Part shown: positions 1 to 46,566 of the stretch, in pieces
How positions within the stretch are numbered: position 1 is the first letter of the stretch
Layout of the letters: the number at the start of each line of letters is the position of its first letter
Source: Limosilactobacillus panis
GTDB taxonomy: Bacteria > Bacillota > Bacilli > Lactobacillales > Lactobacillaceae
Length of the DNA: 46,566 bases
Reading direction: 5' to 3'
Assembly: GCF_019797825.1 (NCBI RefSeq)
Contig: NZ_CP081856.1
Location: 1 to 46,566 of the forward strand
Program-made: the position numbers and the translations under genes
Notes under the pieces: generated by a model
What the model saw: only the letters and a program-made list of their open reading frames with translations
The model's database searches: none
What the model was told of the DNA's origin: nothing

Positions 1-1197
1 CATTGTCCTCATTGTGGCCGGCTAATGTACAAGAATGGCATTAAAATCGTTAACTATCATGGGGCAGACCTTCATTACAAGCCGACTGTTTGGTCGATTA
101 AAAAGCAGAAGTATATTTGCCCAGCTTCTCCTCAATGTCCACAAACAGTGACGAAATTAGCTCCGGTCGAGGATGTCCAATATCGTCACCATATCGCCAC
201 GAGTATTAAGCAACGCATTATGATGCAACTGGTTAAGAATGAATCCCAAACTGATATCGCCGATGATTTTTCTGTTTCGGGCTGGACCGTCAGGCGCGTA
301 ATTAATCACCTTGATCATGTCTTTAAGCCTAACTACCATTGGCTTCCCCGTCATATTGCCTTCGATGACTTTCATTCTGGTCGCTTTGCGCCCAGCGGAA
401 TGAGCATGATTCTCGTAAACATTGAGAACCATCGAACGCTCGATATCATTCTTTCACGCCGGAGTAGCTTTCTTCGCAATTACTTCCTGCGTTATAGTCA
501 CCGCGCTCGTTTAGCGGTTCAAACTGTTACGGTCGATCTCTATACTCCTTACCGCCGCTTGATTCAAGAGCTATTTCCGCATGCTTTAATTATCGCGGAC
601 CACTTCCATGTCGTAGCTCAAGCTTATCGTGCCCTGAACCAAACTAGGATTAAAGTAATGAACCGTGCCGGAAAAAGTTCCCGGCAATGGCGAGCTCTCA
701 AACATTTTTGGAAACTGCTCTTAACCCCTAGTGCACTCCTCAAGTATGATAACTTTTGGCGCCGCCGCAATTTTGGTTACGCCCAGCTAACTGATATTGA
801 GGTTATTCATCGTTTATTAGCTTTCGACGACGAGCTTAAGCAGGCCTATCAATATTACCAAGACCTGATTCTAGCAGTTAATCATCGGAGTAAGTCAGCT
901 CTCAACCAACTATTAGCTATCAAATGGACCGCGCTTCCCCAAGCGTTTCAGAAGGTCCAACGCACTCTGCGAACCCATCGTCAAGAAATCATCGCCAGCT
1001 TCAAATATGATCATTACACGAATGGTCCCGTTGAGGGTACAAACAATAAGATTAAAGTTATCAAACGGACTGCCTATGGCTTTCGTAACTTCTTCCACTT
1101 CCGCGTTCGTATCCTGATTTCCCTGCCGAATTCTTATATCGCCATTAATTGGCATAATAAAACAGCTCATGTCCAGGGTCAGGCAAGAGCTGCATAG
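1..1197 (+). CDS. ISL3-family transposase, main part (398 codons)
   Basis: DDE transposase that moves the surrounding ISL3 element. Read in frame from base 1 it starts with the zinc-ribbon CPHCG and a second pair of cysteines (CPASPQC), followed by a helix-turn-helix and the DDE catalytic region. The C-terminal block NGPVEGTNNKIKVIKR is the signature around the catalytic glutamate in ISL3 transposases. The first ATG inside the window (base 25) is not the start; the true start is at 46435, across the end of the window. The C-terminus (QGQARAA) ends just before the right inverted repeat. Nothing suggests inactivation. Confidence 0.92.
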   Translation, partial: HCPHCGRLMYKNGIKIVNYHGADLHYKPTVWSIKKQKYICPASPQCPQTVTKLAPVEDVQYRHHIATSIKQRIMMQLVKNESQTDIADDFSVSGWTVRRVINHLDHVFKPNYHWLPRHIAFDDFHSGRFAPSGMSMILVNIENHRTLDIILSRRSSFLRNYFLRYSHRARLAVQTVTVDLYTPYRRLIQELFPHALIIADHFHVVAQAYRALNQTRIKVMNRAGKSSRQWRALKHFWKLLLTPSALLKYDNFWRRRNFGYAQLTDIEVIHRLLAFDDELKQAYQYYQDLILAVNHRSKSALNQLLAIKWTALPQAFQKVQRTLRTHRQEIIASFKYDHYTNGPVEGTNNKIKVIKRTAYGFRNFFHFRVRILISLPNSYIAINWHNKTAHVQGQARAA

Positions 1198-1240
1198 AAA
1201 TTATTCAATTTATCTTATCAGTACTTCTTGACGAAGAGCC
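1..1240 (+). mobile_element. ISL3-family element, right part
   Basis: Right part of the ISL3 element that begins at 46318. The right inverted repeat occupies about 1215-1240 and ends ...GACGAAGAGCC. It is followed at once by CGACTTTA (1241-1248), the second copy of the target duplication. The same right end recurs in a decayed relative at 40281-40308. Confidence 0.92.
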
Positions 1241-1691
1241 CGACTTTATGAGGACGCTTCTCAATTGAGCGGCTGTGACTGAACGTACCACGCTTTTCTT
1301 TAGCACGATGACGACGCATTCCATGATCAGGCAAATCGGGTAGCTGTACATCAAGCCATCCTTGATCAATCCAGTTATAGACCGTCTTGTAGGCAATCCC
1401 CACCACATGGGCAACTTGTTCAGGGGACCACTTCTGGACTTAAATCTTTTCCTCGATCAAGTGCTTAAGGCTTTTAGTAAGCGAAGACTTTCGCCCCCGT
1501 TGACTAACCTTGCGTTCAAAGTCAGTTTGCGCTAGTTCAGCTTGATACCCACTATTTAGCCGGTGAAGTTCGTTAAAGATGGTGGTCTTACTAAAGCCTA
1601 AGTAGTTAGCGATGTATCGCAAGGAACGTCCTTCATTATGAAGCGTTTCAATGACAACACGGTTCTGGAATGATAAAATAGTGGTGCTCAT
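1241..1691 (-). pseudogene. IS30 transposase, N-terminal half, disrupted
   Basis: N-terminal half of an IS30-family transposase, starting MSTTILSFQNRVVIET at 1691 with its helix-turn-helix region (LRYIANYLGFSKTTIF). Two lesions inactivate it. An in-frame stop at 1440 replaces a glutamine codon present in the sister copy (CAA to TAA, after ...LIEEKI), and the ISL3 element interrupts the gene after ...RPHKV. Reading resumes on the far side as ETRQEFGRFEAD at 46317. The nonsense change means the gene would stay broken even if ISL3 excised. Confidence 0.88.
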
Positions 1692-1791
1692 CAAGGTCCT
1701 TCTTTCTAATGGATTTTGTGGTAACACCATTAAAGACCTTGATGGTTTTTTCTGTCCACTTAAATGTTCAACTTAAATTTTACAATCTGCC
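1241..1791 (-). mobile_element. IS30-family (ISLpl1-type) element, half disrupted by ISL3
   Basis: One half of an IS30-family element whose other half is at 45807-46317; the ISL3 element separates them. The outer end is the inverted repeat GGCAGATTGTAAAATTTAAG read on the minus strand from 1791, matching GGCAGATTGCAAGAAATAAC at 45807. Removing ISL3 and one target-site copy leaves about 1,054 bp, close to the 1,046-bp sister copy at 27653-28698. The name ISLpl1 is from memory of the transposase sequence, not from a search. Confidence 0.85.
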
Positions 1792-1929
1792 GAAAGTAAA
1801 AAAGCGTTAAAAAAACAAAAGACACAAGAACAAATTCATAATGTTTTAGAAACTACTTCCAGTGTGTCTGCTAATATTGGTAACGAGTTACATTTCAAAA
1901 AAGTAAAAAAGACTGACGATAAAGCATAA
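1792..1929 (+). pseudogene. 3' remnant of an unidentified gene
   Basis: An open frame runs from the IS30 end to a stop at 1927, giving 45 lysine-rich residues (ESKKALKKQKTQEQIHNV... ending KKTDDKA). It has no start codon of its own, so the 5' part was lost when the IS30 element arrived. A 20-codon ORF follows (1945-2007, MKYKTIKYSGYVRIIG...) without a convincing ribosome binding site. The family is not recognised; the composition suggests a soluble, possibly nucleic-acid-binding tail. Confidence 0.35.
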
Positions 1930-2018
1930 TAAAGAGGTTTGTTTATGAAATATAAAACAATTAAATATAGTGGTTATGTCCGTATAATTGGTGTAAATTC
2001 TAAATAGGAGGAATTATC

Positions 2019-2717
2019 ATGGCAAAAGAATTACCTAGTTACGCAAGCAAATTGATCAGCGTGCGTCCCCTGACGGACGACTACCTCGAAATCCTACTCG
2101 AAATCCCGGCTGGTTTCACCTGGGAGGCCGGCCAGTACATGCGCTTAGGCCTACCCACCAAGGAAGTGACCGACCAAAAGAAGGTCCGCGCCCTGTCCTT
2201 TGCGAGCCTACCGGCGGACGGTCACATCCTCTTAGGTACCCGGACCCGCCAGCACGGCGAACCTTCTTCGTTTAAGGCCAACGTGCAAACCCTGGTGCCG
2301 GGCGAAGAAATCCAAATCCTCGGCCCACTGGGCAAGTTTACCTTAAAGGACGAAGACAAGCCCCTCGTCCTCTTTGCCAGCGGGGTGGGGATCACCCCTA
2401 TCCGCGCCCTGGTCAAGGAACTCCACGACACTAAGTCAGACCGCCCGGTAGAAGTGGTCTACGTCGCGGATGGCTTTCACCTCTACCAAGAGGACTTTGA
2501 AAAGTGGGCCGCCGACATGCCAAATCTGACCCTGACCCTCTTAGACCACGGTAAGGACGCCGTTGCCCACCTGACGGAACTGGCAGAACAAAAGGATAAC
2601 GAGGTTCGTTACTACCTGTCCGGTTCACCAGCGATCGTCGAATCTAACCATGACCTCCTCGTTAACGCTGGGGTCGATGAAGACCTCGTTGAAGTCGACA
2701 AGCTGTACGGGTACTAG
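2019..2717 (+). CDS. NAD(P)H-flavin / ferredoxin reductase-like oxidoreductase
   Basis: A 232-residue FNR-superfamily reductase: an N-terminal flavin-binding barrel and a C-terminal NAD(P)H domain. RALSFAS near residue 59 occupies the flavin-contact position (normally RxYS/T). GVGITPIRAL near residue 123 is the nucleotide-binding loop, and YYLSGSP near 199 is the conserved (C/S)G(S/P)P strand. There is no iron-sulfur motif, so it probably passes electrons from NAD(P)H to free flavin or a separate carrier. The start is fixed by AGGAGG seven bases upstream. The gene is clearly richer in G and C than its AT-rich neighbours, with many C-ending codons, which suggests acquisition from a higher-GC lactobacillus. 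It has its own terminator at 2752-2796. The physiological acceptor is unknown. Confidence 0.8.
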   Translation: MAKELPSYASKLISVRPLTDDYLEILLEIPAGFTWEAGQYMRLGLPTKEVTDQKKVRALSFASLPADGHILLGTRTRQHGEPSSFKANVQTLVPGEEIQILGPLGKFTLKDEDKPLVLFASGVGITPIRALVKELHDTKSDRPVEVVYVADGFHLYQEDFEKWAADMPNLTLTLLDHGKDAVAHLTELAEQKDNEVRYYLSGSPAIVESNHDLLVNAGVDEDLVEVDKLYGY

Positions 2718-2751
2718 CAGCAAGTGGTGACCAACCACCCTCTCAATAAGT

Positions 2752-2796
2752 AAAACCGGCTAATCCGCGTTTCTTTGCGAATTAGCCGGTTTTTGT
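2752..2796 (+). terminator. Rho-independent terminator of the reductase gene
   Basis: Inverted repeat AACCGGCTAAT (2754-2764) / ATTAGCCGGTT (2781-2791) followed by a T run. It lies 36 bases after the stop codon of the flavin reductase. Confidence 0.9.
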
Positions 2797-2819
2797 GTTA
2801 TCTGAGCTGTAAAAACGAT

Positions 2820-3059
2820 TGTCTCATTTTAGTTTCTATCCTTAGCCCACGGCCTGCCCTATGGCTGGATCGCACTTCCGATAACGTGGAAAATGACCAC
2901 AGACCTAGTGCCTAAGTACGGGCGAAGAACGGTGCCAAGGCACCAACCTTCCCCCTAGCTTAGTCATATGGTCTGTCGAGAAGATCATTCCCCACTCCGG
3001 GGGCAATAGAACATCCAAACGAAAAGTAGCGGTAGAAAGGCGAATAACCAGGACTTAAA
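2820..3059. other. Structured non-coding stretch, unassigned
   Basis: No open frame of note. The stretch is GC-richer than its surroundings and has nested complementarity. CAGACC (about 2899) pairs with GGTCTG (about 2970). CCTAAG pairs with CTTAG inside that, and the near-perfect palindrome GGTGCC-AA-GGCACC (about 2931-2944) forms the tip. It may be the non-coding end of a lost insertion sequence (IS110-type ends carry structured RNAs) or the outer part of the Tn3-type element beside it. Neither is proved. Confidence 0.35.
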
Positions 3060-3647
3060 TTAGTGAGGTTGTTCGTTTTTTCGCTTGAGCTTTTTTAGTT
3101 TCAACCGATTCACTTCGCGGTAAAAAGTTCCTGAGGAAATTTGGTTAGTGGCTAAAATTTCTTTAACTGAATAGTCACCACTTTGATACATCCGAATGGC
3201 AATATCCAACTTTTCTTGGGCGATTCGTGGACGGCCAACTGTTACGCCACGTTTGCAACTAGCCGCAATCCCCTCCTTTACTCGATCAGCCAGTAGATTC
3301 CGCTCCAGTTCTGCAATCACACTCATCATTTGCAGCATGGCCCGACCGGTAGGTGTTTCGGTGTCCATCTGCTCCTTTAAAGAAACAAACTTAATTTGTT
3401 TTTGGTGCAGTAATTGAATCAAATTTAAAATATCCAACGTATTGCGGCCCAACCGGGAAATGCTTTCAACGACCACAACATCGTGAGCCCGAATGGTCTG
3501 GAGAAGCTGGGTAATTCCGGGTCTTTTTTGTCGGGTTCCAGTAAACTTTTCTTGAATGATTTTTTCGGCACCATAGGCCGTTAATTGATCGATTTGGCGA
3601 TTAAGGTTCTGATCGTCTTTTGAAACGCGGGCATATCCAATAATCAT
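3060..3647 (-). CDS. Serine recombinase (Tn3-type resolvase)
   Basis: A 195-residue resolvase/invertase that cuts and rejoins DNA at a res site through a phosphoserine intermediate. The catalytic serine is in YARVSKDDQN (Ser9), the conserved arginines are in SRLGRNTLD, and the C-terminal helix-turn-helix reads YSVKEILATNQISSGTFYREV. The gene diverges from the Tn3 transposase stump starting at 3826, the classic tnpR/tnpA arrangement with the res site between them (3648-3813). It looks intact and may still resolve plasmid multimers although the transposase has been lost. Confidence 0.9.
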   Translation of the reverse strand: MIIGYARVSKDDQNLNRQIDQLTAYGAEKIIQEKFTGTRQKRPGITQLLQTIRAHDVVVVESISRLGRNTLDILNLIQLLHQKQIKFVSLKEQMDTETPTGRAMLQMMSVIAELERNLLADRVKEGIAASCKRGVTVGRPRIAQEKLDIAIRMYQSGDYSVKEILATNQISSGTFYREVNRLKLKKLKRKNEQPH

Positions 3648-3813
3648 GAGTGACTCCTTAGTTTTTTGATAGCCAAGGGAAAATTAGCTATCTTTTGGCA
3701 ATGGTTTATTATAAACTTTTTGATAATGAGTTTTTGAAAACTCAAAAACCGGTTAAATCAACCTAATCAAAGTATAGCGAAACCTTTCCAAAAACTATAG
3801 TTTTCTAAAAACA
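3648..3813. promoter_or_regulatory. Candidate res site and divergent promoters
   Basis: The 166-bp intergenic space between divergent tnpR and tnpA holds inverted repeats expected of resolvase subsites: GATAGC (3668-3673) / GCTATC (3687-3692) with GCC/GGC extensions, and the palindrome AGTTTT-TG-AAAACT near 3727-3740. Location and symmetry support a res region; the exact subsites are not resolved by eye. Confidence 0.55.
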
Positions 3814-3825
3814 TTGGAGAATAAT

Positions 3826-4770
3826 ATGCCGACTAACCCGCATCACCAACAAAGCTTCGGAACTTTTGAGGGCATCTCTTCTGCCGATCAACTGCGGCTG
3901 TATTTTCAATTAACTGATTTTGATCGCGCGTTAATTGATGAAATGCGTTCCGCAACGACTAAATTAGGCTTTGCCGTTCAATTGAGCTCAGTTAGGTTTT
4001 TAGGAACTTTTCCAACTAATCTACAACAAGTCCCAGCTGAGGTAATTGATTATTTAGCTAAACAGTTAACTATTGATGGTCGGGCATTAGCAGGCTACAC
4101 GCGAAAAATGACCATTAGCCAACATATGGCGCTGATTAAGCGAAAATATCATTATCAAGCCTTTACTGATCCCGCGGTCAAAGCGAGCCTGAACGACTGG
4201 CTGCTTGAGCGAGCGCGTTTTACAAACGAAACCGAAAAACTACTTTTTGATATGCTGCTAAAAAAATGTTTGGATGAAAAAATTCTCTTACCAGGGGTGA
4301 CCACCTTTGAACGCTTTGTTAATGGGGTCACGGAGGTTGCCGCCGACCTTTTGGATAGTCAATTAGTGGCCGTCCCTTCAGCGGAAGAAACGGACCGACT
4401 TTTAAATCTGTTAACTGCCGTTGGGGAACCCATCTATGGGGCCACCATTAAAATGGATCTCTTAAGAAATCCTTTGATGGATGAAAGCCGCAAAGAAATT
4501 AACCGTGGCTTTACTCGATTAAAACAGTTTCAACAATTTAAAACTGAGGATTGGCAATTAGGCGCAATTCCAGCAGGAAAGTTAAAGAATCTGGCCAACT
4601 ATGCTTTTAAAGCCAAGGCCAGTCTGATTAAACGGATGTCCGTCAAAAGACAAACGGCGTTATTGGTCGCTTTTGTTTCCGAGTATCGCAAACGAGCGAT
4701 GGATGAACAATTACTAGCTCTTTCACGCTTCTACGAGACGCTTTTTAAACGGGGGCGAATTTACAATTGA
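3826..4770 (+). pseudogene. Tn3-family transposase, N-terminal third only
   Basis: About 314 residues matching the N-terminal domain (DUF4158-type) of Tn3-family transposases (MPTNPHHQQSFGTFEGISSA...). Full-length members are close to 970 residues, so the DDE catalytic domain is absent. The ATG at 3826 is preferred over an in-frame TTG at 3814 because GGAGA lies five bases upstream of it. The coding sequence runs into the left end of an IS30 element at about 4754 and stops a few codons inside (...GRIYN), so IS insertion plus loss of the remainder destroyed the gene. Confidence 0.85.
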
Positions 4771-5848
4771 AATGCAACACAAAGTAAAAAAATAAACCCA
4801 TACCGGGTAGAATATGTTTAACGACCAAATCAAACAATTCGAGGTATCCGGTATGAGCTATAAACATCTTACTATAAAAGAACGAGAAATGCTTATGTTT
4901 TTACGAGCTAAGGGGTTATCTATCCGGGCTGTTGCGTTACGGCTGGGGCGAAATCCAAGCACTATTTCACGAGAATTAAAACGTTGTGCAGGTCATTATT
5001 CTCCAAGTAAAGCAGAAAATGACTATCATCAAAAGCAAAAGAATTGTCACAAGAAGCGGCTATTAGACAGCCATCCACAACTACGCCGCCAAATTGTTCA
5101 TTACATCTTAGATCTGCACTGGTCACCAGAGCAGATTACCGCTCGCTTTAATAAGGAACATCAATGGTGTGTTAGCTACAACACAATCTACCGTCATATC
5201 TATCAACACAATTTAGGTGAGAAGTACTCCTCACATGGCGATACCGGTATTCAGCGCCATCTCAGACATAAACATCGGACGCGGCATTCAAAGAATACTA
5301 GACGACATCGAGAAGTACAGACGGACTACATCTCAATTCATGAGCGCCCTGGTTTTATCAACCAGCGTCAACGTATTGGTGACTGGGAAATCGATACTGT
5401 GATTGGGCGAACGGGTCATTTCATCCTTTTAACGGTTGTCGATCGGCTTAGTCGGCTTACTCTTATCAAAAAGGTTGCACGAAAGGATTCGCAGGAGATA
5501 AATAAAGGCTTAGTTGAACTGTTAGGGGCCATTCCTAAAGAATTTGTTCATTCTATTACACCAGATCATGGGACCGAATTTTTTCATCTTGATGAAATCA
5601 GCGAAAGATTAGGTGTTACTGTCTATTGGCCCGATCCATATTCCCCTGAACAGCGTGGAACAAATGAGAATACAAATGGATTAATCCGGGAATATTTTCC
5701 CAAGCGAACAGATATTGATAATTATACAGAACAGGACGTTGAACACTGCCAAAAGCAGTTAAAACAACGTCCGCGCAAAGTGTTAAACTATGAAACCCCA
5801 TATGAAGTATTTTTTGACAAACCGTTGCACTTAGTTTGACAATTCGCC
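4754..5848 (+). mobile_element. IS30-family element, intact
   Basis: About 1.09 kb. The ends share GGCGAATT (4754-4761, and inverted at 5841-5848), then imperfectly matched inner sequence ending in TGCAAC. The right end abuts the stop codon of the NADH oxidase gene; the left end truncates the Tn3 transposase. It differs from the ISLpl1-type copies in transposase and ends. Confidence 0.75.
4853..5839 (+). CDS. IS30-family transposase
   Basis: A 328-residue transposase from the ATG at 4853 (MSYKHLTIKEREMLMFLRAKG), where similarity to IS30 proteins begins; an upstream in-frame ATG at 4814 adds 13 unlikely residues. The N-terminal helix-turn-helix (IRAVALRLGRNPSTISREL) is typical of IS30. The catalytic core shows DWEIDTVIGR (first Asp), TPDHGTEF (second Asp) and PEQRGTNENTNGLIR (Glu). 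Length and motifs are complete, so it is probably active. Confidence 0.92.
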   Translation: MSYKHLTIKEREMLMFLRAKGLSIRAVALRLGRNPSTISRELKRCAGHYSPSKAENDYHQKQKNCHKKRLLDSHPQLRRQIVHYILDLHWSPEQITARFNKEHQWCVSYNTIYRHIYQHNLGEKYSSHGDTGIQRHLRHKHRTRHSKNTRRHREVQTDYISIHERPGFINQRQRIGDWEIDTVIGRTGHFILLTVVDRLSRLTLIKKVARKDSQEINKGLVELLGAIPKEFVHSITPDHGTEFFHLDEISERLGVTVYWPDPYSPEQRGTNENTNGLIREYFPKRTDIDNYTEQDVEHCQKQLKQRPRKVLNYETPYEVFFDKPLHLV

Positions 5849-7213
5849 TTAGAATCTTGCCATACCTAATGCATGTTGAGCAGCTAGGTTAAGCAAACTC
5901 CATTGACGGTCAAATCCTGGTTGGAAGAAGAAGTCTTGTTCAGCCAAGTCTTCCAAGCGCATCTTATGACTAATTGCCAAAGCTAAAACATTGCCTTGAG
6001 CAGTAATATCATACTTAGAAAGGACAGCACCGCCTAAGATTTGGTGAGTATATGGATTAAAGGTTAAGCTGACATATACCTTAGGATTATCTGCTTCTGG
6101 GACATAAGCTGGACGCATATGATCTTCATAGAAGCTAGTTTGACAATCAAGCTTATTCTTAGCAGCTGAAAACTTATTTAATCCCGCAGTAGCGAAGTGA
6201 TAGTCAAAGACGCTAAGAGCTGAAGCACCGATAACACCCTTGAAAGCGCGATCTGGCTTATCTTCAAAGATATGATCAACCACATATTGTGCTTCTCTTC
6301 TAGCAGTAGTAGCTAAAGCAATTGGCATTGGCTTACCTGCTGGAATAGAAAGTGGCAAAATTGCATCTCCAATAGCGTAAACGTCTTTAACATTCGTTCT
6401 CAAGTATGGATCAGTCTTAATCCAGCCTCTTTGATCTAAATCAACTGTGTCCTTTAGCCAATCAGTATTAGGAGTTACCCCTGCTGAAACAATAACCAAG
6501 TCAGCTGGTACATCGCCTTGATCGGTCTTGACGCTTTCAACTTTTTCATTACCGTTGAAGCCTTCAATTTTAACGCCCATCTTCAAGTCCATATTCTTCT
6601 TAAAGGTAGGTTCCAAAACATCAAGCAATTCAGGGTTCAAGTAAGTTCCTAATGGACGATCAATCATGTCCATTAAAGTTACATGCTTGCCAGCTTTAGC
6701 AAATACTTCACTAGCTTCAGTACCAATATAACCAGCACCAACAATAGCAACATTCTTAATTGCTGGATTGTTAACAGCACTCATTAACTTAGAAGCCCAA
6801 TCACGTCCACGCATTAAATAGATATTCTTAAGATCATTGCCAGGTACTGGTAAAAACTTTGGCGTTACACCTGATGAAAGAATTAACTTATCATATTGAA
6901 CTTCTTCTTCAGAATTATTGGTTAAATCCTTAACTGTTACTGTCTTATGTTCAGGATGAATCGCGGTTACTTCATGGTTGGCATAAACATGACCGCCCTT
7001 CTTTTCAACATCTTCAGGAGCAAAGTTTCTGACGTCATCTTCAGCCGTAACTTTATTTTCTAAGTATAATTGCATACCACAGGACATAAATGAAATAAAG
7101 TCGCCAGCTTCATAAACAGTTACATCTACATCATTATATTTATCCAACAGCTCAATTGCTGATTCATGACCACCATGTGAAGCACCAACAATTACAATTT
7201 TACGTTTATCCAT
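5849..7213 (-). CDS. nox: NADH oxidase (FAD-dependent, CoA-disulfide reductase family)
   Basis: A 454-residue soluble flavoprotein of the NADH oxidase/peroxidase family, which regenerates NAD+ by reducing oxygen. The FAD-binding segment is KIVIVGASHGGHESA at residues 5-19. The redox-active cysteine is Cys45 in SFMSCGMQLYL. The NADH site is VAIVGAGYIGTEA near 155, and the second FAD motif is DVYAIGDAI near 282. One active-site cysteine fits water-forming oxidases but does not exclude peroxide formation. The start is supported by AGGAGG seven bases upstream; a plausible -10 (TATGAT) is the complement of 7280-7285. An IS30 element touches the stop codon, so any native terminator is gone. Confidence 0.88.
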   Translation of the reverse strand: MDKRKIVIVGASHGGHESAIELLDKYNDVDVTVYEAGDFISFMSCGMQLYLENKVTAEDDVRNFAPEDVEKKGGHVYANHEVTAIHPEHKTVTVKDLTNNSEEEVQYDKLILSSGVTPKFLPVPGNDLKNIYLMRGRDWASKLMSAVNNPAIKNVAIVGAGYIGTEASEVFAKAGKHVTLMDMIDRPLGTYLNPELLDVLEPTFKKNMDLKMGVKIEGFNGNEKVESVKTDQGDVPADLVIVSAGVTPNTDWLKDTVDLDQRGWIKTDPYLRTNVKDVYAIGDAILPLSIPAGKPMPIALATTARREAQYVVDHIFEDKPDRAFKGVIGASALSVFDYHFATAGLNKFSAAKNKLDCQTSFYEDHMRPAYVPEADNPKVYVSLTFNPYTHQILGGAVLSKYDITAQGNVLALAISHKMRLEDLAEQDFFFQPGFDRQWSLLNLAAQHALGMARF

Positions 7214-7311
7214 AAAATCCTCCTAACACAATAGTTTCTTCATTACATTTTCAAGGGTAACACTTATTACTTAATGTCTATCATATTTTGCTCAATAAAT
7301 TGATTAAAAAT

Positions 7312-7344
7312 AAAAGTTTGGAGTTGACGCTCCAAACTTTTTTG
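7312..7344 (+). terminator. Rho-independent terminator
   Basis: Perfect 11-bp stem AAAGTTTGGAG / CTCCAAACTTT with a six-base loop followed by a T run. The gene it once served is not apparent. The group II intron fragment begins seven bases after the stem, a typical landing place for introns that insert behind terminators. Confidence 0.85.
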
Positions 7345-7347
7345 CTA

Positions 7348-8311
7348 GTGCGCCCGGCATGGGTATTAGCTAGGTGGTGAAAGTCCGCTATGGGCCGTAG
7401 TAGTCGGAACCATGAGCTGAGGACAAGGGTGTCCACCGTGAGGTGGAATCTGAAGGAAGTCTAAGGCAAAGTACTGCATCGATGAACAAGAAGTAGCTAT
7501 AAGGCTGAAATTAACTGGATAAGGCTGCTAGACAAGTTGAAGTCCAATACTACTCGAAGTTGGTCTCAGTAAAGCTAACGATGACATGGTACGAAAGCTA
7601 ATATTCTTACCCGGGGAGATCTGGCCTACACGTTTCCGACAAGAGGAATAAGTTTAATTTCCACAGAAACAAGCGGTGCAGTGATGCAGTGTTGAGTAAG
7701 CCAGAAGTCAGCCGAGGTCATAGTAGTTTGAATAATCAGATGAAGGACTGAACGACAATAACTTGTAACTTATATCGGAGGTGTAATCAGGTGCGACAAT
7801 CGCAGAAAACAGAACAACAAGCTGACCGCTTGTCGAGGATAGGTTTGGAAAACCGAAAGTACACAAGGGCGCGTAGTACCGGTTATGGTGAAGGTAAAGG
7901 TATGAGTGTCACTATCCAAGACCTGGTCTTGGATCGCAATAACCTTAATCAGGCTTATTTGCGAGTTAAGAGAAATAAAGGAGCAGCAGGCGTTGACGAT
8001 ATGACAGTCAATGACCTTCTGCCATATCTCAGAGAAAATAAGACGGAACTGATCGCTAGTTTGCGTGAGGGCAAGTATAAACCAGCTCCAGTCAAACGGG
8101 TAGAAATTCCGAAGCCTAATGGTGGAGTAAGAAGACTTGGAATACCAACGGTGGTGGACCGAATGGTTCAACAAGTTGTAGCCCAAATTCTTACGCCTAT
8201 CTTTGAGCGTATTTTCTCTGATAATAGCTTTGGCTTCCGTCCCCACCGTGGGGCCCATGACGCTATTTCAAAAGTAGTAGATCTTTATAATCAAGGTTAT
8301 CGAAGAGTTTG
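7348..8311 (+). mobile_element. Group II intron, 5' fragment
   Basis: Begins with the conserved 5' end GTGCGCCCGGCATGGGT, followed by about 440 bases of ribozyme sequence with the usual domain I landmarks (for example AAGGGTGTCCACC and GGAATCTGAAGGAAG). It then enters the intron-encoded protein. It breaks off at about 8310, before the catalytic part of the protein and before domains V and VI, so it cannot splice or move by itself. Confidence 0.85.
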
Positions 8312-8312
8312 A
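7791..8312 (+). pseudogene. ltrA: Group II intron reverse transcriptase/maturase, truncated
   Basis: First 173 residues of an LtrA-type protein (full length about 460). The start is GTG at 7791 behind CGGAGGTG. Recognisable reverse-transcriptase blocks are NKGAAGVDDMTV, IPKPNGGVRRLGIPTVVDRMVQQ and SFGFRPHRGAHDAI. The YADD catalytic site, thumb/maturase and endonuclease domains are missing; the frame closes by chance after ...YNQGYRRV. Confidence 0.88.
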
Positions 8313-8329
8313 AGAGGCTCAGCGTTTTT

Positions 8330-9664
8330 TTAAATCTGTGACCAGACGTCCGCTCCCAAAGTAGGGAAGAGAGGTATGATGCGGCCTAGTTGTTCAGCTG
8401 TATATTGAAACTCAATTGCTGGTAATAAAACGTTAATTGCATCGGCAGCATGTTCACTAACTTCAGCTGCTCCTACAAGATGATGGTCTTGATCGTAAAT
8501 CAAGGTGTTATCACCAATTGTTTCCTTATCAACTTGGCGGAACCATCCGTCAGGAAGATGATTAGTTTTAATGGTGTAATCAGGATTTTGCTGAGCTTCT
8601 TCGACGCTCATACCAACCTGTGCGATTTGTGGTGAGGTAAAGACAATGGTTGGGATGGGCGGATAGTTGATTGCGTCAGTAGTCTTTCCTGTGAAAAGTT
8701 GGGTTAAATAACTAGATTCAAAGATCGCAGTCGGGGTGAGCTTAGGCTGTTCTTTATCAAGCACATCACCAGAAGCATAGATGTTATCAATGTTAGTTTG
8801 AAGATGATCGTTAACTTCGATCCCGTTAGCATTGTAACTAACGCCTACTTCGTCTAATCCGATGTTTTCGATGTTAGGAATTCGTCCGGTAGCATCCAAA
8901 ATCCAGTCGGTGGTGAGGGTTTCGTGATCGTTATAAGACACGGTAAAATGAGAACCGTCTTCCTCAAAACGATCCACCTGAGCGTTGTAAATGAACTTCA
9001 CCCCTCGTTTTTCGAGGTCGGCAATGACTTGTTTTACGTAATCTTGATTAAATTTGCGCAACGCCCGATTATGGCGTAAAAGTACAGTGACGTTCGCGCC
9101 GGCAGCATTGGCAATCGTGGCAAATTCCATGCCGATATAGCCCGCGCCAATAATTACGATATTTTCAGGAAGCTGTTTGAGGTTCATAAAATCGGTACTG
9201 TCATGCGTAAGTTCTGAGCCCATAACATCTAGATGGTGGGGACGTAGCCCCGTTGCAATCACGATTTTGTCAGCGGTGTAGCGCTGTTGATCCACTTCGA
9301 TGGTGTGAGCATCAACAAATTTTCCACGACCGTGAATAATTTCGATGTCAACAGAGTCGAGTAAACCAGTAATCATGTCCGGCAAGCCGTCGATGACTTC
9401 GTGTTCATGTTCTACATTGGCAGTCCAATCCAGCTTTAAGTCACCATTTACAATGCCATCAAGGCGTTCTTGGTGGCGTAAAAGTTGAACCGGGTTGTCC
9501 AGCGTAATTTTCGCGTTGCATCCACGGTTTGGACAAGTTCCCCCGATTTTGTCCGCTTCGATAATGGCGACTTTTTTACCACTATTAGCTAGTGGAACCG
9601 CCCCGTCGAAGGCACCATGCCCCGCGCCTAAGTACAAAACATCAAATTGATAACTTTCAGTCAT
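8330..9664 (-). CDS. Pyridine nucleotide-disulfide oxidoreductase (glutathione-reductase-like)
   Basis: A 444-residue flavoprotein of the type usually labelled glutathione reductase in lactic acid bacteria. It has an N-terminal FAD motif (VLYLGAGHGAFDGA), a redox disulfide Cys44-Cys49 in GGTCPNRGCNAK, an NAD(P) motif (IVIIGAGYIGMEFA near 170) and a C-terminal dimerisation domain. The usual HPTxxE active-site block near the C-terminus reads LFPTLGAD: the catalytic His is Phe and the partner Glu is absent. The substrate may therefore not be glutathione disulfide. The start has GGAG upstream and a clear promoter at 9719-9748. Confidence 0.78.
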   Translation of the reverse strand: MTESYQFDVLYLGAGHGAFDGAVPLANSGKKVAIIEADKIGGTCPNRGCNAKITLDNPVQLLRHQERLDGIVNGDLKLDWTANVEHEHEVIDGLPDMITGLLDSVDIEIIHGRGKFVDAHTIEVDQQRYTADKIVIATGLRPHHLDVMGSELTHDSTDFMNLKQLPENIVIIGAGYIGMEFATIANAAGANVTVLLRHNRALRKFNQDYVKQVIADLEKRGVKFIYNAQVDRFEEDGSHFTVSYNDHETLTTDWILDATGRIPNIENIGLDEVGVSYNANGIEVNDHLQTNIDNIYASGDVLDKEQPKLTPTAIFESSYLTQLFTGKTTDAINYPPIPTIVFTSPQIAQVGMSVEEAQQNPDYTIKTNHLPDGWFRQVDKETIGDNTLIYDQDHHLVGAAEVSEHAADAINVLLPAIEFQYTAEQLGRIIPLFPTLGADVWSQI

Positions 9665-9718
9665 TTAATTATCTCCATCCTAAATTTAAGTGAATAAACA
9701 ATTACCATTGTTGGTACG

Positions 9719-9759
9719 AGCATAGCAGAGGATAGGTGCGAGTTGCAAGCGATTGCAAC
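9719..9759 (-). promoter_or_regulatory. Promoter of the disulfide reductase with overlapping palindrome
   Basis: On the minus strand, TTGCAA (complement of 9743-9748) and TATGCT (complement of 9719-9724) are 18 bases apart; TG precedes the -10, giving an extended form. The -35 lies inside the perfect palindrome GTTGCAA-GCGA-TTGCAAC (9742-9759), whose core resembles a LacI/CcpA-type operator. A repressor bound here would block the promoter. Confidence 0.6.
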
Positions 9760-9961
9760 TGAAGAGAACAAAAAGCAATCCTTAACTTTAAATAAGTGTA
9801 ATAACTAAATCGATTATTCTTTAACGCTTGTAATTGAGAAAAAGGCAAATCAAAAATTCCTATTTTAAAAAGAATGGCACAATCGAATAACTTGTATGCA
9901 AATATTCAATTGCCTATAATTAGATTTAAAAGGATGCAATTTAGATAATGGAGGATTTCAT

Positions 9962-10093
9962 ATGAAGAGATTTAGACTTTGGTCAAAAATATCAATTATC
10001 GTTTCTATATCTCAACTTTTGTTAGCCATTTTTAAAGAAATTCAAAACTATAACAAATCTAAAAAACATCCTTCGAAAAATAAGAGAGGATGA
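9962..10093 (+). CDS. Small single-span membrane peptide (43 residues)
   Basis: A short gene preceded by TGGAGG at a good distance. It encodes a basic N-terminus (MKRFRLW), one hydrophobic segment (ISIIVSISQLLLAIF) and a very basic tail ending KKHPSKNKRG. Its stop codon is seven bases upstream of the next start, and the AGAGGATGA at its end supplies that gene's ribosome binding site, so the two are translationally coupled. The family is not recognised; pairing with a GlsB-type protein suggests a cell-envelope stress role. Confidence 0.6.
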   Translation: MKRFRLWSKISIIVSISQLLLAIFKEIQNYNKSKKHPSKNKRG

Positions 10094-10099
10094 TGTTTT

Positions 10100-10348
10100 A
10101 TGCATTGGTTATGGGTTTTAATTATTGGTGCCATCATTGGTGCTATTGCTGGAGCAATTACTAGCAAAGGAAAATCAATGGGGTGGATTGCTAATATTGT
10201 TGCCGGATTAGTTGGTTCCTCTATTGGAGAAGCTGTACTCGGATCTTGGGGCCCTCAATTAGCCGGAATGGCAATTATTCCTTCAATTATTGGAGCAGTA
10301 ATTGTTGTTGCTATAGTTTCTTTCTTTGTCGGTAAATTAAAGAATTAG
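10100..10348 (+). CDS. GlsB/YeaQ/YmgE-family stress membrane protein
   Basis: An 82-residue integral membrane protein of the transglycosylase-associated (GlsB/YeaQ/YmgE) family. Three hydrophobic spans are visible (WLWVLIIGAIIGAIAGAI, a glycine-rich middle segment, and IIGAVIVVAIVSFFVG), with the conserved glycine pattern IANIVAGLVGSSIG. Members are induced by general or envelope stress; the biochemical role is not known. It follows the 43-residue peptide gene directly in what looks like a two-gene operon. Confidence 0.85.
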   Translation: MHWLWVLIIGAIIGAIAGAITSKGKSMGWIANIVAGLVGSSIGEAVLGSWGPQLAGMAIIPSIIGAVIVVAIVSFFVGKLKN

Positions 10349-10450
10349 TTTTTAAGCTTCATTTAAGGTTCTTATACTAAATTATAGATGCTAACTTAGT
10401 TAGCACCCCTCGACTTTGTTGTGAGCGAAGCCAATTAATAATATTCCTGA

Positions 10451-10484
10451 CCCACTTAGTTTTAAACTAAGTGGGCTTTTTTTG
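10451..10484 (+). terminator. Strong terminator, overlapping the end of the phage-protein fragment
   Basis: Perfect stem CCCACTTAGTTT / AAACTAAGTGGG (10451-10475) followed by CTTTTTTT on the plus strand. The stop codon of the minus-strand phage-protein remnant lies within the stem. Confidence 0.88.
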
Positions 10485-11226
10485 TTCCTTAAATACCCTA
10501 TCAAGTTCACCAGACAGCAGATTCCCATCTTCATCACAGGCTACCAGCTGGCAACGACACCTTGGATGAGTATCCGTGACTGGAATCGGTGCTTGTCCAT
10601 AGGTAAATGTTTGTCTATCAAGTGGTTCACAAATATCACAAACACGATCATCTTCCTCGGTTAACCACATCACATACTGAACATTCTGTTCATCATACGC
10701 TCTATTCATACCACCGTTGCTATTGCGTATAGCTTCATTAGTTGTTAACGTATGAATTCTGGATAGCATTTGGTTCATAGGCGTTGCTAAATTGTCATCA
10801 ATTCGATCACCGCTTTGAGAAATACTGCGGGTCATTTTATTGATGTCTGATTTTTTCATGAGGCGACTCAAACCCTTGTTCAGGGTTTCTTTCATTCGTG
10901 TGGTCATGACGTCGCCATGCACCCAAATTCGTTGAGAATACTCAGCTTGGTTGGCTACTTTATCTGGAACTGTTGATAGTTTATTAGGGCTTGAATTATT
11001 ATAGCCATCGATATACTGCTGTTTGAGTTCATTCACTGCAAATGATTCACTTTTTGCTGTAGCAATATTCATACCGGCGCCAATCATTGCACCCAACATA
11101 TCACGCCGAGAAATAGATGCTTGGGCAAAGATTGCTTGCAAGCGTTTAGACAATTTGTCACTAGGACTAGCGTTAGCTAGCATTTCATCAATTGCTTGGT
11201 AAAAGGTAGATTGTAAAGAAAATAGG
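10467..11226 (-). pseudogene. Phage head morphogenesis protein (gp7/Mu F-like), C-terminal remnant
   Basis: About 250 residues matching the C-terminal part of SPP1 gp7 / Mu F-type minor head proteins. The diagnostic tail is EEDDRVCDICEPLDRQTF followed by DTHPRCRCQLVACD, a cysteine/histidine cluster typical of the family. The frame is open upstream of the first ATG (11183) to about 11226, where it hits the inverted repeat ending the neighbouring resolvase gene. The 5' part is therefore missing and there is no proper start. No other phage gene lies nearby, so this is cargo debris rather than a prophage. Confidence 0.75.
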
Positions 11227-11275
11227 GACCCTTTCAGTTAACATGTGCTAACCAAAAGGGGGCCCTATTTTCTTT
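11215..11275 (-). terminator. Long inverted repeat at the end of the resolvase gene
   Basis: AAAGAAAATAGGGACCCTTT (11215-11234) faces AAAAGGGGGCCCTATTTTCT (from 11254). The loop holds a second small inverted repeat (GTTA...TAAC). The resolvase stop codon lies in the right arm. It may act as a terminator or mark the end of a mobile unit. Confidence 0.6.
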
Positions 11276-11852
11276 TAATACCGTATTTCACACGGTATCG
11301 AATAAAGGTCGTCCGTTTAATACCTGTATTTCGGGACACATCAATGTCACTCATGCCAGCTCGATAAAGCTTAAAAGCATGTTGCAAACGGGGATCATCT
11401 TTGGCATATTGGGGTTTGCGCCCATGATATTTACCCTGCTGCTTAGCTAAGGCAATCCCTTGTTGCTGGCGCTCAATGATTCGCTTACGTTCACTTTCGG
11501 CCTGATACTTATAGAGTTCAATAATAAAGTTGGTCATCAGTTGACGTAAATTTGGGTCAGCAATCCCGGTCATGGACGGTAAATTCAACACATCTAGGGT
11601 GGCACCCTTATTTTGAATGGAGTTCATGATCTTAGTCAAATCATGGTTGTTTCTGCCTAAGCGATCTAATTCAGTAACCATTACAATATCACCCTCACGA
11701 ATATAGGCCAGCATTTTTTGCAGTTCTGGCCGATTAGTGTTAGCCCCACTTAATTTATCCGTAAATAATTTATCAACGTCTTTTAAAGCCGCTAACTGTC
11801 GATCTAAATGTTGCTCCTTGGAACTCACACGCGCATAACCGATTTTAGCCAT
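11265..11852 (-). CDS. Serine recombinase (resolvase family)
   Basis: A 195-residue small serine recombinase. The catalytic Ser is in IGYARVSSKEQ, the active-site arginines are in TELDRLGRNNHD, the E-helix region is IIELYKYQAESERKRIIERQ, and the C-terminal helix-turn-helix is MSDIDVSRNTGIKRTTFIRYRV. The ATG at 11852 is chosen over an in-frame TTG at 11858 because GGAG sits upstream at normal spacing. It differs clearly from the resolvases at 3060 and 36672. Direct repeats and a palindrome upstream (11923-12019) are candidate target sites. Confidence 0.9.
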   Translation of the reverse strand: MAKIGYARVSSKEQHLDRQLAALKDVDKLFTDKLSGANTNRPELQKMLAYIREGDIVMVTELDRLGRNNHDLTKIMNSIQNKGATLDVLNLPSMTGIADPNLRQLMTNFIIELYKYQAESERKRIIERQQQGIALAKQQGKYHGRKPQYAKDDPRLQHAFKLYRAGMSDIDVSRNTGIKRTTFIRYRVKYGIKRK

Positions 11853-11922
11853 TTCCAATTCTCCTTTTGGACAGTTCTAATGAACACTTGTAATTCCTAG
11901 TATAGCACAGAAATAAAAAAGA

Positions 11923-11944
11923 CCACTAGGGTATACCCTAGTGG
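11923..11944. repeat. 22-bp perfect palindrome
   Basis: A perfect palindrome centred on GTATAC, with CCACTAGG at its left end and CCTAGTGG at its right. It is flanked by A and T runs, so it could act as a two-way terminator. Its right half, GTATACCCTAGTGGC, recurs once on the other side of the alcohol dehydrogenase gene (13474-13488). Confidence 0.8.
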
Positions 11945-11980
11945 CCGTTTTTGATCCATTATCAATGGCTTTTTAAATTA

Positions 11981-12019
11981 GGGCCTAGTATTTTTTGATA
12001 ACAAAAAAAGGGCCTAGTA
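11981..12019. repeat. Direct repeats upstream of the resolvase gene
   Basis: GGGCCTAGTA occurs at 11981-11990 and 12010-12019, each followed by a T-rich stretch, 29 bases apart. Placement upstream of a resolvase gene fits res subsites. The inverted repeat TGGAA...TTCCA follows at about 12023-12042. Confidence 0.5.
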
Positions 12020-12147
12020 CTTTTGGAATGGAAATACTTTCCAACACCAAAAATTCTAGACCCAAAAATACTGACAGTAAAATTAATCATTACGGTTTAA
12101 ACCGCCGACAAATTAGCACTTTATTGCACAATTAAGGGACTTTTACC

Positions 12148-12185
12148 CGAAAACGCTTGCAAGCTGTAAATTTATTAGTTATAAT
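12148..12185 (+). promoter_or_regulatory. Promoter of the alcohol dehydrogenase gene with a cre-like site
   Basis: TTGCAA (12157-12162) and TATAAT (12180-12185) are exactly 17 bases apart. CGAAAACGCTTGCA (12148-12161) matches the catabolite-responsive element TGWNANCGNTNWCA at most positions and overlaps the -35, so CcpA repression on preferred sugars is likely. Confidence 0.7.
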
Positions 12186-12243
12186 TGCTTTGTGAAATTG
12201 GTACTAATTGTTTTCAAAACTTCCGAAAGAAGGCATCTGTACA

Positions 12244-13416
12244 ATGGCTGAACGTAGTTATGACTTTCTGATGCCCAGCGTCAATTTCTTTGGCCCTGGT
12301 GTCATTAGTAAGATTGGTGATCGAGCAAAGATGTTAGGGATGAAAAAGCCCGTTATCGTCACGGATAAGTTCCTTGAAGGTTTAAAGGACGGCGCCGTGG
12401 AACAGACTTTGGATTCTTTAAAGGCTGCTGGTGTGGACTACGTTGTTTACAACAACGTTGAACCCAACCCTAAGATTCGTAACATCAAAGAAGTTAAGAA
12501 ACTTTACGAAGAATCCGGTGCGGACTCCATCATCACTGTTGGTGGGGGTTCTGCTCACGATACTGGTAAAGGTGCCGGCATTATTTTGACTAACGGCGAC
12601 GACATTACTAAGTTGGCTGGGATTGAAACACTCGACAAGGCTTTGCCACCATTAATCGCCGTTAACACGACGGCCGGTACTGGTTCTGAATTAACCCGTC
12701 ACGCGGTTATCACGAATGAAGAAACCCACTTGAAGTTCGTGGTTGTTTCATGGCGGAACATTCCGTTGGTTTCATTCAACGACCCAACTCTGATGCTCGA
12801 TGTGCCTAAGGGCTTAACCGCAGCTACTGGGATGGATGCCTTCGTTCAAGCCGTTGAACCTTACGTTTCCGTTGACCACAACCCTATCACCGACTCACAA
12901 TGTGTGGAAGCTATCAAGTTGATTGAAACTTCCCTTCGTGAAGCCGTTGCTAACGGCCACAACTTGGACGCTCGGACTAAGATGGTCGAAGCTGAAATGT
13001 TAGCCGGGATGGCCTTCAACAACGCCAACTTGGGTTACGTTCATGCCATGGCTCACCAACTCGGTGGTCAATACGACGCACCTCATGGTGTTTGCTGTGC
13101 CTTACTTCTACCTTACGTTGAAGAATATAACATCATTGCTTGCCCAGATCGTTTCGCCCAATTGGCTGAAATCATGGGTGAAAACACTGAAGGCCTATCA
13201 ACGCGGGATGCTGCCGAATTAGCCATCAAGGCCATGAAGCAATTATCCGAAGACGTTGGTATTCCTCACTCAATCAAAGAAATTGGTGCTAAGCCAGAAG
13301 ACTTTGAATTGATGGCTGAAAATGCCTTGAAGGATGGTAATGCTTTCTCTAACCCTCGTAAGGGGACAAAGGAAGATATCATCAAGATTTTCCAAGCTGC
13401 CTACGACGCTGAATAA
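12244..13416 (+). CDS. Iron-containing alcohol dehydrogenase
   Basis: A 390-residue group III (iron-type) NAD(H)-dependent alcohol dehydrogenase that interconverts short-chain aldehydes or diols and alcohols, regenerating NAD+ during fermentation. The nucleotide loop is GGGSAHDTGKG at about 100-110. Metal-ligand positions are Asp198, His267 and His281 (TGMDAF, YVHAMAH, DAPHGV). The fourth, a His in the FucO/DhaT pattern, is Gln202 here (DAFVQAVE), an odd but family-compatible change. The ATG at 12244 is used because similarity starts there (MAERSYDFLMPS) and AAGAAGG precedes it; an in-frame TTG at 12208 adds unlikely residues. The promoter carries a cre-like site and a terminator follows. The substrate cannot be told from sequence. 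Confidence 0.88.
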   Translation: MAERSYDFLMPSVNFFGPGVISKIGDRAKMLGMKKPVIVTDKFLEGLKDGAVEQTLDSLKAAGVDYVVYNNVEPNPKIRNIKEVKKLYEESGADSIITVGGGSAHDTGKGAGIILTNGDDITKLAGIETLDKALPPLIAVNTTAGTGSELTRHAVITNEETHLKFVVVSWRNIPLVSFNDPTLMLDVPKGLTAATGMDAFVQAVEPYVSVDHNPITDSQCVEAIKLIETSLREAVANGHNLDARTKMVEAEMLAGMAFNNANLGYVHAMAHQLGGQYDAPHGVCCALLLPYVEEYNIIACPDRFAQLAEIMGENTEGLSTRDAAELAIKAMKQLSEDVGIPHSIKEIGAKPEDFELMAENALKDGNAFSNPRKGTKEDIIKIFQAAYDAE

Positions 13417-13433
13417 TTTAACGTAATATGATG

Positions 13434-13462
13434 AAAAGCCGCCGAATTTCGACGGCTTTTTT
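13434..13462 (+). terminator. Terminator of the alcohol dehydrogenase gene
   Basis: AAAAGCCG / CGGCTTTT with inner CGAA-TTTCG pairing, then a T run, 18 bases after the stop codon. Confidence 0.9.
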
Positions 13463-13473
13463 AGTGTTTGTGC

Positions 13474-13488
13474 GTATACCCTAGTGGC
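13474..13488. repeat. Second copy of GTATACCCTAGTGGC
   Basis: Fifteen bases identical to 11931-11945, the right half of the palindrome at 11923-11944. The two copies bracket the alcohol dehydrogenase gene and its promoter. Confidence 0.75.
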
Positions 13489-13619
13489 TAAAAGCAAATA
13501 AAAATCCCGGAGAACGTTTTTTAAAAAAAGTGTTTTGATCAATTTGGTGGTGTAAAATGATTATTGGTGATAATGATCAAATTGCGATCACTGAAACGTT
13601 GATGAAGGAGAGTATTACG

Positions 13620-13985
13620 ATGGATCAAAAATTTTTAGATGTCATGAAGCATGAAGGCCCTGCCACAATTGTAACCATTAATGCGCAACCAGCCCACGTT
13701 GTTAATACCTGGATGTCATACGTCCAGGTAACAGACAAGCAATTGCTGATTCCGGCGGCCGGCATGCACAGCATAGAGCAGGATTTTTCAACTGACAACC
13801 ACGTGATTGTAACGGTTGGGAGTAAAGAGGTTGAAGGTACCCAGGGACCCGGTGCCGGCTTTCACGTTTATGGGACCGGCCAATTCTTAACATCCGGTGA
13901 TGACTTCGATACAATGAAGAAGAAATTTCCTTGGATTACCAGAGTTTTGAAAGTCGATATCGATAAGATTGAACAAAAAATTTAA
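13620..13985 (+). CDS. FMN-binding split-barrel protein (pyridoxamine phosphate oxidase-like)
   Basis: A 121-residue protein of the pyridoxamine 5'-phosphate oxidase-like fold, a flavin-binding split beta-barrel usually acting as a dimer. The N-terminal half MDQKFLDVMKHEGPATIVTI followed by VNTWMSYVQV, and the later VTVGSKEVEG and GAGFHVYGTGQFL strands, fit the fold. The ATG at 13620 is chosen because AAGGAG lies upstream at good spacing; earlier in-frame codons to 13557 lack one. Members range from true oxidases to flavin reductases of unknown target. Its position behind a dehydrogenase suggests a redox role but proves nothing. Confidence 0.7.
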   Translation: MDQKFLDVMKHEGPATIVTINAQPAHVVNTWMSYVQVTDKQLLIPAAGMHSIEQDFSTDNHVIVTVGSKEVEGTQGPGAGFHVYGTGQFLTSGDDFDTMKKKFPWITRVLKVDIDKIEQKI

Positions 13986-14102
13986 ATCAAAGTCGCCAAA
14001 GCAGCGCTGAACGCCCAACACTGGTTAGTCGGAAGCACGCGTCTACCAATTTTACCGTTAACCACCAATGAACAAAGTCAACTACTCAACAGCTTAAAAT
14101 AA
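13986..14102 (+). pseudogene. C-terminal remnant of a DapA/NAL-type aldolase
   Basis: Directly after the preceding stop codon, an open frame of 38 residues reads IKVAKAALNAQHWLVGSTRL then PILPLTTNEQSQLLNSLK. This resembles the last helices of the dihydrodipicolinate synthase/N-acetylneuraminate lyase family (R-x-P-x-x-P-L pattern). No start or active site is present. It looks like debris from a deletion. Confidence 0.45.
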
Positions 14103-14172
14103 TGCAGAACGGTTGGTAGTACCTGGCAAAAGCGCGTATACTGAAACTAAAATAATTAGGAAAGTGGTGACC

Positions 14173-14307
14173 ATGATGTGCGGTTGGGCTTTTACTGGCG
14201 GTATGCCCTTTATGTGGATGGGTGGCGGCTTGGGCATTATCAGCTTACTGATTCTGTTAGCCGTTGGTGCTTACTTTTTAGGGACATGTTCACGCCATCA
14301 CGATTAA
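14173..14307 (+). CDS. Small membrane protein (44 residues)
   Basis: MMCGWAFTGGMPFMWMGGG followed by a hydrophobic segment (IISLLILLAVGAYFL) and a short tail with Cys and two His (GTCSRHHD). AGGAAAGTGG upstream of the double ATG supports the start at 14173 rather than a longer frame from 14113. The methionine/histidine/cysteine content hints at metal contact, but the family is not recognised. Confidence 0.55.
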   Translation: MMCGWAFTGGMPFMWMGGGLGIISLLILLAVGAYFLGTCSRHHD

Positions 14308-14400
14308 AGTTCTGTAATAGAAGATGTACACAGCAGAAGGCATATTTATAACTTATAGATAAGCACTATAAATGGATGAGAGTATGAGCAAGCTCAACTC

Positions 14401-14437
14401 TCTCGTCACTTAGCCTAAAAGTGGCTAAATGACGAGA
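14401..14437. terminator. Hairpin, probable two-way terminator
   Basis: TCTCGTCA...TAGCC pairs with GGCTA..TGACGAGA around a seven-base loop, flanked by T-rich sequence on the right and an A-containing left side. It sits between the small membrane gene and a minus-strand gene remnant. Confidence 0.6.
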
Positions 14438-14487
14438 ATTCTCTCTTTTACACTCTAAATATCTGATCAAACATTTTAATAATTAAA

Positions 14488-14553
14488 TTAAAGTGCTTGT
14501 ATCAGTTCAATCTGTTTAATAACTTCATTTACTAAATCATGTTTTTTCCAAAT
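14488..14553 (-). pseudogene. C-terminal remnant of an unidentified gene
   Basis: On the minus strand, 21 residues (WKKHDLVNEVIKQIELIQAL) are open from the IS30 end at 14554 to a stop at about 14488. The IS30 remnant removed the rest of the gene. Not assignable to a family. Confidence 0.3.
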
Positions 14554-14783
14554 GGCAGATTGTAAAATTTAAGTTGAACATTTAAGTGGACAGAAAAACC
14601 CATCAAGGTCTTTAATGGTGTTACCACACAATCCATTAGAAAGAAGGACCTTGATGAGCACCACTATTTTATCATTCTAGAACCGTGTTATCATTGAAAC
14701 GCTTCATAATTAAGGACGTTCCTTGCGATACATCGCTAACTACTTAGGCTTTAGTAAGACCACCATCTTTAACGAACTTCACC
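14554..14783 (+). mobile_element. ISLpl1-type IS30 remnant (one end plus transposase start)
   Basis: 230 bases nearly identical to the end of the other ISLpl1-type copies: inverted repeat GGCAGATTGTAAAATTTAAG, then the transposase start ATGAGCACCACT. Nonsense changes are visible (TTCTAG for Phe-Gln, AATTAA for Asn-Glu). The remnant breaks off in the Rep-like gene after AACGAACTTCACC and supplies that gene's last codons and stop. Confidence 0.9.
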
Positions 14784-15875
14784 AGATTTTTGAAGAACTA
14801 GTGCTTGTTTAACTTCTTCTGGACTTAGCTTTAGGAAAAGTGAAACAGTAGCTAATACAGGGCCATTACTAATTTCTCCAGTTGTTGGATTAACGTTTGT
14901 TAAGGCTTTAGCGCTTAACTTAGCATGACTAAACTTACCAAGTCGTGATAAGACTTTAGCTTGACTAAGGGTTAGGTTAAGCTTTTGAGAATGAAACCCA
15001 CTAAGACTAGAACGGTATGGATTATCAATATTTGAGTTAGGGTACCAGTTAGCCCGGCCCTGTTTGATTTGCTTTTGGACTTCTTTTTTACGATCTTTTA
15101 GCTCTTCAATCTTACCTTTATTCTGTGGTGTCTGTGGTAGTTTCTGCCACTGATTGACCTCGTGGGCGATACTGTCCCGTAACGCCACCATCTGGCCGTC
15201 TGACAGCTCACCATAGGCTTTCTGTTCAACTTCTGGTACTGCTACCCAGTAATTGGCTAATCGCTCCAATTGGTAGGGCTGTGGCTTTACACTAGCATAG
15301 CCATATGACCAACTGGATTGAATAGCTTTAACCAACTTAGATTTATGGTTAGCTGTTTCAAACTTTAAGCCAGACTTTAAGCAGGCTAGGAAATGCACGT
15401 GCATAGCTTTATCATCGCCATATTCAGCCCCAGCACAAAACTTGTGAGGGTCTAGGTATGAATTACTATCTAACCAAGAAAAGACCTTATCTAGGGCTGT
15501 ATGAGGTGTCTTAGGACACTGCTTCAACTTATCAAAGTGAAGTACACCAGTGCATAGACGGTCTGGACTTTCTGTCTGGAATAACTCAAAATCACGCTTT
15601 ACCTGCCGTCTTTTATTGAGTAGGTATTGTCTATCGTGTCGTTTCTTTTTAGCGTATGAACCACGCTTACCAGTCCTGCCAGTCTTACGGTAGGAATACA
15701 GGTTAATCTTTAGAACGCCCCCACACCGGGGTCATCGGGCACCAGAAGGTGGTAGCTACTTTCTGCAACGTCAAGACTCAAGGCGGTGGCATCACTTTTC
15801 AAAAGATTCAGTTCAGATTGGCCATAATCGTGAACATAGCTTGCTTTAACGTTTTGGTCTAAAGTTTTTAGCAAT
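14769..15875 (-). pseudogene. Rep-like protein (HUH-type motif), frameshifted and 3'-truncated
   Basis: With one frame change the minus strand encodes about 365 residues, from a TTG at 15875 (behind GAGAGGAG) to the IS30 junction. MHVHFLACL matches the HUH motif of rolling-circle replication initiators and relaxases; charged, lysine-rich stretches surround it. The first 54 codons end at a stop just after a run of five C (15718-15722, five G on the coding strand). One extra G would restore the frame into VLKINLYSYRKTGRTGKRGS. The last codons (GEVR) come from the IS30 remnant. It may be a dead replicon, or the frameshift may be a homopolymer error; the C-terminal loss is real either way. Confidence 0.5.
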
Positions 15876-16179
15876 TAAAAAGCTCCTCTCTGCCTGTATG
15901 ACGGGCAAAAAGAAGCCGTTCTTTATATTAATTATGGTTCAAAATACGCCACAAAACTGTTGCTTATAATGGTTTAGTTGGTATAATGAGAACTGAACAT
16001 AATAACATACTCTTGATTACTATTTATCAAGAACTTAGCTAGCCTTTTATCTTCTCCACGACCAAATTTCGAAGATTTAAGGCTTTTCTTTTTGCCATAA
16101 TTTAATTAGACAATGAATTGTTCAATATTTATTATAAGCATTCTAGATCAATCTTTGAAGAATAATTTAGATTTTATAG
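15876..16179. other. Intergenic region upstream of the Rep-like gene
   Basis: No gene seen. Contains a hairpin near the Rep-like start (TGCC...GGCA, about 15890-15906), a good plus-strand -10 with TG extension (TGGTATAAT near 15990-15998) and a small hairpin CTTGAT...ATCAAG (about 16012-16031). It could include replication signals of the dead replicon, but nothing specific is recognisable. Confidence 0.35.
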
Positions 16180-16245
16180 TAAGACAAATTAAAAAGGCTC
16201 TAAGAACCTCTCACAGCGTCCTAGGGCTATTCTTTTTAACGTTAA
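16180..16245. repeat. 66-bp repeat with terminator, copy 1
   Basis: Starts TAAGACAAATTAAAAAGGCT and ends AACGTTAA. It matches 36489-36554 at 65 of 66 positions. It contains a stem (GGCTCTA.GA ... TCCTAGGGCT) followed by CTTTTT, so it works as a terminator. The first eight bases are the target-duplication sequence of the other IS4 copy. Confidence 0.9.
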
Positions 16246-17807
16246 CTGAAACTTGAAAGCTAATAATCACGCCAAAGGCGTGTGGTTATTGGCTTTTTTG
16301 GCAAAAAAATAAACGCAAGCTCTCCTGCGTTGTATACTTTAGTCGACCAAAGCCAAGATACAAAGGAGACTTACGTCATGAATATTATAAGACAAAAAAA
16401 TACAGAAAACGAGCTTCACAATATTGTTCATCAATTTACTTCCCTCATTGGTCTATCTAAACTCACCAAGTTGGTGAATTATCGCCGGAATTCAGAAATC
16501 AGCTTGATGAAGGTCATTGAATGGCTGCTCACGACAAAGTTCCTGGGGCGCTCGCTTTATCGAGCCCATGAAACACCTAACTTTACCAGTCGCACCGTCA
16601 GAAATAATTTGAACGATGGCCGGATCAATTGGCAACGCTTGATTTGTCAAGTTGGGAGTCATTTAATCAAGCATTTACGACCGTTTATTGACCGCCGGCG
16701 GCGGTTAGCATTGATCATTGACGATACACTCTTTTCCCGTGAGTACGCCACCCAAACCGAATTACTAGCGCGAGTCTTTGACCATGACAAACAGTTATAT
16801 ATTAAGGGATACCGGGCTTTAACTTTGGGTTGGAGTGACGCCAATACATTCTTACCGATCAACTTTGCATTAATGTCTTCCAAGAAGCCACAAAACGTCC
16901 TTGGAAAATCAGCTAAAACAACCGATCAACGAACAATTGCTGGCCGGAGACGTCGCCAAGCACAGCAAAAAATGAACCTCGTTTCATTGCAGCTTGTCAA
17001 GCAAGCCCTCGCAAATGGCGTTCTAGCTGACTATGTGTTATTTGATAGCTGGTATAGCTCACCAAAAATGTTCTATGAATTAACCAAGTTGGGATTAAAC
17101 GGCGTGGGCATGCTTAAACGGTCCAGCAAAATTTACTATCAATATCGCGGACGGCAATATTCAGTTAAAGCATTATACAAGCGACTGCAGGCCTCAAAAT
17201 ATCAACCCAAGCAAGCTTATCAATACAGCTGCTTTGTCGAAGCGCACGTCGGGAACCAAAAATTCAAGCTTCGCTTGGTATTTGTGGCTAATCGGGCCCG
17301 TCAAGATGACTACCTAGTACTGGCAACGACTCAGTTAGGCCTTCAGCCACAAGCGATCATTCAACTATACGCCCGAAGATGGCAAATTGAGAATTACTTT
17401 AAAGTTGCCAAGCAATACTTGCGGCTCGACAAATCACAAGTTCAAAATTATGACGGGCTTTGTGGCCATTTAGCAATTGTCATGATGACTTATGACCTAT
17501 TAGCTTGGCAGGAACGGCAAAATCAGGATGATCGCACCATTGGGGATTTATTCTTTATAATGAACGAAGCCATGCCAGATATTGAGTTGTCTCAAGCACT
17601 GGTATGGCTTCTAAATTCGTTAAAAACGATTATTAATCATGAAGTTTATGCAAGAAGAGCCCAAATTATTCAGATGATGAATCAGTTCTTCACATTTTTG
17701 CCGAAACGGTTAGTTTCGCTGTTAACAGCAAGCTAAATGGTTAAATTAATTAAAATATGCCCTGTGATACCAAGGGATCAGTCGGTCTTCATACTTTCAA
17801 GTTTCAG
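16246..17807 (+). mobile_element. IS4-family element, copy 1
   Basis: 1,562 bp bounded by CTGAAACTTGAAAG and its complement. Nearly identical to 34927-36488 and in the same orientation. No target duplication is visible here (left flank ...AACGTTAA, right flank TAACCTAA), suggesting rearrangement after insertion. A hairpin at 16258-16294 ending in a T run lies ahead of the transposase and should block transcription entering from outside. Confidence 0.92.
16378..17736 (+). CDS. IS4-family transposase, copy 1
   Basis: A 452-residue DDE transposase. The catalytic residues fall in ALIIDDTLFSR, YVLFDSWYSSPKM and the IS4 signature YARRWQIENYFKVAK (Y-R-W-x-E-x-F-K). The ATG at 16378 has AAAGGAG eight bases upstream; earlier in-frame codons lie in the terminal hairpin region. 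It differs from copy 2 by one residue (Ala for Glu in LQPQAIIQ). Intact and probably active. Confidence 0.93.
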   Translation: MNIIRQKNTENELHNIVHQFTSLIGLSKLTKLVNYRRNSEISLMKVIEWLLTTKFLGRSLYRAHETPNFTSRTVRNNLNDGRINWQRLICQVGSHLIKHLRPFIDRRRRLALIIDDTLFSREYATQTELLARVFDHDKQLYIKGYRALTLGWSDANTFLPINFALMSSKKPQNVLGKSAKTTDQRTIAGRRRRQAQQKMNLVSLQLVKQALANGVLADYVLFDSWYSSPKMFYELTKLGLNGVGMLKRSSKIYYQYRGRQYSVKALYKRLQASKYQPKQAYQYSCFVEAHVGNQKFKLRLVFVANRARQDDYLVLATTQLGLQPQAIIQLYARRWQIENYFKVAKQYLRLDKSQVQNYDGLCGHLAIVMMTYDLLAWQERQNQDDRTIGDLFFIMNEAMPDIELSQALVWLLNSLKTIINHEVYARRAQIIQMMNQFFTFLPKRLVSLLTAS

Positions 17808-17814
17808 TAACCTA

Positions 17815-17865
17815 AATTAGCCTACCAGATAGCTAAAGATTCTAGTTCTGTTAGGCTTTTTTATT
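17815..17865 (+). terminator. Rho-independent terminator
   Basis: AGCCTA.CAGA... pairs with TCTG.TTAGGCT and is followed by TTTTTT. The gene it served is missing; IS4 copy 1 lies immediately upstream. Confidence 0.65.
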
Positions 17866-17892
17866 ATTTAATTAAGTTAAAGTAACTAAGGA

Positions 17893-18075
17893 CTAAGCCA
17901 CTTCTAATACTAAACCAGTCACCTCTAATCCCATCAAATAAAGTAATTTACTATGTATTTCTGGTGGAAACTCATAATAATCTTTTCTGTTAAGGATTAC
18001 CTTTCTTAGTTGCCCGGTTTCCATGTCTAAGTAAGATTGGTAAGCAACTAAAGAGTACCCAATTGTGACACTTTA
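17893..18075 (-). pseudogene. 5'-truncated small gene of unknown family
   Basis: The minus strand holds 59 open codons (SVTIGYSLVAYQSYLDMETG ... ending LEVTGLVLEVA) closed by a stop at 17893. There is no start codon ahead of SVTIGYSL; a stop lies just before. The equivalent place next to the second 70-residue gene (37360-37400) encodes a related but shorter start (VTFGYTL), so this gene once belonged to a duplicated module. Function not recognised. Confidence 0.4.
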
Positions 18076-18086
18076 GGGTAATAAAA

Positions 18087-19917
18087 AGAGGCTGGGAATT
18101 AACTATTAATTCTTGGTTCTCTAACAGTAAAATCCGGACTATAATTTTTGATCGATTCAAAAATCATAGTCCGGATTTTAAATTATTTATAAAATTAGTC
18201 GCCAATCGACTAATTGATTGACCAAATTTCGTTAGATTTAATGCCATCAAGGCTAGCCCAATGTCATTTTCCACAGCCCGTTGTCCGCGTAGATGAGTTC
18301 GGCGTATGCCAAAATCCCTCTTCATGTGACCAAAGACTGGCTCAACGTCGAACTTTCGTCGACGATAAATTGCCTTGCCTTCGTCACTTGAGAGGGTTGC
18401 TTTTACTTTAGCCTTGTAATAATTCCACGTTGGGTTAACCTGCATATAGCGTTGCCGACCACTTGGTGTTTTTGCCAACTCATCCAATTGTTCTGACAGT
18501 TGGTGCTTATCCGCTCGGTAGAGTTTGAAATCACGTTCGAAACCATATTTATCGGTTCGCCTACTATACCGATAAAAGCTAAAGCGAACTCCTAAATGAT
18601 CGATGTAGTAATCATCTTCGGCATTATACTGCCAATTTTGTGATTTAGTTGGATCGTTTTTAAATTTATGTTTCTGTTCCTTTTGATAAGTTGTGTATGG
18701 AATAACAGGCTGCTTTTCAAACTGATCAAGAATCATTGTGTAATTGTACTCACTACCATAACCGGCATCGGCAACGATATGCTTAAAGAAATCTAAAGCA
18801 TGAAACTGGGTAAGGAATGGCACTAAGGTCCTGGTGTCAGTTGGATTTGAAAAGAGCCCGTAATCAAGGACAAATTGCTTATGTGTAGCGATTTGCAGGT
18901 TATAGCCGGGCTTTAACTCCCGATTCATCATCGGATCTTCCTTCATACACATAAAAGTCGCATCATGATCAGTCTTGGAATAGCTATTACGACCTTGGAA
19001 GATATCTTCGGCACGTTCATACTTTTTGGCACGCGGAATTAGGTCGTTGCTTAATTGATGGCGAAGTTTTTTTAGAAAACGACGGCGCCGTTTTCTAACT
19101 GAACCACCTTTGATGATTTTTGGTTCTTGCTTAATCTCTTCATCTAACTTAGTGATTTTCTCCGCAAGTTCTTGTTCCATTACTTCCATGCCTTCGGCAG
19201 AAGTAACCAGCTCGGGTGCCATTTCTTGCACCACTTGTTTTTCTACTAGTTCCTCATAAAGCTTACTCGTCTTTTCTCTTAACTTAGCGTGATACTTTTC
19301 AACTGCCCGTCGCCAAGTAAATGAATATTTATTGGCATCGGCTTCTACCTTGGTCCCATCGATAAAAACTGCATCATTTTGAATTAGTCCGTGATCTTTC
19401 AAAGCCATGGTAAAGTAAACAAAGGCATGTTTAATTAGCTTACTAGCGTGCTGACTGCGTCGAAAGTTATTAATGGTATGGTAGCTATAAGCATAATCAT
19501 GAGCTAACCAACGCATTGGCAGGTTCTCATCCAACATCATTTCAATCTTTCTTCCAGAATAAGTTTGACGTGCGTAGGCAAACAAGAGAATCTTAAGCAT
19601 AATTGCTGGATGCGATGAAGGGCGGCCGGTAGCCGCTCCTGAATCTTCTAATAGCACATTTTGTGGAATCGAGTCGACAAAATCACTAATTAGCCGCGCA
19701 ATATGATTTTGTGGTAAATCATAGTTATAGCTTAGTACGAATTCGGTTTGTCCTATGGTATAATTTTGATACATGAAAATCGCTCCTTTGGGTTGTTTTG
19801 TGGTAATTACATCATATCAGGAACGATTTCCTGTGTACATAAAAACCGGATGATGAATTGTTCAAAAAATTCATCATCCGGTTTTTGCTTTGGACTAGGA
19901 GTTTTTTCCCAGCCTCT
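18087..19917 (-). mobile_element. IS1182-family element
   Basis: 1,831 bp with ends AGAGGCTGGGAA. Both ends carry strong hairpins: a transposase terminator around TCCGGACTAT / ATAGTCCGGA (about 18133-18180), and CCGGATGATGAA / TTCATCATCCGG (about 19847-19883) upstream of the gene, probably insulating it from outside transcription. The element has replaced the terminator of the neighbouring 70-residue gene; comparison with 37411-37436 shows what was lost. Confidence 0.9.
18164..19774 (-). CDS. IS1182-family transposase
   Basis: A 536-residue transposase. The N-terminal IS1182 domain includes SGAATGRPSSHPAIMLKILL and the run up to SYHTINNFRRSQ. DAVFIDGTKVEADANKY carries the first catalytic Asp, HIVADAGYGSE the second, and FDVEPVFGHMKRDFGIRR the glutamate. 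A basic, coiled linker (about residues 150-235) separates the blocks as usual. Full length and uninterrupted, so probably functional. Confidence 0.93.
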   Translation of the reverse strand: MYQNYTIGQTEFVLSYNYDLPQNHIARLISDFVDSIPQNVLLEDSGAATGRPSSHPAIMLKILLFAYARQTYSGRKIEMMLDENLPMRWLAHDYAYSYHTINNFRRSQHASKLIKHAFVYFTMALKDHGLIQNDAVFIDGTKVEADANKYSFTWRRAVEKYHAKLREKTSKLYEELVEKQVVQEMAPELVTSAEGMEVMEQELAEKITKLDEEIKQEPKIIKGGSVRKRRRRFLKKLRHQLSNDLIPRAKKYERAEDIFQGRNSYSKTDHDATFMCMKEDPMMNRELKPGYNLQIATHKQFVLDYGLFSNPTDTRTLVPFLTQFHALDFFKHIVADAGYGSEYNYTMILDQFEKQPVIPYTTYQKEQKHKFKNDPTKSQNWQYNAEDDYYIDHLGVRFSFYRYSRRTDKYGFERDFKLYRADKHQLSEQLDELAKTPSGRQRYMQVNPTWNYYKAKVKATLSSDEGKAIYRRRKFDVEPVFGHMKRDFGIRRTHLRGQRAVENDIGLALMALNLTKFGQSISRLATNFINNLKSGL

Positions 19918-20128
19918 ATTCTAATTCTAGTGCTTTAAGTGCTTGATACAAACATTGTTGAGCCTCATTAATGCTGTCCAATTCTGTGCTGCAATCGCCG
20001 TTGCCTAGTGATTTAATTCTGCTCTTTAAGTCTTGAAGATTATCGGCTGTAAGACTAATTAAATTATGATACTGATTAATCTGGTCTGCTATGCTGTCAT
20101 GGTTGGTAATATCCTTCAATTCAGCCAT
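19916..20128 (-). CDS. Small helical protein of unknown function, paralogue 1
   Basis: A 70-residue acidic, mostly helical protein (MAELKDITNHDSIADQINQY ... ALKALELE), clearly paralogous to 37435-37647. Good start: AAAGGTGG upstream, and TATAAT in the short gap to the divergent toxin promoter. The final residue and stop come from the IS1182 junction: the paralogue ends LELD-stop, whereas here GAT became GAA and TAG overlaps the IS end. Heptad-like leucines suggest a coiled coil. Placement beside recombination and toxin loci fits a plasmid accessory role; no known family recognised. Confidence 0.6.
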   Translation of the reverse strand: MAELKDITNHDSIADQINQYHNLISLTADNLQDLKSRIKSLGNGDCSTELDSINEAQQCLYQALKALELE

Positions 20129-20164
20129 AATTAAGCCACCACCTTTTGATTAATTATAACTTAG

Positions 20165-20192
20165 AATTCCTTGCAAATGGTATAATAACTAG
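20165..20192 (+). promoter_or_regulatory. Promoter of the toxin RNA
   Basis: Extended -10 TGGTATAAT (TATAAT 20181-20186) with a weak -35 about 17 bases upstream. Predicted start near 20193 gives an RNA of about 195 nt to the terminator at 20344-20387, close to the toxin RNA of Fst-type loci. Confidence 0.65.
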
Positions 20193-20230
20193 GTCGTTCG
20201 TCCCTCTGCCGTGATAGGAAGGGGGTGTTA

Positions 20231-20259
20231 GCTATGAACCTATTTAACGACATATTCTC
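20231..20259. repeat. Direct repeat 1 of the Fst-type locus
   Basis: GCTATGAACCTA then TTTA then ACGACATATTCTC, spanning the toxin start codon. The same two blocks recur at 20395-20419 on the far side of the terminator, so RNAs from the two convergent promoters are complementary here, as in the pAD1 par locus. Confidence 0.8.
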
Positions 20260-20317
20260 GCTCGTTAGTTCACTCATTGTAGTGTGGTTTACTTGGTGGC
20301 TCAATCGTAGACCATAA
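20234..20317 (+). CDS. Fst-like type I toxin peptide (27 residues)
   Basis: A tiny hydrophobic peptide starting MNLFNDIFSLVSSL and ending VWFTWWLNRRP: one membrane span with a charged WLN-R-R tail, as in Fst/Ldr-type toxins that damage the membrane of plasmid-free cells. It lacks the usual central proline-glycine pair. AAGGGGG precedes the ATG; CCCTC in the leader (about 20201) can pair with that site and delay translation, as in pAD1. The whole locus (convergent promoters, direct repeats, shared terminator, antisense RNA) matches an Fst module, so the call rests mainly on architecture. Confidence 0.8.
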   Translation: MNLFNDIFSLVSSLIVVWFTWWLNRRP

Positions 20318-20343
20318 CGAGTAATCGAACGGCATAAGCCCAC

Positions 20344-20387
20344 AAAAAAAGCCTCCTTGCTATTGCAGTAGCTTGGGGGCTTTTGTG
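20344..20387. terminator. Bidirectional terminator shared by toxin and antitoxin RNAs
   Basis: AAAAGCCTCC / GGGGGCTTTT with an inner GCTA-TAGC helix. A run of A on the left and TTTTG on the right allow termination in both directions. Confidence 0.85.
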
Positions 20388-20394
20388 TTAGATT

Positions 20395-20419
20395 GCTATG
20401 AACCTAACGACATATTCTC
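20395..20419. repeat. Direct repeat 2 of the Fst-type locus
   Basis: GCTATGAACCTA directly joined to ACGACATATTCTC; matches the repeat at 20231-20259 except for four bases missing in the middle. Lies at the 5' end of the antitoxin RNA. Confidence 0.8.
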
Positions 20420-20496
20420 TATAAATATTATACCATGCTTTGTACTATTTTCCATGGATAGGATTATTTATAACAATGGTCCGTAATCGATATGAA

Positions 20497-23154
20497 CTAG
20501 CTTAATTCAAAGTTATCGCGGCTGTCTTTCAGCAGGTTCTTATCCCGAAGTTCTTGTATGGTGTGACGTTTGTCATCACGGATAAAGAACTTAACACCAT
20601 ACAACTTAACATTTTGGTTTTCCCCTAAGATAACAACATTCTTCGGATTAATTCTTTCCAATAGTTCTTGCTTCCAGTTGTCGCGTTCTAACAATTGATC
20701 ACCTTTAGGTTCCATGTATACCTGGTAGATATAGTCCGCGTCTTTCAGATACAGAATAAAATCTGGCATGTAACCAGCATAATGAGGTACCTCAGAGTCG
20801 AAGTCATGTAGCTTGAAGTCATCTGCACGCTCATCAATCCGGATTAGGTAGGCATCCTGGTACTGTTGTTTTAGAGTAGGCATGATGGCACCAATTTGAT
20901 CAATGAATTGTTTTTCTAAGACGTCAACGATTGCTTGGTCATAGGCATACCAATCTTTGGTGCTCATTGGATATGGGCCAATCTTAGCTGCAGTGGGGTT
21001 ATTAAAGTCCACTGCGACTCGTTTGGTGTAGTCATTAACGACTTCCTTAACCGCCATTGGTAAGAATTCATTAGTTCCTTTTGACCGCATAAAGTTCTTA
21101 ACGATTGCCTGTTGAACATAAGCCAAGTACCGTTCTACGACAGTCAGTCGCTGGTCACTGGTCAGTTTCTCTGTTCCATTAGCAACCCTTGCTTGTACAA
21201 CAGCTTGGCCTAACCAACTTTTGCTGGTCAAAAACTCATACATACTAGTGAGTGTTGGACAGTACTGCTTTAACTTATTAAAACGGAAGAACTTCATGTA
21301 GGACACCGCCGTTTTAATCAACGCCTGATCGGCCGGATTACTAAACCGTGCTGCAATAATAGTGTGACTAGATGACAATTCATGCTTATCGGCACCAGTA
21401 TCGTAGTTGCGTTCCGTCGTTGCATCTTCTAAATCGATAACCGAAGCCGATTCTGTATCGATACCGTACTTTTTGATAGAGTCGTAACTAGAAGCAGGCA
21501 CATTAACCACCTTGTTGTAGTAGATGTTGCCGTGATTGTATATGGCCGTTCGCTTGAATGACGGCCTTACAATGGCCTCATGTGTTTGGTATTTCGTATC
21601 TTCATTAACTGGCAGGTTAATTGCGTCCAGCGATTTCCGTAGATTTTCAAGGTATTGCGGATTATTAATGGTGTGGTAGTAAAGTCGTTCTAACAACTGA
21701 ATTTCGGGTTTACGTTCATCGAAGCGACGTTTATATGATCGTTTTCCTTGATAAATAAATGGATTATAACGAGCTCCACGTCCAATTAATTGTGCTTCTG
21801 AATTGGTATCTTTTAGCTTAATATTCTTTTCGCCAATACGTACGATATCGTATAAGTTTAAGACGTCCCAACCTTCACTCAGCTTGGCAACAGCAAAGAC
21901 AGCCCGAACCGAGTTAGTTTCTAACGTATTCAGCTTTTGAGCAACACTGGTATCATCAAGGATGTCCTTAGATCCGGAGTCATTTGCGTTGATGACGTTG
22001 AATCGCCGAAAATCGCGTTTTAGCTCTGAAACAGTCTCAGCAAAGTCTTGTTTTAGCCAGTATTGGTAAGCTAGATGAAGCGCTTCACTCTGAGTAGATT
22101 TATTTTGTGATTGAATAAAATCTTGTAATGACTCTGACGTTAGGTCATCAATCATTTCGTGGAAGATCTGTTCAGTGTTATTGGACATTTCGATAGTGCT
22201 CGATTTAAATAGAATTACCGGCTTAAAGTCTGGAATATCCATATTACGGGCAATTCGTTTCCGATATTGGGAAAGCAGAATCGCATTGAGCATTTTAGAC
22301 TCATCGGAGTTGTTGGCTTGTAGTCGGTAGACCTTCTTTGAATACCCATCATTGATGAACTTACTGAGGTCATATTCAGCGATAATTTTATTTTGGTACT
22401 TTTGATAAATCTCAGGATTGTGGAGATCGATGGTGGCCGTAAATTCCAGTTGTAAGTTTTTAGGATTTAGCTTTCGAATATGGTCTAACAAGCGTTCCCA
22501 GTTTCGACTATCCTTGTTACTATTTTTGCTCCGTGTCCCGACATTAAAATGGTGAGCTTCATCAGCTAGGATTACCATCTTATTGCGAGCCAGTGAGTCC
22601 TCAGTAATACTGTTTTCGAGTGGAGTGTAAATGTTATTGGAAAGCTGCTGAATCCCAGCAAACTTAATATAAATAGTGTCGTCTTCTAGTTCAGCTGGAT
22701 ATTCGTCTACTGCGCGAATGGTAATGTGGTTTCCTTCAATTGAGATGGGCTCATTAAACAGGTACTTAGGTGAATCGCTGTTAATAAAGTTATCAAGAGT
22801 CTTAGCTACGACGGCCGTAGTATGTGTGGTAAAGAGAAAGCACTGGTAGCCCCATTCATAATAAAGGTAGAGTATGGTAGCTGCCATGATATCCGTTTTA
22901 CCAGATCCAGTGGCCATGTAGAACATGAGTTGGTTGTAAAGCTCATCTGCACCTTGCATATGTCTAACCATGTCCAGATGACGAATAGCGTCTAATTGAT
23001 AAGAACGCAGGTGGTGCTTCATATTGTCGCTAATGTAAAGCGGCAAACGATCCATACGATTATTTTGTTGAGAGAATAGGTCAGTGCTATTCAAGGCATT
23101 TAATAGCTTTAACTCAATTTTTTCCTCTTGTTTATCTTTCTTTTTTCGGGGCAT
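20497..23154 (-). CDS. res: Type III restriction enzyme, Res subunit
   Basis: An 885-residue DNA translocase-nuclease that with Mod forms a type III restriction enzyme. Superfamily 2 helicase motifs: Walker A MATGSGKTD at about 80-88, DEAH box at 198-201 (VILADEAHHF), motif VI region AQLIGRGARYNP. The C-terminal nuclease motif PDFILYL...VYMEPKGD supplies the D...ExK metal-binding residues. The start codon overlaps the Mod stop (23154), so translation is coupled. The length is normal and no break is seen. The system should cleave DNA lacking Mod methylation and thereby also help retain the plasmid. Confidence 0.92.
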   Translation of the reverse strand: MPRKKKDKQEEKIELKLLNALNSTDLFSQQNNRMDRLPLYISDNMKHHLRSYQLDAIRHLDMVRHMQGADELYNQLMFYMATGSGKTDIMAATILYLYYEWGYQCFLFTTHTTAVVAKTLDNFINSDSPKYLFNEPISIEGNHITIRAVDEYPAELEDDTIYIKFAGIQQLSNNIYTPLENSITEDSLARNKMVILADEAHHFNVGTRSKNSNKDSRNWERLLDHIRKLNPKNLQLEFTATIDLHNPEIYQKYQNKIIAEYDLSKFINDGYSKKVYRLQANNSDESKMLNAILLSQYRKRIARNMDIPDFKPVILFKSSTIEMSNNTEQIFHEMIDDLTSESLQDFIQSQNKSTQSEALHLAYQYWLKQDFAETVSELKRDFRRFNVINANDSGSKDILDDTSVAQKLNTLETNSVRAVFAVAKLSEGWDVLNLYDIVRIGEKNIKLKDTNSEAQLIGRGARYNPFIYQGKRSYKRRFDERKPEIQLLERLYYHTINNPQYLENLRKSLDAINLPVNEDTKYQTHEAIVRPSFKRTAIYNHGNIYYNKVVNVPASSYDSIKKYGIDTESASVIDLEDATTERNYDTGADKHELSSSHTIIAARFSNPADQALIKTAVSYMKFFRFNKLKQYCPTLTSMYEFLTSKSWLGQAVVQARVANGTEKLTSDQRLTVVERYLAYVQQAIVKNFMRSKGTNEFLPMAVKEVVNDYTKRVAVDFNNPTAAKIGPYPMSTKDWYAYDQAIVDVLEKQFIDQIGAIMPTLKQQYQDAYLIRIDERADDFKLHDFDSEVPHYAGYMPDFILYLKDADYIYQVYMEPKGDQLLERDNWKQELLERINPKNVVILGENQNVKLYGVKFFIRDDKRHTIQELRDKNLLKDSRDNFELS

Positions 23155-25097
23155 TAGTCATTTCCCTTTCCGTAAAAGCTCTTGTTGAATTGGTAGTCGC
23201 TGTCGGAGATTAATGCGCGCACATCAGCATCGTCAATGTTGTCTTCATTAAAGTATAGCTGATTTTTGTTGAGCATCTTAATCAGGAGTTTCTTTTGCTC
23301 TTCAAAGGACATACTCTTTCGTTCCGGATCATTCTCGTACTTGTTCAGATCTACTCGGAAGTCATAGTCAGCACCTTGTTTCATGCGCTGATAAACAGAG
23401 TTTAAGTCATCGATGGTCGTAGCATTTTCTAAGTCTTTGAGATAGCCCATATTCTTTTCCATCAGTTCGGCGTAGACAAAGGACCCGCCGCCCTGCCAGT
23501 TAACGTCTTTGGAAATCCCACCTTGTTCGCCAGCAATGACCTTTTGTAGGCGTGGAACAGAGACAGTATTGATGTAGTCCATTTGTTCAATGCCGATGAA
23601 ATGACGGTGCATTTTCATTGCTACTGCTTGAGTGGTAGCGGAACCCATAAAGAAGTCCAAGACTAAGTCATTCTGATTGGTAGAAAGTTCCAAAATACGC
23701 TGAATTAACTCTTCAGGCTTAGGATTTGTAAAAACGGCACTGCCAAATATTTGTCTTAAATGTTTAGTAGCTGAAGTATTAGTGTTGGTTTCTAGCCATG
23801 AAATACTATTATTTTCTTTAATTCCATGCCAAATGGTGCTTGCGGCCTTGCCTTTACCTGAATCTTTAACTTCATAATAATAGGCTTTCAGTTGTGGCTT
23901 TGAGGTTCCCTTTACCCCGAATCTAATTCTCCCATCCTTTAATAGTTTTTTAAATTCATCTTCAGTTGTTCTCCAGCATCTACCACGTGGTGGTACATAG
24001 ATATCATGAGTAGTAGGGTTTTGGATTTCATACTCAAGATTTTTTCGGATATGTGGTGCATCAAATGGCTCGACTCGATAAGGTCCACGGCCATCATGAT
24101 CGTTGTACTTAAATGATTCTTTGTTTAAGGCTAAACGAAAACTATTTTTGTCGATACAGTCTACATTTTTGGCATAAATCAAAATATGATTACTATTTAA
24201 TGACATTAATCCATCACTAGAGACGGAAGTCCTGGATTCCCAAGTCACATCTGCAATGAAATTATTTTGTCCAAAAATACTGTCCGTTAAAACCTTTAAA
24301 TAATGAACTCCCTCATCTGACATAGAAATAAACAAGGTGCCATTTTCAGTTAAAAGCTTTTTGGATAATTCTAAACGAGTTTTCATAAAAGTTAGCCAAG
24401 ACGAAAGCTTGAAATTTGAATTATATGAAAATGTATCAGCTGGCTTTTTACTGCCAAAATAATAAGGTGGATCGATAAAAATTGACTTGATCTTTCCAGC
24501 ATATTTAACAGACAGGGAAGATAGGCCAATAAGATTGTTACCCTTTATGAGTAAATTATCTTGTTTATTAAAATGGCTTATAGTATGTTCCCCATTTTTA
24601 TCATAACGTTTAATATTAACCATTACTTTAGGCTCAAGAAGCTCACTAATTTCTGAATGTGCTAAGGTTTCGTTTAAAAATGGTTCATCTGCACCAACCT
24701 CTTTATCTACATCTTCTTTGCTCATACCAGCTTTTAGGACAGTATCTTTATAGGGGAAGTCCAGAACAACGTCTTCAGAGTCACTTATAAACTTTCCGTC
24801 AGTCGTTAAGCCAATTCGGTTAGTGTACTTTGTAAAGCTGTCTTCCCAAAACTCCTTGTACGCAAAAACATCAAGGAATTGATTTAACTTGAAAATTTCA
24901 GTGTTGGCAATCTCTTCTGTGTATTGGTCATGAATTTGCTGATTGGCTAGTAATGCCGTCATTAAGTTCTTGTCATAGTGATCTAGATCTTCGATAACTT
25001 TATTTCGTTTTAACGCGCCATTACTATCTATGTATTTATTGCCAAAGCCCGAGAGAACAGATTTTACTTGTTCCATAATTTTAGATTCAACTTGCAT
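23154..25097 (-). CDS. mod: Type III DNA adenine methyltransferase, Mod subunit
   Basis: A 647-residue beta-class N6-adenine methyltransferase that also recognises the target for the Res subunit. Catalytic motif IV is IDPPYYFGSKK near residue 209; the S-adenosylmethionine motif I is LVLDFFMGSATTQAV further on. Between them lies the variable target-recognition region (about 300-450). The ATG at 25097 is preferred to a GTG at 25106 because AGGTGA sits upstream of it. The gene starts 15 bases after parB and overlaps res, so parA-parB-mod-res reads as one operon. Confidence 0.92.
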   Translation of the reverse strand: MQVESKIMEQVKSVLSGFGNKYIDSNGALKRNKVIEDLDHYDKNLMTALLANQQIHDQYTEEIANTEIFKLNQFLDVFAYKEFWEDSFTKYTNRIGLTTDGKFISDSEDVVLDFPYKDTVLKAGMSKEDVDKEVGADEPFLNETLAHSEISELLEPKVMVNIKRYDKNGEHTISHFNKQDNLLIKGNNLIGLSSLSVKYAGKIKSIFIDPPYYFGSKKPADTFSYNSNFKLSSWLTFMKTRLELSKKLLTENGTLFISMSDEGVHYLKVLTDSIFGQNNFIADVTWESRTSVSSDGLMSLNSNHILIYAKNVDCIDKNSFRLALNKESFKYNDHDGRGPYRVEPFDAPHIRKNLEYEIQNPTTHDIYVPPRGRCWRTTEDEFKKLLKDGRIRFGVKGTSKPQLKAYYYEVKDSGKGKAASTIWHGIKENNSISWLETNTNTSATKHLRQIFGSAVFTNPKPEELIQRILELSTNQNDLVLDFFMGSATTQAVAMKMHRHFIGIEQMDYINTVSVPRLQKVIAGEQGGISKDVNWQGGGSFVYAELMEKNMGYLKDLENATTIDDLNSVYQRMKQGADYDFRVDLNKYENDPERKSMSFEEQKKLLIKMLNKNQLYFNEDNIDDADVRALISDSDYQFNKSFYGKGND

Positions 25098-25112
25098 ATT
25101 AATCACCTATAT

Positions 25113-25487
25113 TTATTTTTCTTCCTTTTTCTCAAACATTTCCAACCAAAGATCATATGAACGCTTCTCATCAGCATTCAAGGAATTAAGAACACGTTCG
25201 ATTGCTTGGTCAACTGTAGCATCCTGTGTCGACACGCTAAGTGCATTCTCAAGTGCGTTGATCTTCAGCACAGTCTTCTTCTGTAGGCGAACCGTTTGGT
25301 AAGATTTACGTCCGCTCTTAGGTCTACCAGGGTGCTTTTTCTTTGGCTTCTCTTGTTGATAGTCTTCTTCGACCTGTTTTGTCATCTTAACAGGGTCGTA
25401 GGTTTCCTTGGGCTTAGAGATCTTTGTCTCCGTAATTGGTTTTGGCGCCTTCTTTTTAGCGCTCTTATTGAATTCGAACTTGGCCAT
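25113..25487 (-). CDS. parB: Partition DNA-binding protein (ParB-like), copy 1
   Basis: A 124-residue partner of ParA. The N-terminal half is very basic and low-complexity (many KPK and KKK runs). The C-terminal half (GRKSYQTVRLQKKTVLKINA followed by two helices) looks like a ribbon-helix-helix or similar dimeric DNA binder. Its ATG overlaps the parA stop by one base. Paralogue at 45430-45804 with the same length. It probably binds the TAGTAA/TTACTA repeats upstream of parA and represses the operon. Confidence 0.75.
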   Translation of the reverse strand: MAKFEFNKSAKKKAPKPITETKISKPKETYDPVKMTKQVEEDYQQEKPKKKHPGRPKSGRKSYQTVRLQKKTVLKINALENALSVSTQDATVDQAIERVLNSLNADEKRSYDLWLEMFEKKEEK

Positions 25488-26374
25488 TACTTCAATTCAA
25501 CCCCTTTGTCTTTTAGGCGTGCGATGATTTCTTTCGTCAACGTGTTGTAGATATAGTGCAGACGGGTATCGTGCATATCATACTTCGTTAGGCCCTTTTC
25601 AGCTATCCCGGTTCGGTCATAACGCTTGAGACGTTCCATGTGACGGATGATCTGGTTAAATAGCATATCCTTTCCAAAGTCGGTTTCGGCATCCTTCAGA
25701 ATTTGATTGTCGAGGCCGACATTGTTTTTTAAAAGGACGGCTAATACACCCAGAATATCAAAGTCGACATTGGCGTAATCGTTATACATCTGTTGAAGGT
25801 ACTCAAAGAATGTTTCAGCACCATCTAGAGACCGTTGTTGAGTTTGAAGAACAATAATAACGAAGTCCGTGGCGTAAATGGCGGAGTCGGTAAAGATAGA
25901 TAATGTCGGTGGTACGTCGATAATAATGAAGTCGTATTCATCACGGACCTTAGCAAGTTGCTGGGCAAAGTAGGCGATTCGTTGTTCTTTAACTTTGCTC
26001 ATTTCACTTTGCAGAGTGGTGCTATCACCGGCCTCAATCTTTTCCTTATCTAACATGAACTTCATTTCGAGGAAGTCTGGATAGTTCTTAAAGTCCTCGG
26101 AAGATGGCAGCAGGTATAAATTGTCCATGATGTTAACAATGGCCGACTTAATATTTTCTTCGGTCAGTGCAACCATCATGGTTTTGTTGATTTGCAGATC
26201 AGTCCCATGCTGCAACCCATATGTCCGTCGAAGTAATTGAGTTGCGTTGGCTTGCGGATCCAGATCACAGACAAGCGTCTTATAACCTAACTTTGCTAAT
26301 TGATAAGCCGTCATAACGCTGTTGGTTGTTTTACCAACACCGCCTTTCATGTTTCCGTATAAAATTGCTGGCAT
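25487..26374 (-). CDS. parA: ParA-type partition ATPase, copy 1
   Basis: A 295-residue deviant Walker ATPase: MKGGVGKTT at about 9-17, CDLDPQANAT at 39-48, and DFIIIDVPPTLS as Walker B. It drives segregation of plasmid copies with its DNA-binding partner and the centromere repeats upstream. The ATG at 26374 has AAAGGAG eight bases upstream; the GTG nine bases earlier overlaps that site. The protein is highly similar to 44543-45430, yet codons differ at a large share of synonymous positions, so the two copies diverged long before meeting on this plasmid. Confidence 0.92.
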   Translation of the reverse strand: MPAILYGNMKGGVGKTTNSVMTAYQLAKLGYKTLVCDLDPQANATQLLRRTYGLQHGTDLQINKTMMVALTEENIKSAIVNIMDNLYLLPSSEDFKNYPDFLEMKFMLDKEKIEAGDSTTLQSEMSKVKEQRIAYFAQQLAKVRDEYDFIIIDVPPTLSIFTDSAIYATDFVIIVLQTQQRSLDGAETFFEYLQQMYNDYANVDFDILGVLAVLLKNNVGLDNQILKDAETDFGKDMLFNQIIRHMERLKRYDRTGIAEKGLTKYDMHDTRLHYIYNTLTKEIIARLKDKGVELK

Positions 26375-26483
26375 CTTCTTCACTCCTTTGAAGTCCCTGG
26401 TTCAATTTCATAATTAGTTTACTACAAGTAATAAAAAATGGCAATAATCGCTAATATATAGGCATTAACTAGCAAAATAATTA

Positions 26484-26780
26484 ATTGTAGTAAGTTATAT
26501 ATTTACTACAATTATATATTATAGTAAACAAATTGCGGAGTGAAGAAGCGTGGGATCACTCAAAAAAATTTTAGCAGTCTATTAATTAGTTGTAGTAAGT
26601 TATATATTTACTACAATTATATATTGTAGTAAACTAATTGCTTTTTCAAAAAATGAAATGCTGTTAAATCAACGTTTGTCGATGTAGTAAATATATAACT
26701 GTAGTAAGTTATATATTGTAGTAAGTTATATATTTACTACAGTTATATATTTACCACAATATATAACGTACTACAGCAAA
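26484..26780. repeat. Centromere-like repeats upstream of parA copy 1
   Basis: Three clusters (26484-26530, 26590-26640, 26699-26780) of GTAGTAAGTTATATAT and its complement, often as TAGTAA...TTACTA palindromes. They lie just upstream of parA and recur in altered form at the other parA. This is the expected arrangement of a parS site plus operator. Confidence 0.8.
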
Positions 26781-26790
26781 TTCGAAAGCA

Positions 26791-26819
26791 TTTACATTCG
26801 CTTCGGATTAGCGTATTTT
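26791..26819 (+). promoter_or_regulatory. Leader promoter, copy 1 (away from parA)
   Basis: TTTACA (26791-26796) and TATTTT (26814-26819), spacing 17. Conserved at the second locus (44069-44097). The transcript would begin with a hairpin GGTGAA.TAGTT / AACTA.TTCACC (26823-26852) and run through the control RNA region, the attenuator and the conserved core. Confidence 0.55.
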
Positions 26820-26867
26820 AATAGGTGAAATAGTTTTGGCGAACTACTTCACCAACTAAATAAACGA

Positions 26868-26961
26868 GAGTAAAAGAAAAAGCCCGCTGAAGTATTGCCG
26901 TACCTCAACGAGCTACCGATTAGCTAAACACACTAGCTAACGGGGTTGTCATTTCATTTAT
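26868..26961 (-). ncRNA. Candidate antisense control RNA, copy 1
   Basis: Promoter on the minus strand: TTGAAT (complement of 26991-26996), 17-base spacer, TATAAT (complement of 26968-26973). The RNA would start near 26961 and end at a terminator whose 14-bp stem (26881-26914) pairs throughout if G-U pairs are allowed, followed by CTTTTTCTTTT. Size about 94 nt. It is fully antisense to the leader running the other way, as copy-control RNAs are. Promoter and terminator are both conserved at 43891-44013. Confidence 0.7.
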
Positions 26962-27030
26962 ACTCCTATTATAGGAGCGAAATGGCGTTAATTCAAGTAA
27001 TCTACCCGGATACTGAAACCCGAAGACTAA

Positions 27031-27065
27031 GTGTATAGCTAAACGGCTATACGCTTTTTCTTTTG
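27031..27065 (+). terminator. Attenuator-like terminator, copy 1
   Basis: GTGTATAGC / GCTATACGC (27031-27054) followed by TTTTTCTTTT. It lies downstream of the region covered by the control RNA, in the direction of the leader. The counterpart at 43820-43851 has a different stem sequence but the same fold and T run. Confidence 0.75.
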
Positions 27066-27087
27066 GTTCACAACCGGTTAAACTCGC

Positions 27088-27214
27088 AAGCAGTGACTCT
27101 GCACCGTGGTAGTATCCCGAAAGCGTCCGTGGATCTGGAGACGCGCCAGACCCGTAGTTAACATCATAGGTATGCTAAACCTTGTTCTTATCGCACGGAA
27201 CTAAAGACGTGGCT
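27088..27214. ncRNA. 127-nt conserved non-coding core, copy 1
   Basis: Identical to the complement of 43669-43795 at 126 of 127 positions. No open frame is shared. Predicted helices: GCAG-TGACT-CTGC, GGATCTGG / CCAGACCC, AGGT-ATGCTAA-ACCT, GTTC-TTATCGCACG-GAAC, and an alternative GCGTC...GACGC pairing. The single difference (C here, T in copy 2) falls in the second helix, where T gives the perfect pair. May be structured leader RNA or an origin element. Confidence 0.65.
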
Positions 27215-27387
27215 GGATGTCTTGGAAATGCTAAAGACTATCCTTATATTAACCGTGAGTCTAATGGTTTCTCATAATAATACCTTTCTAGTTCAAAGGT
27301 TAATGACAGAAAAGAACCCCCCGGCTAACTGGGTTAATGAGCGATATAAGGAGCAAGGGCAAGATGCGCTTAAATGGTCTTTCAAGT

Positions 27388-27507
27388 AATTACTGTTGAG
27401 TTAAGTAGCTAGCTTTAGTTAGTTAATTGAACAGTAATTGCTTTTTCGCTGTTTCGAATGTTACATTCATTAACGACGATTAGCCACTATTAGGCTGTTA
27501 ATGAATG
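27388..27507 (+). other. Further hairpins downstream of the core, copy 1
   Basis: AATTACTGTT (27388-27397) pairs with AACAGTAATT (27430-27439) and is followed by GCTTTTTC, so it can terminate. CATTCATTAAC (27464-27474) pairs with GTTAATGAATG (27497-27507) with an inner AGCC/GGCT. Copy 2 has hairpins of different sequence in the same order (43521 down to 43414). The rest to 27652 holds no gene; any rep gene was lost where the IS30 inserted. Confidence 0.55.
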
Positions 27508-27652
27508 AACCTAGCGGTTAGCCGTAGGCTTAAGGGATCGTCTATGCTTTTTACTTTATACATAGGTATATTTATAGTAGTTTACTTGCTTGCTTAATGA
27601 GTGATGCACTGGTAAGTAAAGTTAATTTCTATAAATACTTACGGCAGATTGC

Positions 27653-28698
27653 AAGAAATAACTTGAACAAATTTAGTAACGCAGATTACGCAAAAAGATC
27701 TCAATCGGTGTTCGCCAATTTAAACATTTGAGTGGTTGGGAATTCAAATACCAATTAATTTGAATCAGCTGGCGATCGCTTAACTCTTCAATGGCTTGGC
27801 CTTTGGGAATAAAGCGTCGTAAAACTCGGTTACGGTTCTCATTACTGCCGCGTTCATGTGGTGAATAAGCATGGGCAAAATAAACCGGAGTACCAGTTTG
27901 CTGCTCAATTGCCTGGTAGTTAGCGAACTCTTTACCATGATCTACGGTAAGCGTCTTGAGCTTGTCTTGAAGTTGACTAGCTAGTTCAAGTACGGCTTGA
28001 GTCATGGACTGACTGTCGCGACCATGGAGCCGTTTAACAATTGTCAGGCGACTCTTACGCTCCACAAAAGTAGCCACAGCTTGGCCTTTACGTTTGCCAG
28101 AAAGTACGGTATCAGCTTCAAAGTGGCCGAATTCCTGGCGAGTTTCGACTTTATGAGGCCGCTCCTCAATGGAGCGGCCGTGACTGAACGTACCACGCTT
28201 TTCTTTAGCACGATGACGACGAATTCCATGATCAGGCAAATCGGGCAACTGTACATCAAGCCATCCTTGATCAATCCAGTTATAGACCGTCTTGTAGGCA
28301 ATCCCAACCACATGGGCAACTTGTTCAGGGGACCACTTCTGGATTTGAATCTTTTCTTCGATCAAGTGTTTAAGGTTTTTAGTGAGCGAAAACTTCCGCC
28401 CCCGTTGACTAACCTTGCGTTCAAAGTCAGTTTGCGCTAGCTCAGCCTGGTACTCACTATTTAGCCGGTGAAGTTCGTTAAAGATGGTGGTCTTACTAAA
28501 GCCTAAGTAGTTAGCGATGTATCGCAAGGAACGTCCTTCATTATGAAGCGTTTCAATGACAACACGGTTCTGGAATGATAAAATAGTGGTGCCCCATAAA
28601 GGTCCTTCTTTCTAATGGAATGTTGTGGTGACACCATTAAAGACCTTTATGGGTTTTTCTGTCCACTAATATGTTCAACTTAAATTTTACAATCTACC
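27653..28698 (-). mobile_element. ISLpl1-type IS30 element
   Basis: 1,046 bp between GGCAGATTGCAAGAAATAAC (27653) and the complement of GGTAGATTGTAAAATTTAAG (ending 28698). Flanks (TAC / ATT) show no target duplication, so the junctions may reflect recombination between copies rather than a simple insertion. It separates the structured leader from a surface-protein remnant. Confidence 0.9.
27673..28527 (-). pseudogene. IS30 transposase with a frameshifted start
   Basis: Everything from RYIANYLGFSKTTIF to the C-terminus is intact, including the catalytic blocks EFGHFEADTVLS (Asp), TLTVDHGKEFA (Asp) and SPHERGSNENRNRVLRR (Glu). The normal start is spoiled: the sister copy reads ATGAGCACC, this one ATGGGGCACC, one base longer. 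The ATG therefore leads into a short wrong frame. A TTG at 28527 could start a protein lacking about 24 N-terminal residues, part of the DNA-binding domain. Probably inactive. Confidence 0.75.
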
Positions 28699-28699
28699 A

Positions 28700-29275
28700 T
28701 TTGATAATACTACTGGACAACAGGTTGCTTCTGAAAAGGTAGATCTGCAATCATCTCAGGACGTTAAGAATGTCTTTGGTGATATTCAGACTGCAAATCA
28801 TTCGCGGTTCAACTACACTTTTGATTCGCTTCATTTAATTCCAGGACACAATTACTCATTAGTTAGCCGCTATTCGGCAGACGCCACTGGTAATGGTAAT
28901 AATGGTGCACATACTGACTCCTGGTTAAACATGGGTACCTTCCAGCAATCGGCTCACTATATTGATAATGTGACGCTTAATCGTCGTCATATGACGGTGC
29001 AAGGCTGGTTGGCTAATGATAATTCGATGGTCAAACCATATGCTTATGCAATCCTATTGCAAAATGGCCAAGAAATTGGACGTCAACGATTAAATCTTAG
29101 TGAACGTGATGATGTTGCTAAGGTCTATCCTCAAATTTATCGTAGCCAATATAGCGGATTTAGTGCAGGCTTTGATCTACCTACTTTTTCTACCAAGGGC
29201 TTACAACTTGTTTTAAGATTTACTGATGACCCAGTAGGAAATGGTAATAGTTCTGATACTTGGATTAATTTATAG
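28700..29275 (+). pseudogene. Large surface protein, C-terminal remnant
   Basis: 192 open codons from the IS30 end to a stop, without an initiation signal (FDNTTGQQVASEKVDLQSSQ ... DPVGNGNSSDTWINL). The second half resembles the repeat found in secreted cell-wall proteins of lactobacilli, with a core like MTVQGWLANDN...PYAYAILLQNG.EIGRQRL...DVAKVYPQIY..QYSGFSAGFDL. The signal peptide and upstream repeats were lost to the IS30 element. No sortase motif is present in what remains. Confidence 0.65.
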
Positions 29276-29503
29276 GCTGGCATACTAAGGTGTAGGGATT
29301 AGCTTGAATAAGAAATACACTTTTAGAATTCGTTCAAGATGTATTTAGTAATCATTCTTTGTTCATGTTACCCCTCACCCCAGGTTATTAGAACGAAAAG
29401 TAATAGTTAGCTCAATTACTTTTTGCTACTCCAGGCTATGTTATTTTAACTAGAAAAATTGTGTTGTAATATATTCAGCTAAAACTTGATTTAACTACAA
29501 ATT

Positions 29504-29532
29504 AAAGTCCTCTTAATATAGAGGGCTTTTTA
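29504..29532 (+). terminator. Rho-independent terminator
   Basis: AAAGTCCTC / GAGGGCTTT with a short AT-rich loop and a T run. It separates the surface-protein remnant from the chimeric gene. A 14-base match to the ISLpl1 end (TTTACAATCTGCC) lies further on at about 29578-29590. Nothing else is seen in 29276-29640. Confidence 0.8.
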
Positions 29533-29663
29533 TGTATGCTTATTGATAATTGATGGCAATTCTTATGTTAAGAACCTTTACAATCTGCCTAATTATAAAA
29601 CTATGCAAACGTTAATATATCAATTAGTGATAAAATAGAATTAGCATAAAAGGAGGCTAGTTC

Positions 29664-30296
29664 ATGGCTAATACTAATTCTAAATTCTACACAAACAAGG
29701 AAATGGCAAAAATTTGTGGCGTTTCTGAGGCGTCAATGACGAATTTAGTTAAGTCATCAGAATTAGCCCCAGTAAGAATGGGCAAATACGGCCGTAAATA
29801 CTATGATAGCAATGCCTTAAAGAAGGTTAAAAGCCACTATAAGAATAAGGCTAAGCCGTCAACTAATTCTGCTAAAGTATCAACCAAAGATGACATAATT
29901 AAACAACAACAGGATCATATTGACGATCTAAAGGCTCAAATTAAGACCCTTAATGAACAGTTAGTTGTCAAAGATAGGCAAATTGAAGCCCAAACTGAAC
30001 AGATCAAGCAAACTTCTGTCTTATTGTCACAGGCCCATACCCTAACTTACGATGAGCGCCGTCAATTCATGCATGATCATGGCACAGTCGGTCGGACATA
30101 TGCTGGTAAAATTTGGCAATATATCACTGGATCCATTGGTCTGGACGATTTCGAATGGGGCGTGACTCTTTTTGCAGAGACACCACTGATGTTCAAAAAA
30201 ATTATTGCTGAGATGCGTTATTATGAAGCCAGTTCTGTCTATGGTGAGTTTCCATATTTTGTGGTGGGCACACACATGGACAATGCTGGATTATAA
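29664..30296 (+). CDS. Chimera: DUF536-type plasmid protein fused to HemQ C-terminus
   Basis: A 210-residue ORF with an excellent ribosome binding site (AAAGGAGG, 7 bases to the ATG). Residues 1 to about 125 are a DUF536/RepB-type plasmid protein: helix-turn-helix ([20 protein letters not shown]), basic linker and coiled coil ([17 protein letters not shown]...). From about residue 127 the sequence is the C-terminal part of coproheme decarboxylase: [20 protein letters not shown], then [20 protein letters not shown] and EASSVYGEF. The axial-histidine (HDHG), the following Gln and the later Ser of HemQ are present; the N-terminal catalytic Tyr and Lys are not. It probably arose by deletion. It may bind heme weakly, act as a regulator, or do nothing. 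Confidence 0.75.
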
Positions 30297-30333
30297 AAAA
30301 TGTTTTTAGAAAATTGGGAGGCTTAAGTTATTA

Positions 30334-31713
30334 ATGATTAATACGGTTGAGAAAGTACGATCGCATTTCTGGATTTATGCAATTGCAGTTTTTATTTCGC
30401 AACTAGATGGGGGCACGGTGTCAACGATGCTTCCAGCACTAACCCGGACTTTTGGCTTGAGTTCAGTGAATTCATCCTGGGTTGCAGGCATTTATACATT
30501 GGGACTAGTGATCGGTACACCAATCGCTTCTAATTTATCAGATATTTATGGCGCAAAAAAAATATTTATGGGTGAACTAGGTATTTGGTTCCTGGGTGCT
30601 CTATTAACCGGTATTGCGCCAACATACGGTTTATTCCTACTAGGTCGTTTTATTCTGGCTTTAGGGGATTGTGGCATTATTGTATTATCCATCAATCTCA
30701 TGTTACATACGGCTGGACATCAACGCCAAGGCCGTAAAGTCTCTGTTGTTGGTGTTGTTTCAGGTTTAGCTTCAATCTTTGCCCCTATTTTTGTAGGGTT
30801 AACGCTGGCCTTTACAGGTAACTGGCGTGCCTTTTATTATAGTTTATTGCCATTTATTGCTATTTTATTCCTATTAGTATGGCGGATTTTAGATAACGAA
30901 GTGAAAGAAGAACAGTGGCAAACTGATTTTCCAGGTCTAACCGCCTTTACAATCTTTATCACCTCATTCATGCTCTTCCTGACATTTATTCAACAATTCA
31001 ACACTTATAAGTATCTCATCTTTGCTCTAATAGTAGTTGCAGCAATTAGCCTGTGGACCTTCATCAGAGTTGAACGCAATATTGCACCTAATAAGATGCC
31101 ATTTTTACCAATTAATTTATTGAAGAAACCCGCATATAGTTTAACGCTGTTATTAGGTTTACTCGGCGGTACACTTTTCGCCGTATTCATCTACATTCCT
31201 ACCTATGTTCATACTGTTTTCCATCTACCAATGCGTCTATCAGGGATGACTCTAGTTGTCACCGGGTTGGGGAGTGTGATCGGTTCTTGGATCGGTGGCC
31301 TAATGGTCGATAAACTAGGTAATAAAAGAACATTAATTATTTCGGCCGCTTCAATTGGCTTATCCGGTCTTTTAATTATTTTTGGTCTAAGCCAATTACG
31401 CCTCTTCATAATATTCTCCTTCATCCTCGGCCTTGGTTTAGGTAGCTTCATGTCTGCACCATTGCAAGTTATTGCCGGTCGGATGGCTGGTAAGGGGAAT
31501 CGTGTCCAAGCAATCGGCGGCCTATCCACCACCAAAAAAATTGGTGCCACCGTTGCACCAATTGTCTACGCCTCCGTTATTCAATTAAATGTGAATAATG
31601 TCCACATGGGTATTCAAGTTTATCGTGGCATTTTTGTCCTATTAGTAGTGATTGCAGTGATCAGCATCATTGTTACTAGTTTAATTCCCTTTACGAAAGA
31701 AGAAAATCTATGA
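30334..31713 (+). CDS. MFS transporter (DHA2-like, about 14 spans)
   Basis: A 459-residue major facilitator with about 14 hydrophobic spans. The N-terminal motif D1-like SQLDGGTVSTMLPAL and motif A-like NLSDIYGAKKIFMGEL are typical of DHA2 drug/proton antiporters. It lies 37 bases after the chimeric HemQ gene and overlaps hemH by four bases (ATGA), so it is translationally coupled to ferrochelatase. This suggests transport of a porphyrin, heme or a toxic by-product, but substrate specificity cannot be read from sequence. GGGAGG precedes the ATG at slightly long spacing. Confidence 0.85.
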   Translation: MINTVEKVRSHFWIYAIAVFISQLDGGTVSTMLPALTRTFGLSSVNSSWVAGIYTLGLVIGTPIASNLSDIYGAKKIFMGELGIWFLGALLTGIAPTYGLFLLGRFILALGDCGIIVLSINLMLHTAGHQRQGRKVSVVGVVSGLASIFAPIFVGLTLAFTGNWRAFYYSLLPFIAILFLLVWRILDNEVKEEQWQTDFPGLTAFTIFITSFMLFLTFIQQFNTYKYLIFALIVVAAISLWTFIRVERNIAPNKMPFLPINLLKKPAYSLTLLLGLLGGTLFAVFIYIPTYVHTVFHLPMRLSGMTLVVTGLGSVIGSWIGGLMVDKLGNKRTLIISAASIGLSGLLIIFGLSQLRLFIIFSFILGLGLGSFMSAPLQVIAGRMAGKGNRVQAIGGLSTTKKIGATVAPIVYASVIQLNVNNVHMGIQVYRGIFVLLVVIAVISIIVTSLIPFTKEENL

Positions 31714-32633
31714 GTAATAAAAAAGCAGTTCTATTAATGTCCTATGGTACACCATATGAAATTAGCGATATTATGGGCTATTACACCAATATTCGCAACC
31801 ATCACGAGCCACCAAAGCCATTGTATGATGAATTGGTAAGCCGTTATAAAGCCATTGGCGGGACTTCACCGTTAGCTAAGATTTCTGACGCCCAGGCGAA
31901 AGGATTGCAAGCACAATTAGATCAAGAGTTCCCCGGTGAATATCAAGTTTTTGTCGGTTATAAATATATTCATCCATTTATTCAAGATGCAGTTAAAGAT
32001 ATTTTAGCCGCTGGGATTAAAACTATTTACGGTATTCCTTTGGCACCGCACTACTCAGCTTTTAACACGGGTGACTATCATGCCCGAGCTAAGGAAGTGT
32101 TGGTTAACCATGGAGATGTAACCTATGTTGAAGCAAAGAGCTGGTGGCAAAATGATGATTTGATTCATTTTTGGAGTGATCAATTGGTAGCATTGAAACC
32201 ACAAATCGACCAGCCTGATACTAAAGTCATTCTCAGTGCCCATAGTTTACCAATGAGTATCATTGATGGGGGTGACAGTTATCGTGATGAAGTTGAAGCA
32301 AATATGCGTACCGTGGTTAAAACTGCTGGATTAACGCCAGATCAATATACCATTGCTTGGCAAAGTGCTGGTCGGACAGAACAGAAATGGATCGGACCAG
32401 ATTTTGTTACAGTGGCACAAAACTTAATTGAACAGGATAATATCAAACATATTATTTCCGCATCCGTTGGTTTCATCAATGATAATCTAGAGATTCTATA
32501 TGATGTGGATATTGAATTAAAGCAGGCTATTGAAACTAAGGGTGGCAAATTAACCCGACTACAAATGCCTAATGACGATCCTAAGTTGATCAGCGCCCTA
32601 AAAGCAGAAGTACTTAAATTAGCAAAAGCATAA
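31710..32633 (+). CDS. hemH: Coproporphyrin ferrochelatase
   Basis: A 307-residue ferrochelatase of the Gram-positive (CpfC) type, which inserts Fe2+ into coproporphyrin III. The catalytic His is in LSAHSLPMSI and the partner Glu in INDNLEILYDVDIE. Tyr12 in LLMSYGTPYE matches the porphyrin-contacting tyrosine of the Bacillus enzyme; length is as in Bacillus (about 310). The enzyme normally works with HemQ, a fragment of which sits two genes upstream. No earlier pathway genes are present, so the cell would have to obtain porphyrin from outside. It starts inside the MFS stop codon. Confidence 0.9.
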   Translation: MSNKKAVLLMSYGTPYEISDIMGYYTNIRNHHEPPKPLYDELVSRYKAIGGTSPLAKISDAQAKGLQAQLDQEFPGEYQVFVGYKYIHPFIQDAVKDILAAGIKTIYGIPLAPHYSAFNTGDYHARAKEVLVNHGDVTYVEAKSWWQNDDLIHFWSDQLVALKPQIDQPDTKVILSAHSLPMSIIDGGDSYRDEVEANMRTVVKTAGLTPDQYTIAWQSAGRTEQKWIGPDFVTVAQNLIEQDNIKHIISASVGFINDNLEILYDVDIELKQAIETKGGKLTRLQMPNDDPKLISALKAEVLKLAKA

Positions 32634-32639
32634 GCAAAA

Positions 32640-34191
32640 AGGGGCGTACTTTTTTGACCATGTTTGCGTCCAGCATTGGTATTATTGGTATTGCGGTGGT
32701 TCTAGCACTGTCAAATGGGTTCCAAAGACAAATCGATCAGACCCAGAAGGAGACTCTATCTCAATTTCCAGTGACTATTAGTCAAGTGGGACAGGATGGC
32801 TCCGGGCAGCAGCAAAATTTAAAACAAGAATTTTACAAAAGTAATTCGGTTACAGCCGCTACTAGTGCAGCTGAAAAAGCTCAGCATGAAAATAAATTGA
32901 CGTCAAATTATCTTGACTATGTGGATAAAATTAGTCCTTCGCTCACTAAAAATATTAGTAAGACCTATGCCACTGGACTTAATTTGATTAGAAGTGTTAA
33001 CGGTAAATATCAGGCTGTTAAATTTTCAAATACCAAACAAAGTGGTCAAACCGATTTTGCGACCTTAATGGCTCAAACTACAGGTGTAGGTGGTTCTGTA
33101 TATCCCATTGACCGGAATGGCGGTCAAAGTTTTTTAAAGTCTAACTATAAATTATTGCCTGGGGCTTATCCTGATAAACCGACAGATGTTGTGATGGTCG
33201 TTAATCGAGATAATTCAATTAATATCAATGCTCTCCGTAATTTAGGAATTTCTGTTAAAGAAAATAAAAAGTTTACCTTTGATCAATTAATTGGGACGAC
33301 GATGCAATTAGTTAGTAACGATGATTTTTATCAATCCATACCGACGGGTAATTTTTTACCAGGAAATGACTATCAAAAAATGTCTCAAGCCAATAAAACC
33401 AAGACGTTAAAAGTGGTCGGAATTTTGCGAGTTAAGTCTAAAAATAGCGATGGTATTTTAGCTAGTGGGATTCTTATAGTGATCGGTTGACTAAACAAGT
33501 TATGGAAGATAATCGCGATTCGGCTATTGTCAAGGCACAAAAGAACAGTAATCGTAATGTCATGACCAATCAAGAGTTATCAGCAGAAGCCAAGCCGCAG
33601 ATGTTAGCCATGATTGGTGGCAATGCTGTACCAACTAGTATTCAGATTTATCCTTCAAGCTTTAAAGATAAAGATCAAATCTTGAGCTATTTAGATAAAT
33701 ATAATAAAGGTAAAAGTAAGGTCAATAAGGTGGTTTATACTGATCTTGCAGGGAATGTTTCTAATTTAACCGGTGGCTTGATGGATGCGATCACTTATGT
33801 GTTAGTGGCCTTTGCAGGCATTTCGTTAATCACAAGCATGATCATGATTGCCATCATTACCTATACTTCGGTACTGGAGCGGACTAAAGAGATCGGTGTT
33901 TTAAAAGCTTTAGGTGCAAGAAAAAGGGATATTACCCGGGTATTTGACGCTGAAACAACTATACTAGGTTTTGGTTCAGGTATTTTAGGTGTCTTAATTG
34001 CGTGGTTATTGACTTTTCCAGCAAATATTATTTTGGAGAAAATTACCGGCTTAAGTGGCGTAGCCGCCCTTAATCTCATGCATGGGGTAATTTTAATTCT
34101 GATCAGCACAGCATTAACCGTCTTGGGTGGCCATGTGCCTGCTAGAATGGCAGCTAAAAAGGATGCTGCCATTGCCCTAAGGTCAGAATAA
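32640..34191 (+). pseudogene. ABC transporter permease (FtsX/MacB type), truncated and frameshifted
   Basis: The remaining part begins at KKGRTFLTMFASSIGIIGIA, the first span of an FtsX-type permease; in intact relatives an ATPase domain precedes it, and that is missing here. The large extracellular domain follows. At about 33470-33480 one T is lost (expected LYSDRLTKQ), splitting the gene into frames 32654-33490 and 33487-34191. The second frame holds the three C-terminal spans (ITYVLVAFAGISLITSMIM ..., TKEIGVLKALGARKRDI ...). Junk left by deletion behind hemH; it may once have been a peptide or heme efflux system. Confidence 0.8.
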
Positions 34192-34295
34192 AACAGCAAC
34201 CAACGTAATTTTCTATTTACATTTAAGCTAAAGTTCTATACATTTAGTTAGTGTGTTTATAATTGGAACAACTAAATTTATATGAGGTGATTAAC

Positions 34296-34784
34296 ATGGC
34301 TGAAGAATCAAAGACCGTTGATATAAAAGATATGTTACATTTTAAAACTGGTAATATTGCCTTACCTGTTTTGGAAACAATTCTGAATACGATTCCCTTT
34401 GAATTGGGATTTTGTGACGAGAATGATGAATTTCAATGGTTCACTGATAATGGACATCGGGTCTACAAACGTTCTAAAGAGACCCTTGGTAAAAACGTTT
34501 TAGGCCTACATCATGGCGGCGCCCGCCCACAGGTTCAAGAATTATTGAAACAATTTCATGCTGGTACAAAGGATAATTTTGAATTTTTACTAGATCTTGA
34601 TGGTCGTAAAATTTATATTTCTTTTTATGCAGTTCATGATGAGAATGGTAAATACCTTGGTTGTTTTGACTTTACAGGGGACATCACTGAGTTACAACAA
34701 ATGAAAGAAACTGCTAAGGTGATTCCACCTATGGATGCCATTAAAGCTAAAGAAGCTGCTGAAAAATCGACAGATAAAGATTAA
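34296..34784 (+). CDS. PAS-domain protein (DUF438-type C-terminal PAS)
   Basis: A 162-residue cytosolic protein: an N-terminal helix, one PAS domain (ETILNTIPFELGFCDENDEF ... GKYLGCFDFTGDITELQQM) and a charged tail. The pattern matches the PAS part of DUF438 proteins, with LHHGGARPQVQELLKQFHAG replacing the usual CHPP motif. PAS domains bind small ligands or cofactors; proximity to hemH and the HemQ remnant makes heme a candidate ligand, which is inference. The ATG at 34296 is chosen because GAGGTGA lies upstream; the longer frame from a TTG has no site. It has its own -10 (TATAAT, 34258-34263) and terminator. Confidence 0.75.
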   Translation: MAEESKTVDIKDMLHFKTGNIALPVLETILNTIPFELGFCDENDEFQWFTDNGHRVYKRSKETLGKNVLGLHHGGARPQVQELLKQFHAGTKDNFEFLLDLDGRKIYISFYAVHDENGKYLGCFDFTGDITELQQMKETAKVIPPMDAIKAKEAAEKSTDKD

Positions 34785-34791
34785 TTAAAGC

Positions 34792-34830
34792 AAACCTTTA
34801 AGACAAAGTTGACGTCTTAAAGGTTTTTTT
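34792..34830 (+). terminator. Terminator of the PAS gene
   Basis: Perfect 13-bp stem AAACCTTTAAGAC / GTCTTAAAGGTTT followed by a T run. Confidence 0.92.
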
Positions 34831-34926
34831 ATCGAAATCACGAATGTGAATATAATTAAAAAAGATTATAAAAAAGGCTGATTTAATTAGATTCGCGCGT
34901 TTTATAATCAAGTTTCAGTAAGACAA

Positions 34927-36488
34927 CTGAAACTTGAAAGCCAATAATCACGCCAAAGGCGTGTGGTTATTGGCTTTTTTGGCAAAAAAATAAACGCAAG
35001 CTCTCCTGCGTTGTATACTTTAGTCGACCAAAACCAAGATACAAAGGAGACTTACGTCATGAATATTATAAGACAAAAAAATACAGAAAACGAGCTTCAC
35101 AATATTGTTCATCAATTTACTTCCCTCATTGGTCTATCTAAACTCACCAAGTTGGTGAATTATCGCCGGAATTCAGAAATCAGCTTGATGAAGGTCATTG
35201 AATGGCTGCTCACGACAAAGTTCCTGGGGCGCTCGCTTTATCGAGCCCATGAAACACCTAACTTTACCAGTCGCACCGTCAGAAATAATTTGAACGATGG
35301 CCGGATCAATTGGCAACGCTTGATTTGTCAAGTTGGGAGTCATTTAATCAAGCATTTACGACCGTTTATTGACCGCCGGCGGCGGTTAGCATTGATCATT
35401 GACGATACACTCTTTTCCCGTGAGTACGCCACCCAAACCGAATTACTAGCGCGAGTCTTTGACCATGACAAACAGTTATATATTAAGGGATACCGGGCTT
35501 TAACTTTGGGTTGGAGTGACGCCAATACATTCTTACCGATCAACTTTGCATTAATGTCTTCCAAGAAGCCACAAAACGTCCTTGGAAAATCAGCTAAAAC
35601 AACCGATCAACGAACAATTGCTGGCCGGAGACGTCGCCAAGCACAGCAAAAAATGAACCTCGTTTCATTGCAGCTTGTCAAGCAAGCCCTCGCAAATGGC
35701 GTTCTAGCTGACTATGTGTTATTTGATAGCTGGTATAGCTCACCAAAAATGTTCTATGAATTAACCAAGTTGGGATTAAACGGCGTGGGCATGCTTAAAC
35801 GGTCCAGCAAAATTTACTATCAATATCGCGGACGGCAATATTCAGTTAAAGCATTATACAAGCGACTGCAGGCCTCAAAATATCAACCCAAGCAAGCTTA
35901 TCAATACAGCTGCTTTGTCGAAGCGCACGTCGGGAACCAAAAATTCAAGCTTCGCTTGGTATTTGTGGCTAATCGGGCCCGTCAAGATGACTACCTAGTA
36001 CTGGCAACGACTCAGTTAGGCCTTCAGCCACAAGAGATCATTCAACTATACGCCCGAAGATGGCAAATTGAGAATTACTTTAAAGTTGCCAAGCAATACT
36101 TGCGGCTCGACAAATCACAAGTTCAAAATTATGACGGGCTTTGTGGCCATTTAGCAATTGTCATGATGACTTATGACCTATTAGCTTGGCAGGAACGGCA
36201 AAATCAGGATGATCGCACCATTGGGGATTTATTCTTTATAATGAACGAAGCCATGCCAGATATTGAGTTGTCTCAAGCACTGGTATGGCTTCTAAATTCG
36301 TTAAAAACGATTATTAATCATGAAGTTTATGCAAGAAGAGCCCAAATTATTCAGATGATGAATCAGTTCTTCACATTTTTGCCGAAACGGTTAGTTTCGC
36401 TGTTAACAGCAAGCTAAATGGTTAAATTAATTAAAATATGCCCTGTGATACCAAGGGATCAGTCTGTCTTCATACTTTCAAGTTTCAG
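34927..36488 (+). mobile_element. IS4-family element, copy 2
   Basis: 1,562 bp, same ends and orientation as 16246-17807. Eight-base target duplication TAAGACAA at 34919-34926 and 36489-36496. Just before the left duplication stands an extra copy of the right IS end (TCAAGTTTCAG, 34908-34918), a scar of an earlier IS copy at the same site. Its left-end hairpin is more perfectly paired than in copy 1 (GCCAAT for GCTAAT). Confidence 0.92.
35059..36417 (+). CDS. IS4-family transposase, copy 2
   Basis: 452 residues, identical to the copy at 16378-17736 except Glu for Ala in LQPQEIIQ. The catalytic Asp, Asp and Glu signatures are all intact. Direct orientation of the two copies, 18,681 bp apart, makes deletion of the intervening block by homologous recombination likely. 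Confidence 0.93.
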   Translation: MNIIRQKNTENELHNIVHQFTSLIGLSKLTKLVNYRRNSEISLMKVIEWLLTTKFLGRSLYRAHETPNFTSRTVRNNLNDGRINWQRLICQVGSHLIKHLRPFIDRRRRLALIIDDTLFSREYATQTELLARVFDHDKQLYIKGYRALTLGWSDANTFLPINFALMSSKKPQNVLGKSAKTTDQRTIAGRRRRQAQQKMNLVSLQLVKQALANGVLADYVLFDSWYSSPKMFYELTKLGLNGVGMLKRSSKIYYQYRGRQYSVKALYKRLQASKYQPKQAYQYSCFVEAHVGNQKFKLRLVFVANRARQDDYLVLATTQLGLQPQEIIQLYARRWQIENYFKVAKQYLRLDKSQVQNYDGLCGHLAIVMMTYDLLAWQERQNQDDRTIGDLFFIMNEAMPDIELSQALVWLLNSLKTIINHEVYARRAQIIQMMNQFFTFLPKRLVSLLTAS

Positions 36489-36554
36489 TAAGACAAATTA
36501 AAAAGGCTCTAGGAACCTCTCACAGCGTCCTAGGGCTATTCTTTTTAACGTTAA
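36489..36554. repeat. 66-bp repeat with terminator, copy 2
   Basis: 65 of 66 identical to 16180-16245; here it continues into the end of a small helix-turn-helix gene and serves as its terminator. This shows where the copy at 16180 came from. Confidence 0.9.
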
Positions 36555-36657
36555 TTATTATTCAGCCCATCTTTCCTAACCTGCCGTTTGATGCGCTTAA
36601 CGGTACTCTCGCTAACACCAGTAGCAAGCGCAGTGTCCTTTTTTCACGATTAACCAT
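36551..36657 (-). pseudogene. Small helix-turn-helix protein with a frameshift
   Basis: The ATG at 36657 has GAAAGAAGGG upstream, overlapping the end of the resolvase gene, so it would be coupled to it. The first frame (MVNREK) is lost in a run of six A. Adding one A gives DTALATGVSESTVKRIKRQV and a stop at 36551. A 107-base span (one short of 36 codons) confirms a single-base loss. The fold would be a lone helix-turn-helix of about 35 residues, perhaps an accessory to the resolvase. Confidence 0.5.
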
Positions 36658-36671
36658 ACTAAACCCTTCTT

Positions 36672-37283
36672 TCAACTTGCTTGGTCAATACGCTTAATAA
36701 TCCGATAAAGCTGTTGCCGTGAAAGTCCATACTTACGAGCTAGACCTGCCTTACTCTTATAATTGCCAGCTTGGTAATCCTTCTTGATACTTTCAAAGAC
36801 TAGCCTACCTTCACGGTCTGAACTATCTTCGGAAAACTTAGTAGGACGACCTTTGTAAGCACCACGCTTCTTGGCCTGCTCGATACCTTGACGCTGACGC
36901 TCTCTAATCTTCTCACGCTCGTTCTGGGCCACAAAACCCATAAGATTAATCATCATGTCCAGCATGAATTGGTCAACAAGATTGTTGCCAGTATGGGTTT
37001 GCGGTAGGTCGTCAACAATCAGACTTACACCTTTATTCTTTAGTTCCTGTACTAGGCGCTGAATGTCTTTGTAATTACGGCTCAATCGGTCAAGACTAAC
37101 AACCTCTACCGTGTCGCCCTCTCTAACGTAATTCAGCAGAGAATGAAGCCCTGACCTGTTAGTATTCTTGCCAGAAAACTTATCGGTAAAGACTTTATCT
37201 GCTTCAACTTCTTTAGCTCTAGCCAATTGCCGTGCTAAATTTTGCCCCTTACTAGATACCCTGGCATAAAAGACTAATGCCAT
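36672..37283 (-). CDS. Serine recombinase (resolvase family)
   Basis: A 203-residue resolvase: catalytic Ser in VFYARVSSKGQ, arginines in SLDRLSRNYKD, an E-helix with QNEREKIRERQRQG, and a C-terminal helix-turn-helix KAGLARKYGLSRQQLYRII. AAGGGGG lies upstream of the ATG. Repeats in the 150-bp upstream region (ATGTTACA twice near 37315-37334) could be its crossover site. It lies beside a 70-residue gene paralogous to the one at 19916, which has lost its own resolvase neighbour. Likely multimer resolution. Confidence 0.9.
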   Translation of the reverse strand: MALVFYARVSSKGQNLARQLARAKEVEADKVFTDKFSGKNTNRSGLHSLLNYVREGDTVEVVSLDRLSRNYKDIQRLVQELKNKGVSLIVDDLPQTHTGNNLVDQFMLDMMINLMGFVAQNEREKIRERQRQGIEQAKKRGAYKGRPTKFSEDSSDREGRLVFESIKKDYQAGNYKSKAGLARKYGLSRQQLYRIIKRIDQAS

Positions 37284-37314
37284 TTGAATAACCCCCTTAT
37301 TTCTCTACACCTTT

Positions 37315-37334
37315 ATGTTACACATAAATGTTAC
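37315..37334. repeat. Paired ATGTTACA motif upstream of the resolvase
   Basis: ATGTTACA occurs twice within 20 bases, separated by CATAA, in the short space between the resolvase start and the terminator of the 70-residue gene. Candidate resolvase binding site or operator. Confidence 0.4.
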
Positions 37335-37410
37335 AGTAGTAAAGGCTTAATGTCGGGATTTATGAATTGAGCGTTAGAGTGTACCCAAAAGTTACATTTT
37401 AAGGACAAAT

Positions 37411-37436
37411 AAAAAGCCCCACAATTATGTAGGGCT
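37411..37436 (-). terminator. Terminator of the 70-residue gene
   Basis: On the minus strand AGCCCTACA / TGTGGGGCT is followed by TTTTTAT. IS1182 has replaced the equivalent hairpin at the paralogous gene (19916). Confidence 0.8.
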
Positions 37437-37647
37437 AATCTAATTCTAGTACTTTAAGTGCCTCATATAGTTTCTGTTGAGCTTCATTAATTGCCCTTAG
37501 CTCTGTGCTGTAATCGCCGTTGTCTAGCTCTTTAATCCTAGCTTTAAGGTCCTGTAACTGGTCAGCCTCTAAGCTAATTAAATTATGATACTGCTTAATC
37601 TGGTCCAGCACGCTTTCGTGATTAGTTAAGTCTTTAAGTTCAGCCAT
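37435..37647 (-). CDS. Small helical protein of unknown function, paralogue 2
   Basis: 70 residues (MAELKDLTNHESVLDQIKQY ... YEALKVLELD), about three quarters identical to 19916-20128 and of the same length. Predicted two long helices with leucine spacing that suggests a coiled coil. AGAGGTGG precedes the start. Conserved pairing with a terminator and adjacency to a resolvase suggest a transferred plasmid module. No family recognised, no catalytic motif seen. Confidence 0.6.
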   Translation of the reverse strand: MAELKDLTNHESVLDQIKQYHNLISLEADQLQDLKARIKELDNGDYSTELRAINEAQQKLYEALKVLELD

Positions 37648-37923
37648 TGCAAACCACCTCTTTCAGTCCAATTATAACTTCAAACTCTGCCAGATTCCTA
37701 TGTAATAATGTCTAAAAAGTGTCTTAGAAAGTAGCTCTTAACACTTACTGTAACAAGGAATGTCAGCATTTCTTAGCTTTTGGAATTGCAACAGATAGTG
37801 GTACTTAATTAAGACTAAATTTAGCTAGAATTACCATAATTAGTTATTAAATAAAGAGAGATTAAGCAAGATTAAGCCTAACCTAGTTCTTTTAAGCACC
37901 TAGAATAATACACTACTTATTTT
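37648..37923. other. AT-rich intergenic region without a gene
   Basis: Apart from a TATAAC-type -10 just upstream of the 70-residue gene, nothing coding or clearly structured is seen. Short complementary pieces (AAGTGTCTTAG / CTTAACACTT near 37716-37749) are present but weak. Confidence 0.4.
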
Positions 37924-37980
37924 TAGTAAGTGAACATGAACACTATTTTAATCTGTTCATGTTATTTCTTGCAATCTGCC
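37924..37980. mobile_element. ISLpl1-type end fragment
   Basis: The last 26 bases, read from 37980 on the minus strand, start GGCAGATTGCAAGAAATAAC, the left end of the ISLpl1-type elements. Only the end survives. A palindrome ACATGAAC / GTTCATGT (about 37934-37963) overlaps it. Confidence 0.6.
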
Positions 37981-38765
37981 TTATGAATTATCTCGATGTC
38001 AACCTTATCAGACTGAATTAGCACAAACAGATGCCGAATACAAGCGATCACGATGTGGTCGGAAAACTAAGCTGAGCGATGAGTTAAAGCAAAAAATTCT
38101 CAACCATTTACGTCTAAGCTGGTCACCAGGAATGATTGCTTACGAATTTAAACTAGCTACTAAATCTACTTATAATTGGCTAAATCAGGGGAGAATTGGT
38201 TTTTCCTTGAATGATCTACCTGAACATGGCGTACGCCAACGGCGTAACGTTGACCAACGATCCAAATATAATCAATCTTTGGGGCGATCAATTGAACAGC
38301 GTCCCATGATGATTAATCAACGTAATCGCATCGGCGATTTTGAACTAGATACAGTCGTTGGTCCTCGTGGGCATAGTAAGGCTGTTTTATTAACTTTAAT
38401 CGATCGCAAATCACAGTTTCTTTGGGCATACCGGTTAAAAGATCGGACGACAGCGACTGTTAGCGACTATTAATGAAGCACTAACTAAGTTCCTAACCAC
38501 TTTTAATGGTCCGGTGCACAGCTTTACTGTGGACCGTGGCATTGAGTTTAGTGGGCTAGTATCACTTGAATCACAATATGGTATTAAGACCTATTACTGC
38601 CATGCTTATACTCCAGCTGAACGTGGTAGTAATGAACGCTTTAATCGGAATTTACGTTATTTTTATCCTAAAGGGACTCGTTTTGAACACATTAGTACTC
38701 AAGATTTAACGACGACGTTACTCCAAATTAACCAGCGACCGCTTAAAATACTCGACTGGCAAACA
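37981..38765 (+). pseudogene. IS30-family transposase remnant (third type)
   Basis: Broken transposase distinct from the other two IS30 types. The first part (LAQTDAEYKRSRCGRKTKLS ... RIGDFELDTVVGPRGHSK) ends at a stop at 38471. The second part (SFTVDRGIEFSGLVSLESQY, CHAYTPAERGSNERFNRNL) is in another frame. All three catalytic regions are visible but split; the N-terminus is cut at 37980 and the C-terminus at about 38765 (ILDWQT). Confidence 0.85.
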
Positions 38766-38775
38766 CGTCGCATAA

Positions 38776-38815
38776 GAAAAGGGCAATCAGCATTGTTGAG
38801 TTGCTACGATTGCCC
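38776..38815 (-). terminator. Minus-strand terminator-like hairpin
   Basis: GGGCAATC (38781-38788) pairs with GATTGCCC (38808-38815); read on the minus strand it is followed by TTTTC. Confidence 0.6.
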
Positions 38816-38886
38816 TCTCCTATAGCCTTATTCAGATTATCAAATACGGAGGTCACTCTCAAGATGAACTAATACTAATGCCACAC

Positions 38887-39017
38887 TTTAGCGGTCTGAG
38901 CCATGCTTGCTCCTCAAAATCAAGATTCAAGGCAAATACTAATACATCTCCCTTGTTTAGCGGTCCGATGCCCGGTTTTGCGTGAACTAATAGGAGTGCC
39001 ATATTTTAGCGGTCTGA
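38887..39017. repeat. Three 13-bp repeats (iteron-like)
   Basis: TTTAGCGGTCTGA at 38887-38899, TTTAGCGGTCCGA at 38956-38968 and TTTAGCGGTCTGA at 39005-39017. Each is preceded by a related ACTAAT...GCCA segment. Uneven spacing (69 and 49 bases) is unlike classic iterons; they may be binding sites for a plasmid replication or regulatory protein. The rest of 38826-39353 has no convincing gene. Confidence 0.6.
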
Positions 39018-39353
39018 CGGCCAATTTACCCCCTTAAAATGGCTATTTTTGCAAAAAAATCGCTGGTGTGTGAGTATATCTGCTCAATTCCCCCATTCCA
39101 CCAACTCCCAAAATCCCACCTCGTAGCCTATCTCTATGGCCTTTACGGCAATAAAATAGACCGATCATCACGATCAGTCAATCAAGTTATACTCATTCTA
39201 TTCTGCTATCTGGTCCGAACCGACGCCCCCCATTAAGTCGACCAAGTTCCCAAGCTCCTCTTTCCAAGTGCTGTTGCTGTGTGAGATTTAATTTCAGCTC
39301 ATGTAAGCCATCCTCAGCCATCTTAGGATTGAATTCGATTTGCCTTAAATGAT

Positions 39354-39716
39354 TAAAACGGCTCAGAATAGCTCTCGTGGCTTTATAGGGCTATCCCCCT
39401 ACTTAAAAAATTCCGTGGTGTGTGAATGAAGCTATTGATTACCACCACCCATTATATAATTCTTCTCTTAGTGGCAACTACCCCCCCCTTTTTAGATACT
39501 CAACATATTTTGTAAATTTTTAGATACCCCTATAATATAGGGTTGCCAAAATATCGACTTTGCGAAAAGCCCACCCCCACATAATACACCTATATATAGG
39601 CGTTTATGTGGGGTGTGCAATTGTAATTTCACAATCTTTTGTGTAATTGCCGTTGCTGTCGTTCCCCTTTTTAAGGGCGATTAGAAGATTGCTAAATGTT
39701 GGTAAAAGACGGGTTT
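39354..39716. repeat. Structured non-coding block A (candidate origin)
   Basis: About 360 bases that recur at 40858-41216 with roughly 85 percent identity by eye. It holds the shared string AAAAAATTCCGTGGTGTGTG, a plus-strand TATAAT near 39532, a conserved AAAATATCGACTTTG, a 10-bp hairpin at 39575-39613 and a second fold GCAATT...AATTGC with CACAA/TTGTG inside. In both copies it lies directly downstream of an HNH gene. Confidence 0.65.
39575..39613. other. Covarying hairpin, copy A
   Basis: CCCCACATAA (39575-39584) pairs with TTATGTGGGG (39604-39613); the loop contains the palindrome CCTATATATAGG (39589-39600). In copy B two base pairs have changed on both sides, keeping the stem intact. Confidence 0.75.
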
Positions 39717-39725
39717 TATAGTTCT

Positions 39726-40028
39726 CTATTCTCCCACCATTTTCAAACTTGTTTCATCATCAATAGTCAACTCAATAGTCAACTCGCCGCGCTTGTATTC
39801 CGTTGCCAATTGAGTAGCTATACTCTCATATCGTTGGTGGATTGTACGGGGTAATATCTCAACATTGAAAATGTTGTTCCCTCGCTGGTCCAGTTTGGCC
39901 CACGGTTTTATGTGGTGGCAAGGATAAGCACGGGGGCGGGTAAGTGCTTTCCAATATAAGTCGTGTTGTCCACTCACTCGCAACCATGCAAGCGCCACTA
40001 TACGGTGTAACCCCGGGCACTCAAGCAT
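39726..40028 (-). pseudogene. HNH endonuclease-like protein, C-terminal remnant
   Basis: 100 codons homologous to the C-terminal part of the gene at 41217-41930. AYPCHHIKPWAKLDQRGNNI followed by FNVEILPRTIHQRYES is an HNH-type motif (His-His ... Asn ... His). The upstream part has been removed by an ISL3 remnant, and the ATG at 40028 is probably not an original start. Together with block A this is the broken twin of the HNH/block B module. Confidence 0.65.
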
Positions 40029-40037
40029 TTCTGGAAA

Positions 40038-40308
40038 TTAATCCTAACCCCAGCGGGGTTACTCAAATATGATAACTATTGGTCACGTCGTAATTTTGGC
40101 TATACTCAGTTGACCGACGTTGAAGTTATTCCACGCTTACTGGCTTTCGTAACTTCTTTAATTTTCGGGCTCGAATCCTGCTTGCCCTTCCTAACTCATA
40201 CTTTGCCATCAACTGGAAGAATAAAAGAACAGCTCATGTCCAATCTCAGACACGAGCTGTTTGAAAAGTTATTCAAATTTTTCTATCAGTACTTCTTGAC
40301 GAAGAGCC
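40038..40308 (+). mobile_element. ISL3-family remnant with internal deletion
   Basis: Translates as two pieces of an ISL3 transposase joined with a deletion: LLKYDNYWSRRNFGYTQLTD ... RLLAF is followed by the C-terminal RNFFNFRARILLALPNSYFA. It ends with the family's right inverted repeat (...GTACTTCTTGACGAAGAGCC, 40308). The left end is missing. Confidence 0.85.
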
Positions 40309-40311
40309 ATA

Positions 40312-40343
40312 AAAAAGAACTGCTCCATCAAAAGCAGTTCTTC
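40312..40343 (-). terminator. Terminator of the cold-shock gene
   Basis: On the minus strand AAGAACTGCT / AGCAGTTCTT is followed by TTTTT. Confidence 0.9.
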
Positions 40344-40358
40344 ATAATATTAGACAAA

Positions 40359-40559
40359 TTATTGTGGAACAACATTAGTCGCTTTAGGTCCTCGATCTTC
40401 TTGTTCAACATCGTAACTAACTTTTTGCCCTTCCTCAAGACTCTTAAAACCGTTAGTTTTAATTGATGAAAAGTGTACGAATACATCTTTACCATCTGAA
40501 CCAGAGATAAACCCAAAGCCCTTATCAGCATTAAACCATTTTACAGTACCATTTTGCAT
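40359..40559 (-). CDS. csp: Cold-shock protein (CspA family)
   Basis: A 66-residue single-domain OB-fold RNA chaperone. [20 protein letters not shown] carries RNP1 (KGFGFI) and VFVHFSSI is RNP2; the length is exactly that of the family. It binds single-stranded RNA/DNA and melts mRNA structure. AGGAGG lies 9 bases before the ATG, and a promoter TTGACA (complement of 40664-40669) with TATCAA 18 bases on gives a leader of about 80 nt, as usual for cold-inducible csp genes. Its place between the two structured replication blocks is notable but may be chance. Confidence 0.95.
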
Positions 40560-40639
40560 ATATATATATCCTCCTAGGAATCAAACCAAAGTAACCAAAT
40601 TGAATTAACATCTAAGAAAATAATAGATAGCAAAAATGA

Positions 40640-40669
40640 TTGATACTTATAACTTCCCGGATATGTCAA
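40640..40669 (-). promoter_or_regulatory. Promoter of the cold-shock gene
   Basis: Consensus -35 TTGACA (complement of 40664-40669) and TATCAA about 18 bases downstream on the minus strand. The remainder of 40670-40857 shows no gene. Confidence 0.6.
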
Positions 40670-40857
40670 TTTGACTAACTTTAACACTTTAATTCGCTGT
40701 ATGCAACCCTAAACAATTCAAGCACACAGTTTTTCATATGGTAGAGTAATCCAACCATAATCATGCTCAGATCATCTAGCTACTACGCTAATCGCTCTCA
40801 CAGCTCATTAAGTGCGTTTTAATATAAAATACATATAATCTCCTATTGGATTTATTG

Positions 40858-41216
40858 AAACGGCTCAGAATGGCTCTCATGGCCATATAGGACTATACCC
40901 CCTACTTAAAAAATTCCGTGGTGTGTGAACGAAGCTACTGATTACCACCACCCCTTATATAATTCTTCTCTTAGTGGCAACTACCCCCCTTTTTAGATAC
41001 TCAACATATTTTGTGAATTTTTAGATACCCCTATAATGTATGGTTGCCAAAATATCGACTTTGTGAAAAGTCCACCCCAGCATAATATGCCTATATATAG
41101 GCGTTTATGCTGGGTGTGTAATTATAGTTTCACAATTTCCTGTGCAATTACCGTTGCTGTCAAGTCCCTAAATAAGGGCGTTTAGACGATTGATATTTGT
41201 TGGTAAAACGTGGGTT
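40858..41216. repeat. Structured non-coding block B (candidate origin)
   Basis: Second copy of the block at 39354-39716 in the same orientation, located directly downstream of the intact HNH gene and the rep candidate. Conserved: AAAAAATTCCGTGGTGTGTG, CACCACC, TTAGATACCCCTATAAT, the covarying hairpin, and the AATTAC/AATT fold. Origins lie downstream of rep in several theta plasmids of Gram-positive bacteria, which makes an origin role reasonable. Confidence 0.65.
41076..41114. other. Covarying hairpin, copy B
   Basis: CCCAGCATAA (41076-41085) pairs with TTATGCTGGG (41105-41114); the loop carries the same CCTATATATAGG (41090-41101). Relative to copy A, C-G became A-T and A-T became G-C at adjacent pairs. 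Confidence 0.75.
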
Positions 41217-41930
41217 TTATGAATGGTGATCTTTCCACCATTTTCTGATTTTCCTTTGAGTGCTGTTCAAATGGCTATGTTCTGGTATAGCCCTAACAAT
41301 TCGCAAGTTTGGCAAGGCGTTCCCTTTTGACTGGTCCAGCAGATAAGGCTTCAAGTGGTGTATTTCAAAATTTCCTCTCATTACCTGAACGGCCGTATAC
41401 GGCGCTGTCCTTGCCAGCCATTCGATCATCAACCACCAGTACAGCCCTTTACCATTCACCCTCAATCGTCTATCTTTGCCGGGCTTAGCACTACTCATCT
41501 TCCCTTTACTTGTCCATGCCAGACCATACTTAAAAGACCATTGCCACCCGTCCGCCTTAGACCAGATAGCCAGCTCATCGTCGGTTAGTAGCTTGTCGAT
41601 TGCATGGCTGTGTGGGTAACGCCTTGGCTTGCCCTTACTGGTTGTCTGCTCATGTGTCCGTAGCCAGGATAGTACCTCATCATGTGGCCGGTTGTACCTT
41701 AGCAACACCTCTACCTCTACTTCCATAGGCGATAGTCCCAACGTCTTACTGCTTACCAGTACGATGCCCTCACGTGGCACCCACTCGGTCAAATGGTCGC
41801 GAGGGGCGATCACCAGTCCACGGGAATAGGCTTGATCTAGCTTGACCTGCCATGATATGTCTCTCATCTTTCCCGGTGATGCTTCCCGGGTCCATGATTG
41901 GGCTGCCCTGATTGTCTTATCTAGCTCCAT
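41217..41930 (-). CDS. HNH endonuclease-like protein
   Basis: 237 residues. The C-terminal third carries FEIHHLKPYLLDQSKGNALP followed by NLRIVRAIPEHSHLN, a His-His ... Asn ... His pattern of HNH nucleases. The N-terminal two thirds (MELDKTIRAAQSWTREASPG ...) is basic and of no recognised family. AAGGGGTG lies upstream of the ATG. It stands 263 bases downstream of the rep candidate and directly upstream of structured block B, and the broken paralogue has the same neighbour. A role in replication initiation, nicking at the block, or homing are all possible. Confidence 0.6.
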   Translation of the reverse strand: MELDKTIRAAQSWTREASPGKMRDISWQVKLDQAYSRGLVIAPRDHLTEWVPREGIVLVSSKTLGLSPMEVEVEVLLRYNRPHDEVLSWLRTHEQTTSKGKPRRYPHSHAIDKLLTDDELAIWSKADGWQWSFKYGLAWTSKGKMSSAKPGKDRRLRVNGKGLYWWLMIEWLARTAPYTAVQVMRGNFEIHHLKPYLLDQSKGNALPNLRIVRAIPEHSHLNSTQRKIRKWWKDHHS

Positions 41931-42049
41931 AATTTCACCCCTTTTAATCTGTCCTTAAAATTACAATTTTAATTAGACAAGCACTGAAACGCTGGTATAT
42001 CAACGTTCTTGCCCTTGACTACTCACTTGAACCTGGCCGTAACGGTCTA

Positions 42050-42067
42050 TTATAACGATTGTTATAA
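42050..42067. promoter_or_regulatory. Palindrome between rep and the HNH gene
   Basis: TTATAAC-GATT-GTTATAA, perfect seven-base arms, in the 263-bp gap between the two minus-strand genes. Operator-like; nothing else is evident in 41931-42193. Confidence 0.45.
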
Positions 42068-42193
42068 GATAAATCCTGATTATTCGTTTTGACCATTCCT
42101 AGCTTCTTCGTCCAGGTCAATCAGCAATCACCAGGCTGATCTTGATGAATAAAATTAGCTTGCCAGTGCAATTTTGTTGCGTCTCATCGTCAA

Positions 42194-43006
42194 TTAGGAC
42201 ACCACTCGCAACAAAGCCCCGCCTTTTAGTTCCATGCATATCCAACTAACTAGGCGCTCGGCTTGGAATTGTTCGGCTAAGTAGTAGTGTTTGTTGTGGT
42301 ACTTGTTGCGATTAACAACTAAATTCCAGGCCATGATTTTATGTTCAATCAACCATTGGATAGTATTCCGAACCGTGGCCAGTGGCAAGTTGACCCGCTC
42401 GGCAATCCAACTATTGCCCCGGCCCTTATATACTACATTGCCGTTTGGCCCGCCCTTCTCACCTTCAAAAATCATTGATCTTATGCCAAGGTAAACAGCC
42501 AGACGGTTAAGCGTTGCAATCCCGTGCGACTGGTCAAGGATAGCTTTATAGGTGCTTGCATAGATTTTGCTAAAGCCACCCTCGACAGACTGAATAGTTG
42601 GGAAGTCAAGCTTGATACAATCCTCGTCAATCGTGATTACCTCGGCCTCTACCAACTCTCTCAATAAGTCGTGGGCCAGTGGCCGTTGATTGCTGTTCTT
42701 GATACCTAACCATCGCAGAATAGTAGTCTCACTTACTCTCTCAATCACTCGCTCATTATCGACCGCAGGGACTGGTCCAGCTTGCATCGCAAGGATTACC
42801 AGCAACCCATAGGCTCGACTTGATAACTCCATATCAAACACTGATTTAGGAAGCCAGCCCCACACTCCCGGCTTCTTCTCTTCTAGATCGTGCTTTATAA
42901 GCGATTTATACGTCACTTGTAGGCGTTGCTTGGCCAGATCACGATCACGCTTCACTTCGTATGGCTTCACTTTCAAAATTACGTCTTGAATTTCTTTCTC
43001 TTTCAG
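42194..43006 (-). CDS. Candidate replication initiator (two winged-helix regions)
   Basis: 270 residues if started at CTG 43006, which has a perfect AGGAGG (43015-43020) at 8-base spacing; the first conventional alternative (TTG 42976) has no such site. VWGWLPKSVFDMELSSRAYG and the following helices (RVSETTILRWLGI...LLRELVEAEVI) look like a first winged helix. GNSWIAERVNLPLATVRNTI followed by QWLIEHKIMAWNLVV is a second. Two winged helices are the architecture of theta-plasmid initiators. The long structured leader with attenuator, the antisense RNA and the adjacent parAB support the call. The specific Rep family is not recognised, and a regulator cannot be excluded. Confidence 0.55.
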   Translation of the reverse strand: MKEKEIQDVILKVKPYEVKRDRDLAKQRLQVTYKSLIKHDLEEKKPGVWGWLPKSVFDMELSSRAYGLLVILAMQAGPVPAVDNERVIERVSETTILRWLGIKNSNQRPLAHDLLRELVEAEVITIDEDCIKLDFPTIQSVEGGFSKIYASTYKAILDQSHGIATLNRLAVYLGIRSMIFEGEKGGPNGNVVYKGRGNSWIAERVNLPLATVRNTIQWLIEHKIMAWNLVVNRNKYHNKHYYLAEQFQAERLVSWICMELKGGALLRVVS

Positions 43007-43014
43007 ATTGATAA

Positions 43015-43020
43015 CCTCCT
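43015..43020 (-). promoter_or_regulatory. Ribosome binding site pointing to a CTG start
   Basis: AGGAGG on the minus strand, 8 bases before an in-frame CTG at 43006. No ATG, GTG or TTG lies at a proper distance. A CTG start would keep initiator levels low. Confidence 0.6.
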
Positions 43021-43413
43021 CAATCGTTGATATATGGGCGTTGAGAATACGTCACTCATAAAGTGGCGTATTAAATTATCTCTTTCCTTATAATTCTCTC
43101 TTTAATTGTATCTTTCATTTACTACCATTAGTGTGTATACATTGAATAGATAGTTTTAACTAATATGTAACCACTGCATAGTATATTTATATATAGTCAA
43201 TAACTATGCTCCAACTGCACGGTCATATATCACTACTCAACTCATAGTCCCCACAATACCATGGAAGCCCCTATATTATGTCGTTCTTGACGTGAAAGCA
43301 TTGAAATATCTTCAAAATTGGTTAGACCATTTAGTTGTATAGGCTTCTTTATCGTTGATATTTAGGGCGTACTCATCCTTAAACCCCACCAAAGTAATGC
43401 GGTAGCATCATCA

Positions 43414-43521
43414 TCACACTTAGCCTGTCTGTGGCTAAAATGTGACAAAACGATAGCATATCGTTACACTCATTGCTCATTTACTCAACTAACAATTCAT
43501 ATCATTAGCTCAGTAAATGAG
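43414..43521 (-). other. Hairpin series in the rep leader, copy 2
   Basis: Read on the minus strand: CTCATTTACT / AGTAAATGAG (43521 to 43476), AACGAT-ATGCT-ATCGTT (43465 to 43449), and TCACA..TTAGCC / GGCTAA.TGTGA (43445 to 43414). These correspond in order, not in sequence, to hairpins at 27388-27507. The rest of the leader (43021-43413) has no recognisable gene. Confidence 0.55.
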
Positions 43522-43668
43522 TAATGCAGACAATTTAAGCGCACTCCGCCCTTGCCCCTATTAACTTTAGAGTTGATTTTGGTATTTGCAGTCAGAGCAA
43601 TTCATCAGCGAGAACTCAAGTAAGTCGCGTAATTAATAGGGCTGTCCGTAGCATTTCCGAAGCTTCCA

Positions 43669-43795
43669 AGCCACGTCTTTAGTTCCGTGCGATAAGAACA
43701 AGGTTTAGCATACCTATGATGTTAACTACGGATCTGGCGCGTCTCCAGATCCACGGACGCTTTCGGGATACTACCACGGTGCAGAGTCACTGCTT
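43669..43795. ncRNA. 127-nt conserved non-coding core, copy 2
   Basis: Complement identical to 27088-27214 except one base, which restores a perfect GGATCTGG / CCAGATCC stem here. It lies between the attenuator and the rep candidate in the minus direction. Confidence 0.65.
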
Positions 43796-43819
43796 TTGAG
43801 TTTGACGGTTGTGAACCAA

Positions 43820-43851
43820 AAGAAAAAGCATGTAGCCGATTAGCTACACGC
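43820..43851 (-). terminator. Attenuator-like terminator in the rep leader, copy 2
   Basis: On the minus strand GCGTGTAGC / GCTACATGC is followed by TTTTTCTTTT. An upstream GCTACC in the leader can pair with the first arm (GTAGC) and prevent the terminator. The control RNA covers that GCTACC, so binding would favour termination, as in pIP501/pT181-type attenuation. Confidence 0.7.
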
Positions 43852-43890
43852 TTTTTATCTTCTTCGGGTTTCAACTCTAGTTTTGATAAC

Positions 43891-43919
43891 TTGAATTTTT
43901 CGCCATTTCTTTCTATAAT
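43891..43919 (+). promoter_or_regulatory. Promoter of the control RNA, copy 2
   Basis: TTGAAT (43891-43896) and TATAAT (43914-43919), spacing 17; identical boxes and spacing at copy 1. Confidence 0.8.
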
Positions 43920-43925
43920 TTATTT

Positions 43926-44013
43926 ATAGATGAAACGACAACCCCGATCAGCTAGTTACGGTAGCTTTTCGGTAGCCCGTTGAAGTACGCCAATACTTCA
44001 ACGGGCTTTTTCT
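43926..44013 (+). ncRNA. Candidate antisense control RNA, copy 2
   Basis: About 88 nt from the predicted start to the terminator, whose 14-bp perfect stem AGCCCGTTGAAGTA / TACTTCAACGGGCT (43974-44007) is followed by TTTTTCTTTT. It is antisense to the rep leader starting near 44062. It carries GGTAGC segments complementary to the leader's GCTACC. It encodes no peptide (ATGAAACGA... has no ribosome site). Confidence 0.72.
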
Positions 44014-44068
44014 TTTACTCTCGTTTATTTAGTTAGTGAAGTAGTTTGCAAAAACTATTTCACCTATT

Positions 44069-44097
44069 AAAATACGCTAATCTGAAGCGAATGTAAA
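44069..44097 (-). promoter_or_regulatory. Leader promoter, copy 2 (toward rep)
   Basis: TTTACA (complement of 44092-44097) and TATTTT (complement of 44069-44074), spacing 17, conserved at copy 1. Predicted start near 44062. Confidence 0.55.
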
Positions 44098-44112
44098 TGC
44101 TTTCGAATTTGT

Positions 44113-44505
44113 TGTAGTACGTTATATATTATAGTAAATATATAATTGTAGTAAATAAATAACTTACTACAATATATAACTTACTACAGTTATTTATTTA
44201 CTACATCTGTAAACGTTGATTTAACAACATTCTGTTTTCGAAAAAGCTAATTAACTTACTACAATATATAACTGTGGTAAATATATAATTTAATACAACT
44301 AATTATCTGACGAGTGAAAATTTTTGTCATATTCCAAAATATTGTCCATGTGGCCCTAACCTCTCATAAATAACTGTAGTAGATATATACAATATATATA
44401 TATAACTGTGGTAAATATATAATTTACTACAACTAATTATTAAACAAGAGTAAGCCGTTATTATAGTGATAATTGCCATAATCAGTTAATTGTAGTAAAC
44501 TAATT
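44113..44505. repeat. Centromere-like repeats upstream of parA copy 2
   Basis: Clusters at 44113-44210, 44247-44305, 44380-44440 and 44485-44505 of GTAGTA-AATATATAA and the complement TTACTAC. Related to but not identical with the set at 26484-26780, so the two partition systems may or may not recognise each other's sites. Confidence 0.78.
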
Positions 44506-44542
44506 GTGAATTTGAACAGGGGACTTCAAAGGAGTGATGATA

Positions 44543-45430
44543 ATGCCAGCAATTCTTTACGGCAATATGAAGGGTGGAGTCGGCAAGACAACCAACAGCG
44601 TTATGACGGCTTACCAACTTGCCAAACTGGGCTACAAGACGCTCGTATGCGACCTGGACCCCCAGGCCAATGCTACCCAACTGCTGCGGCGGACCTATGG
44701 CTTACAACATGGATCCAATTTACAGATCGACAAAACCATGATGGTCGCGCTGATGGACGAGAACATCAAGCCCGCTATCGTCAACATCATGGACAATCTT
44801 TACCTGTTACCATCCTCCGAGGATTTTAAGAACTACCCAGATTTCCTTGAAATGAAGTTCATGCTGGATAATGAAAAAATCCAGGCGGGTGATAGCAATA
44901 TGCTGCAAAGCGAGATGAGCAAGGTTAAGGAACAACGAATCGCCTACTTCGCCCAGCAACTCGCCAAAGTGCGTGATGAGTACGACTTCATCATTATCGA
45001 CGTACCACCGACGCTTTCCATCTTTACTGACTCCGCTATTTACGCGACTGACTTTGTTATCATCGTCCTCCAGACGCAACAACGGTCACTGGATGGTGCC
45101 GAGATTTTCTTTGAGTACCTCCAGCAGATGTACAACGACTACGCAAACGTCGACTTTGATATTCTTGGTGTCCTAGCCGTTCTGCTGAAGAACAACGCAG
45201 GCCTTGATAGTCAAATCTTGAAAGACGCGGAAACAGACTTCGGTAAGGATATGCTCTTTGACCAGATCATTCGACACATGGAGCGACTCAAGCGTTATGA
45301 CCGAACTGGGATCGCCGAGAAGGGCTTGACCAAGTACGACATGCACGATACTCGGCTGCATTATATTTACAACACGCTGACGAAGGAAATCGTCTCACGC
45401 TTAAAGGACAAAGGGGTTGAATTGAAATAA
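44543..45430 (+). CDS. parA: ParA-type partition ATPase, copy 2
   Basis: 295 residues, same length and motifs as 25487-26374 (MKGGVGKTT, CDLDPQANAT, DFIIIDVPPTLS). Differences are few at protein level (for example GSNLQID for GTDLQIN), while synonymous codons differ extensively and are GC-richer here. The ATG at 44543 follows AAAGGAG at the same spacing as in copy 1. It overlaps parB by one base. Both partition systems appear functional, which raises questions about incompatibility within one molecule. Confidence 0.92.
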   Translation: MPAILYGNMKGGVGKTTNSVMTAYQLAKLGYKTLVCDLDPQANATQLLRRTYGLQHGSNLQIDKTMMVALMDENIKPAIVNIMDNLYLLPSSEDFKNYPDFLEMKFMLDNEKIQAGDSNMLQSEMSKVKEQRIAYFAQQLAKVRDEYDFIIIDVPPTLSIFTDSAIYATDFVIIVLQTQQRSLDGAEIFFEYLQQMYNDYANVDFDILGVLAVLLKNNAGLDSQILKDAETDFGKDMLFDQIIRHMERLKRYDRTGIAEKGLTKYDMHDTRLHYIYNTLTKEIVSRLKDKGVELK

Positions 45431-45804
45431 TGGCCAAGTTTGAGTTTAACAAGAGCGCTAAGAAAAAGTCGCCAAGACCGATTACAGAAACAAAGATCTC
45501 CAAGCCTAAAGAGACTTACGACCCCGCAAAGATGACGAAACAAGTCGAAGCTGAATTTCAAAAGCAACCAAAGAAAAAACGCCCAGTCGGACGGCCCAAG
45601 AGTGGGCGAAAGTCCTACCAGACGGTACGATTACAGAAGAAAACGGTATTGAAAATCAATGCTCTGGAAAATGCTCTCGGGGTACCAACCCAAGATGCCA
45701 CGGTTGACCAGGCTATTGAACGGGTGCTCAACTCGTTGAACGCTGATGAAAAACGGTCATATGAATTGTGGCTCGAAATGTTTGAGAAAAAAGAAGAAAA
45801 ATAA
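45430..45804 (+). CDS. parB: Partition DNA-binding protein (ParB-like), copy 2
   Basis: 124 residues, the same length as copy 1, with the conserved C-terminal half SGRKSYQTVRLQKKTVLKIN followed by ENALGVPTQDATVDQAIERV. Most differences lie in the basic N-terminal linker (AEFQKQPKKKRPVG against EDYQQEKPKKKHPG). An IS30 end begins three bases after the stop codon. If mod-res once followed parB here as at the other locus, it has been lost. Confidence 0.75.
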   Translation: MAKFEFNKSAKKKSPRPITETKISKPKETYDPAKMTKQVEAEFQKQPKKKRPVGRPKSGRKSYQTVRLQKKTVLKINALENALGVPTQDATVDQAIERVLNSLNADEKRSYELWLEMFEKKEEK

Positions 45805-45806
45805 AT

Positions 45807-46317
45807 GGCAGATTGCAAGAAATAACTTGAACGAATTTAGTGACGTAAATTAAGCAAGAAGATCTCGATTGGTGTATGCCAATTAAGACATTTAAGTGGT
45901 CGGGAATTCAGATACCAATTAATTTGAACCAGTTGGTAATCACTTAGTTCTTCAATGGCTTGTCCCTTGGGAATAAACCGTCGCAAAACTCGGTTACGGT
46001 TCTCATTACTACCGCGTTCATGTGGTGAATAAGCATGGGCAAAATAAACCTGAGTACCTGTTAGCTGTTCAATTGTCTGGTAGTTAGCAAACTCTTTACC
46101 ATGATCCACAGTAAGCGTCTTGAGCTTGTCTTGAAGTTGACTAGCTAGTTCAAGTACGGCTTGAGTCATGGACTGACTGTCGCGACCATGGAGCCGTTTA
46201 ACAATTGTCAGGCGACTTTTACGCTCCACAAAAGTAGCCACAGCTTGACCTTTACGTTTACCAGAAAGTACGGTATCAGCTTCAAAGCGACCAAATTCCT
46301 GGCGAGTTTCGACTTTA
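45807..46317 (-). mobile_element. IS30-family (ISLpl1-type) element, other half
   Basis: Begins with the inverted repeat GGCAGATTGCAAGAAATAAC at 45807 and runs to the target duplication CGACTTTA at 46310-46317, where ISL3 starts. Continues at 1241-1791. Confidence 0.88.
45837..46317 (-). pseudogene. IS30 transposase, C-terminal half, disrupted
   Basis: C-terminal part of the transposase cut by ISL3: ETRQEFGRFEADTVLSGKRK (first catalytic Asp), TLTVDHGKEFANYQ (second) and SPHERGSNENRNRVLRR (Glu), ending IEIFLLNLRH. The apparent N-terminus of this frame comes from the ISL3 end and is not native. The N-terminal half is at 1241-1691. Confidence 0.88.
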
Positions 46318-46566
46318 GGTTCTACAATTTTAAGTACTGATGGATTTAACATCAGTGCTTATTTTGGTTTAAATTTAAAATAAAAAACGAAAGATGGCTG
46401 ACCCCCGTCTTCGTTTAAGAAAGGACCATCTTTCATGGATAATTCTATCAGAACTGCTCTCGGAATTAAAGACACTCATCTTGAACTTGATACCAATACT
46501 AAAGAAGACTCGATTGCCGATCACGGCGATTATATTGTGGTCCATCTTGTTCAATCCTACCCCATG
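46318..46566 (+). mobile_element. ISL3-family element, left part (continues at base 1)
   Basis: Left end of an ISL3-type insertion sequence whose right part lies at 1-1240. The left inverted repeat begins GGTTCTACAATTTTAAGTAC at 46318 and pairs with the right end at 1215-1240; the inner half (AAGTACTGAT) is identical. The eight bases before it (CGACTTTA, 46310-46317) recur directly after the right end (1241-1248), the 8-bp duplication typical of ISL3. Joined across the window ends the element is 1,489 bp, a normal size for the family. It sits inside an IS30 transposase gene. Confidence 0.92.
46435..46566 (+). CDS. ISL3-family transposase, N-terminal 44 codons
   Basis: First 44 codons of the transposase completed at 1-1197. 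The ATG at 46435 follows AAAGGA (46421-46426), a usable ribosome binding site. The frame reaches the last base of the window as ...SYPM and resumes at base 1 as HCPHCG, which begins the zinc-finger of the ISL3 transposase. Total length across the junction is 442 residues, matching intact members of the family. The frame is open on both sides, so the gene appears intact on the circle. Confidence 0.9.
   Translation, partial: MDNSIRTALGIKDTHLELDTNTKEDSIADHGDYIVVHLVQSYPM

Follow-up and report, generated by a model that had tools for sequence, protein, structure and literature searches.

Two loci on one contig carry a non-coding core of 127 nt that is almost the same in both, while the partition genes beside it have diverged, which raises the question of what the core does and why its two copies match so closely. 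The window, by which we mean the whole stretch of DNA analyzed, is an entire contig of 46,566 bases in a 2.13-Mb assembly. As the first-pass annotation had noted, the core and the complement of its second copy agree at 126 of 127 bases:

27088..27214, plus strand: copy A of the core, the 5' part of the structured RNA, 126/127 identical to copy B, with helices 1 to 4 of the covarying structure
43669..43795, minus strand: copy B of the core, 126/127 identical to copy A

The sole difference lies at core position 64, which is C in A and T in B. With T, GGAUCUGG/CCAGAUCC is fully paired, and with C it contains one A·C mismatch; the annotated improvement of a stem therefore holds when the change is read from A to B and is reversed in the other direction. 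Beside each copy, and divergent from the RNA, are genes for a ParA-type ATPase and a DUF5388 protein:

25487..26383, minus strand: copy A ParA-type ATPase (Pfam AAA_31)
25113..25487, minus strand: copy A DUF5388 (ParB-like) protein (Pfam PF17363)
44534..45430, plus strand: copy B ParA-type ATPase (Pfam AAA_31)
45430..45804, plus strand: copy B DUF5388 (ParB-like) protein (Pfam PF17363, at cut-off)

The divergence claimed for these genes was evident. The parA genes differ at 57 of 104 four-fold sites, with 281 of 299 codons (including the stop) translating alike, and the parB-like genes differ at 30 of 39 four-fold sites, with 109 of 125 codons translating alike. The sequence had also been said to diverge rapidly beyond the core. 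This is so on its 3' side, where A/B identity drops fast, but not upstream, where the DNA is homologous (87.9% over 662 columns including the core, at approximately 26583 to 27233 of the window). By module, A and B are identical at 0.992 in the core, 0.772 in the leader, and 0.389 in the distal domain.

The core had been read as a structured RNA or an origin element, and a comparison of relatives bore out the first of these. After removal of 18 of 51 elements that were at least 97% alike to a retained one, 33 distinct relatives were kept, and in these the core is followed by further helices that extend it in both copies as follows:

27088..27384, plus strand: copy A, full RNA element of 276 positions (covarying pairs; 248.9 bits with covariance model R1, which has A among its source sequences)
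43524..43795, minus strand: copy B, full RNA element of 276 positions (276.1 bits with R1, which has B among its source sequences)
27385..27530, plus strand: copy A distal domain, with a long hairpin, a UAGCC/GGCUG hairpin, and an enclosing helix (alignment and shuffles)
43380..43523, minus strand: copy B distal domain (alignment and helix test)

The structure consists of eight helices with 44 pairs in total, and 91.3% of its 1,432 cells are paired, a percentage that is inflated relative to slid versions because these sequences, in a companion alignment, guided the drawing of the structure by hand. Both sides are altered in 39 of the 44 pairs, and the covariation score is 0.613, compared with 0.212 for shuffled and 0.10 to 0.14 for slid alignments, margins that are somewhat flattered because the shuffles ignore relatedness. 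The second half is closed by a helix that reaches over 183 columns, 98.5% of whose cells are paired. Further downstream, the enclosing helix of the copy A distal domain beats all 100 shuffles, and the helix around the UUAGCC/GGCUAA hairpin beats 95% of shuffles in 24 of 32 relatives. A UUCG/CGGA hairpin after the core was dropped, as it clashes with the better-supported closing helix. Single-sequence folds of A and B are not more stable than shuffles (z of −0.03 and −0.77), and the case for an RNA therefore rests on covariation. The comparison shows the core to be part of a predicted structured non-coding RNA of 276 positions plus a distal domain. Since G·U cells outnumber A·C cells over all helices (103 versus 14, or approximately 74 to 14 without one pair that supplies 29 of the 103), the transcribed strand is most likely that of the core (plus for copy A, minus for copy B).

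The RNA had not been recognized as a known family, and no Rfam model matched the element at gathering score, either in the window or in five relatives; the gathering-score matches obtained (group II introns and one RatA) all lay outside it. Group II intron domains are present at 7432 to 7748 on the plus strand of the window. Weak Rfam matches at E values of up to 5 were attributed to chance, being animal and plant microRNA models on AT-rich repeats, and so were Thr_leader matches on the attenuator region (E of 0.72 and 0.77) and similar weak leader models; all of these scored far below gathering score. A tRNA search found none.

In a blastn search of 72,556 plasmid records, the core matched 37 records at 44 places, all from Lactobacillales and mostly from Lactiplantibacillus (23) and Limosilactobacillus (8); at least 80% of the core was covered in 10 of the 37. 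These matches include Lactobacillus gasseri pLgLA39, an Enterococcus faecalis plasmid, and L. plantarum p256, while a search of phage records with the core gave no match. Scanned with a profile and then with R1, 22 of 397 Lactobacillaceae genomes, representing 11 of 40 genera, contained the full element, and a scan of Limosilactobacillus found 19 copies in 11 of 50 genomes. At the level of the order, matches were obtained in 3 of 395 genomes, namely, the window's own, another Limosilactobacillus, and one weak match (28.7 bits). All of these genome counts come from filtered scans, in which weak matches are lost. A pattern match in Salegentibacter (L029) was absent from the profile search and was taken as chance. 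One R1 copy (L060, G314:C1:1043562-1043875) lies in a single-contig 2.4-Mb assembly and is thus apparently chromosomal; it has no antisense terminator at the usual place and is perhaps an integrated, decaying replicon. Other copies lie on 11- to 12-kb IMG/VR contigs (L035 to L038) or, on a plasmid of L. plantarum (L014), beside genes annotated as phage capsid and head-tail, and a link to phage-plasmids or satellites is possible for these.

The match to p256, the best-known member of the family, whose replicon is the 256rep of the pSIP vectors, connects the element to a function. The 2005 paper on p256 calls the replicon a new type in its title and reportedly describes no Rep gene. By blastn, the core of copy B reaches p256 (NC_006278) with an E value of 1e-7 over 46% of its length, and R1 matches p256 at 5895 to 6133 with 208.2 bits, a near-identical sequence being among R1's sources. 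This element is homologous to those of A and B, and a p256-like relative (L037) has a forward promoter, an antisense gene, an attenuator, and the core in the same order. Upstream, A and B carry the ParA-DUF5388 locus, whereas p256 carries a frame that matches DUF536; two short frames that overlap lie immediately 5' of the p256 replicon (L039, 5027 to 5588), one of which carries the match, and a single longer annotated frame occupies the same place in L016.

The vector pCD256dEc (1,690 bp) is described as consisting of only the p256 minimal origin and a CAT gene, and derivatives of this line were introduced into L. plantarum CD033 (PMC4247782). The p256 element is bracketed by two printed primer sites that map to 5810 to 5828 (EFP_screen_back, which screens pCD256dEc constructs; PMC4247782) and 6229 to 6247 (p256miniori_for; PMC3526553); the sites are placed on the minimal plasmid by the primers' names and use, and the replicon ends are thus primer derived. 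The 256rep of pSIP403 seems to end at p256 6247 as well, because primer 403BamCmF (PMC6429040) joins p256 up to that position to a BamHI site. Between 5589 and 6614, p256 has no open reading frame (ORF) of at least 60 amino acids, the largest being 59. The largest ORF of the whole plasmid encodes a 280-amino-acid integrase and not a large PriCT_1-type Rep. According to PMC3526553, the p256 origin was maintained in L. buchneri CD034 and Enterococcus faecium CD036, which speaks against a helper Rep. These printed primer data support well the placement of the element inside the p256 minimal origin, in agreement with the suggestion of an origin element, and by homology A and B are p256-type replicons. 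The window contig has the appearance of a plasmid that carries two replicons of this type. As for the expectation of something undescribed, the replicon has been in print since 2005, but the available portions of the open-licence literature describe no structured or antisense RNA for it.

The DNA upstream of each core contains predicted signals for transcription on both strands:

26791..26819, plus strand: copy A predicted forward promoter, TTTACA-17-TATTTT (promoter score)
44069..44097, minus strand: copy B predicted forward promoter, TTTACA-17-TATTTT (promoter score)
26876..26961, minus strand: copy A predicted antisense RNA, 86 nt, loop GUGUGUU (promoter TTGAAT-17-TATAAT at 26996-26968)
43926..44012, plus strand: copy B predicted antisense RNA, 87 nt, loop GUUACGG (promoter TTGAAT-17-TATAAT at 43891-43919)
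27031..27060, plus strand: copy A attenuator-like hairpin with a U-run, just 5' of the core
43822..43851, minus strand: copy B attenuator-like hairpin with a U-run

Across the family, the strand opposite the core carries an antisense promoter (typically TTGAAA-17-TACAAT or TTGAAT-17-TATAAT) at a distance of 80 to 125 nt upstream of the core and an antisense terminator 195 to 250 nt upstream of it, and the core strand carries a terminator-like hairpin, the putative attenuator, 20 to 60 nt upstream. The promoter was found in 31, the terminator in 32, and the attenuator in 32 of the 33 relatives, and all three together in 29, within position windows that were fixed after inspection of the same sequences. 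Among 495 random windows from the same loci, the corresponding numbers were 63, 17, 17, and 0, and among 396 shuffles they were 63, 6, 1, and 0. The implied antisense RNA is 85 to 103 nt long in 30 of 33 relatives and 81, 114, and 129 nt long in the others under a looser promoter rule. Those of the A/B type fold into two hairpins, while those of p256-like members fold into three. A forward promoter approximately 300 nt 5' of the core scored at least 9 in 17 of 33 relatives, compared with 46 of 495 controls.

The upper hairpin of the antisense RNA has a loop closed by CUA/UAG, and this loop is hypervariable, with a mean pairwise identity of 0.34 versus 0.67 and 0.75 for the arms. There are 23 distinct loops among 28 members with a 7-nt loop, a diversity that is slightly overstated because the count omits L011, L028, L054, and L081, of which L054 has the same loop as L019, and L081 the same as L046; members that lack a CTA..TAG hairpin, including the p256-like ones, are also outside the count. 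Four plasmids of this replicon type in L. oris BSLO1801 (L043 to L045 and L050) differ in their loops, as do four copies in genome G104. Overall, a loop was shared by 0 of 16 within-genome pairs and by 9 of 512 other pairs, numbers too small for a test; both pair counts omit L011, L028, and the members that lack a CTA..TAG hairpin, and one of the 16 pairs takes pLR585 (L041) to be a plasmid of strain SD2112. On the core strand, one arm of the target hairpin and the attenuator are able to pair, through CGAUUAACUA and UAGUUAAUCG or, in p256-like members, through CGAUAGCAA and UUGUUAUCG. This anti-attenuator pairing beats 95% of shuffles in 26 of 33 relatives (mean of −26.4 versus −17.4 kcal/mol) and misses that 5% line in the other 7, which include copy B (21 of 200 shuffles). 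Comparison thus shows the predicted layout of antisense RNA and attenuator to be conserved.

We assign a probability of about 0.7 to the reading that these replicons are driven by an RNA and not by a protein, with an antisense RNA that controls read-through into the structured RNA and with the structured RNA starting replication, probably as a primer. A long transcript would begin approximately 300 nt upstream of the core. When the target-hairpin arm in its leader pairs with the attenuator, transcription would read into the structured RNA; if the target hairpin is instead captured first by the antisense RNA, the attenuator would form, ending transcription ahead of the core. Once folded, the read-through RNA would initiate replication together with proteins of the host, most likely as a primer that remains annealed to the template close to its own 3' end. 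The antisense loop would set copy number and incompatibility, so that with different loops (GUGUGUU in A, GUUACGG in B) two replicons may share a plasmid or a cell, and the near-identical cores would be due to a core module that was exchanged recently among members of the family. Transcription, attenuation, and loop-set incompatibility are steps that we infer from the predicted signals, and the role as a primer is the least certain; the loops are only consistent with incompatibility that follows them. A wider proposal, which we advance tentatively and would put somewhat below even odds, is that the family forms a protein-free, RNA-driven class of theta replicons of Gram-positive bacteria in at least 11 Lactobacillaceae genera, in which the RNA serves as a primer or an R-loop scaffold, the switch is antisense-induced attenuation and not blocked primer folding, and the antisense, core, and distal modules are swapped independently.

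Vectors derived from p256 are standard tools for lactobacilli, and the available literature handles their origin as a black box. If this origin is a structured RNA under antisense attenuation, then its copy number, compatibility, and host range become testable, and one gains access to a Gram-positive counterpart of RNA-primed plasmid replication whose control follows a different logic. The replicon family also suggests that compatibility may persist through a change of a 7-nt loop while the rest is shared.

A comparable replicon is that of ColE1, whose origin functions without a Rep gene. There, RNA II is the primer and RNA I its antisense RNA, alternative alpha-beta and beta-gamma pairings form before the origin, and RNase H cleaves the RNA, which DNA polymerase I then extends. 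The replicons described here resemble it in having, in p256, an origin with no obvious Rep gene, a long structured RNA, and a short antisense RNA with small loops directed against the 5' part of the long RNA, which here is predicted (promoter and terminator counts above). They differ from it in that no Rfam model matches at gathering score and in that control appears to work by attenuation. The search for a ColE1-like three-strand switch close to the 3' end gave no support for one, with one helix found in 24 of 32 relatives and the competing helix in only 5 of 32 (L020 gave no hairpin, and the p256-like members are probably misplaced in this test). A second resemblance is to the inc18 plasmids pIP501 and pAMbeta1 (RNAIII), in whose leader an antisense RNA likewise runs convergently and transcription ends ahead of the product under control; both features are predicted here. 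In inc18 plasmids the controlled product is the RepR mRNA, whereas in A and B a non-coding structured RNA follows the attenuator. In pT181, an antisense RNA of 87 nt acts against a leader (PMC5703833), and this is about the size predicted for the antisense RNA of A and B. The pT181 antisense RNA controls a rolling-circle Rep, however, and none was found among the p256 ORFs scanned (5 of the 15 of at least 60 amino acids).

The inc18 comparison leads to an alternative in which the RNA is the regulatory leader of a downstream rep gene under antisense attenuation and a protein is the real initiator. Such control of a rep leader by antisense-induced attenuation is established for pIP501 (PMC4981023). 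At copy B, the RNA is followed by a candidate for this role:

42194..42976, minus strand: 260-amino-acid protein downstream of copy B, on the same strand as the RNA (predicted fold resembles F-plasmid RepE)

The best fold match of the protein model (pLDDT of 77) is RepE of plasmid F (Foldseek E of 1.7e-4, TM of 0.40 to 0.45), although by sequence the protein has no family in Pfam, NCBIfam, or PHROGs and no match in the PDB. In L018, L010, L003, L013, and L026, a homologue likewise lies downstream of the RNA and on its strand; for many relatives the downstream DNA compared was short, so absence there is not established. Against the alternative, the genus scan found the gene directly downstream at only 3 of 19 RNA copies and elsewhere on the contig at 1 more, and the protein also occurs apart from the RNA. 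A tblastn search of the window found no second homologue, and copy A therefore lacks one. In p256, there is no ORF of at least 60 amino acids for approximately 480 nt beyond the element, and the vectors of minimal origin plus CAT gene were used in L. plantarum, as noted above. We regard a rep-leader role as unlikely in general, although it may apply at copy B.

Other Rep-like proteins do occur in the family, and they count against the RNA-driven reading. One relative (L043) encodes a REP_ORF2-G2P protein that scores above cut-off, and six (L002, L042, L044, L047, L048, and L049) carry an annotated "replication protein" or "replication initiator protein A". We read the Rep-like proteins of copy B and its relatives as added or second initiators. 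In the window, no PriCT_1-type Rep was found among the 29 ORFs scanned with Pfam (of 43 ORFs of at least 100 amino acids). A 252-amino-acid protein at 14769 to 15527 (minus strand) has a weak REP_ORF2-G2P match (26.1 bits against a cut-off of 27.8) and is possibly a further replication protein of the contig.

To account for the close match of the two cores, the annotation had proposed either extreme constraint or local gene conversion. Selection strong enough to hold the cores at 126/127 with no exchange would fit the finding that, of the three modules compared, the core is the best conserved across the family (mean identity of 0.63, compared with 0.49 for the leader and 0.43 for the distal domain) and that blocks such as GGUAUGCUAAACC are widely shared. 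Nevertheless, pairwise core identity among the 33 relatives averages only 62.5%, stems differ in sequence yet stay paired, and clearly different cores are already present among relatives within the same genus. The annotation had named homologues that vary freely and lack preserved pairing as its refuting case; the homologues do vary a great deal, but with pairing preserved. The A-B pair ranks first of 528 family pairs in core identity, both raw and as a residual after flank identity, and the distal domains have different nearest relatives (L045, L050, and L049 for A; L012, L010, and L018 for B). Core-only matches are also seen in other pairs, as L047/L048 and L047/L049 share cores and much less of the distal part. 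Purifying selection alone is accordingly quite improbable as the cause. Because family cores average so low an identity and the flanks of A and B differ, the match is probably due to a recent exchange or conversion of the core, and module exchange looks common in this replicon family.

It is very improbable that the element acts as DNA, with origin hairpins in single-stranded or cruciform form that bind host proteins and with incidental transcripts, since despite its position inside a minimal origin and the inability of paired columns alone to separate RNA from DNA, the excess of G·U over A·C cells, the helices that close over approximately 180 columns, and an antisense promoter, a terminator, and a hypervariable loop that are expected only with a target RNA all argue otherwise.

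Several further features of the window were noted. Just downstream of the copy A RNA, which reads as complete up to approximately 27530, is a transposase gene at 27673 to 28527 (minus strand) with rve and HTH_38 matches, which we take to be IS30-like. Type III restriction-modification genes (ResIII helicase and N6/N4 methylase) are located beside the copy A par locus at 20497 to 25106 (minus strand), and a methyltransferase-helicase pair is annotated beside the ParA locus of pLR584 (L046). A 210-amino-acid protein at 29664 to 30296 (plus strand), with HTH_17 and a C-terminal piece of chlorite dismutase, adjoins an MFS transporter and a ferrochelatase, a neighborhood that looks like heme-related cargo.
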